Shown: one piece after another, positions 1 through 35,631 of the stretch
Position numbering within the stretch: position 1 is the first letter of the stretch
How the letters are laid out: the number at the start of each line of letters is the position of its first letter
NCBI GenBank assembly: GCA_946185535.1
Contig: CAMHJX010000032.1
Location: 1-35,631, forward strand
Direction: 5' to 3'
Length of the DNA: 35,631 nt
Origin: an uncultured Bacteroidales bacterium
GTDB lineage: Bacteria > Bacteroidota > Bacteroidia > Bacteroidales > F082
Notes under the pieces: model-generated
Told to the model about the DNA's origin: nothing
Databases searched by the model: none
What the model saw: the letters and a program-made list of their open reading frames with translations, nothing else
Made by a program: the position numbers and the translations under genes

Positions 1-163
1 TTTGGTACCATTCAACAGCCTTGGCATAGTCTTGGCCAACGCCTTTACCGTTTTCGTACAAATATCCTAGCTCACACTGTGCGTAATCGTTACCTTGCTC
101 AGCCGCCTTTTGGTACCATTCAACAGCCTTGGCATAGTCTTGGCCAACGCCTTTACCGTTTTC
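1..163. repeat. 108-bp tandem repeat within Sel1 gene
   Basis: Bases 1-55 and 109-163 are identical, a 108-bp offset that equals exactly three times 36 codons. This is a recent duplication of a Sel1 repeat unit inside the gene. The array may continue left of the window. Confidence 0.9.
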
Positions 164-967
164 ATAGCAAATGCCAAGATTGTATTGGGCGGAAACCCAA
201 CCTTGCGCAGCTGACTTACGATACCACTTGACCGCCTCAACATAGTTTTGCCCAACGCCTCTACCATCACGATATCGATGGCCCAAGACAGCTTGTGCTC
301 TTGCAAAACCTTGATCCGCTGATTTTCTATACCAAGGCAAAGCCTTTGCAGCATCTCTTATCGATTCATCATCTCCATCCTGTCCTTCGTAACAGAATCC
401 AATATACAATAATGCCTCAGCATCATTGGTGGCTGCTACAACCTTTTCAAGACACGATATGGCCAAATCATAAATGTGAGCTTCGTAATACTCTTTTCCT
501 TTTTGGAGATTGTCTTGAACCTCTTGTGCAAGTTGTGTTTTTTTAAGTTCATCCTGCTCTTTCTCTTTTTTCCTTTTATCCTTTTCTTTCTCCTTTTCCT
601 CTTTTTCGGCAGTGGCTTGAGCAATTTTGCTTTCTTGGTTTTTCTTGAATATGTCTTCTTTTTCTTTCAAGTCTTTAACCAAAAGCAGATAATTCTTACC
701 TGGTTCCATGGCATCAATCACCTGATCTTCGGTAATCTCATCGAATTGTTCAGACTCAATGGTTATCAGATGCTGTCCCGTTGGGATGGAAATCTTCTTG
801 ACTTTGTTAGCCTCAAACAAATCCAAGAAATCCCCATCGCAATACAACTTGCAATTTATATCAACCTTCACGGTCAAAGTGGCTTCAGAATTTTCTTGTG
901 TTTTGTTTGTCTTTGGCTCAGAATCTTGTATGGAATTGGCCAGGCTCTCAAAATAGTTGTTGTCCAT
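1..967 (-). CDS. Sel1-repeat protein with PEGA-like N-terminal domain (C-terminus beyond window)
   Basis: The reading frame starts at ATG 967 and stays open to the window edge, so the C-terminus is missing. About 322 residues are visible. Residues about 28-95 are beta-rich and resemble PEGA-type domains (ending near an IPTGQHLITIES stretch). A strongly charged Lys/Glu coiled-coil follows at about 105-140, then a TPR-like segment and at least four Sel1 repeats with the typical A(x)WY(R/Q)K(S/A)A(x)QG pattern. The last repeats are almost identical at DNA level with a 108-bp (36-residue) period. No signal peptide or membrane segment is seen, so it is probably a cytoplasmic scaffold. Only 16 nt separate it from the WXG100-like gene upstream, suggesting one transcript. 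Sel1 proteins usually mediate protein-protein contacts; the partner here is unknown. Confidence 0.85.
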   Translation of the reverse strand, partial: MDNNYFESLANSIQDSEPKTNKTQENSEATLTVKVDINCKLYCDGDFLDLFEANKVKKISIPTGQHLITIESEQFDEITEDQVIDAMEPGKNYLLLVKDLKEKEDIFKKNQESKIAQATAEKEEKEKEKDKRKKEKEQDELKKTQLAQEVQDNLQKGKEYYEAHIYDLAISCLEKVVAATNDAEALLYIGFCYEGQDGDDESIRDAAKALPWYRKSADQGFARAQAVLGHRYRDGRGVGQNYVEAVKWYRKSAAQGWVSAQYNLGICYENGKGVGQDYAKAVEWYQKAAEQGNDYAQCELGYLYENGKGVGQDYAKAVEWYQ

Positions 968-983
968 AATTGTATAGCTTTGA

Positions 984-1271
984 TTAATAATACTTTTGCT
1001 GCTGTGCCATGCGATGAATCTTTACCATCTCAGCCACATATTTGGAAAAGACTTCCATCTTGACCGAAATCTCTTGGATTTTCTTCATGATATCTTGGTC
1101 AAAATCGCGTGAGAATTGTTGGTATTGGTCATCGTCCCAGTATGAAGCAACACTTTGTGTCTGCTGTCTCATTTTCTGAAAAATCTGCAACATCTGTTGG
1201 TTGACATTGGCAATGTTTTTGCCATATTGCTCCACAGCGGAGACGTTTTTCATTGAACTGTTATCTGCCAT
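984..1271 (-). CDS. WXG100-like (EsxA/ESAT-6 type) small helical protein
   Basis: The gene encodes 95 residues, the standard length of WXG100 proteins. It is predicted as two long helices separated by a turn at Y44-W45-D46-D47, with W45 exactly where the W-x-G turn sits in EsxA. After the turn comes a Q-Y-x-x-F-x-x-x-F pattern that mirrors the AFSRFEEQF region of staphylococcal EsxA, followed by an amphipathic helix ending MAQQQKYY. The Gly of WXG is replaced by Asp, and I see no clear YxxxD/E export signal in the tail. There is no signal peptide and no Cys. It lies 18 nt downstream of the FtsK-like ATPase gene and 16 nt upstream of the Sel1 gene. Family members are secreted substrates or structural dimers of type VII secretion. 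Assignment rests on length, helix pattern, Trp position and neighbour. Confidence 0.72.
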   Translation of the reverse strand: MADNSSMKNVSAVEQYGKNIANVNQQMLQIFQKMRQQTQSVASYWDDDQYQQFSRDFDQDIMKKIQEISVKMEVFSKYVAEMVKIHRMAQQQKYY

Positions 1272-1289
1272 AGTTTTATTGCTAATAAG

Positions 1290-3929
1290 TTATTTTTTCG
1301 ATTTAATAATGTCATTATCCGGCGTTTGGAAAGGTGTAAACAAAATGGGCGCATCACCTTCGGGATAGTAATATGCGCGAAGGCGTTCTTCCTCATCGCT
1401 GAGTTGCTCTACGTCAATGTCAACACTAAACCGCATAGGCGTCAGAAATTTGTTTTCTGACTTAAGGATGACTTTATGACGGAACTTGTCTGTAGCATTG
1501 ATCGCGTAATCTCCCTCGAAGAGAATATTGCCAGGCTTATCAACCTGCAAGAGCACGTGTATGCCATGTATAGGACCTTCTTCGAGGATGTATTCAAGTG
1601 CTTTGGGATATGTTTGAGGGCCTCCTGGATGACTAGGATTGGAAGTACTATTAATATCAACAATTGCATCCATATCAAATCCTAAAGTTTCGATACCAGC
1701 GATGCTATCATTCTTGTTCATACTTTTATCTACAAGTGGCATGTTGCGCTTTATCTCAACAAACCGTTCGCTTCCGATAATGGCAAGCACCACAGGATGG
1801 GCGCACATATTTCGGATGTCTTCGGCAATGGCTGCAAACGTGCGGCCACTCTTTGTGCGCTCTATGAGGTGGCAAAGCCCTTGGTCGCTCCATGTTTTTA
1901 ATAGTTCTTTATAAGGACTCTTTACATCCTGCAAGCAATCAATGACAAGGAAATCGCAAGGTTGGCCCATCTGCTGATAAGAATACATAAGCGATGCCAA
2001 GGCGTTGAGCATTACACCAGTAGTTTGCCCCTCTTTGTTGGCTCCAAAGAAAAGGATGTTTTCCGAAAAGTCTTTGCGCAAAAAAATAGCAGTGGATTCG
2101 CCACTCAATCCTATGTTCTTTCCCACTAATGCGACAGGTGTTTCGGCATTGGCATATTCCGCAAGGTCTTCTTTTTCGAGTGAAAAAACAGAAGATCCGC
2201 TGAAATAGAACGCTCCATTACCTGCATAGGAAGCAGCTTTCTCCTGCGACAACAGAATGGCGGTTTCTAATTCTTCATCCTTTGCAAAGAAAGACTGTAC
2301 TCGGCTCTGCAACTGTTTCTTGTGATAGTAACAAGCCAAGCCTGTGGGTTGCTTGGAGGTAATATCGCTACTGTCAGGAACAAGGCGGTCGGAATCGGAT
2401 GGGGCACTCATGAGCAGGAAACACTCGGTCAGGTTTTTCAACACCTGCCCAGAAATATCTGTTTCGTCGAGCTGCTGCGTTGCCAGCAACATGTGGATGC
2501 CTTGGCTTCGTCCCTGGGTGGCGATGATATTAAGAATGTCAGCGATTTCGCCCTGGATGATTCTCTGTGTCCCGTTTTTGGCTGGTTGAAACATTATCTG
2601 ACATTCGTCTGCCACAAATAACACCTGAGGCAAACGGGCATCAGGATGCTTGCGGTTATATCCATCAATATTATTCACATTCTCCTTTCGCCAAAGCTTG
2701 ATTCGGTGGGTATTTTCTTCCTTAAGTTCACGTAACACCTCCAAAGTCATCTGTGGGTCGCTGTTGTCCACCAAGACAGCCTTGGTGTGCTTCACACCAC
2801 GATAACGATTAAACTCTACTCCCTTGAAATCCATGAGGTAAAGCATAAGGTCATCCGGTGAGTACTTCAATATGGCTGTAGTGATGATATTATTAAGTAG
2901 TACAGACTTGCCCGAACCAGATTGTCCTAAAATGAAAGCATGAATGTAATCGCCTGAGTTGAAACGAAGCGTCACTTCGTGCTTGTCTTCGATATCAAGC
3001 CCGACGGTTACACTGATTTCGGACATAACAGATTCGTATGGAATCGACTCAATATGGGCAAAATCTTGATTCAAAATGACACGCTTGTTTTGTTTGCCAG
3101 CCTTTTCAACTTGAGAGAGTATCGCATTTTTATACTTCTCTAAAGTGTTGTTGTCTATGAACCCGCTGTCAAGTTTTAATTCAAACTTGTTCAATAAATT
3201 ATCATGTCCGCTATTCTTAAAGTAATACCTTCCATTTTTTGGAAAAAGCAATGTGGCCTCTCTCAAGATTGCTCCATAATCAATTTGAATGTCATGACGT
3301 TCTTCAACCTTGGCCTCCATATTCCAACTAAGAAAAACGAATACACCCACTTGTGTACTTTTGGCAGTCAAAATCTTGTAAACAAGCTCTTTTTGTTTGT
3401 CATTTACATTTGGGAAATCTGAAACAAACACAAACGTATATTTTATTCTGGCCTCATCTCCTTCCTTTTTATTTAGTTCATATAAATTGTCCAGTCCAGA
3501 ATTGTTTATAGCATCGCGCCTTACGGCCATTTCCCGATAGATAATTGAGAGACTTTTTGTAAACTCTTCAGAATCTGCATCAAAAAGAACCTTCTGAGAG
3601 CTTTTAAACAATGATTTATCTATCTTTTTTAATGAACTAAAATTCTCACCTGGCTGACCTCCATTATAGACTAGTAATTCACATAAATTGACTGGTAAAC
3701 ATAGTGATATTCTCCATGCAATCCTTTCCAAGCATTTGTTGGCAGCATCTTTTAGTCCCGCTGAATTATAAAGAAAACAAACGCCATTTGAAGCAAGCAA
3801 GTCAATCTTTGCAGGGAACACCTTGGCATCAGAAGAATACAACGATCCAATACATAGTCCTTCTTCAGGAAAATGCGGAGTTTCTTCTGGGTTTATAGTT
3901 ATTTCTATGGAATCCGCAATTGTGCTCAT
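1290..3929 (-). CDS. FtsK/SpoIIIE-type (EssC-like) ATPase with three core modules
   Basis: An 879-residue protein. Residues about 45-260 resemble the degenerate first ATPase core of soluble FtsK/SpoIIIE-like proteins (an L-V-Y-N-G-G...F-S-S-L stretch, then FVFVSDFPNV and GVFVFLSW) and lack a Walker A. The second core (about 300-560) is intact: Walker A G335-QSGSG-K341-S342, Walker B ending D441-E442, and an LLATQQLDET motif typical of FtsK/EssC. The third core (about 600-865) has a broken Walker A (G629-ANKEG-Q635-T636; Lys replaced by Gln). No transmembrane helix or FHA domain is visible, unlike Firmicutes EssC. It would be the motor of a type VII-like export system. The WXG100-like gene follows 18 nt downstream and the 68-aa gene precedes by 14 nt. 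A DNA translocase or a conflict-system NTPase remains possible. Confidence 0.85.
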   Translation of the reverse strand: MSTIADSIEITINPEETPHFPEEGLCIGSLYSSDAKVFPAKIDLLASNGVCFLYNSAGLKDAANKCLERIAWRISLCLPVNLCELLVYNGGQPGENFSSLKKIDKSLFKSSQKVLFDADSEEFTKSLSIIYREMAVRRDAINNSGLDNLYELNKKEGDEARIKYTFVFVSDFPNVNDKQKELVYKILTAKSTQVGVFVFLSWNMEAKVEERHDIQIDYGAILREATLLFPKNGRYYFKNSGHDNLLNKFELKLDSGFIDNNTLEKYKNAILSQVEKAGKQNKRVILNQDFAHIESIPYESVMSEISVTVGLDIEDKHEVTLRFNSGDYIHAFILGQSGSGKSVLLNNIITTAILKYSPDDLMLYLMDFKGVEFNRYRGVKHTKAVLVDNSDPQMTLEVLRELKEENTHRIKLWRKENVNNIDGYNRKHPDARLPQVLFVADECQIMFQPAKNGTQRIIQGEIADILNIIATQGRSQGIHMLLATQQLDETDISGQVLKNLTECFLLMSAPSDSDRLVPDSSDITSKQPTGLACYYHKKQLQSRVQSFFAKDEELETAILLSQEKAASYAGNGAFYFSGSSVFSLEKEDLAEYANAETPVALVGKNIGLSGESTAIFLRKDFSENILFFGANKEGQTTGVMLNALASLMYSYQQMGQPCDFLVIDCLQDVKSPYKELLKTWSDQGLCHLIERTKSGRTFAAIAEDIRNMCAHPVVLAIIGSERFVEIKRNMPLVDKSMNKNDSIAGIETLGFDMDAIVDINSTSNPSHPGGPQTYPKALEYILEEGPIHGIHVLLQVDKPGNILFEGDYAINATDKFRHKVILKSENKFLTPMRFSVDIDVEQLSDEEERLRAYYYPEGDAPILFTPFQTPDNDIIKSKK

Positions 3930-3943
3930 TAGATTAATGTGTG

Positions 3944-4150
3944 CTATATGGTTACATAACTGGATTTGCCATCATACTTGCGTACTTGTCCGTTTGACAA
4001 TTCGACAATCAAATTGCCGCCTTGCCATCTGGCGGCAACAGCATTGCCGACATAAACAGTTTCATAATAACCATGGGGCAGCAAAAGATTTACATTTCCG
4101 TTCACAACCTTAGCCACTTCAACTTCAAAGTATCTTGAATCCCAAGCCAT
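3944..4150 (-). CDS. small beta-rich protein of unknown function in the WXG100/ATPase cluster
   Basis: 68 residues from ATG 4150; an in-frame GTG at 4162 would add four. The sequence alternates hydrophobic and polar residues (FEVEVAKVV, NLLLPHGYYE, NLIVELSNGQVRKYDG), suggesting a small all-beta fold. It has no Cys, signal peptide or membrane helix. I do not recognise a family. Its stop is 14 nt upstream of the ATPase start and its frame is undisturbed, so it is probably the first gene of the ATPase/WXG100/Sel1 operon. Position makes it a candidate accessory component or chaperone, as small ubiquitin-like YukD/EsaB proteins are in Firmicutes, but sequence similarity to those is not evident. 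Confidence 0.65.
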   Translation of the reverse strand: MAWDSRYFEVEVAKVVNGNVNLLLPHGYYETVYVGNAVAARWQGGNLIVELSNGQVRKYDGKSSYVTI

Positions 4151-4251
4151 TGTATAATACACTTTTTCGTGTCGTGCGTAACTTCTTATTTTTGCCTACT
4201 CTAAAAGCTTTTCGGCATCCGCTGCATCGTTCGCGCTGGGAAAGAAGGCAA

Positions 4252-4425
4252 CAAAAAAAGCCCGCACCCCAATCCTATCTTGAAGTGAAGGCTCTCGCAT
4301 GACCGAAACAAAGATAAGGAAAGCAGTGCGTGCTTTATGGGCACGCAGCGCATCCAGCCTGCCATGTTTCGTTCAAATTTGCGAGATTCTCACTTTCAGA
4401 CAGACGGTATCGCTACCGATAATAA
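4252..4425 (-). ncRNA. structured small RNA, candidate 6S-like (Bacteroidales-1 type)
   Basis: On the minus strand a consensus -7 box (TATATTTG, 4438-4431) precedes a stretch of about 175 nt without a plausible ORF. It folds into a rod. From the 5' end there is a small hairpin with a GCGA tetraloop (stem CGGTA/TACCG). Then come nested helices: TGTCTGAA with TTCAAGATA, TGAAAGTGA with TCACTTCA (one bulge), TCTCGCA with TGCGAGA, and CGAAACA with TGTTTCG. The apical hairpin is TGCGTGC/GCACGCA with a 7-nt loop. The 3' end is GCGGGC followed by seven T. A long, internally bulged hairpin of this size with its own promoter is what 6S RNA homologues look like, and Bacteroidales-1 RNA is the known relative in this order. 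I assign it by architecture only; a leader RNA for the downstream operon is the alternative. Confidence 0.55.
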
Positions 4426-4430
4426 TGCAG

Positions 4431-4458
4431 CAAATATACAAATTTTTCGCTTTTGCAA
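4431..4458 (-). promoter_or_regulatory. promoter of the small RNA
   Basis: Bacteroidota-type -7 box TATATTTG at 4438-4431 on the minus strand, with TTG at 4458-4456, 17 nt upstream. The predicted start is near 4425. Confidence 0.6.
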
Positions 4459-4603
4459 CAATTTTTGCACATTTTTCCGGCAAACCACCAGCACTGCTAT
4501 CCGAGGGCAAAAGTAGAGGTTTTAATAAAACTAGGTGTGGTACTTTTCGGTACTTATTATAGAGAAGGAACGGATAGAAAAGCTCACTTGTCCACAGCTA
4601 TTA

Positions 4604-6478
4604 CTACAAAGTGGAAAGATTCAGAAACTGTGGTTCGCCTCCGTTTTTAATGATGGCAACTCCTTCCGAAACAATGATGGACTCGCTCTTGGGCACGATA
4701 ACCCTGCCATTGATGTCGATAATGGTATAAAACCCGTCTTTGGTCTTTGCAAGAATCATGGCAAAGCCCTCCAAATATGTCGTCCGAGCATAAATACCTG
4801 GCTCAATGCTCATCTTCCCCCCTCCATTCACCACACCAAAATCATTTTCATATCGACCAAGCAAAAAAGCACCATCTTCAGCTTTTTTTCCATAAGGATA
4901 GTTCAGATTGGTGACATGCTCCATACGAACATTGACAACACCATACCCTTCGTCAGTCTCAGCAAGTGCAAGGTCATTACTATTGAAATCTAAGCGGTGC
5001 TTGAATATCGGTTTCTCCAACTCCTTGCCATCCATTCCTATATAACCATACCGTCCAAGCTTTTTCACAGGTATTATTCCCTTTTTGCTGAATGCTAATT
5101 CCACATCATTATACTCAGTTTCAGCAGGTAGAGGATTTAGGTAAATCACATAATCTGGAGTCCGTCCACGTCTTCTTCCGATATAAAAATGATAATCCTC
5201 TGCCAGTGTAAGTATTTCTCTGTAATTAAACAAATATTGCCGCCCATTTGGCGCAACCAATCCATACTTCCCATCCAGGCAACAAACGGCGTACCCGTCT
5301 TTAAACGCTTTGGCATCTTGATAGATGGCCGGGATAACCTCCTTCCCATTTCTGTCAACATACCCATATAGGCCATTCGTTTCATCCAAAAAAAACAATG
5401 GCGATGCAGTTTTGCTTTCCAACTCAGCACGTTGATACTGTTCAAGATAACTTTGTGCAAGGGCATCTTGGTCTAAGTCTGTCGGAACATCGGAATTCAT
5501 GGGAATTTGTACATGGACAACATCCAACTTTGGCTTGATCGGAATTCCCACCTTAATAGTATCATGCCTCTCTTCAACAATAAAAACCGTGTCGGTCACT
5601 ATTTCAGATTGCGTCTGGATTTCATCGTCAGTAACAAGTCGTTTGTCTGCTTTTCCGTTTATGTGTTTGCTGGTGAGAAACCACACCAATAACGGCACAA
5701 CGAACACCAAGAGCGACACCCATCGTGAAAGAAAATCCCTAAAACGAAGGGCTTTTCGCACCTCATTGATGTTTTTATGCCGTTTTGAGGCTTTTTTCCG
5801 CTGGCATTTGCGCACAACCCCTCCGTATCGGTGTGGAAACAACGCCTTGATGACAAAACCCAAGGAAAAGATGTCGCTCGTGACATCCGTCTGCTCGCGG
5901 TTCGCCAACTCGGGCGCGGCAAATGCTTCCGTGCCTCCTGTGGCCTTGTCGCGGTTGGAATCGCTGTCGGCATAGCCGAAATCTATCAGCTTGACATTGT
6001 GTCCATTATAAGTAACAAGTATGTTCTCTGGCTTCAAGTCATTATGAACAACTTGGTGCTTGTGGATAAAACCCACCGCGTCAAGCAATTCATTCAGAAT
6101 ACGTTTCTTCTCTTTGCTAGAGGGATTGTTTTTCAGATAGTCGGTCAAAGTCTCGCCATCCACATATTCCATGACGATGCAGGGGCCTACTTCGGCATCC
6201 TCGCACCAACTGATACACCTTACAATATGCTCATTGCCGTAAAGCTGTTCCAAAATCTTGTATTCTCGCTGCAAACGAGCAAGATTCTCCGCCGAGGCAC
6301 CTTGCCTCTGATTCAAGGCTTTCAGGAACAGTTTGCGCTCTCCGCTGATGACCGTAAATAAAATGCTATAGCCCGCACCTCTATAAGGCAATTGCTTATA
6401 ATCGTGGAACTTGGAAAAGCCATCCGACATTTCCCCGAATGATCCAGAAGTGTAACTATCATCCATACAGGCACACAT
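4604..6478 (-). CDS. membrane Ser/Thr protein kinase with C-terminal WG repeats
   Basis: 624 residues. An N-terminal Hanks-type kinase domain (about 28-245) has catalytic Lys K53, alpha-C Glu E72, catalytic loop H145-N-D147-LKPEN, D167-F-G and APE at 188-190. The HRD Arg is Asn and the Gly-loop is degenerate (YRGAGYS). A basic stretch (about 222-249) precedes one membrane helix at about 252-269. The remaining 355 residues lie outside the cytoplasm and contain a series of WG (KWG) repeats such as GLYGYVDRNGKEVIP, from about 365 to the end. A minus-strand -7 box TACTTTTG (6494-6487) lies so close to ATG 6478 that the second ATG at 6466 may be the real start. The gene is transcribed towards the WXG100/ATPase cluster and would sense an envelope signal and phosphorylate cytoplasmic targets. 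Confidence 0.88.
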   Translation of the reverse strand: MCACMDDSYTSGSFGEMSDGFSKFHDYKQLPYRGAGYSILFTVISGERKLFLKALNQRQGASAENLARLQREYKILEQLYGNEHIVRCISWCEDAEVGPCIVMEYVDGETLTDYLKNNPSSKEKKRILNELLDAVGFIHKHQVVHNDLKPENILVTYNGHNVKLIDFGYADSDSNRDKATGGTEAFAAPELANREQTDVTSDIFSLGFVIKALFPHRYGGVVRKCQRKKASKRHKNINEVRKALRFRDFLSRWVSLLVFVVPLLVWFLTSKHINGKADKRLVTDDEIQTQSEIVTDTVFIVEERHDTIKVGIPIKPKLDVVHVQIPMNSDVPTDLDQDALAQSYLEQYQRAELESKTASPLFFLDETNGLYGYVDRNGKEVIPAIYQDAKAFKDGYAVCCLDGKYGLVAPNGRQYLFNYREILTLAEDYHFYIGRRRGRTPDYVIYLNPLPAETEYNDVELAFSKKGIIPVKKLGRYGYIGMDGKELEKPIFKHRLDFNSNDLALAETDEGYGVVNVRMEHVTNLNYPYGKKAEDGAFLLGRYENDFGVVNGGGKMSIEPGIYARTTYLEGFAMILAKTKDGFYTIIDINGRVIVPKSESIIVSEGVAIIKNGGEPQFLNLSTL

Positions 6479-6486
6479 TATTGATG

Positions 6487-6494
6487 CAAAAGTA
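6487..6494 (-). promoter_or_regulatory. -7 box before WG-repeat kinase
   Basis: TACTTTTG read on the minus strand fits TAnnTTTG. No matching -33 element was found. The expected start is only a few nt before ATG 6478, favouring use of ATG 6466. Confidence 0.45.
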
Positions 6495-6525
6495 GGAATT
6501 TCCCGCCTTATCTGACCGATTATTG

Positions 6526-6533
6526 TAATTTTG
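6526..6533 (+). promoter_or_regulatory. -7 box for the 201-aa gene
   Basis: TAATTTTG matches TAnnTTTG, 23 nt before the ATG at 6557. It is divergent from the kinase promoter. Confidence 0.45.
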
Positions 6534-6556
6534 CCAGACCAAACAAAGCCACAACC

Positions 6557-7162
6557 ATGACAAAGACTTCCGTTTCAAGAAGCGCAAAAGAGCTTGACAA
6601 CTTGCGCGATGACATCAGAAAACGCGCTGGTTTTCAAGATAAAACTTTGTCTCCAAGCGATTTCGACTTCCTTGAGGAGGACATCAAAAAGGAACTATCC
6701 AAAACATTCATCAATGCGAAAACCTTGAAGCGCTTTTTCGGCTATGACAGAACGGAAGAAAGTTCATTCATAAGACTTTACACTTTGGATGTCTTGTCGC
6801 AATATGTGGGTTATGAAAGTTGGAACGCCTATCATGAGCATATACAACTTTTGGAAGGTAGCGGCTCCGGGGATTTCAAAGGAGAGGAAATCAACGCAGA
6901 TGATTTGAGCATTGGTGATGCCTTGCAAATCGCATGGCAACCTAATCGAAAAAGCACATTAAAATATCTTGGCAATCAAAAGTTTGAAATCACCAAAACG
7001 GAAAACTCGAAATGGCAGGTCGGAGACACTTTCTTTTGCAGGCATTTCATTTTGGGTAAGCCGCTTTATGTCGACAATCTGACTGACAAAAACGGCGTAT
7101 TGAAATCCTCAATGTATGTTGTTGGGGAAAAGAACGGAATTTATTTTCAATCGCCAATATAA
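6557..7162 (+). CDS. conserved Bacteroidota protein of unknown function (LKRFFGY-type N-terminal domain)
   Basis: 201 residues, the only plus-strand gene in the left 26 kb. Residues about 1-95 carry a helical pattern (TLKRFFGYDR, then RLYTLDVLSQYVGYESW) that I know from the N-termini of many Bacteroidota proteins of unknown function; it may act as a DNA- or protein-binding helical module. The C-terminal half (about 105-201) is beta-rich (DALQIAWQPNRKS, KFEITKTEN, WQVGDTFFC). No signal peptide or membrane helix. It is divergent from the WG-repeat kinase, sharing a 78-bp promoter region, and ends at a strong terminator. A regulatory role for the neighbouring cluster is possible but not shown. 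Confidence 0.7.
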   Translation: MTKTSVSRSAKELDNLRDDIRKRAGFQDKTLSPSDFDFLEEDIKKELSKTFINAKTLKRFFGYDRTEESSFIRLYTLDVLSQYVGYESWNAYHEHIQLLEGSGSGDFKGEEINADDLSIGDALQIAWQPNRKSTLKYLGNQKFEITKTENSKWQVGDTFFCRHFILGKPLYVDNLTDKNGVLKSSMYVVGEKNGIYFQSPI

Positions 7163-7194
7163 AAAAAGACCCTCGGTCACCCAAGGGTCTTTTT
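7163..7194. terminator. bidirectional intrinsic terminator
   Basis: A perfect 11-bp stem (AAAAAGACCCT 7163-7173 with AGGGTCTTTTT 7184-7194) around a 10-nt loop, with A- and T-runs on the two sides. It lies between the convergent stops at 7162 and 7215 and can serve both genes. Confidence 0.85.
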
Positions 7195-7214
7195 GTTACT
7201 GTTAACTAATTTAT

Positions 7215-7436
7215 TTAATACTCATCTTCGTTGAAGAAGAAATCATCTTTCGAGGGATAATCGGGCCAAAGGTCTTCGATGCGTTCGTATATCTCGCCTT
7301 CATCTTCGATTTCCTGAAGGTTCTCTATGATTTCTTCCTGTGCGCCCGTACGCAAAGCCCAATCCAACAATTCATCACGGGTGGCTGGCCATGGGGCGTC
7401 TTCCAATTTTGAAGCCAATTCTAGTGTCCAATACAT
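7215..7436 (-). CDS. DUF2795 family acidic small protein
   Basis: 73 residues from ATG 7436 (MYWTLELASKL...). Upstream in-frame codons are not used because the promoter -7 box lies at 7481-7474. The protein is very acidic, with the conserved W-P-A-T-x-D-E-L-L-D, NLQEIEDEGE and a FFFNEDEY C-terminus typical of the Bacteroidota DUF2795 family. Members are small, cytoplasmic and widely conserved, but their role is unknown. A single-gene transcript is likely, bounded by its own promoter and the terminator at 7163-7194. Confidence 0.9.
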   Translation of the reverse strand: MYWTLELASKLEDAPWPATRDELLDWALRTGAQEEIIENLQEIEDEGEIYERIEDLWPDYPSKDDFFFNEDEY

Positions 7437-7473
7437 TGTATTATCGTTTTTTGTTTTACTCTTTTTGAGGGCG

Positions 7474-7503
7474 CAAAAGTACAAGTATTTTTGGAACTAG
7501 CAA
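7474..7503 (-). promoter_or_regulatory. promoter of the DUF2795 gene
   Basis: On the minus strand TTG (7503-7501), a 19-nt spacer and TACTTTTG (7481-7474) match the Bacteroidota -33/-7 consensus. The start is expected near 7468, giving a leader of about 30 nt. Confidence 0.65.
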
Positions 7504-7530
7504 GTTTTTTTTTGTAAAAATAACGAATTT

Positions 7531-8091
7531 TTATTTATTTGATTCCCAATTATTTTCATTAACTTTGTCTAAAAAAACAAAAAATCTTGCCAAAACAAAA
7601 AAATAATCCGACAGACGGTTCAGGTATTTCAAATCGAGTGCGTCGACGGGATGTTGGGTTGCCAAACGCCAGCCCTGACGCTCGGCACGACGGCATACCG
7701 TACGGCACACATGAGCATACGAAGCCTTAAGGTTGCCACCTGGAATGACGAAGCTCCTCAGCTCAGGCAACTGCTCGTTCATCACATCGATTTCGTGCTC
7801 AACAAAAGCTACATCTTCAGGAGTCAACACTGGGATCTTTTTCTTCACTTCGGAGTTTTCATCCAAAGCAAAATGCGATTCTATAGTGAACAGCTTGTTC
7901 TGGATGATGTCCATCACAGTCCGCATCTCGGCAGTGACACTTTCCTGGTCATAAAGCACCCCGATGAAAGCACTCAATTCATCAACTGTGCCATAAGCCT
8001 CTACTCTGTCATCATATTTCGGGACGCGCAGACCACCAATCAATGAGGTCTTGCCTTCGTCACCAGTTTTAGTATAAGTGATATTCTTCAT
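7531..8091 (-). CDS. pduO: PduO-type cob(I)alamin adenosyltransferase
   Basis: 186 residues, the normal family length. The N-terminal ATP-binding motif TKTGDEGKTSL (about 7-17), the V-E-A-Y-G-T-V-D-E-L-S-A-F-I-G helix and the C-R-R-A-E-R-Q helix are all present. The enzyme transfers the adenosyl group of ATP to cob(I)alamin, giving coenzyme B12; it is cytoplasmic and trimeric in known homologues. It lies 43 nt downstream of a methyltransferase-like gene. No other B12 genes are in the window. Confidence 0.93.
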   Translation of the reverse strand: MKNITYTKTGDEGKTSLIGGLRVPKYDDRVEAYGTVDELSAFIGVLYDQESVTAEMRTVMDIIQNKLFTIESHFALDENSEVKKKIPVLTPEDVAFVEHEIDVMNEQLPELRSFVIPGGNLKASYAHVCRTVCRRAERQGWRLATQHPVDALDLKYLNRLSDYFFVLARFFVFLDKVNENNWESNK

Positions 8092-8134
8092 TTAAAAACC
8101 AAAATTCAAAGATTCAAAAATCCGCATTCAACAT

Positions 8135-8803
8135 TCAATATTTAAGTATAAAATCCTGTTTCTCAATGCCTTCACGGAAGAAAACAATGCCCACAGAATA
8201 CAAATCCATGCTCAAAGTAACGTCTTCGTCGGCGATAATGGCTTCCCAAGCTTCCTCCGTACGACCCGAATGATGTATTCCCTCAAAAATCAGCACCGTC
8301 TCCTCATTGGCTTGAGCATAGGCTTCCTCAAGTTTGTTCCAAGTGTCCTCGCCGAAATCATTCAACCCAAAAAACACATAATCGAGACTCAGGCGCTCCA
8401 ATTGCTCCGGCTCGGGTTTATCGCGACGCAACAGGTTGACATTGACCACACCCATTGAGTTCATAGTTTCAAGGAAGTCGGCTGAGTGATCGAGATAAAC
8501 CTTGGTTTGCAAGTTACCTAAAGCCAATGCCGTAGTATTGAGTGCCGAGAGCGTACCAAACGACACAACAGACTCGGGCTCAAGATAGTTGACCAAGCGA
8601 TAAAGCAATCGCGCTTCTTTGCGACGTGAACGCGTAGCATATCTCTTCCCATCCAACAAGCGACTGATTCTCAACATGGTATCGTAATCAGTATTGGGAC
8701 CTTTGTCGTACAAGACTTTGGTCATAAAGTCGTACACAAAAGGCGAATGCACCTTATATTTGCTCTTGCGTCGCAACAAATATTTCAGATAGCTCAACAG
8801 CAT
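8135..8803 (-). CDS. class I SAM-dependent methyltransferase-like protein
   Basis: 222 residues. The N-terminal KYKVHSPFVYDFM motif is typical of a Bacteroidota O-methyltransferase-like family. A Rossmann-like core follows: SVVSFGTLSALNTTALAL (about 79-96) in place of a glycine-rich SAM loop, KVYLDHSADF, LDYVFFGL and a late VLIFEGIHHS strand. The canonical GxGxG loop is degraded to SFGTLS, so SAM binding is not certain. The substrate is unknown. The start lies 3 nt after the stop of the secreted 518-aa protein gene, so they are probably co-transcribed. Confidence 0.75.
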   Translation of the reverse strand: MLLSYLKYLLRRKSKYKVHSPFVYDFMTKVLYDKGPNTDYDTMLRISRLLDGKRYATRSRRKEARLLYRLVNYLEPESVVSFGTLSALNTTALALGNLQTKVYLDHSADFLETMNSMGVVNVNLLRRDKPEPEQLERLSLDYVFFGLNDFGEDTWNKLEEAYAQANEETVLIFEGIHHSGRTEEAWEAIIADEDVTLSMDLYSVGIVFFREGIEKQDFILKY

Positions 8804-8806
8804 AAC

Positions 8807-10363
8807 TCAATCATATTGAACCTTTTGCAGATAAAATACTGAACGCTTTGCCTGAGGCTGACTGCTGTTTTGGATGATTTGCGAACCGTAGATAAGGAAT
8901 CGGTTGCCATACCATTTCATCATCTCAGCGAAATATTCATCATCCACATAGTCGCCACCATGACTCGGAGCCAATTTCTCGGTCTGTTGGTTCATCAAGA
9001 CTTGTGCATCTTTGTCGAAAGCGGTGTATCGCAAGTTGTTATGATAAGGCGAAGCTACCACCAACTCATCGAAGCATACACCTTCAGAGGCATGGGGAAA
9101 GAGGTCGTAGGTAAGCTCATTGTCAAACTTTACCGACTGCTGCCACTTTAAGTTGCCCTCTTGGTCAAAGGCTAACAGTATTTCACTAAAGAAGTCGTAG
9201 CCGTCAAAAACGGTATAAGTATACGGATAGCCACCATAATAGCCGTAATAGCCATAACTCATGCGCGTCTCAGTGTGGTAATATGGCATGAAAGCCTCCA
9301 CTGCAAACACCGTCAAGTCGCCAAAATCGGTCAAGCGCGGCGTAAGGAACTGGAACGCGATTTCGCCTTTCGAAGCCTTCTGGTTTTTGCTCAGTTTCAG
9401 CTTCTCTTCGCGCAACTTGACGCGGTCGGAAGCCGTCAAGGCATGCTCAATCTCGGGCATGTCCTTAAACAAATACACCTTACTATCGGGCGCTCCGTTA
9501 ACAAAGCGCATCCATACCACGCCGAGGCTCTCTTTATCGAAGTTTTCGGTCACGCCTTCGAGGTTGACTTTGCGTCCCGTCTCTCGTTCCAAAGTGCCAA
9601 TGACAACAAGGTTTTGGTTTTCATCAAAACGGAAGACCATGCGACCCAACGCGGCATTGGGGATGTTTTCATACCTAAAACTTCCCTGCATGTTACCCAT
9701 GGGCGAATAGACATTAAACGAGGTGGACACAAAGTGCTTGTCCACGTACTCCTTGGCTGCCACCACGAAACAATGTTCTTTCTGAAAGGCTTCTGTTTGG
9801 AACAGCACAAAACTCCCAGAGGAGGGCGTTACCACTCGGCATTGGTTGTTCGAAAGGTCATAGAAATGCAAAGCCCCGTTGCCGCTTTTGTTGTTGAGCG
9901 CCATCATCATCGTGCCGCCAGCCACTTCGACCGACAACGGCACCGACTTCTCAGGCCATTTGTTCCAAAAGGTCTGGTAGGTCTTTTCCTCCCGATTGAA
10001 ACTCACCACAAGAAAATCCAGTGAGTCGGCTGCTTTTTTGTTGCCCTCGTTAGTAAAAAGGAAGGCTGCAAATTGTTCGTCACTGCCCGAGTCGACAAAT
10101 TTAAGCTTGTCGGGCAAAGGAATCAAGTCGCTGCGGGTCTCATAGAGGCTACTGTCGACACAGGCAAAGTTCCACAAGCGACGTTTGTCCTTGTCGGTCT
10201 TTTCGGTCTCGTAAACCACGAGGCCACCTTTTTCATCAAATGACTGAAAATGAAAGTTTTGCTCCTTGTTCCATCGATTCACCTCATAGCGCACGGGCTC
10301 CACCTGCTGGGCTGAGGCCCAAGTAGTTAGGAAGAGGAATGCTATGAGGAGGAGTTTTTTCAT
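8807..10363 (-). CDS. secreted protein of unknown function
   Basis: 518 residues with a clear signal peptide (about 1-18, cleaved near ASAQQ). The mature part is rich in short beta strands and aromatic residues (for example a Y/G-rich SYGYYGYYGGYPYTYT stretch at about 370-385), which suggests a beta-propeller or other all-beta fold. It has no T9SS sorting domain and no lipobox, so it is probably periplasmic. It sits directly upstream of the methyltransferase-like gene. I do not recognise a named family. Confidence 0.75.
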   Translation of the reverse strand: MKKLLLIAFLFLTTWASAQQVEPVRYEVNRWNKEQNFHFQSFDEKGGLVVYETEKTDKDKRRLWNFACVDSSLYETRSDLIPLPDKLKFVDSGSDEQFAAFLFTNEGNKKAADSLDFLVVSFNREEKTYQTFWNKWPEKSVPLSVEVAGGTMMMALNNKSGNGALHFYDLSNNQCRVVTPSSGSFVLFQTEAFQKEHCFVVAAKEYVDKHFVSTSFNVYSPMGNMQGSFRYENIPNAALGRMVFRFDENQNLVVIGTLERETGRKVNLEGVTENFDKESLGVVWMRFVNGAPDSKVYLFKDMPEIEHALTASDRVKLREEKLKLSKNQKASKGEIAFQFLTPRLTDFGDLTVFAVEAFMPYYHTETRMSYGYYGYYGGYPYTYTVFDGYDFFSEILLAFDQEGNLKWQQSVKFDNELTYDLFPHASEGVCFDELVVASPYHNNLRYTAFDKDAQVLMNQQTEKLAPSHGGDYVDDEYFAEMMKWYGNRFLIYGSQIIQNSSQPQAKRSVFYLQKVQYD

Positions 10364-10378
10364 CTTGTCGTCGTTTTA

Positions 10379-10456
10379 CGTCATTGCGAGGAGGAACGAC
10401 GAAGCAATCCAGGGAATAAGCTTGTTGTCTGGATTGCTTCGTTCCTCGCAATGACG
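10379..10456. repeat. REP-like palindromic repeat (CGTCATTGCGAG type)
   Basis: The left arm 10379-10412 and right arm 10429-10456 are inverted copies. Both contain CGTCATTGCGAG and GAAGCAATCCAG; the left arm has six extra bases in the middle. The loop is 16 nt. Similar palindromes occur as dispersed intergenic repeats in many bacteria. It lies between two co-directional genes and would form a strong RNA hairpin. Confidence 0.85.
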
Positions 10457-10470
10457 CTATCGCGTCTGTA

Positions 10471-12141
10471 TTAGAACTTCACGAACTTCGATACTGCCGT
10501 CGTGCCGTTGGCATAGCGGACGTTGACGAAGTAGACACCGTTGACAAGTTCGTTAACATCGAGTTGGGCTTCGCCAGCTGCGACATTCATCTCGCTCACC
10601 TTGCGCCCCGTCATGTCGAAGACACTGACTTGGGCATCGCTTTCAAGCATAAACGACACTTGCTCGCGAGCGGGATTGGGATAGAGGCTCACCATCTGCC
10701 CGACGTTCTCATTGACACCTTCCGTATGATAAGTGTAAGCCCTCACATAATCAATTTCCCATGACGAGGCCGCCTCGTTGGTGCTGATGTAAATGAAAGC
10801 CAGATAGAAACCACCAAAAGGATTATAGTCATAGAATTCCTGATACACATTGAATGCGCCGGATTCAGCCCATTCATAGTTGCCTTGTGAGAAATTGAAA
10901 TGATCGGTAATGCTGTACCAAGTGAAATCCGTAGGATCGCTTTGGCCGTCATAATCAAAGGAAACAGCAACGCCAATATGATCGCCTTCAAACTTCATGG
11001 CCGTGCGGAACTCAATCCAGAGATCCATGAAACCACATTGCAGTTTTGGGCTGATGAGCCAGTCATCGTTTGCATTGTAAGTGCTATTAGCATAACCGTT
11101 GCAGACAGCGTATGTCGTGCCTTGGTAAGAGCCTTGATGCCAGCCTTGGTCACCGTACGCATCGAAAGTCGTAAACACGCCGAGGTCTTCGTCGAAGTCT
11201 TCAAACATCAGAATCTCAATGTCTTCCGTTGCTGCATCATCCGTCGGATAGGTGCCGTCAGTCTTGTAGTCAATGTAGATACTATTATTGGTGTAAGGGA
11301 AGATGGCGAAATGATAGGTGATGCCACTTTGCAGGCCGCTGAAAGTCACGGTTTGGGCACCATAGTTCACATTCATGGCAAGTTCGCCATTTGGAACAGG
11401 CACGCCATCGGTGGGAACGGTGATGTTGCCCGTGGAACCAAGCACTAAATACTTGTCAGGCACTTGCCCACCTGTGGCATCGGTCCAAGTGAGGGTGACA
11501 TCCGTGCCGTTTACTTCCGAAACCCTGAAGTTCGTGGGGTAGTTGGTCGGCTCGGGTTTGGGTTGCGAAGTGCCGCCAACCTTGTACAGGCTGACTGGAA
11601 CATTGATGGACGAGTTGCTGTTGTAGCAACTGAAAAGCGGGTCGCCGTTGGAGCTGTTCTCGTTGAAACGCATGATGTTGCGCGTGTTCTCGCCTTGGGC
11701 GGTCACCACAGCCGTACCATCATCATTGAACTCAATGGCCCACTCGCCGTTGAGGTTGTTAGGGGATTGCGTCTTCAGCTGGTTAGCAGAACTGCTGGCA
11801 GCATAAAGGTAACCTTCTCTCAACGGATCGTAGAACTCCCAAGCACCATTGCTACCCATCAAAATGAATTGATGCGCCTCGGTTTGGCTACTCGGGTCAG
11901 TGGCCGGCGTGAGGGAGATACTGCCTCCGACTTCCGTCACCTGAATTGCGTGGCGGTTGTTTGACTTCTGGTAACTCATGGCGCAATAGCCAAGGTTGTC
12001 GTCGTAGCCCACAATGAGGTACGATGTTCCGGCCTCAAGTTCTGAAGCCGAGTTGACTTTTGTGAATGTGAGGGCGGTTTGCGCAATGCCGCTCACCGAA
12101 AAGAGCAGCATGGCCACTAATGAGAATAGAACTTTTTTCAT
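10471..12141 (-). CDS. T9SS cargo with Fn3-like and choice-of-anchor-J-type domains
   Basis: 556 residues from ATG 12141, chosen because the signal peptide (MKKVLFSLVAMLLFSVSG, cleaved near AQT) begins there; an in-frame start at 12165 would add eight residues. An N-terminal beta-rich domain covers about 22-190. A fibronectin type III-like domain lies at about 200-300 (FRVSEVNGTDVTLTWTDA). A jelly-roll resembling choice-of-anchor J domains lies at about 310-465 (FEDFDEDLG, NDDWLISPKLQ, WEIDYVRAY). A T9SS type A sorting domain ends the protein (SLYPNPAREQVSF to VSKFVKF). It is exported by Sec and then T9SS and probably attached to the surface. There is no catalytic motif that I recognise; adhesion or glycan binding is likely. 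Confidence 0.88.
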   Translation of the reverse strand: MKKVLFSLVAMLLFSVSGIAQTALTFTKVNSASELEAGTSYLIVGYDDNLGYCAMSYQKSNNRHAIQVTEVGGSISLTPATDPSSQTEAHQFILMGSNGAWEFYDPLREGYLYAASSSANQLKTQSPNNLNGEWAIEFNDDGTAVVTAQGENTRNIMRFNENSSNGDPLFSCYNSNSSINVPVSLYKVGGTSQPKPEPTNYPTNFRVSEVNGTDVTLTWTDATGGQVPDKYLVLGSTGNITVPTDGVPVPNGELAMNVNYGAQTVTFSGLQSGITYHFAIFPYTNNSIYIDYKTDGTYPTDDAATEDIEILMFEDFDEDLGVFTTFDAYGDQGWHQGSYQGTTYAVCNGYANSTYNANDDWLISPKLQCGFMDLWIEFRTAMKFEGDHIGVAVSFDYDGQSDPTDFTWYSITDHFNFSQGNYEWAESGAFNVYQEFYDYNPFGGFYLAFIYISTNEAASSWEIDYVRAYTYHTEGVNENVGQMVSLYPNPAREQVSFMLESDAQVSVFDMTGRKVSEMNVAAGEAQLDVNELVNGVYFVNVRYANGTTAVSKFVKF

Positions 12142-12197
12142 TTTCTTAGATTTTATGTTTGACAATTAGTTTGATTTCAAATTGTAGGTCGGGCTTT

Positions 12198-12284
12198 CGA
12201 CCCTTCAAGGGGCCTCAGGGACCGCAAGCTCAAGCACCTTCAAGGGCCGTAAAAGCCAAGGTCCCTGAGCTCGTCGAAGGGTCG
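12198..12284. repeat. REP-like palindromic repeat (CCCTGAGC...GAAGGG type)
   Basis: Left arm 12198-12223 and right arm 12260-12284 are imperfect inverted copies sharing CGACCCTTC and CAGGGACC, with a 36-nt centre. This sequence type is a familiar dispersed repeat in many bacterial genomes. It is unrelated in sequence to the palindrome at 10379-10456. Confidence 0.8.
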
Positions 12285-12287
12285 TAT

Positions 12288-12545
12288 TTATAAGTCTAGT
12301 GTCTCTACTTGTTCGACGGACTTGATTTCGGGGATGACTTTCTTCATCACGGATTCTATGCCGTTTTTCAAGGTCATTTTGCTGTGGGGACAGTTGCCAC
12401 AAGCTCCTGTCAGTTCCACAATCACGGTGTTGTCGTCAGTGAGTTCCACGAAGTTGACATCACCACCGTCCTGCTGGAGGTAGGGACGCACTTGTTCGAG
12501 GACGTTTTTGACTTTGCGCAATATCGTTTCTCTATCCATTTCCAT
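12288..12545 (-). CDS. NifU-like C-terminal domain protein (Fe-S cluster carrier)
   Basis: 85 residues, essentially a single NifU C-terminal domain: VRPYLQQDGGDVNFVEL (about 20-36) and the CxxC cluster ligands in GACGNCPHS (C49, C52). Such proteins hold and transfer Fe-S clusters. ATG 12539 is a second possible start (MDRET). It lies 34 nt downstream of the Mrp gene, a pairing that is consistent with a joint role in Fe-S delivery. Confidence 0.92.
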   Translation of the reverse strand: MEMDRETILRKVKNVLEQVRPYLQQDGGDVNFVELTDDNTVIVELTGACGNCPHSKMTLKNGIESVMKKVIPEIKSVEQVETLDL

Positions 12546-12579
12546 CAGTTGTTCAGTTGGTAGTTGTTCAGTTGTTCAG

Positions 12580-13599
12580 TTATGCGTTGATAATTGCTTG
12601 TGCAATTTGGTCGAAAGCCTTGGTGACCGGCGAGTCAGCATCAAGGGCGAGCGGCGTACCGGCATCGCCACATTCGGCAATCTTCTCCGTAATCGGAATC
12701 TGACCCAAGAGCGGCACATCCAATTGGTCGGCAAACTGCTGACCTGTTTCCTTACCGAAGATGTAGTATTTCTTCTCAGGCATGTCGGCAGGCGTGAAGT
12801 AGGCCATGTTTTCCACCAAGCCATAAATCGGAATCTGCAAGGCTTCTTCCCTAAACATCATCGCAGCACGGAGCACATCGGCAAAAGCAACCTTCTGCGG
12901 CGTAGTCACGATGAGGGCACCCGACACATTATATTGCTGCGCCAGCGTCAGCTGGATGTCGCCTGTTCCAGGAGGCATGTCGACTACCATCCAATCAAGC
13001 TCACCCCAAAGGGTGTCGTTCATTAGCTGGTTAAGGGCACTAGTGGCCATAGGTCCACGCCAAATGAGGGGACGATCGGCATCGACAAAATAGCCGATGC
13101 TCAACAACTTGATACCATATTTCTCAATCGGCAACATCACCGTCTTGCCGTCTTTCTCGAAAGCGGCAGGACGCTCATTCTCGGTGCCAAACATCATCGG
13201 GACAGAAGGGCCGTAGATGTCGGCATCAATCAAACCCACTCTCTGGTTGGCACGCGCCAAAGCGATGGCCAAATTGGCCGCCACCGTCGACTTGCCGACA
13301 CCACCCTTACCTGAAACTACCGCAATGATGTGCTTCACCTTCGAAAGTGCTGTCTTCTCCTCTACCACCTTGATTTCGATGTTGATATCCTCACCGAAAA
13401 CCTCGGTCAAAGTGCGCTTGGCACCGTTCACCAAAATATCGTTCTTTGGGTCATTGGCATGTTCCATAACGAGGTCGAAACGGATGGCATTGTCCTTAAC
13501 CATCAGGTTTTCAACCATATTCAATGCAATGATATTATCCCCCTTGGGGAAATAAATGACGTCCTTCAGGACTTCCTGTACATTTTCTTTATTTAGCAT
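12580..13599 (-). CDS. mrp: Mrp/NBP35 family ATP-binding Fe-S carrier
   Basis: 339 residues. An N-terminal MIP18 (DUF59)-like domain (about 1-80) is followed by a P-loop NTPase of the MinD/Mrp type with deviant Walker A S96-GKGGVGKST-105, IDADIYGPSVP and the MVVDMPPGTGD motif. It binds and transfers Fe-S clusters in the cytoplasm. The CxxC pair found in many Mrp proteins is replaced by FTPADMPEKKYYIFG, so cluster binding may rely on the NifU-like partner encoded just downstream. A -7 box TACCTTTG lies at 13628-13621, before the ATG. Confidence 0.93.
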   Translation of the reverse strand: MLNKENVQEVLKDVIYFPKGDNIIALNMVENLMVKDNAIRFDLVMEHANDPKNDILVNGAKRTLTEVFGEDINIEIKVVEEKTALSKVKHIIAVVSGKGGVGKSTVAANLAIALARANQRVGLIDADIYGPSVPMMFGTENERPAAFEKDGKTVMLPIEKYGIKLLSIGYFVDADRPLIWRGPMATSALNQLMNDTLWGELDWMVVDMPPGTGDIQLTLAQQYNVSGALIVTTPQKVAFADVLRAAMMFREEALQIPIYGLVENMAYFTPADMPEKKYYIFGKETGQQFADQLDVPLLGQIPITEKIAECGDAGTPLALDADSPVTKAFDQIAQAIINA

Positions 13600-13620
13600 G
13601 ATTTTAAACTATTATCGCTG

Positions 13621-13628
13621 CAAAGGTA
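13621..13628 (-). promoter_or_regulatory. mrp: -7 box of the mrp promoter
   Basis: TACCTTTG on the minus strand fits TAnnTTTG, 21 nt before the ATG. The region where a -33 element would lie is occupied by heptamer repeats. Confidence 0.5.
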
Positions 13629-13636
13629 ATAAATAG

Positions 13637-13664
13637 TTTAGAGTTTAGAGTTTAGAGTTTAGAG
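13637..13664. repeat. tandem heptamer (TTTAGAG)x4
   Basis: Four exact copies of TTTAGAG plus a partial fifth, followed by a T-run. The array overlaps the expected -33 region of the mrp promoter and lies just after the stop of the C10 peptidase gene. Confidence 0.9.
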
Positions 13665-13674
13665 TTTTTTTTGT

Positions 13675-16212
13675 TTAGTGTTCAATAGTGATACGCTTGG
13701 AGATGATTCCGCTCTCCGTCTTGACACGCAGCAGATAAAGTCCAACGGACATGTTTTGCAAATCAATAGTCGTTTGGCTATCTGCGACTTCTCTCTCTAT
13801 CATGCACTGACCCAATGCATTGTAAACCGAAACCGAAGTCATACCTTCAGCTTCGATCATGACAAAGCCTTTAGCAGGATTAGGATAAACCTTCACCTGT
13901 GCCTCATTTTCATCCATGCCTGTGGAAGAATAATAGGCGTGAAGCTCAAATTCATTGGGATAGTATTTCCTATTGGCAGGCGATGAGGTGCAGTCCCAAT
14001 CGCGATAATACGCATAGAGACGATAGTAGTAGTCGCCTTCCTCCGACAGCGAATTGTCCGTGAAAGTGGTCGCAGTGGCATTCAACACCTTGATGCGATG
14101 GTATTCGCCGTCGCCTTCTTTTCTGAAGAGATAGTAGCCCGACAGGCCGTCATTAGGCTGAGGAGTTTCCCAATTCAGCTTGACCTTATAATTGCTTGTA
14201 TACTCAAAATCCAAGTTGCGGGGAGGATAACAAGGGCCTGCCGTAGCGCAAGACTCGTTGGAAGAATCACCGTTTTCACCACCTTCACAGAGAACACTTA
14301 CACGGTAGCAATGACCACCCATGGCCACCGCTTCATCCAAAAAGGCATTGCCTGAAGGAATGAGACGATAAAGCAAATCGTCACGATAGATTTGATAGCC
14401 ATAACCCGCATGCTCAACGGCATCCCAGGTGAGCAAAATGGCATCACCTTGTGCAGTGGCGACAAGGTTTTCTGGCGTGTCGCAGGTCATCTCATTTCCG
14501 CAACCGTTGTTGGCCTCAAAGAAAACACCCGAAGTCAAGTCGTCGGAAGAGCCCGAATAGGAATACACGGTCTCCCCGTTGGAATTCTTGATGACAAAAG
14601 CCATTTGGCTGACGGTTTCCTCAGGTGCCGTCCACACAAAGCTCAAACGCCCCAAAGGCAACTCCGGTTCAGTCTGAACTGCGGCAGAAGTGGTGGTCGT
14701 CATTCGAGTGATTTCGCGTCCCGTGGCAGAACACACCATGAGCATGCCACCTTTCCAGCCTTGAGTATCATTAGATGTCATAATGATACGCCAGCTGCAA
14801 GATGGGCCAACCATCACTTTCATGACATTGGCATGTTTTCCGACGCGGCCATTGGCGACAACATACACCGCATAGTGAAACACATCGTAGCGCGGCACAT
14901 CGACATCTTCGAATTCCATCATGGCACCGGGAGTCACATCGGTCAAAGTCGCGATGACTTCATTGTCGCGCAACACCACAACCTGTTCGATTGCATTTAT
15001 CGGAGTGCCATCAAGGGTCGCAGTAGGATTGATCCAACTGAGGTGAACCTTGAGGTCAGTATCGGAAACGGGAACCGCTGTAAACTCCGAGGGAACCGAA
15101 GGCGTCTGGTTGTATACCTCCGAGGGAACAAAGTTGAACATGGCATCGGCGGGATTGGTGTAGGGCGCATCGTCGATGAGATACCAGCCGTCAGAGCCAC
15201 CACCCCAACCTAAGTTAAAGTGGAAGTAATCGTTGTCATCGTATCCGTCGCACACAAAGGCGTGACAACCACCGTTGTCGCAGCCACCGTAATACATCGG
15301 CCAGCCCATGTCGAACTGCTCGCGCACCATGGTCTTCCAAGTTTCGGTCTCAAAGTCATTGCGTCTGAGTTGCACATTGGAATCACTATAGTCGAAATAG
15401 GTATGCATAGCGCCTGGAATGGGACCTGAGCCGCCGCCACTACCATCCGGGCCATAGCCCATGTCGATAGTCACGCCGCAATGGAAGCACAGAGTTCCCG
15501 TGACCAATTTTTCTGCCTCTGTAGAGTTGTTGTCCAGCACATTGGGCATGTTGTCCCAGTCGTAAATGGTGTTGCCGAAGTCGGCACAAATCTGACCGTA
15601 AGTCTCATGAGTGTAGCAATGGCTGCCATTGCCTTGGGCAGGATTGGCCCAGAAACGCATCAACTGCGACATGGCTGTGGCGAGACAACCCACGATGGCA
15701 TGGCCACCCGATCCAGCCGGGTCTTCGGGGCAGCAACAGTTGTATGGATAAGATTGATCCCATTGGGTTTGGCAGAAATAGCCCGTACCGCGACCGCCGT
15801 GACGTGAGATGAGCCGTCCATGCTCAAGCACCGAAGCCCATTCAGCAGCCACATCGGGAGTGGCGACGGCATAACGCAGCTGCCACATACACTCCGCTAC
15901 GCCATCCAGATAATAGGATAACGCAGGTGGCATGTTGGAAGCATCGAAGGCCGATTGATCGGAGTAGCCAATGACAGGGCGGTGCGCATCATCGCCCGCG
16001 ATAATGATGAAACTGTGTTCATCGAGATTGAATACATAGTACGCCTCATTCTGACCCGTGTAAACGAGTTCGGGCATAGTGCGTTCCATCGCAAATTGTG
16101 TAGTGGCAAATCTCTGGGCCGCAGTCAAGGCGAGGCTGCGGTCGATGGGTCTGGCTTGAAGGATTGTTATGCTGAAGACAAGCACAACAACAAAAAAATG
16201 GATTTTTTTCAT
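13675..16212 (-). CDS. secreted C10 (streptopain/SpeB-like) cysteine peptidase, T9SS cargo
   Basis: 845 residues. Signal peptide about 1-20; a SpeB/Spi-like pro-domain (about 21-130, with YYVFNLDEHSFIIIAGDD); then the C10 catalytic domain (about 140-362). Catalytic Cys is C176 in VGCLATAMSQ and His is H317 in GGCHAFVCDGYD; the HFNLGWGG motif follows at 331-338. The domain is unusually Cys-rich (CCCPED, CFHC, CDNGGC). Downstream come Fn3-like domains and a T9SS type A sorting domain (VYPNPAKGFVMI to SKRITIEH). It is probably an extracellular protease made as a zymogen. It is 40 nt downstream of the YARHG kinase gene, so it may belong to the phospho-signalling transcript, though no regulation is shown. 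Confidence 0.92.
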   Translation of the reverse strand: MKKIHFFVVVLVFSITILQARPIDRSLALTAAQRFATTQFAMERTMPELVYTGQNEAYYVFNLDEHSFIIIAGDDAHRPVIGYSDQSAFDASNMPPALSYYLDGVAECMWQLRYAVATPDVAAEWASVLEHGRLISRHGGRGTGYFCQTQWDQSYPYNCCCPEDPAGSGGHAIVGCLATAMSQLMRFWANPAQGNGSHCYTHETYGQICADFGNTIYDWDNMPNVLDNNSTEAEKLVTGTLCFHCGVTIDMGYGPDGSGGGSGPIPGAMHTYFDYSDSNVQLRRNDFETETWKTMVREQFDMGWPMYYGGCDNGGCHAFVCDGYDDNDYFHFNLGWGGGSDGWYLIDDAPYTNPADAMFNFVPSEVYNQTPSVPSEFTAVPVSDTDLKVHLSWINPTATLDGTPINAIEQVVVLRDNEVIATLTDVTPGAMMEFEDVDVPRYDVFHYAVYVVANGRVGKHANVMKVMVGPSCSWRIIMTSNDTQGWKGGMLMVCSATGREITRMTTTTSAAVQTEPELPLGRLSFVWTAPEETVSQMAFVIKNSNGETVYSYSGSSDDLTSGVFFEANNGCGNEMTCDTPENLVATAQGDAILLTWDAVEHAGYGYQIYRDDLLYRLIPSGNAFLDEAVAMGGHCYRVSVLCEGGENGDSSNESCATAGPCYPPRNLDFEYTSNYKVKLNWETPQPNDGLSGYYLFRKEGDGEYHRIKVLNATATTFTDNSLSEEGDYYYRLYAYYRDWDCTSSPANRKYYPNEFELHAYYSSTGMDENEAQVKVYPNPAKGFVMIEAEGMTSVSVYNALGQCMIEREVADSQTTIDLQNMSVGLYLLRVKTESGIISKRITIEH

Positions 16213-16252
16213 GCTGTTATTACATTAAAATAAAGACAATACTAGTCGCTAA

Positions 16253-17662
16253 TCAATCCGGCTTATATTCCTTTCCGTATTCTTTTTGGTATTCCTTAAT
16301 CAAGTTTGTATTGGCCCTCTCAGTACGATTGAGAATAGCATCCGTAACGTTGTAGTCACGATAGTACCAGCTGAATTGGCTGAAGTATCGGTCGAGCTCA
16401 TCAGATTTGAAGACATAACCATGCTTGGCATAGATGCTGTTGCGCAAATAGGTCAATTCACGCGCCGAGAGTCCCGACAAATCACTCTTGTTTAATTTTC
16501 TGGTACTCAAGTCCATATTAAGCAGCCGCTCATAATGTTGGGAGGTCGTTCCCGATGAAGTGGTTTGCTGACTCTGTTCTGTGTTGTAATAGCTTGGCTG
16601 TTGTACGGTATTCCTGTCGTCTTTATTACGGGTCAACAACATAATGATGATGATAAGAGCAATAACTCCTGCGATGATGCCGGCAACAAGCCCCCCTTTG
16701 CTTTTCTTTTCTTCAACGTTGGTTTCCACAGTTGGTTCAGCTATTCGAGTTGGCTCTGCAGGTACCACGGGGCGAGGCTGTTGGGAAGCAGGGGTATCCT
16801 TTGCCTTGCCCAAAAGGTCTGACATGAACTCGCTCACGGATTGGTAACGGTCTTCAGGTTTGAACTCCATCGCTTTCATGATGGTCTGACTCACTTCCAC
16901 GGGGATGCTCGGGTCGAGTTCATGAGGTGAAGGCATCTGCTCCATCGTACGGGTGGTGACGTCCATGGGGCGTTGACCCGTCAACAGGAAGTAGAATACG
17001 CCGCCCATGGCGTAGATGTCGGTGTAGTTGCCTTTCTTGCCTGTGGCCGTATATTGCTCGATAGGAGCATAGCCTAAGGTAAGGATGGTGGTGTGACGTT
17101 GCACCTCGTCATGCACAAACTCACGTGCCGAACCAAAGTCAATCAGCACGATGCGGTTGTCGGGCGTGACAATGATATTGTCGGGCTTGATATCGCGATG
17201 CAACACATGCTTGCTATGGATATAAGCCACAGCCTCGCCCAGTTGCCCCATGCAGTTGACAGCATAATCGTAACTCATCTTGCCATTACGTTCAACGAGT
17301 TGCTGCAGCGTGGTGCCTTCCACAAATTCCATGACAATGTAGGAAGTGTTGTTTTCATCAAAGATATCGTTCACCCTGACCACATGGGGATGGTTCAAGG
17401 CGGCCAAAGTGCGGGCCTCATCGGCAAAACGACTCTTCAGTTTGGCATAAACTTCAGGATCTATTTCTTGCAATGAAACAGTATTGTGGTCGCCTTCACG
17501 CAAACACTTGCCGTTGATAAAGAACTCCTTGATGGCATAATGGCAGTCCAAATCGCGGTGCTTCACATAATATGTGATACCAAACCCGCCAATGCCAAGC
17601 ACCTTTTCGATAATATAGCGGCCACCACCTAAAGTAGCGCCAATGTCTAATGATTGTTTCAT
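16253..17662 (-). CDS. membrane Ser/Thr protein kinase with YARHG domain
   Basis: 469 residues. The Hanks kinase domain (about 15-285) is complete: Gly-loop G23-IGGFG, K45, catalytic loop H155-RDIKPDN, D175-FG and the activation-segment motif GYAPIEQY. A Pro-rich linker leads to one membrane helix (about 323-343), then an outer segment ending in a YARHG domain (about 390-455: LSARELTYLRNSIYAKHGYVF). YARHG domains are extracytoplasmic in other bacteria and are thought to bind envelope ligands. The gene is 35 nt downstream of the hydrolase gene and is the last signalling gene of the cluster. Confidence 0.93.
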   Translation of the reverse strand: MKQSLDIGATLGGGRYIIEKVLGIGGFGITYYVKHRDLDCHYAIKEFFINGKCLREGDHNTVSLQEIDPEVYAKLKSRFADEARTLAALNHPHVVRVNDIFDENNTSYIVMEFVEGTTLQQLVERNGKMSYDYAVNCMGQLGEAVAYIHSKHVLHRDIKPDNIIVTPDNRIVLIDFGSAREFVHDEVQRHTTILTLGYAPIEQYTATGKKGNYTDIYAMGGVFYFLLTGQRPMDVTTRTMEQMPSPHELDPSIPVEVSQTIMKAMEFKPEDRYQSVSEFMSDLLGKAKDTPASQQPRPVVPAEPTRIAEPTVETNVEEKKSKGGLVAGIIAGVIALIIIIMLLTRNKDDRNTVQQPSYYNTEQSQQTTSSGTTSQHYERLLNMDLSTRKLNKSDLSGLSARELTYLRNSIYAKHGYVFKSDELDRYFSQFSWYYRDYNVTDAILNRTERANTNLIKEYQKEYGKEYKPD

Positions 17663-17697
17663 AGTTCTTTTTGTTTGTATTATTTACTCAATTATTC

Positions 17698-18396
17698 CTA
17701 CTTTTCTTCAAACACACCTCCAAGAAACCGCTCCACTACTTCATTGAAGGCCTTTGGACATTTGTTCGCCACAAAATGGTCACCCTCAATGATTTCCAGC
17801 TTTGCATTGGGCAAACTCTTGTAAATAAGCCGTGTATGCGATTCCTTGATCATGTCCTTTGTGCCTGCCACAACCAACACAGGCATTGTCAGGCGAGCCA
17901 ATTCAGAAGGCTCAATGTGCGGCTCGTTCACCATCAGAGCGAGCATTTCGGCGTTTTGTTTGGCTTTCTCGGACTTCTTCGCAAATAGCTTTGCGATACG
18001 GTAGCCGATTTCGATGGGCCATTGGTATAGCGGCCTTACACCGCTCGGAAACAGGTTTGCGCCATCAATGATCAATTTTTCGACCCTTTCTGGGTATTTC
18101 AACGCAAAGGTCAAAGCAATATTACCACCATCGGAAAAGCCCAATAAAATGGCTTTTCCGATGGTATTTTGATCCATAAAGTCGTGCAAGTCCTCAGCAA
18201 ACTGGACAATGGTGAAAGGCTTCTCCCCTCTCGGCGACTGTCCATGACCGCGTGTATCCATGGCTATGACGCGATATTCTCTTGCAAAACAGGGTATCTG
18301 ATGCTCAAAATAGTCGCAGTTCTCGCCATTGCCGTGGAGCAAAATGAGTGGCTTGCCTTGGCCTTGTTCGACGTAATGAAGCTGGATGTCAAGCAT
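17698..18396 (-). CDS. alpha/beta hydrolase
   Basis: 232 residues from ATG 18396, which overlaps the TGA of the upstream FHA gene by one base (TGATG), a sign of translational coupling. Catalytic residues are visible: oxyanion loop HGNGEN, nucleophile S88 in GFSDGG, acid D181 in AGTKDMI and H207 in EGDHF. It has no signal peptide, so it acts in the cytoplasm. The substrate cannot be told from sequence; the family includes esterases, lipases and C-C hydrolases. Its place between FHA and kinase genes is unusual. Confidence 0.9.
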   Translation of the reverse strand: MLDIQLHYVEQGQGKPLILLHGNGENCDYFEHQIPCFAREYRVIAMDTRGHGQSPRGEKPFTIVQFAEDLHDFMDQNTIGKAILLGFSDGGNIALTFALKYPERVEKLIIDGANLFPSGVRPLYQWPIEIGYRIAKLFAKKSEKAKQNAEMLALMVNEPHIEPSELARLTMPVLVVAGTKDMIKESHTRLIYKSLPNAKLEIIEGDHFVANKCPKAFNEVVERFLGGVFEEK

Positions 18397-18920
18397 CAAT
18401 AGTAGTCATACGAGTCAAACGCGCCACCAATTGCACCAATCGTTCCAGCGATGATGGTAATGTAGATGATTGTTATCACAAGAGAGATGATAGAAATGAT
18501 CAAACCTGCAATAGCCAATCCTTTCTGCTTGCCGCCCATCTTTTTGGCCTTCGAGAGACCTATGATCGAGAAGATAAGGCCCAGAGGCGAAATGAGGAAA
18601 GCGAAGATGAAGCCCAAGATGGCGAAAACGTTGGAGCCCGAGGATTGTTGTTGAGCAGCAGGTGCCAGCTCACTCGTGCCACCGCCAATCATGTTCCAGT
18701 TCAGCACTTCCCTACCGGCAAACATGATGATGTCGCCACGGTTGATGGGAAACGATGCGTTGTGTACCCTGTTGCCATTGACCAAAGTGCCATTCGTGCT
18801 GTGGTCGATGAGTGTGTAAGTGCCGTTGTTTTCCACGATTTCTGCGTGGTCATTGCTGACTTCCGGATTTGAGTAGCAAATGGTCTTTCCGGGTCTTCTT
18901 CCAATGGTATAAGTATTCAT
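18396..18920 (-). CDS. FHA domain protein with C-terminal DUF4190-like membrane domain
   Basis: 174 residues. FHA domain at about 1-78 with GRRPGK, SNDH (the usual SxxH) and STNGTLVNGNRV, the residues that hold phosphothreonine. A short Gln/Ser linker leads to two membrane helices (about 98-118 and 132-160) joined by a basic KAKKMGGKQKG loop, as in DUF4190 proteins. It would dock kinase-phosphorylated partners at the membrane. The FHA part is nearly identical to the next gene upstream, and the membrane part to the 190-aa protein at 19206-19778. Confidence 0.9.
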   Translation of the reverse strand: MNTYTIGRRPGKTICYSNPEVSNDHAEIVENNGTYTLIDHSTNGTLVNGNRVHNASFPINRGDIIMFAGREVLNWNMIGGGTSELAPAAQQQSSGSNVFAILGFIFAFLISPLGLIFSIIGLSKAKKMGGKQKGLAIAGLIISIISLVITIIYITIIAGTIGAIGGAFDSYDYY

Positions 18921-18951
18921 AATGATAAGATTTAGATGATTTTGTTATTGA

Positions 18952-19191
18952 TTATTTAATTAAGTTCCAGTTCAGAACTGCGCCACCACCAAACAAGATG
19001 ACGTCGCCACGGTTGACGGGATACGAGGCGTTGTGAACCCTGTTGCCGTTGACCAAAGTACCGTTAGTGCTATGGTCTATCAGGAGATAACTGCCGTTGT
19101 TCTCCACGATTTCCGCATGGTCATTGCTGACTTCCGGATTCGAGAAGCAAATGGTCTTTCCAGTTCTTCTTCCAATGGTATAAGTATTCAT
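18952..19191 (-). CDS. stand-alone FHA domain protein
   Basis: 79 residues, an FHA domain and nothing else. By my alignment 66 of 78 residues match the FHA part of the protein at 18396-18920, including GRR, SNDH and NGTLVNGN. It ends just where that protein enters its linker, so it is either a truncated duplicate or a free adaptor. It is 31 nt upstream of that gene and 14 nt downstream of the 190-aa FHA gene. Confidence 0.88.
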   Translation of the reverse strand: MNTYTIGRRTGKTICFSNPEVSNDHAEIVENNGSYLLIDHSTNGTLVNGNRVHNASYPVNRGDVILFGGGAVLNWNLIK

Positions 19192-19205
19192 AGTGTTTAG
19201 ATTAA

Positions 19206-19778
19206 TTAATAGGAGCTTAATGCACCAATCGCGCCAACCGCTCCAGCGATAAGAACAAAGTAGATGATCAATATCACAACAGAGATGAGAGAAATGATCA
19301 AACCTGCAATAGCCAATCCTTTCTGCTTACCGCCCATCTTCTTGGCCTTGGCGAGGCCTACAATCGAGAAGATGAGGCCCAGAGGCGAAATGAGGAAAGC
19401 GAAGATGAAGCCCAAGATGGCAAAAGCATTGGAGCCAGAGGACTGTGGTTCAGCCACGGAATCCTCAGCTTTGTGATCTCCAGTGGGAGTAATCGTTTCT
19501 TCGACACCTTCTTGCGCCTGACTGACGAATTCGGGCTCGAAATAGGTGGTCCAGGGCAACATGGTGTCGCCGATACGGACAAAGTCGCCTTCGTCAAGCA
19601 CCACCTCACCTTGAACCCGGTTACCGTTGACAAAGGTTCCGTTGGTACTGTTGAAGTCTATCAGATGGTAGGAGCCGTCATCGAGCTGCACAATCTGCAA
19701 ATGGTGACGCGACACCCTGTCGTCGTTGTCGATGATGACATCGTTGCCTTTTAATCGGCCTATGGTAATTACTTTCAT
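19206..19778 (-). CDS. FHA domain protein with DUF4190-like membrane domain
   Basis: 190 residues. The FHA domain (about 1-70: TIGRLKGND, SRHHLQIV, STNGTFVNGNRV) is diverged from its two downstream neighbours and keeps the canonical S-R-H-H. An acidic linker with several Thr (about 78-112) precedes two membrane helices with the same KAKKMGGKQKG loop as the 174-aa paralogue (57 of 68 residues identical by my count). It starts 3 nt after the stop of the soluble kinase gene, so it is probably translated with it and is a likely reader or substrate of that kinase. Confidence 0.9.
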   Translation of the reverse strand: MKVITIGRLKGNDVIIDNDDRVSRHHLQIVQLDDGSYHLIDFNSTNGTFVNGNRVQGEVVLDEGDFVRIGDTMLPWTTYFEPEFVSQAQEGVEETITPTGDHKAEDSVAEPQSSGSNAFAILGFIFAFLISPLGLIFSIVGLAKAKKMGGKQKGLAIAGLIISLISVVILIIYFVLIAGAVGAIGALSSY

Positions 19779-19781
19779 AGT

Positions 19782-20603
19782 TTAAATGTTTATCTTATTA
19801 ATATCCTCAGCCATCTCGGCGCAGGTTTGATACCGCAGCCAAGGTTCGGGGCGAAGGGCTTTTTCAATGATAGGTTGAAATTCCGGATTGACGTAGGGAC
19901 AAATCTGATGTGCAGCAGGGATGTTACCCATCTTAATCTTGTTCCAGATATCTGTGGTAGTTGCCCCGTCAAAGGGCAGATGGTAGGTGAGCAAGCAAAA
20001 GAGCGTCACACCCAAGGCAAAGATGTCGGTCGCGGGACCGCATTGCTCCTTTTGGAACTGCTCAGGGGGCATGAAAGCGGGAGTGCCCACGGCACGCGCG
20101 TTGTTGTTGATGTCTTTCAGCTTGGCAGAGATACCCATGTCGAGCATCTTCACCGTCATGTCAGTCTTGCGTACCATAATGTTAGCTGGCTTGATGTCCT
20201 TGTGGACATAGCCGTTGCGGTGGATGTAACCCACGGCATCGAGGATCTGCATGAAAAGCGGAATGGCAATGTTGTCGCGTATAGGTCCCTTGACCACCTT
20301 GCGCTGGTATTCATCGAGTGTCCAGCCATCAATAAACTCCAAGACAAGATAATCCTGATTGGGCATCTTGATGAAGTCCTTGAGCTTGGTGATGTGCTCG
20401 TTCTTTTGCGAAAGATACAAGTACATCTGGGCCTCTTTCTCCAATGCCTTCAGCTGTTCAGGCGTCGGCTTGCGCGGTTCCTTGATGGCCACCAGATACC
20501 CAGTCTTGGTATCGATGGCACGATACACTCTGGCAAAGCCGCCCGAATCACTCAGGACGTCGAAGACATCATAACGATACTGTCTCAGATTCGGCAGGTC
20601 CAT
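19782..20603 (-). CDS. soluble Ser/Thr protein kinase with DMG motif
   Basis: 273 residues, a kinase domain with no membrane helix. Visible: Gly-loop SDSGGFARVY (18-27), K41 in VAIKEP, E57, catalytic loop H134-KDIKPAN and D155-M-G157 in place of DFG, then GTPAFMPPEQF. The Asp that binds Mg is kept, so it may still be active. It lies 28 nt downstream of the PP2C gene and 3 nt upstream of an FHA gene. A kinase/phosphatase/FHA set in this order is a standard phospho-switch. Confidence 0.92.
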   Translation of the reverse strand: MDLPNLRQYRYDVFDVLSDSGGFARVYRAIDTKTGYLVAIKEPRKPTPEQLKALEKEAQMYLYLSQKNEHITKLKDFIKMPNQDYLVLEFIDGWTLDEYQRKVVKGPIRDNIAIPLFMQILDAVGYIHRNGYVHKDIKPANIMVRKTDMTVKMLDMGISAKLKDINNNARAVGTPAFMPPEQFQKEQCGPATDIFALGVTLFCLLTYHLPFDGATTTDIWNKIKMGNIPAAHQICPYVNPEFQPIIEKALRPEPWLRYQTCAEMAEDINKINI

Positions 20604-20631
20604 CTTATTCTATTCCTTATTTTCGCTATTA

Positions 20632-21813
20632 TCAAATCAACTCAGCATCGATGGGTTTATTCTCATTTTTCCCATTAGCATCTTTGGGGGTTGCTTTCGA
20701 CTCAGATTCCGCGGCTTTCACTTCCTGGTCGGTATTCTCCTCCATCTCGTTTTCTACATCTTGTAGGTTCACTTCCTCTTCCGCTTCTTGCTTTGGCTGG
20801 ATGGGTTCCTCTGTCTTTTCCTTCCCATGCCACCAAATGAAATAGGCCGCTACTCCGCCGCCAATCAGCAGCATAAGTACGACAGCGGGAATCAGGATGG
20901 CGAGCAACAATTTGGTTTTCTTCTTCTTAGGAGGCGTTACTTGTTGTGGAGCGGGGTTGTTTGCCACATTAAGGGTCGGAGTCGAAAAAGCTTCCTTACG
21001 CCAGTTGGGGTTGTGGTCGGGGTGATTGCTGAGAGGATAAGGACTTTCCACCACCTTGATGACTTGAGCAGTGATGTTGTCCAAACCCTTGCCCGGCACG
21101 TTGGCGTTGGTCACCAAATCGAGCACCTTTTGTTCTATGGACTGATCCGACGACAGGATGGCTTCGATGCCATCATCATCAACCATACCTGAGAGTCCAT
21201 CGCTGCAAATCAGGAACATATCACCCTTGGCAGGCTGCACGGGAGACATATACACTTCCGGTTTCAGCTCCTCCTTTGTCCCCAAGGCTTTCATGATCAC
21301 GTTTTTGCGCGGATGGTGCTCGGCTTCACGGTCATCCAATTGCCCCATGTCGACAAGTGACTGGACGAAGGAGTGATCCTTGGTGATACGGAAAAGACGC
21401 TTTTTCTGGCCTTCATAGAGATAGATGCGGCTATCACCCACATGAGCGATGTAGGCGTCATTGCCATCGAACAGCACGATGCAAGCCGTGGTGCCCATGC
21501 CTTTCAGCGAAGGCTCGGCGTTGGCAGCACCGATAATCTGGATATTGGCGCGGCACAGCGCATCATGCAAGGCTTGGTAGATGTTGGGGTAGCGTTGGGC
21601 CTTAAAGTGCTGTATGATCTGTTCCACAGCAATGCGCGAAGCCGTGGCTCCGCCCACATGGCCACCCATGCCGTCGCAAACGACAAAAAGTTCGCCGTTA
21701 GGCACAGTGGCAAAGCCACATGAGTCCTCGTTGGCCTGACGCACCTGGCCCGTGATAGTGAGACCGTAAGCCTCAATGTTGGTGTTGCTGACTAAGTAAT
21801 GTTCGCAGTTCAT
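20632..21813 (-). CDS. PP2C-family Ser/Thr phosphatase with membrane helix
   Basis: 393 residues from ATG 21813, 5 nt after the stop of the upstream gene; a TTG at 21822 would overlap that stop and is less likely. PP2C core (about 15-255) with all metal motifs: NED (28-30), D47-GMGGH, GMGTTAC, VGDSR (125-129), SDGLSG (204-209) and GLDNIT with D245. A Lys-rich stretch, one membrane helix (about 302-327) and a highly acidic, charged tail follow. It removes phosphate from Ser/Thr and would oppose the kinases encoded beside it. Confidence 0.94.
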   Translation of the reverse strand: MNCEHYLVSNTNIEAYGLTITGQVRQANEDSCGFATVPNGELFVVCDGMGGHVGGATASRIAVEQIIQHFKAQRYPNIYQALHDALCRANIQIIGAANAEPSLKGMGTTACIVLFDGNDAYIAHVGDSRIYLYEGQKKRLFRITKDHSFVQSLVDMGQLDDREAEHHPRKNVIMKALGTKEELKPEVYMSPVQPAKGDMFLICSDGLSGMVDDDGIEAILSSDQSIEQKVLDLVTNANVPGKGLDNITAQVIKVVESPYPLSNHPDHNPNWRKEAFSTPTLNVANNPAPQQVTPPKKKKTKLLLAILIPAVVLMLLIGGGVAAYFIWWHGKEKTEEPIQPKQEAEEEVNLQDVENEMEENTDQEVKAAESESKATPKDANGKNENKPIDAELI

Positions 21814-21818
21814 TTGAA

Positions 21819-23369
21819 TCAAAGATAAAAGATGATTTTAACCTGTCCCAATTGGATTGTGTCGGCACTATGAAGCACTGTCTGTGCCTGCACCATGCCA
21901 TTCACGATGACGTGGTTGGTGCTGTTCGTGTCGATGATATAGAATCCATAACCATCATAGGTGATGATGGCGTGTTGGCGCGATACCGATGAATGGTTTA
22001 ACACGATATCGTTGCTCGCATCGCGTCCTATAGTCACGGTGGGCTTGGTCATGTCGTATGTCGATTTCAAGCTCTCTAGCTCGTACACCAAGCGGGGATA
22101 GACGTTCTTGGTTTTCATCAAGGTGGCTAAGCGTTCCTGCTCAGCTCGCTCCTGGTCGGCTACACGGTTTTTCTCTTGCTGGCGCTTGTATTCATCCAAC
22201 GAACTGTTGGCTTGGGCGATAGCCTGTTGGGCTTCAGCCTCGGCAATACGCTGCTTGTTCTCCAAGTCTTTCAGCTTACGCGCTTTTTTCTTGTGACCAA
22301 CCACACTGAGCACGATAGCCAAAACAATTAGGATAAGGACGAGCAGGATCATCAGCACCGTAAGCAGGACATGCTCTTTAATCCATTCTTTTAGCGAGAA
22401 CGCGGGCGGCATGTATTGTTCCTGATACTCGACACCTTTAATATTAATGGCAACCGTTTGGGGGTCGTCGCCACGTTTCATACTCGATTCAAAGGTAAAG
22501 CGATAGTCATGGCCGAAGTAGGACTCATCGATCTTGTTGTACCATTCCAACATGGCAGCGCAGGCCTGCTCTTCTTCATTTTGGTCAAAGGCCTTGAAAT
22601 CGCCTTCGGTGGCCTTGGCAAAGTTAGCCGGCTCGAGAGCCACGCCACTGGCAGGATAATACTCAAGGATATACACGGGGATGTTGCAGCGTTGGGCCAA
22701 CAGCAGCACCTGGTCAGCGGAATCGGCACCCGCCACGTTGCGCGGATGGCCGGAGGTAAACAGATACACCGCCCTAGACTTGCCGTCCTCGGGCAAGTCA
22801 CGCAACAATTCAACGGCCTCGCACACAGCGGTATAGAGGTCGGTGCTATTGGGTGCGTCGGTGAAGCTACGATCGGAGTGGCGGTGGTTCATCACCAAAT
22901 CCTTAAGGTAACCGAAGTCGTTGGAGAAGCCGTCGCCGAGTGGTTGCATCACCGTAGTAGTGTTGATGCTACGGTGGAACTGGGCCACCATCACCTGATC
23001 ATCGGCACCCAACTCGTTGCTCGAAAGGAACTGGTTGATGCTGTTCTTGACAAACTCATGCTGACCAGCGCGGATGTCCTTCCCCTTACTAATCTCCATG
23101 AAGTCCTCCCATAGGATGACAATGTGATGACCTGCATTCTGCGCATCGCGTTGCAGCATTTGCATGGTGAAGGGCTTGCTCAGGCCATTTTCCTTCAGGA
23201 AGCGCACATCATTCTCAGTCAGCAGGTCGGCACCGTCATCGTGCCACACAAACGACACCTCTGGAAAGGCCTCCGAGTTAAAAGTTTCCTTCATATACCC
23301 CTCGGTCTGGGCAATCATGGCGAAAGGGCACAATATGGACAACAATGCAAAAGTAAAGATCTTTTTCAT
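21819..23369 (-). CDS. VWA-like, membrane-anchored FHA protein
   Basis: 516 residues. A signal peptide (about 1-20) puts the N-terminal half in the periplasm. Residues about 80-240 have the alternating strand/helix pattern of a von Willebrand A domain (HHIVILWEDF, QVMVAQFHRS, SRAVYLFTSGHPR, IPVYILEYYP), but the DxSxS metal site is replaced by WEDFMEIS. One membrane helix (about 333-357), a Gln/Glu-rich coiled coil (about 360-415) and a cytoplasmic FHA domain (about 443-515: TIGRDASNDIV, SRQHAI, TNSTNHVIVNG) follow. It could carry a signal between envelope and phosphorylated proteins. It is placed between the zinc-ribbon FHA and PP2C genes. Confidence 0.88.
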   Translation of the reverse strand: MKKIFTFALLSILCPFAMIAQTEGYMKETFNSEAFPEVSFVWHDDGADLLTENDVRFLKENGLSKPFTMQMLQRDAQNAGHHIVILWEDFMEISKGKDIRAGQHEFVKNSINQFLSSNELGADDQVMVAQFHRSINTTTVMQPLGDGFSNDFGYLKDLVMNHRHSDRSFTDAPNSTDLYTAVCEAVELLRDLPEDGKSRAVYLFTSGHPRNVAGADSADQVLLLAQRCNIPVYILEYYPASGVALEPANFAKATEGDFKAFDQNEEEQACAAMLEWYNKIDESYFGHDYRFTFESSMKRGDDPQTVAINIKGVEYQEQYMPPAFSLKEWIKEHVLLTVLMILLVLILIVLAIVLSVVGHKKKARKLKDLENKQRIAEAEAQQAIAQANSSLDEYKRQQEKNRVADQERAEQERLATLMKTKNVYPRLVYELESLKSTYDMTKPTVTIGRDASNDIVLNHSSVSRQHAIITYDGYGFYIIDTNSTNHVIVNGMVQAQTVLHSADTIQLGQVKIIFYL

Positions 23370-23401
23370 AGGTGAATGGATTAAAAGAGAAAAGACAAGG
23401 T

Positions 23402-24109
23402 TCAGAACGAAGTACGGAACTTGAAGATTGTCTTGCCCACTTGGATGACATCGCCGTCGTTCAAGGCAACAGCGTTCACGCCTGTGTCGCTGCCATTGAC
23501 TCGGGTGCCGCTAGTCGAGAGGCTGTCCTGAATGAAGTAACTGCCTTCGCGGTAGAGCAGAACGGCATGTTTGCCAGATACAGTGTTGTCATTGATGCTA
23601 ATTTGGCAGTCCAGGTCGCGACCAATGGTGTTGCGTCCTTCAAAGAGTTTGAAGTCGACACCCATATCGTTGAGGGTATATGAGACCAGCCAACCAACTA
23701 ATTTGCGTGAGCTGCGCACTTCGCCGCCACCTACTCCTGATACTGATTCATCGAAAATCATCGTCTTCGAAGCGGATGAAATAGGCGTGTTGACCACACG
23801 TTCTGGCTCCATAGCTGTGAAGGCACCAGAATTCGGTACTGTTTCGCCACCCATTGGAGCACCCATATCGGGCATAACGCGGGTCTTGTTGGAGTCGCCC
23901 ATGCCGCCACCACTTGGAATTGTGGCTCCTCCCATCGGCATAGCAGCTCCTATACCTGGCATTGTGGTACCACTATTATAGGCACCACCTCCAGCAGGGG
24001 AAGCTTGCGTAGCATTTGGAACGCCAGCACTACTTGAACAATAAGGGCATTGAGCCAAGTCATCTTTATAGAAATGACCATTGGGACATCTTTTGTAACC
24101 TGAAACCAT
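23402..24109 (-). CDS. zinc-ribbon FHA protein
   Basis: 235 residues, first gene after the cluster promoter. N-terminus: CPNGHFY...QCPYC (C8, H12, C21, C24), a short zinc ribbon. Residues about 30-135 form a low-complexity Gly/Met/Pro linker with scattered Thr in similar settings (ATIP, KTRVMP, ETVP, KTMIF), likely phosphorylation sites. FHA domain at about 155-235 (TIGRDLDCQIS, SGKHAVL, STSGTRVNGSD). The phosphothreonine sites plus FHA recall GarA/Fha-type proteins that switch by binding their own phosphorylated tail. It is 32 nt upstream of the VWA-FHA gene. Confidence 0.9.
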   Translation of the reverse strand: MVSGYKRCPNGHFYKDDLAQCPYCSSSAGVPNATQASPAGGGAYNSGTTMPGIGAAMPMGGATIPSGGGMGDSNKTRVMPDMGAPMGGETVPNSGAFTAMEPERVVNTPISSASKTMIFDESVSGVGGGEVRSSRKLVGWLVSYTLNDMGVDFKLFEGRNTIGRDLDCQISINDNTVSGKHAVLLYREGSYFIQDSLSTSGTRVNGSDTGVNAVALNDGDVIQVGKTIFKFRTSF

Positions 24110-24171
24110 AACTTTTTGTTTTTAAGTGTTTTATAAAAATCTATCTATTCTTTTAATTATTTTGCAACTTG

Positions 24172-24201
24172 CAAATATATAAAGATTTTTTCAAAACACA
24201 A
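24172..24201 (-). promoter_or_regulatory. promoter of the FHA/kinase/phosphatase cluster
   Basis: Minus strand TTG (24201-24199), 19-nt spacer, TATATTTG (24179-24172): a full match to the Bacteroidota -33/-7 consensus. The start is expected near 24166, giving an AT-rich leader of about 57 nt before ATG 24109. I see no other strong promoter down to 16.2 kb. Confidence 0.65.
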
Positions 24202-24229
24202 CCAAATTGGTCCAAAGTTACTATGATTT

Positions 24230-24943
24230 CTACAATGCCATAAAATTGCGGCGTTCCTCTTCGGAGAGTTTCTCAATGGCATACCGCAACATCGTTCGCG
24301 GCATGGATTTGTATCGTGTTGATATCCAATCTTTCAGCCGTTGCTCATCACGTTTACCAGCTTCGCGCAAGAGCCAACCGACAGCCTTTTGCAAGAGGTC
24401 GTGCAAAGGCTGAGGCTTGGCCAAAAAGATTTCCGCAATGGCAAAGGTGTCATCCACCTGGCCGTGGCGGATGAACTGCATCGTACTTACCATCCCTATG
24501 CGCTGCTCCCAAATCGTCTTGCCATCACGAGCAAGGTCATAGAGCAAAGATCTGTCTTTATCCAATAGCCAAGTGCCAAGCAGTTCGTAACATGACAGGT
24601 CGACCAAGTCCCAATTATTAATGTATTGCGTGTGCGAGAGGTAGAAATCAACGCATTGTTGTTGCAAAGCCTTGTCTTTCTTGGCGTGCTTGAAGATTTG
24701 CACCAAGGTTAACAGAGCAGCCAAGCGCATCTCGTGGTATTCGGAGCGTATGCAAGTCTCCAAGTCGTCGAACGAGGTCTCTTTCCAGCATTGTTTCACC
24801 ACCTGCCGCGTCACTGGCACCTTGATGCCCAAGAATTTGTCGCCTTCACCATATTGTCCTTTGCCCGTCTTGAAAAAACGGGAGAGGCCCTCCACCTGTG
24901 TCGAGTTTTGATGTGCGAAAATTTCGTTATATAATTTATTCAT
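24230..24943 (-). CDS. AlkD-type DNA alkylation repair glycosylase
   Basis: 237 residues, typical for the AlkD HEAT-repeat family. Family signatures are GIKVPVTRQVVKQCWK, the helical pair around SEYHEMRLAALLTL, NNWDLVDLSCYELLG and WEQRIGMVSTMQFIRHG, with the Trp/Asp residues used for base excision (NWDLVD at about 109-114). It removes bulky or cationic alkylated bases. The start codon overlaps the stop of the acyltransferase gene (ATGA), so the two are translationally coupled. Confidence 0.92.
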   Translation of the reverse strand: MNKLYNEIFAHQNSTQVEGLSRFFKTGKGQYGEGDKFLGIKVPVTRQVVKQCWKETSFDDLETCIRSEYHEMRLAALLTLVQIFKHAKKDKALQQQCVDFYLSHTQYINNWDLVDLSCYELLGTWLLDKDRSLLYDLARDGKTIWEQRIGMVSTMQFIRHGQVDDTFAIAEIFLAKPQPLHDLLQKAVGWLLREAGKRDEQRLKDWISTRYKSMPRTMLRYAIEKLSEEERRNFMAL

Positions 24944-26070
24944 TTTGAGTTACTTTGTTTTATTCCCAGCACGCACCACCTCACAAACGGAATCCGCTTG
25001 ATGATTTCGTTCAGCGCGAAAGGAATGGTCATCACTGCCACGAATAGAATAGCATACTGCATCCACGGGGCAAGTGTGGTGTGGGTTTTCATCATATAGC
25101 CAAACGAGGCAATCACAAGATAATGAACGATATAGACGCCATAACTATTGCGGGTCATGTAGGCTGCGAATGGCGATGTCTTGTCGGCCCAAGCCTTGAA
25201 GCAGCCGAGCATGGCAAGGATGGCAAACCACGCGAAGACATTGCAAAGCACGCTTCGCAGCACGAGCGGGTCGGTGTCGTTCTTTCTATAGTTGACTATG
25301 GTGTAGGCCACACCCGTGCCGATGGCGAAGACCAACGACCCGATGCGCAACTTGGCCACCATTTCCTGGACATAATCGCGGGAAAACACATAATAGCCCA
25401 GCAAAAACAGCACGAAATAGGTCACAGGACGGTAGAGGTTCCACAAGCCGTCAGCTGAGGCCGGACGGGGATGCATGACCAAAAACTGAGCGCCGAAAAA
25501 CAACAGGACACAACTTACAGCCAACACGGGGGTGATGAACGGAATCGAGGCCTCTTCGTATCGTGCCTCCATGCGGTCAATCCATCGGTCGAGCCAGCCT
25601 TTGCCAATCACGCGGAACAAGACCAACAGCATCGAGAACAGCCACAAGTCCTGCACAAACCACAGCGGCCCGATGCCACTGAAAGCCATGATGAAATACC
25701 TGCCCACTGCCGGAACGCCATCGAACACGCCTTGCCTTGCGGCCACCACGGTGTTGAAATAGCCCACCATCCATTGGAAGACCAACAAGCCTATCGTGGA
25801 GGGTACCAGCAACTTACGGCTGCGGCTTCGGATGAATTGTTTGTGCGACATTTTCTCCAAAGCATACTTCGAACTGATGCCTGCCACCAAAAACAGCAGC
25901 ATCATGAACCAAGGATAGAGCAGCGACATGACGGCATCCCAGGGTTGCACCTCATAAAAGCCGCCAATGCCGCCAAACACGCCTTTTGCGTTGTAGAAAT
26001 AAATGACATGATAGAATAGCACCAAGAGCACCGTCACCCAACGCAAATTATCAATCCAATGTTTTCTCAT
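24940..26070 (-). CDS. acyltransferase 3 family membrane protein
   Basis: 376 residues with about ten hydrophobic helices. The N-terminus (WIDNLRWVTVLLVLFYHVIYFYN) carries the conserved Arg and His of acyltransferase 3 proteins. A basic linker (RSRSRKLLVPSTIG) is also typical. Such enzymes move acetyl or succinyl groups onto surface glycans or other acceptors at the inner membrane. The acceptor here is unknown. It overlaps the AbrB-like gene upstream and the AlkD gene downstream by 4 nt each. Confidence 0.88.
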   Translation of the reverse strand: MRKHWIDNLRWVTVLLVLFYHVIYFYNAKGVFGGIGGFYEVQPWDAVMSLLYPWFMMLLFLVAGISSKYALEKMSHKQFIRSRSRKLLVPSTIGLLVFQWMVGYFNTVVAARQGVFDGVPAVGRYFIMAFSGIGPLWFVQDLWLFSMLLVLFRVIGKGWLDRWIDRMEARYEEASIPFITPVLAVSCVLLFFGAQFLVMHPRPASADGLWNLYRPVTYFVLFLLGYYVFSRDYVQEMVAKLRIGSLVFAIGTGVAYTIVNYRKNDTDPLVLRSVLCNVFAWFAILAMLGCFKAWADKTSPFAAYMTRNSYGVYIVHYLVIASFGYMMKTHTTLAPWMQYAILFVAVMTIPFALNEIIKRIPFVRWCVLGIKQSNSK

Positions 26071-26276
26071 TTGGGAAGGCCCTCCATTGCCTGATCGATA
26101 GCTGCTTGGAAGATTTCTGTCTTCAAAAGCGCCATTCCTCGCTGGTCGCCCAGCACCAGAAGGCTGTCGCCGGCCTTGATATCGTATACCTCGCGGGCTT
26201 CCTTCGGGATGACAATCTGTCCCCGATCGCCCACTTTCACTACGCCAAAGATGTATTTTCCATTTTCTGCTTCCAT
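26067..26276 (-). CDS. AbrB/MazE/SpoVT-type DNA-binding protein
   Basis: 69 residues from ATG 26276. The swapped-hairpin AbrB fold is seen in VVKVGDRGQIVIPKEAREVYDIKAGDSLLVLGD. ATG 26312 is in frame but lies only about 10 nt from the -7 box, so I prefer 26276. The first gene of a three-gene overlapping operon (AbrB-like, acyltransferase, AlkD); it may regulate its own transcript. It could also be an antitoxin, but no toxin gene is adjacent. Confidence 0.88.
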   Translation of the reverse strand: MEAENGKYIFGVVKVGDRGQIVIPKEAREVYDIKAGDSLLVLGDQRGMALLKTEIFQAAIDQAMEGLPK

Positions 26277-26321
26277 GATGATTTGATTTTGATGATTAGT
26301 ATGATTTTTCATATTTTGCTG

Positions 26322-26329
26322 CAAAAGTA
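26322..26329 (-). promoter_or_regulatory. -7 box of the AbrB-like operon
   Basis: TACTTTTG on the minus strand fits TAnnTTTG. The start is expected near 26316, giving a leader of about 40 nt to ATG 26276. No clear -33 element. Confidence 0.5.
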
Positions 26330-26414
26330 TGATTAATTTTCTTATTTTGTATCTTTTCAAGCAAAAAAAACACTCCTGGATTTCCGTAAAACCATTTTTT
26401 GTGATTGTTTTTAC

Positions 26415-26422
26415 TATTTTTG
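26415..26422 (+). promoter_or_regulatory. -7 box of the C25 peptidase gene
   Basis: TATTTTTG fits TAnnTTTG, 30 nt before ATG 26453. It is divergent from the AbrB-like promoter. Confidence 0.5.
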
Positions 26423-26452
26423 CACCCAATTAATATCTTTAAAATGTTCAAA

Positions 26453-29400
26453 ATGAAAAAGCTATCCTTACTCCTTGTCTTGGCCTTGATCACTTTATTC
26501 GCTTTGGCCCAGAACGGTCGTATCGACTTGCGCAGCATTTCCTCGGCCGAAATCACGCATAGTGACTTTACCTCGTTACGTGCCACCTTCAACTATGGCT
26601 CCATCGAGAGCATCGAAGTGCCCACCGAAAGAGGTACCTTCTCAGAAATCGCCATCGAAGGCACTTACGCCTCAGGCGAAATCGGCACTCCCGAACTGCC
26701 AGCCTCACACCAGTTGTTGGCCGTGCCTTTCGGTGCAACACCAAGCGTCAATGTAATTAGTTTCACTACTACAGATTACCGCCTCTCCGACTACGGCATC
26801 AAAACCCTTTTGCCTCATCAGCCTTCCGTTCGCAAGGACCAGAATCTTGATGAAGTTGAGTTCGTGTACAATGCCGAAGCCTATCAGACCCGCAGCCTCG
26901 CCACGATGCCCGAAGCCACGATTGAAGTGCAAGGCACCATGCGCGGCATTCGTATCGGCTCGTTGGTCATTAATCCCGTGAGCTATAATCCTGCTTCCAA
27001 CACCTTGCGCGTGTTCAACAACATTGAAGTGGAAATCAACTTCGATGGTGCCGACCGTGCCGAGACTGAGCGTATGCTGCTCAGCACCTACAGCCCATAT
27101 TTCGACATCGTCTACAAGCAGATGTTCAACTACCGGCAAATCATGGACGTCTACACTGATCATCCCGATTTGATGGCCTATCCCGTCCACATGATCGTCA
27201 TCACACCCGAAAACTACATCTCTGCTTTGCAGCCTTGGATTAATTGGAAAATCCAAAAAGGCTTTGACGTGAATGTGGTGACTACCGCCCAGGCTGGTGG
27301 TAACTATAACGCCATCCAGTCCTACGTGCAGAACCTCTACAACACAGGCGTCAGCCAAGGTGCTACACCGACCTTCCTAGTCCTTGTGGGCGACACGGGA
27401 CAAATCCCCGGAAAAACCAGCGGCAATGCCACAGGCAAAGTGACTGACTTGTATTATGGCTCCGTCGACAACGACTATTTCCCTGACATGTTCTACAGCC
27501 GCATGTCGGCAGAGAATACAAACCAAGTCACTGCCATTGTCGACAAGATCCTGCAATACGAGCAATACACCATGCCCGACCCGAGCTACCTGAGCAACGT
27601 GACCCTCATCGCTGGCTGGGACAGTTATTGGAACGCCCGTATCGGTCGCCCCACCATCAACTATGCCACCACCTATTATTATAATACCGCCCATGGCTTC
27701 AATCAGGTGAATGCTTACCTCCAACAAGGTCAATATACGGGTTGTTATAACACCCTAAACACAGGCGTAGGTTTCGTCAACTACACGGCTCACGGTGAAG
27801 AGACCAGCTGGTCCGACCCGTATTTTTCGGTTTCCAACGTCAACGCACTGACCAACACAAACAAGTATTTCTTGGCCATGGGCAACTGCTGCCTAACGGG
27901 CAACTTCGGCCACGGCCAGCCTTGTTTCGGTGAGGCTATGCTTCGTGGCGAGAACAAAGCCGCATATTCCTATATCGGTTCCTGCCCTGTGACTTATTGG
28001 TACGAGGATTACTACTTCGGTGTAGGTGCCACCAACGTCTTTAGCCAAACGCCCACGCTGGAAAACACTACCACTGGTGTATATGACGGCATTTGGATGG
28101 ACGAAACCTACAACACCGTATCATCAATCGTCTTCCTCGGCAACCTGGCTGTTTGTTATGCCAGCACTGGTGGTTACCAAACCAGTTCCAATCCTACCTA
28201 TTACTGGCAAGCTTACCACGTGCTCGGTGATGGTTCCATCATGCCATACCGCGTGAACCCAACCCCCAACTCTGTCAGCCACGCCTCCTCCATTCCTTCG
28301 GGTTCAAGCAACTTCACTGTGAATGCACAAGCTGGTTCATACGTTGGCATTTCGCAAAACAACGTACTGAAAGGCGCTGCTCTGGTGCCCGCTTCAGGTT
28401 CGGTCAATGTACAGGTTAGCGGAATCACTTCGGGGCAACCCGTGAAAATTGTGGTTACCAAGCCTCAACGCCAGCCTTACATCCAAGACATCACTGTAGG
28501 CGGTGGCGGCGGCACCACATACACTGTTGCCGTTTCGGCCAATCCCACCAATGGTGGTAATGTCACAGGCGGCGGTACCTACAACCAAGGTCAGTCCTGC
28601 ACTGTTACTGCTACCGCTAACAGCGGTTTCACGTTCACCAATTGGACGGAAAACGGCAGTGTGGTTTCAACCCAAGCCAGCTACACCTTCGTTGTCAATA
28701 GCAACCGTAACTTGGTGGCTAACTTCCAAGCACAGACGCAAAACTACAACATCACCGTATCTGCCAACCCGACCAACGGCGGTAGCGTCACAGGAGGTGG
28801 CAGCTACAGCCAAGGCGCAAGCTGCACTGTGCATGCTACGGCCAACAGCGGCTTTACCTTCACCAATTGGACTGAAAACGGCAGTGTGGTATCAACGCAA
28901 GCCAATTACACCTTCACGGTGAATGGCAACCGCACCTTGGTGGCCAACTTCCAAGCACAACCTCAGAACTACACCGTAACCGTGTCAGCCAATCCCGCTA
29001 ATAGCGGTACTGTTTCAGGTGGCGGCACCTTCCAACAAGGTCAGACCTGCACAGTGCATGCCACTCCAGCTACTAACTACACCTTCGTGAGATGGACTGA
29101 GAATGGCAACCAAGTCTCCACCAATGCCAACTACACTTTCACCGTCAATGGCAATCGCAATCTTGTGGCACAATTCCAAGGCCAAAGCTGCTATATCGCC
29201 ACTACCTCCAACCCAAGCAATGGTGGTACCACCAGTGGTAACGGCCTCTATCACTTTGGAGAGACCTGCACCGTAACAGCAACACCTGCCACAGGATACG
29301 AGTTTGTTAATTGGACGGACAATGGCAGCGTCGCCTCTACTGAAGTCGCCTATACCTTCACCGTCGAGAGTGGACGTAACTTGGTGGCCAACTTCGCCGT

Positions 29401-29875
29401 GCAAACCTTCCAAATCACAGCCACAGTTGAGCCTGCTGAAGGTGGCACCGCAACTGGAGGCGGCACCTACAACTATGGCGACATGGTCACTATAGAGGTG
29501 GACACCAACGAAGACTGGGCCTTCCTGAACTGGACGGAAAACGGCAGTGTCGTTTCGGAAGAAAAATCCTTTACCTTCACTGCATTAGAGAATCGCCATT
29601 TTGTGGCCAACCTTGAATACACCGAAGGAGTTGGCGAACAAAACGGCAGCCAAACCCTCATCTACCCCAACCCCGTCAACGACAAACTGACCGTTGAGGC
29701 AGAACAAGCTATTGGCACAGTGGAAATCTACAACCTCATGGGTGCGATGGTTTACAGCCAAAAGAACTGCGGAAACAAGGTGGAAATCAACACCGCCGAC
29801 CTGCAAAGCGGCATCTATTTCATCCGTCTGACGAACGACAAGGTTTCTGAAACCAGAAGGTTCGTGAAAGAATAA
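26453..29875 (+). CDS. gingipain-like C25 cysteine peptidase with InlB-type repeats, T9SS cargo
   Basis: 1140 residues from ATG 26453, where the signal peptide (MKKLSLLLVLALITLFALAQ) begins; ATG 26444 is also in frame. A pro-domain (about 21-230) precedes the C25 catalytic domain (about 240-600). H447 in YTAHGEETSW and C480 in NCCLTGNFG are the expected catalytic pair; CFGEAMLRGE just after matches the CFAEALMR block of Arg-gingipain. Five Gly/Asn-rich divergent InlB B repeats (28515-29615) and a T9SS type A sorting domain (IYPNPVNDKLTV to ETRRFVKE) follow. It is an extracellular protease held at the surface. Specificity cannot be read from the sequence. Confidence 0.93.
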   Translation: MKKLSLLLVLALITLFALAQNGRIDLRSISSAEITHSDFTSLRATFNYGSIESIEVPTERGTFSEIAIEGTYASGEIGTPELPASHQLLAVPFGATPSVNVISFTTTDYRLSDYGIKTLLPHQPSVRKDQNLDEVEFVYNAEAYQTRSLATMPEATIEVQGTMRGIRIGSLVINPVSYNPASNTLRVFNNIEVEINFDGADRAETERMLLSTYSPYFDIVYKQMFNYRQIMDVYTDHPDLMAYPVHMIVITPENYISALQPWINWKIQKGFDVNVVTTAQAGGNYNAIQSYVQNLYNTGVSQGATPTFLVLVGDTGQIPGKTSGNATGKVTDLYYGSVDNDYFPDMFYSRMSAENTNQVTAIVDKILQYEQYTMPDPSYLSNVTLIAGWDSYWNARIGRPTINYATTYYYNTAHGFNQVNAYLQQGQYTGCYNTLNTGVGFVNYTAHGEETSWSDPYFSVSNVNALTNTNKYFLAMGNCCLTGNFGHGQPCFGEAMLRGENKAAYSYIGSCPVTYWYEDYYFGVGATNVFSQTPTLENTTTGVYDGIWMDETYNTVSSIVFLGNLAVCYASTGGYQTSSNPTYYWQAYHVLGDGSIMPYRVNPTPNSVSHASSIPSGSSNFTVNAQAGSYVGISQNNVLKGAALVPASGSVNVQVSGITSGQPVKIVVTKPQRQPYIQDITVGGGGGTTYTVAVSANPTNGGNVTGGGTYNQGQSCTVTATANSGFTFTNWTENGSVVSTQASYTFVVNSNRNLVANFQAQTQNYNITVSANPTNGGSVTGGGSYSQGASCTVHATANSGFTFTNWTENGSVVSTQANYTFTVNGNRTLVANFQAQPQNYTVTVSANPANSGTVSGGGTFQQGQTCTVHATPATNYTFVRWTENGNQVSTNANYTFTVNGNRNLVAQFQGQSCYIATTSNPSNGGTTSGNGLYHFGETCTVTATPATGYEFVNWTDNGSVASTEVAYTFTVESGRNLVANFAVQTFQITATVEPAEGGTATGGGTYNYGDMVTIEVDTNEDWAFLNWTENGSVVSEEKSFTFTALENRHFVANLEYTEGVGEQNGSQTLIYPNPVNDKLTVEAEQAIGTVEIYNLMGAMVYSQKNCGNKVEINTADLQSGIYFIRLTNDKVSETRRFVKE
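28515..29615 (+). repeat. five in-gene InlB B-type repeats, about 222 bp each
   Basis: Units start near 28515, 28741, 28966, 29190 and 29404. Each encodes the pattern ANP(T/A)NGG...GGGTY..G..CTV.ATA..GF.F.NWTENGSVVST...YTF.V..NR.LVA.F. Units 1 and 2 are the most alike at DNA level; the last two are more diverged. Confidence 0.85.
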
Positions 29876-29893
29876 TACCGTTTAAATAGAACG

Positions 29894-29942
29894 AAACCGA
29901 CCGCCTATGTCATTCCTAACGGAATCTATAGGCGATCGGTTT
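29894..29942. terminator. hairpin between convergent genes, contains GATTCC-type palindrome
   Basis: AAACCGACCGCCTAT (29894-29908) pairs with ATAGGCGATCGGTTT (29928-29942) with one mismatch. The loop carries CATTCC...GGAATC, which can pair further. It lies between the convergent C25 and nitroreductase genes and ends in a T-rich stretch, so it is a likely bidirectional terminator. Confidence 0.75.
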
Positions 29943-29959
29943 CTTTATGTCTTTATTCT

Positions 29960-30484
29960 TTATTCAACCCAGTAGACGTAGTTCTCTTTGCGTGGCGCAG
30001 CCTCGGGATAATCGCCCTTCACATAGCCCAACACACAGTTGCCGATACCGACATATTTCTCAGGAATACCAAGCTCTTTCAAGATTTCCTTGCCTTCATC
30101 GATCATGAAAACCTCGCGAGCGCGATGCACCCAGCAACAGCCCAGACCTTTGGCGTGAGCCGCGTTGAGCAGGTTACCCATCACCAATGCTCCGTCTTCC
30201 TTCCAGGTATAGACCGTACTGTCGGCCAAGACCACCAGCACCACAGGAGCACCAAAGAAAGGGTCAAAATCATCCCTGCCAATGACAACGGAATTGAGTC
30301 GGCTCAACTTGTCGCGCAACTCACGGTTGGTGACGGCAAGGATGATGGAACTTTGACGGTTTTTGCCTGAAGGCGCATACATGCCTGCCTGACAAATCTC
30401 TTTAATCATCTCTTTAGGTGGCATCTCGTCAGTATAGCTACGCACGCTGCGTCGTGTCATCAAGTCGTGAAGGGTAGAATCCAT
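29960..30484 (-). CDS. nitroreductase family flavoprotein
   Basis: 174 residues, a short member of the nitroreductase family. FMN-contact motifs: RRSVRSYTDE (12-21), YAPSGKNRQ (36-44) and the late GIGNCVLGYVKGDYPE. It uses NAD(P)H to reduce nitro compounds, quinones or similar; the physiological substrate is unknown. Single gene, divergent from the BASS transporter. Confidence 0.92.
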   Translation of the reverse strand: MDSTLHDLMTRRSVRSYTDEMPPKEMIKEICQAGMYAPSGKNRQSSIILAVTNRELRDKLSRLNSVVIGRDDFDPFFGAPVVLVVLADSTVYTWKEDGALVMGNLLNAAHAKGLGCCWVHRAREVFMIDEGKEILKELGIPEKYVGIGNCVLGYVKGDYPEAAPRKENYVYWVE

Positions 30485-30543
30485 AGTTCTAGGTTATTGA
30501 GCTTGTCTAAATCGTGAGATTCAACTTCGTTAAATAATCTTCG

Positions 30544-30574
30544 TTTGAGGCGGCAAAGGTACACATTATTTTTG
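30544..30574 (+). promoter_or_regulatory. promoter of the BASS transporter gene
   Basis: TTTG (30544-30547), exactly 19 nt, TATTTTTG (30567-30574): a full consensus match. A minus-strand -7 box TACCTTTG (30561-30554) for the nitroreductase gene lies inside the same stretch, so the two promoters overlap. Confidence 0.7.
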
Positions 30575-30602
30575 CAATTTTGCAGCCCGAAATTGGAATT
30601 AG

Positions 30603-31505
30603 ATGCAAAAAGTCAAAAGTTACGTCTTGCCCATCGCCATCGTCTTGGGATTGCTGCTGCACGACTATTGTGCCGCCCTCAACGTGGTGGTGCCCTTCAT
30701 CATCTTCACCATCATTCTGCTGACCTTCACCGCTGTTGACATCCTCAAACTGCGTTTCAAACCCTTGTTCGCGTGGATCATCCTCTTTCAAGTGGGGGTG
30801 AGTATAGGCGGCTATGCCCTACTCAGGCTTTTGAATGTCAACGAAATCATCGCTGAAGGGGTCCTGATTGGCGTTTTGTGTCCCGTGGCTGCATCGGTGG
30901 CCGTGGTCAGTACCATGCTGGGAGCCGACCGCAACACCGTGACATCATACACCGTCATCGGCAACTTGATCGTTTCCATCGTGGCTCCTATCTATTTCTC
31001 CTTCATCGGAGTGAACCAAGACATACCCTTTTTCGACTCGTTTCTACAGATTCTGAGACGCATTGGAACCGTCATTGGGTTGCCTTTCTTCGTGGCCCTG
31101 GCTTTGCAGCTCTTGTGGCCTAAAGCCAACCATTTCATCAGCCGTTACAAAGGCTTGGCTTTCTATTTATGGGCAGTGGCCTTGTTCCTGACTTTGGGAC
31201 AGACCATCCATTTCATCTTCCTCAACGGCAAGGGCAACTGGATCAGCATCCTTTGGTTGGGCATCTCAGCCTTGTTGTTCTGCATCATCCAATTCGGGTT
31301 GGGCAAATGGATTGGGCACAAATATGGCGACACGATTGCTGGCGGACAGTTGTTAGGACAGAAAAACTCCGCCATGGGCATCTGGATGGCCAACCATTAC
31401 CTCCACCCTTTAGCTTCGGTCTATCTGGCCTTTTATTCGGTCTTCCAGAACCTGTTCAACAGCTGGCAGATCTGGTATTACGGGCGGAAAATGAAAAAAG
31501 ACTAA
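30603..31505 (+). CDS. bile acid:sodium symporter (BASS/SBF) family transporter
   Basis: 300 residues with about nine or ten hydrophobic helices. The conserved cross-over regions are visible: EGVLIGVLCPVAASVAVVSTMLGADRNTV and GQLLGQKNSAMGIWMANHYLHPLASVY, where Na+ and substrate bind in BASS proteins. The substrate could be an organic anion; bile acid transport should not be assumed. The gene has its own promoter and ends at a hairpin. Confidence 0.85.
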   Translation: MQKVKSYVLPIAIVLGLLLHDYCAALNVVVPFIIFTIILLTFTAVDILKLRFKPLFAWIILFQVGVSIGGYALLRLLNVNEIIAEGVLIGVLCPVAASVAVVSTMLGADRNTVTSYTVIGNLIVSIVAPIYFSFIGVNQDIPFFDSFLQILRRIGTVIGLPFFVALALQLLWPKANHFISRYKGLAFYLWAVALFLTLGQTIHFIFLNGKGNWISILWLGISALLFCIIQFGLGKWIGHKYGDTIAGGQLLGQKNSAMGIWMANHYLHPLASVYLAFYSVFQNLFNSWQIWYYGRKMKKD

Positions 31506-31511
31506 AACAAA

Positions 31512-31556
31512 ATCGACAGACTATAGATTCCCATGGGAATGACATAGTCGGTCGAT
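31512..31556. terminator. hairpin between convergent genes, contains GATTCCC palindrome
   Basis: ATCGACAGACTAT (31512-31524) pairs with ATAGTCGGTCGAT (31544-31556), one mismatch. The loop contains the perfect 14-nt palindrome ATTCCCATGGGAAT (31527-31540). It separates the convergent transporter and zinc-peptidase genes. Confidence 0.75.
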
Positions 31557-31574
31557 ATTAGTAATTATTAATGC

Positions 31575-32432
31575 TTACAGCGAACTGTAGCTCGGCGAAA
31601 AGGTGTCGCCTTGGCGAAGATCACCAGTGGTAAGGCCTTTCTTCAGCCAGCGCATACGCTGTTGAGAGGTGCCGTGGGTAAACAAGTCGCTCTTCACTTC
31701 TCGGTATCCAGCCTGACGTTGCAGATAGTCGTCACCGATTTTTTGTGCGGCATTGATGGCTTCCTCAAGGTCTCCGTCTTCCAACGAGCCAAACATCTTG
31801 CTTTCATAATAGCCCCAAACACCAGCATAAAAGTCGGCCTGCAACTCGATACGTACGCTCACCTTGTTGGATTCAGCCTTGTCCAAACGAGCCATTTCCT
31901 GATGCTTTTCCGAGAGGGTGCCAAGCTGGTTCTGCACATGATGACCCACTTCGTGGGCAATGACATAGGCGCAAGCAAAGTCACCATTGATGCCCATAGC
32001 ATTTTTCATTTCGCTGAAAAAGTCAAGGTCAATGTAAAGACATTGGTCAGCCGAGCAATAGAACGGTCCCGTTTGTGATGTAGCGTTACCGCAGCCCGTA
32101 CTAACAGCTTGGTCAAACAAAACAAGTGTCGGCTCCTGATAATCGGCTCCATACTGTGCAAACACCTTATTCCAAACGTCTTCTGTGCTAGCCAAGATCT
32201 GCCTAGAAAACTTGGCAAGAGAGTCTTTTTCTGGCGTATGCTCATAGGTAGTGGACTGCGTCTGCCCACCTTGCTGCATTTGCTCCATAACAGCACTGGC
32301 ATCGCCACCCATAAGGCTAATAATCAAATAAATAATAAGGCCGCCAATGCCAATTCCTCCGGCAGCTGCCACTGTTTTTTTCCCTCTGCGGTCTTCCACA
32401 TTGGTACTTTCTCTTCTTCCATCTAATCTCAT
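31575..32432 (-). CDS. ypfJ: YpfJ-type neutral zinc metallopeptidase
   Basis: 285 residues. One membrane helix (about 21-42) after a charged MRLDGRRES N-terminus, then the peptidase domain with zinc motif H160-EVGH164 and the third ligand E196 in ELQADFYAG. STGCGNATSQTGPFYC and the C-terminal GTSQQRMRWLKKGL complete the family pattern. It is membrane-anchored with the catalytic part probably outside. Its target is unknown. A -7 box lies at 32467-32460. Confidence 0.93.
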   Translation of the reverse strand: MRLDGRRESTNVEDRRGKKTVAAAGGIGIGGLIIYLIISLMGGDASAVMEQMQQGGQTQSTTYEHTPEKDSLAKFSRQILASTEDVWNKVFAQYGADYQEPTLVLFDQAVSTGCGNATSQTGPFYCSADQCLYIDLDFFSEMKNAMGINGDFACAYVIAHEVGHHVQNQLGTLSEKHQEMARLDKAESNKVSVRIELQADFYAGVWGYYESKMFGSLEDGDLEEAINAAQKIGDDYLQRQAGYREVKSDLFTHGTSQQRMRWLKKGLTTGDLRQGDTFSPSYSSL

Positions 32433-32459
32433 GGTGTTTTGTTTTTAGGATTAATGGCA

Positions 32460-32467
32460 CAAAAATA
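32460..32467 (-). promoter_or_regulatory. -7 box of the ypfJ-like gene
   Basis: TATTTTTG on the minus strand, 27 nt before ATG 32432. No clear -33 element. Confidence 0.5.
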
Positions 32468-32532
32468 CAGAAAAAAGGATACCTGCGTATTACAAGTGAC
32501 TTTTTTTTTCACAATTATTGTGTTTTTATTGC

Positions 32533-32540
32533 TACCTTTG
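32533..32540 (+). promoter_or_regulatory. -7 box of the 64-aa/5'-nucleotidase operon
   Basis: TACCTTTG fits TAnnTTTG, 47 nt before ATG 32588. Confidence 0.5.
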
Positions 32541-32587
32541 CCCTCAGAAAAACAACTAAATCATCAAAACACAAATACTACAACATC

Positions 32588-32782
32588 ATGAAAGCATTTG
32601 TCAACGACATTGAAGTGCGCACCTATTACGGCGCAAAAGTGAAATCGGTCGTGCTGGCCTACTGCCGCGCGAATAACCTGCCTCTCAAGCTTGAAGGCAT
32701 AGAAGTGAAAGACGCTTACGGCAACATCATCGGCCTTGATGGCTCGTTGCGTGCCAATTCGAAAATCTACGTCAAATTCTAA
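32588..32782 (+). CDS. small protein of unknown function upstream of 5'-nucleotidase
   Basis: 64 residues with its own promoter. A mixed alpha/beta pattern (FVNDIEVRTYYGAKVKSVVLAYCRANN, then IEVKDAYGNIIGLDG and SKIYVKF) suggests a compact ubiquitin- or MoaD-like size fold, but there is no terminal GG and I do not recognise the family. Four nucleotides separate its stop from the ATG of the nucleotidase lipoprotein gene, so they are co-transcribed. Confidence 0.7.
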   Translation: MKAFVNDIEVRTYYGAKVKSVVLAYCRANNLPLKLEGIEVKDAYGNIIGLDGSLRANSKIYVKF

Positions 32783-32786
32783 TGGT

Positions 32787-34214
32787 ATGAAGAAAATCAG
32801 TAAACTCATGTTGGCTGCCTTTGTCGCCACGCTTTTCCTTTCGGCTTGCGAGCCCAAAGAGCAGAAGCTCTACATCGTTTCCACCAACGACATGCACGCC
32901 AACATCGACAACTTTCCTAAGATGGCAGCACTCATTGACAGCCTCCGCAGTGTTCACCCCGACCTGCTGCTTTTCAGCGCGGGCGACAACCGCTCCGGCA
33001 ATCCCATCAACGACCGCTACACCGAGCCTGCCAAGCCTATGTATGAATTGATGAACGCCGTTGGCTTCGACCTTTCGACTTTCGGCAACCACGAGTGGGA
33101 TGGCGGCCCCATTGCTTTGCGCAACGTGCTGGGCTGGGCAAAATTTCCCTTTGTCTGTGCCAATGTCACTTTCGATGACACCTTGCAGATGCCCAACGTG
33201 AAGCCTTACCAAATCTTTGAGCGCAATGGCTTGAAGATTGGCGTCATCGGTGGTATCCAGTTGGGCGAGAACGGCCTGCCCGACTTCCATCCGAAGAATG
33301 CCGACGGTTCACATTTCGTGCCTCTCACCGATGTGTTGCCAAAATACATCGACGAACTCAAAGATTGCAACGCTGTGTTCCTCCTCTCGCACTGCGGTTT
33401 TGAAGAGGACATGGAGACCGCTGCCCAATTCCCCCAACTCGACGCCATCTTCGGTGGACACAGCCACACCCGCGTGGCCGAGAAGCAAATGTCGGGCAAC
33501 GTGATGGTCACGCAAGCCGAAGCCAAGGTGAAATTCGTGACTTTGAGTACTTTCACCTTCCGCGATGGCAAAATTGTCGACAAAGACATGCAGTTGCTCT
33601 CCATCAAGGAATTCCCGAAGCGCAATGCCGAGGTGCAGGCCATGGTTGACAAATACAACAGCAACGAATTCTTCCGCACTGTCGTCACCACCAACCTCAC
33701 GCCCATCGATAACTACGAGTCATTGGGCTGCCTGATGACTGATGCCATCCGTTACACCACAGGCTCCGACATGGGATTCCAAAATCCTGGCGGCGTGCGT
33801 TTCGACACACTCTCGGCACGCCCCGTAACGCTGAAGGACATCTTCGCCCTCGACCCCTTCGACAACGAGATCATTGCCTTCACGCTCAGCGGTCAGGAAA
33901 TCATCAACTTGATGAAGTCATGCTTCGTCACCGATGGTGGTCCCATCTACTGTTCGGGCTGTTCTTATTCTTATAAGATAGACGATGAAGGCCAAATGAC
34001 CGACATCGAAGTGACCTTGGAAGACGGCAAGCCTTTGGACCTTGAAGCCAAGTACAACATCGTGATGAACAGCTACATGTCGAGTGTATTCGACTATGAG
34101 CATGAAGACGACGGTCACACCACCTTCCGCAGTTCCAACGAGCTGATGCTGGAGTATTTGGCAGAACATCCCGAGATTGATTATGGGAAGACGAATAGAG
34201 TGAAGGAGAAATAA
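32787..34214 (+). CDS. 5'-nucleotidase/metallophosphatase lipoprotein
   Basis: 475 residues from ATG 32787. A lipoprotein signal ends at LSAC with C21. The metallophosphatase domain shows all metal motifs: STNDMH (D35, H37), SAGDN (D67), GNHEWD (N101-H102), LLSHCG and GGHSHTR. The C-terminal 5'-nucleotidase domain (about 300-475) has NLTPIDNYESLGCLMTDAIR, NPGGVRFD and an F-x-x-x-x-x-x-x-F substrate-sandwich region. It hydrolyses nucleotides or cyclic nucleotides outside the cytoplasm, probably for purine or phosphate salvage. Confidence 0.92.
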   Translation: MKKISKLMLAAFVATLFLSACEPKEQKLYIVSTNDMHANIDNFPKMAALIDSLRSVHPDLLLFSAGDNRSGNPINDRYTEPAKPMYELMNAVGFDLSTFGNHEWDGGPIALRNVLGWAKFPFVCANVTFDDTLQMPNVKPYQIFERNGLKIGVIGGIQLGENGLPDFHPKNADGSHFVPLTDVLPKYIDELKDCNAVFLLSHCGFEEDMETAAQFPQLDAIFGGHSHTRVAEKQMSGNVMVTQAEAKVKFVTLSTFTFRDGKIVDKDMQLLSIKEFPKRNAEVQAMVDKYNSNEFFRTVVTTNLTPIDNYESLGCLMTDAIRYTTGSDMGFQNPGGVRFDTLSARPVTLKDIFALDPFDNEIIAFTLSGQEIINLMKSCFVTDGGPIYCSGCSYSYKIDDEGQMTDIEVTLEDGKPLDLEAKYNIVMNSYMSSVFDYEHEDDGHTTFRSSNELMLEYLAEHPEIDYGKTNRVKEK

Positions 34215-34215
34215 T

Positions 34216-34339
34216 AGATTCCCTTCGGGAATGGAAAATGTCAATAGTGTAAAGCGGCGGCTTTGGACTTTTACAATTCGTAAACGCTACAAGCCGCCGC
34301 AGTTTTACAAAAAAGGTACTCCATTCCCAAAGGGAATCT
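34216..34339. repeat. 124-bp nested palindromic element
   Basis: Outer arms 34216-34235 and 34320-34339 are 20-nt inverted copies with one mismatch, each itself a small hairpin (GATTCCC TTC GGGAAT). Inside lie inverted arms GTAAAGCGGCGGCTT (34249-34263) and AAGCCGCCGCAGTTTTAC (34291-34308), and at the centre TTTAC/GTAAA (34270-34274, 34280-34284). It has no coding capacity and sits just after the nucleotidase stop. It resembles a MITE or REP-type unit and may also act as a terminator. Confidence 0.8.
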
Positions 34340-34343
34340 CAAA

Positions 34344-34351
34344 TACTTTTG
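34344..34351 (+). promoter_or_regulatory. -7 box of the Ser-rich protein gene
   Basis: TACTTTTG directly after the nested palindrome; the expected leader is about 67 nt to ATG 34423. Confidence 0.45.
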
Positions 34352-34422
34352 GCACGGTTTTGGTAAGAGAATAAGTGAACACTAAATCTAATAGATGTCT
34401 AACCCTTAAAAAAATCACCACT

Positions 34423-35532
34423 ATGAAAACCAAGAACATCCTGATGAGCATCCTGTTGGTAATAGGATCCATCGCAGCAAAAGCAGCCGGAGGCTACCCA
34501 CCTGAACTCGCCTTGGTCTCACAGCCCGTGATGGTGTACAACTACAACTCTGTCACGGTCATTTACGACGTGGAGAATATCGGCGACTACACCTATAGGG
34601 GTTACGTCTCCCTCTACCTCGACCCTGACTACGGCTACAGCTACGCCGAGAAATATGTCAGAGTGTATCCCGGTCGAATCAAGAGAATCGAAATCGACAT
34701 CCCGCTGTACCGCATCGACAGAAGGTTCGCCTTCACCATCATGCCCTACTATGAGTTAGGCAACGAGCTCTACAGCTTCACCACCTTCGAATATTTCGAG
34801 CCCATCTCCTTCTACTGGAATGGTCCGCGCACTGAGCGCTGGGTGGTCATCACAATACCTCCGCGCATCCACTACTACCACCGTCCGGGCACCTACCGCT
34901 TCTACTATGACGGTTATCGTCCACCGATGCCGCCTCCTGGCCACGGTCCTGGCATGCCTCCTCCGATGGATCCGCATCACCACACCTACGGCTATCACCA
35001 CAGCAACGGCGGTTATCCTGCCACCCACCCCGAGAACAACCCGTCTGCAAACAACAACGCAGCACCCACCGCAACCGTCAGGCCAAAAGTCAACGGAGGT
35101 AGCATGAGCTCGGGCAGCAGCAACAGCGGCGGCAACAACACACCTGCACCCACGCCCAATAACGGTGGCTCAAACAGCGGCAGAACGTCGAGCAGCAACT
35201 CGAGCGGTCGTGTGAGCGGCTCAAGCGGTCGCACCGACAACCCGACCAGCACTCGCCCAGCGACCAACAGCGAAAGCTACAGCCGCCCCAGCGGAAACAC
35301 CAGCCGCCCCAGCAGTGGCAACAGCAATGGCGGAAGTAGCCGCGCCAACAGCTCAAGCAGCAACAGCCGCTCAAGCGGTACCTCGTCAAGCTCTTCAAGC
35401 CGCGCCAGCAGCTCAAGCAACAACAGCCGTTCAAGCGGAACCAGCAGCAGCTCCTCAAGAGGCTCAAGTAGCTCAAGCCGAAGCTCAAGCTCAAGCAGCA
35501 ACCGCAGTGGCTCAAGCAGCGGACGCAGATAA
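34423..35532 (+). CDS. secreted protein with Ser/Gly/Asn/Arg-rich C-terminal half
   Basis: 369 residues from ATG 34423, where the signal peptide (MKTKNILMSILLVIGSIAAKA) begins. Residues about 22-150 form a beta-rich domain (VTVIYDVENIGDYTYRGYVSLYL), which looks like an Ig-like or CARDB-like fold. A Tyr/Pro/His segment (about 150-205) follows, then about 160 residues of Ser, Asn, Gly, Thr and Arg ending SSGRR. The tail is built from short units such as SSSSSRAS and NSRSSGTS and is probably disordered and outside the cell. There is no T9SS domain or lipobox. The function is unknown. Confidence 0.82.
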   Translation: MKTKNILMSILLVIGSIAAKAAGGYPPELALVSQPVMVYNYNSVTVIYDVENIGDYTYRGYVSLYLDPDYGYSYAEKYVRVYPGRIKRIEIDIPLYRIDRRFAFTIMPYYELGNELYSFTTFEYFEPISFYWNGPRTERWVVITIPPRIHYYHRPGTYRFYYDGYRPPMPPPGHGPGMPPPMDPHHHTYGYHHSNGGYPATHPENNPSANNNAAPTATVRPKVNGGSMSSGSSNSGGNNTPAPTPNNGGSNSGRTSSSNSSGRVSGSSGRTDNPTSTRPATNSESYSRPSGNTSRPSSGNSNGGSSRANSSSSNSRSSGTSSSSSSRASSSSNNSRSSGTSSSSSRGSSSSSRSSSSSSNRSGSSSGRR

Positions 35533-35577
35533 GACTCCGATAAGACAAAAAACATCAAAAACGAGGACGGTCGAAAG

Positions 35578-35631
35578 GTGACATGAACCCCGAAAGTTGG
35601 ACAAAAAACTTTCGGGGTTTTATTATGTCAC
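35578..35631. terminator. strong hairpin at the window end, IS-end-like sequence
   Basis: AACCCCGAAAGTT (35586-35598) pairs perfectly with AACTTTCGGGGTT (35607-35619), followed by TTTTATT. Outer GTGACAT (35578-35584) and ATGTCAC (35625-35631) can extend the stem. It would end the Ser-rich gene. The left arm resembles the TGAACCCC...AAGTT(G/A)GACA ends of some IS3-family elements. Confidence 0.7.

Follow-up and report, generated by a model that had tools for sequence, protein, structure and literature searches.

The window, i.e., the whole 35,631-nucleotide stretch of Bacteroidales DNA analyzed here, is an entire contig (G000:C32:1-35631) of the 86-contig genome G000, the window's own genome. 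Five genes at its start are transcribed from the minus strand in the order kinase, 68-aa open reading frame (ORF), ATPase, helical hairpin and Sel1-repeat protein (Table 1). The last four genes look like a single operon, with gaps of 14, 18 and 16 nt, whereas the kinase lies 453 nt ahead of the 68-aa ORF. An earlier, sequence-only reading of this DNA had listed the 95-aa protein with W45 at the turn between two helices, the multi-core FtsK-type ATPase 18 nt away, the 68-aa, Sel1 and kinase ORFs, and T9SS cargo genes nearby, and ORF calls, modeling and Pfam searches bore it out on each. The T9SS cargo genes, at 10471-12165 (-) and 13675-16212 (-), encode Por secretion C-terminal sorting domains (2e-13 and 3.2e-13), the second in a C10 peptidase. 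Three labels, i.e., PEGA-like, KTSC-like and the vWA part of 21819-23369, were given by eye and are unsupported by profiles.

Table 1. Features at the start of the window (coordinates refer to the window)
Feature	Coordinates	Strand	Basis
WXG100-type helical hairpin, 95 aa, W-x-D turn (W45, D47)	984..1271	-	PF06013 9.8e-4, 19.8 bits vs cut-off 27.3; AlphaFold model; profiles
Three-core FtsK/EccC-like ATPase, 879 aa, soluble; Walker A loop in middle core only	1290..3929	-	Profiles, alignment, hydropathy
Walker A of ATPase middle core, GQSGSGKS, residues 335-342	2904..2927	-	Sequence motif
Small protein, 68 aa, 14 nt ahead of ATPase	3944..4150	-	IceA2 match 6.1e-4, sub-threshold; "KTSC-like" is a label by eye
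Sel1-repeat protein, truncated by contig end; N-terminal part "PEGA-like" by eye	2..967	-	Pfam for Sel1; no Pfam model match for PEGA-like part
WG-repeat Ser/Thr kinase, 453 nt ahead of 68-aa ORF; transmembrane segment assigned by eye	4604..6478	-	Pfam
201-aa protein, DNA-binding regulator by eye	6557..7162	+	No Pfam family over cut-off; homologue adjoins kinase in L016 and G495
Accessory cassette	1..4168	.	BLASTN: unmatched in the syntenic stretch fetched from G495, a close relative; matching restarts at 4169

By BLASTN, the window matched the close relative G495 at 90.5% over 5777-10362 and at 81.7% over 4169-4558, while 1-4168 had no match in the syntenic stretch fetched from that genome. 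The G495 stretch carries a kinase domain that lacks the WG repeats and the 201-aa regulator, followed by RelA/SpoT-, HD- and SpoIIE-type genes, with no cassette. Since the kinase domain and regulator are present there without the cassette, and the window's genome holds eight further matches to the kinase, the kinase is probably not a dedicated part of the cassette. Homologues of kinase and regulator lie upstream as a pair at only one of 19 related loci (L016; BLASTP), several of the loci being too short to show one; judging from this arrangement, kinase and cassette may be functionally linked. A system of all five genes, whose co-occurrence the sequence-only reading had raised, was rejected: the ATPase-hairpin pair is conserved, but the kinase has its further matches in the genome and stands without the cassette in G495, and its pairing with the regulator recurs at L016 alone. 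The 68-aa protein had no homologue among the ORFs of the 19 loci at 1e-4 (BLASTP).

About 12 kb from the cassette, at 16253-24109 (-), two Ser/Thr kinases, a PP2C and four FHA proteins are clustered. The PP2C has homologues (98% and 93%) in G495 and G506, both without a hairpin match, and the cluster is therefore not tied to the ATPase-hairpin pair.

A three-core ATPase and the W-x-D hairpin encoded beside it

The ATPase matched FtsK_SpoIIIE at 2e-26, and also EccCa (2.5e-23) and EssC (2.1e-20), both far under their curated cut-offs. EccC/EssC models and EccC/YukB entries outranked FtsK, although the FtsK match was still significant (5.2e-23). Across the 24 related ATPases compared there was a single [GA]xxxxGK[ST] loop, in the middle core; judging from the alignment, we take the outer stretches to be degenerate cores. 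No transmembrane stretch was seen in the window ATPase, which opens directly with its first core and has a top 19-residue hydropathy of 1.43 on a crude scale. The corresponding values for three ATPases of the sister loci described below were 1.83 (L032), 2.83 (L035) and 2.28 (L036), and some of these may be membrane-anchored. Two other sister ATPases bear an N-terminal FHA domain (Pfam; L037, 1.9e-12; L038, 2.3e-15). At L032:2337-3212 (-), in G306, the match of a 291-aa gene adjoining the ATPase is confined to core three of the ATPase profile (G306:C168:2382-3239), which makes the gene a putative split-off degenerate core. Genome G354 has, at L064:7616-10061 (+), an ATPase ORF of reduced length (549 aa), then a 165-aa ORF and then one of 96 aa whose turn is a true W-x-G (WYG).

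The AlphaFold model of the 95-aa protein is a helical hairpin, as the sequence-only reading had predicted, with helices at residues 10-41 and 48-94, W45 at the turn, a mean pLDDT of 89.7 and a pTM of 0.71. On its own the protein matched the WXG100 family PF06013 at 9.8e-4 (19.8 bits), i.e., under the gathering score of 27.3. As a family, however, the hairpins reached it: the WXG100 profile detected 12 of 13 members at E<=1, the best at 2e-8, and a relative from Caballeronia scored 30.8 bits, above the cut-off. The four best PDB matches in a profile search with the 13-row hairpin alignment (A1) were all WXG100 entries. The family profiles and the model support kinship of the window hairpin with WXG100 proteins. 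The motif is another matter, because the turn reads W-x-D, not W-x-G, in all 13 rows of A1 (from which the ORF of L019, having no W, was excluded), and both W and D are invariant in the 16 rows chosen for a second alignment, A3. The kinship proposed by the sequence-only reading thus stood, with the motif corrected. The C-terminal YxxxD/E signal was absent from 13/13 hairpins; its sole match in the window protein, YWDDD, falls at the turn.

At 13 of 14 Bacteroidales loci the ATPase gene is followed immediately, on its own strand and after 5-33 nt, by a W-x-D hairpin gene; i.e., the gene pair by which a T7SS is judged, an EccC/EssC-type ATPase gene adjoining a WXG100 gene, was found at 13/14. 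Because these loci (alignment A2: the window, 12 loci gathered by similarity, and L003) were chosen by their ATPase and not by the hairpin, the pairing goes beyond chance. At the 14th locus, L019, the adjacent 97-aa ORF had no motif, no Pfam match and no match to the hairpin profile. No hairpin match was found within about 1.5 kb on either side of five FtsK-like control loci (L002, L006-L009). The cassette is therefore conserved as a pair in related Bacteroidales loci, and it is accessory in the genus of the window.

The module is rare among the sampled genomes. In overlapping samples of order, family and phylum, the hairpin profile was found in 4/393 genomes of the order, profile A1 in 3/173 genomes of the family (G000, G523 and G525) and profile A3 in 2/395 genomes of the phylum, and ATPase profile A5 was found in 6/393. 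A phage origin and plasmid copies of the window ATPase were considered and rejected. A viral scan gave one weak locus, and of 184 phage records matching the ATPase none did so over 80% of the query; likewise, 657 plasmid records matched, none over 80%.

Sister loci and recurrent neighbors

At nine sister loci from four phyla the ATPase is accompanied by at least one hairpin and by a coiled-coil protein. Six are from Bacteroidota (L032, L033 and L035-L038, L033 having a partial ATPase only), and three are on plasmids, of Helicobacter sp. NHP19-012 (L042), Caballeronia sp. SBC2 (L050) and Deinococcus actinosclerus (L060). Seven of the nine coiled-coil proteins (alignment A6, which leaves out those of L035 and L042) share a C...PxC..E-like signature, with A58, A65, L69, C72, C90 and E93 invariant and the proline variable. 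Their C-terminal ends differ, and in a Pfam scan of all nine a toxin-family domain exceeded its cut-off in three: HNH in L033 (24.4 vs 21.4), papain-fold Gln_amidase in L038 (44.9 vs 24.1) and WHH in L042 from Helicobacter (44.6 vs 25.1). A GNAT match in the L032 protein fell just short (20.1 vs 20.7), and the remaining five had no toxin-family Pfam match. The HNH gene is followed by a SUKH-like ORF (22.0 vs 25.4, sub-threshold), and the WHH gene by one annotated SMI1/KNR4. Labels given by eye, without profile support, are an ART-like end in L036, a ParB-like end in L032 and an REase-like end in Caballeronia, where Pfam found no family; a TerB-like label, at 0.02, was under its cut-off.

Several other arrangements were seen among the relatives. 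At L038:10909-12081 (+), beside the papain-fold toxin gene, two W-x-D hairpin domains carry Gly/Ser-rich tails (135 and 244 aa in total). The Caballeronia relative adjoins VWA-PP2C-kinase and CARF genes, and on Rhodococcus plasmids middle-active ATPase relatives adjoin Hsp70/GrpE genes (L059) and TerD genes (L062), with a hairpin match in L062 (1.8e-7) and none in L059. The Deinococcus locus L060 and the Bacteroidota locus L036 share a gene order, i.e., hairpin, second hairpin without W, coiled coil and a 144-152-aa W-x-D protein. Their ATPases also group together (support 97/97, IQ-TREE), which suggests that loci of this type have moved between phyla.

In an IQ-TREE phylogeny of 25 ATPases, the eight rows from loci encoding a coiled-coil protein with a variable end, with or without a recognized toxin domain, fell on one side of a branch with support 96/100, and the window ATPase lay among 14 rows exclusively from Bacteroidota. 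The tree contains several long rows, an EccC row with a branch over 7 and a midpoint root, and the window-type group is not one clade in it (two changes), so that loss of toxins in the window's branch is a guess.

The neighbors in that branch are of another kind. By BLASTP, the PEGA-like domain that precedes the Sel1 repeats recurs behind the ATPase-hairpin pair at seven other loci (L010-L014, L016 and L019), i.e., at 8/14 loci including the window, some being cut short. An SPFH-GYF protein occurs at 6/14 (L011, L012, L014 and L016-L018) and a zinc-ribbon protein at L011, L012 and L016-L018. In Pfam searches of the SPFH-GYF proteins of L016 and L018, GYF_2 was above its cut-off, with Band_7_1 below or above. 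A LEM-3-like GIY-YIG nuclease gene is present at L012 and L016 (1.1e-15). Proline-rich stretches are the kind of ligand bound by GYF domains, and one forms the tail of the PEGA-like protein at L016, which suggests a scaffold. A search of the window's own genome, run without a positive control, found no SPFH-GYF gene. Coiled-coil proteins without a toxin match (Pfam) occur at L020, L021 and L003 of this branch; profile A6 was found in 7/21 genomes, and no coiled-coil effector domain was found in G000. Kinship of the coiled-coil proteins with LXG was rejected, the one match, in L021 (PF04740, 9.6e-5, 22.8 vs 26.5 bits), being sub-threshold and standing among other coiled-coil matches.

Possible mechanism and alternative explanations

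We lean towards the view that the cassette encodes a T7SS-derived motor of the kind with a solo WXG protein and an active middle core, with the W-x-D hairpin serving as its adaptor or cargo. Of this picture, the analysis shows the gene pairing, the modeled fold and the one Walker A loop. In the mechanism we envisage, the hairpins would dimerize. EsxB docks on EccC, and by likeness to it we propose that the dimers would bind one of the degenerate ATPase cores and favor both assembly of the ATPase and its activity. ATP spent by the middle ring would then move or remodel hairpin-bearing cargo. At the sister loci this cargo would probably be the coiled-coil protein with its variable, sometimes toxic, C-terminus; in the window's branch it could be the hairpin itself or another partner, and the motor would reach the membrane only via other proteins, such as SPFH-GYF in the relatives. 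Export of protein out of the cell is a possible further step.

The main rival, close to the counter-reading that the sequence-only reading had given and to which we grant appreciably less credence, is an intracellular conflict or stress device: a soluble ATPase, with the hairpin as its regulatory subunit, would act on cytoplasmic nucleic acid or protein complexes, with nothing secreted. The soluble ATPase and the lack of YukC and YukD are consistent with this, as are the SPFH-GYF, zinc-ribbon and LEM-3-like nuclease genes of the branch and the TerD, VWA-PP2C-kinase and CARF genes beside relatives; the CoCoNuT paper, in the part on these ATPase-WXG100 operons, also places them in defense loci (PMC11090510). 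However, a W-x-D hairpin and the variable-ended, toxin-like proteins of the sister loci are typical components of delivery systems, and the HNH and WHH ends adjoin SUKH-type genes.

The sequence-only reading had proposed a type VII module, and in the strict sense of the term this failed. No YukC/EssB was found over its cut-off in 20 genomes (one weak match, in G958, at 19.9 vs 27.4 bits), and no YukD/EsaB in the same number; both were detected in the positive control, Bacillus subtilis. Of the T7SS components besides the core pair, the search covered these two. Together with the lack of transmembrane segments in the ATPase, these results led us to reject a canonical T7SS. That divergent membrane parts lie elsewhere in the genome is a very improbable reading: the core pair is present and adjacent, and EssC is FHA-bearing, as are the ATPases of L037 and L038, but the YukC and YukD results and the missing C-terminal YxxxD/E signal argue against it. 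Other parts of the sequence-only reading were right, namely the EssC/EccC-like multi-core ATPase, the pairing of the genes, the diderm lineage and the divergence. It also withstood the three refuting conditions it had set, on the hairpin shape of the model, on profile matches to WXG100 proteins and on the two genes being neighbors in relatives. Equally hard to credit is an FtsK-like chromosome or plasmid DNA translocase beside an unrelated small coiled-coil protein, since, despite the significant FtsK matches and the ease of chance resemblance among short helical proteins, EccC/YukB entries outrank FtsK, the hairpin profile leads to WXG100 structures, W and D are invariant in the rows of A3, and the FtsK-like controls gave no hairpin match beside them.

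A wider form of the motor-and-adaptor reading is more speculative, and we offer it tentatively, as something we would not expect to hold in full. Diderms, including Bacteroidota, might possess a T7SS-derived delivery route with a middle-active EssC-like motor and W-x-D adaptors; the cargo of the sister loci would be polymorphic toxins with a coiled-coil N-terminus and the C...PxC..E signature, accompanied by immunity genes, and the window's branch would have shed its toxins to become an SPFH/PEGA-scaffolded machine of new function.

Relation to known systems

Like T7SSb and ESX systems, in which EsxA is found with EssC/EccC, the window has adjacent genes for a protein of the WXG100 fold and an FtsK/SpoIIIE ATPase. 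It differs in that its ATPase has no transmembrane part and one Walker A loop, the turn is W-x-D, and no YukC or YukD was found over cut-off. As excerpted, a review of T7SS variants covers Gram-positives (PMC11217815). A WXG100 secretion system has been described in H. pylori from the protein HP0062, which has a W-R-D bend, and an FtsK gene (PMC3397514, PMC4978471, in excerpt). That HP0062/HP0066 cluster belongs to another phylum and includes an HNH/ENDO VII nuclease and a DnaK homologue, both absent beside the window pair.

A closer likeness is with the CoCoNuT ATPase, as characterized in the relevant part of that paper (PMC11090510): EssC-like, with three cores, the central one active, no transmembrane domains and two WXG100 proteins. 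The window shares the three cores, active central core, lack of transmembrane domains and a WXG100 gene in the operon. According to the same part, extended Type III-A CoCoNuT and TerY-P loci also have a coiled coil-nuclease, and "a different mechanism" is expected; of their N-terminal ATPase coiled coil, coiled coil-REase fusion and TerY-P triad, none adjoins the window ATPase. Nuclease genes beside such pairs are thus already mentioned in the excerpts on H. pylori (PMC3397514, PMC4978471) and CoCoNuT (PMC11090510).

The kind to which the window belongs had been described by Zhang et al. (2012; PMC3482391), whose Table 1, in footnote 6, lists solo WXG domains alongside a YueA-like ATPase in which, of three HerA/FtsK domains, the middle one alone is active. 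By the same footnoted account such modules occur in several diderm lineages, including Bacteroidetes, as apparent "mobile versions of T7SS", and the idea in the sequence-only reading that the module would be unprecedented was thereby overturned. The window agrees with it in its solo WXG protein, three-core, middle-active ATPase and diderm host, and its accessory spread fits "mobile"; this nature is read from presence in 3/173 family genomes and absence from the syntenic stretch of G495. The portion of that account on these modules (PMC3482391) holds no gene-level detail, W-x-D turn, PEGA-like or SPFH-GYF neighbors, or toxins. Within the excerpted literature, we found no functional test of solo-WXG/middle-active ATPase modules, mentioned only in passing since 2012, and no account either of a Bacteroidota branch without recognized toxin domains and with recurrent SPFH-GYF, zinc-ribbon and PEGA-like neighbors, or of a sister-locus coiled-coil protein with a variable C-terminus and a profile-supported toxin end in 3/9.

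Members from Bacteroidales, such as the locus in Segatella copri iAQ1173 (L018) and its close relatives, could show whether a WXG100 motor works without T7SS membrane parts. If the sister loci do deliver toxins, they would constitute an overlooked route of toxin delivery in gut Gram-negatives. Relative to the 2012 description, as far as its account of these modules goes, the neighbors of the Bacteroidota branch and the variable-ended toxin proteins of the sister loci are an extension.
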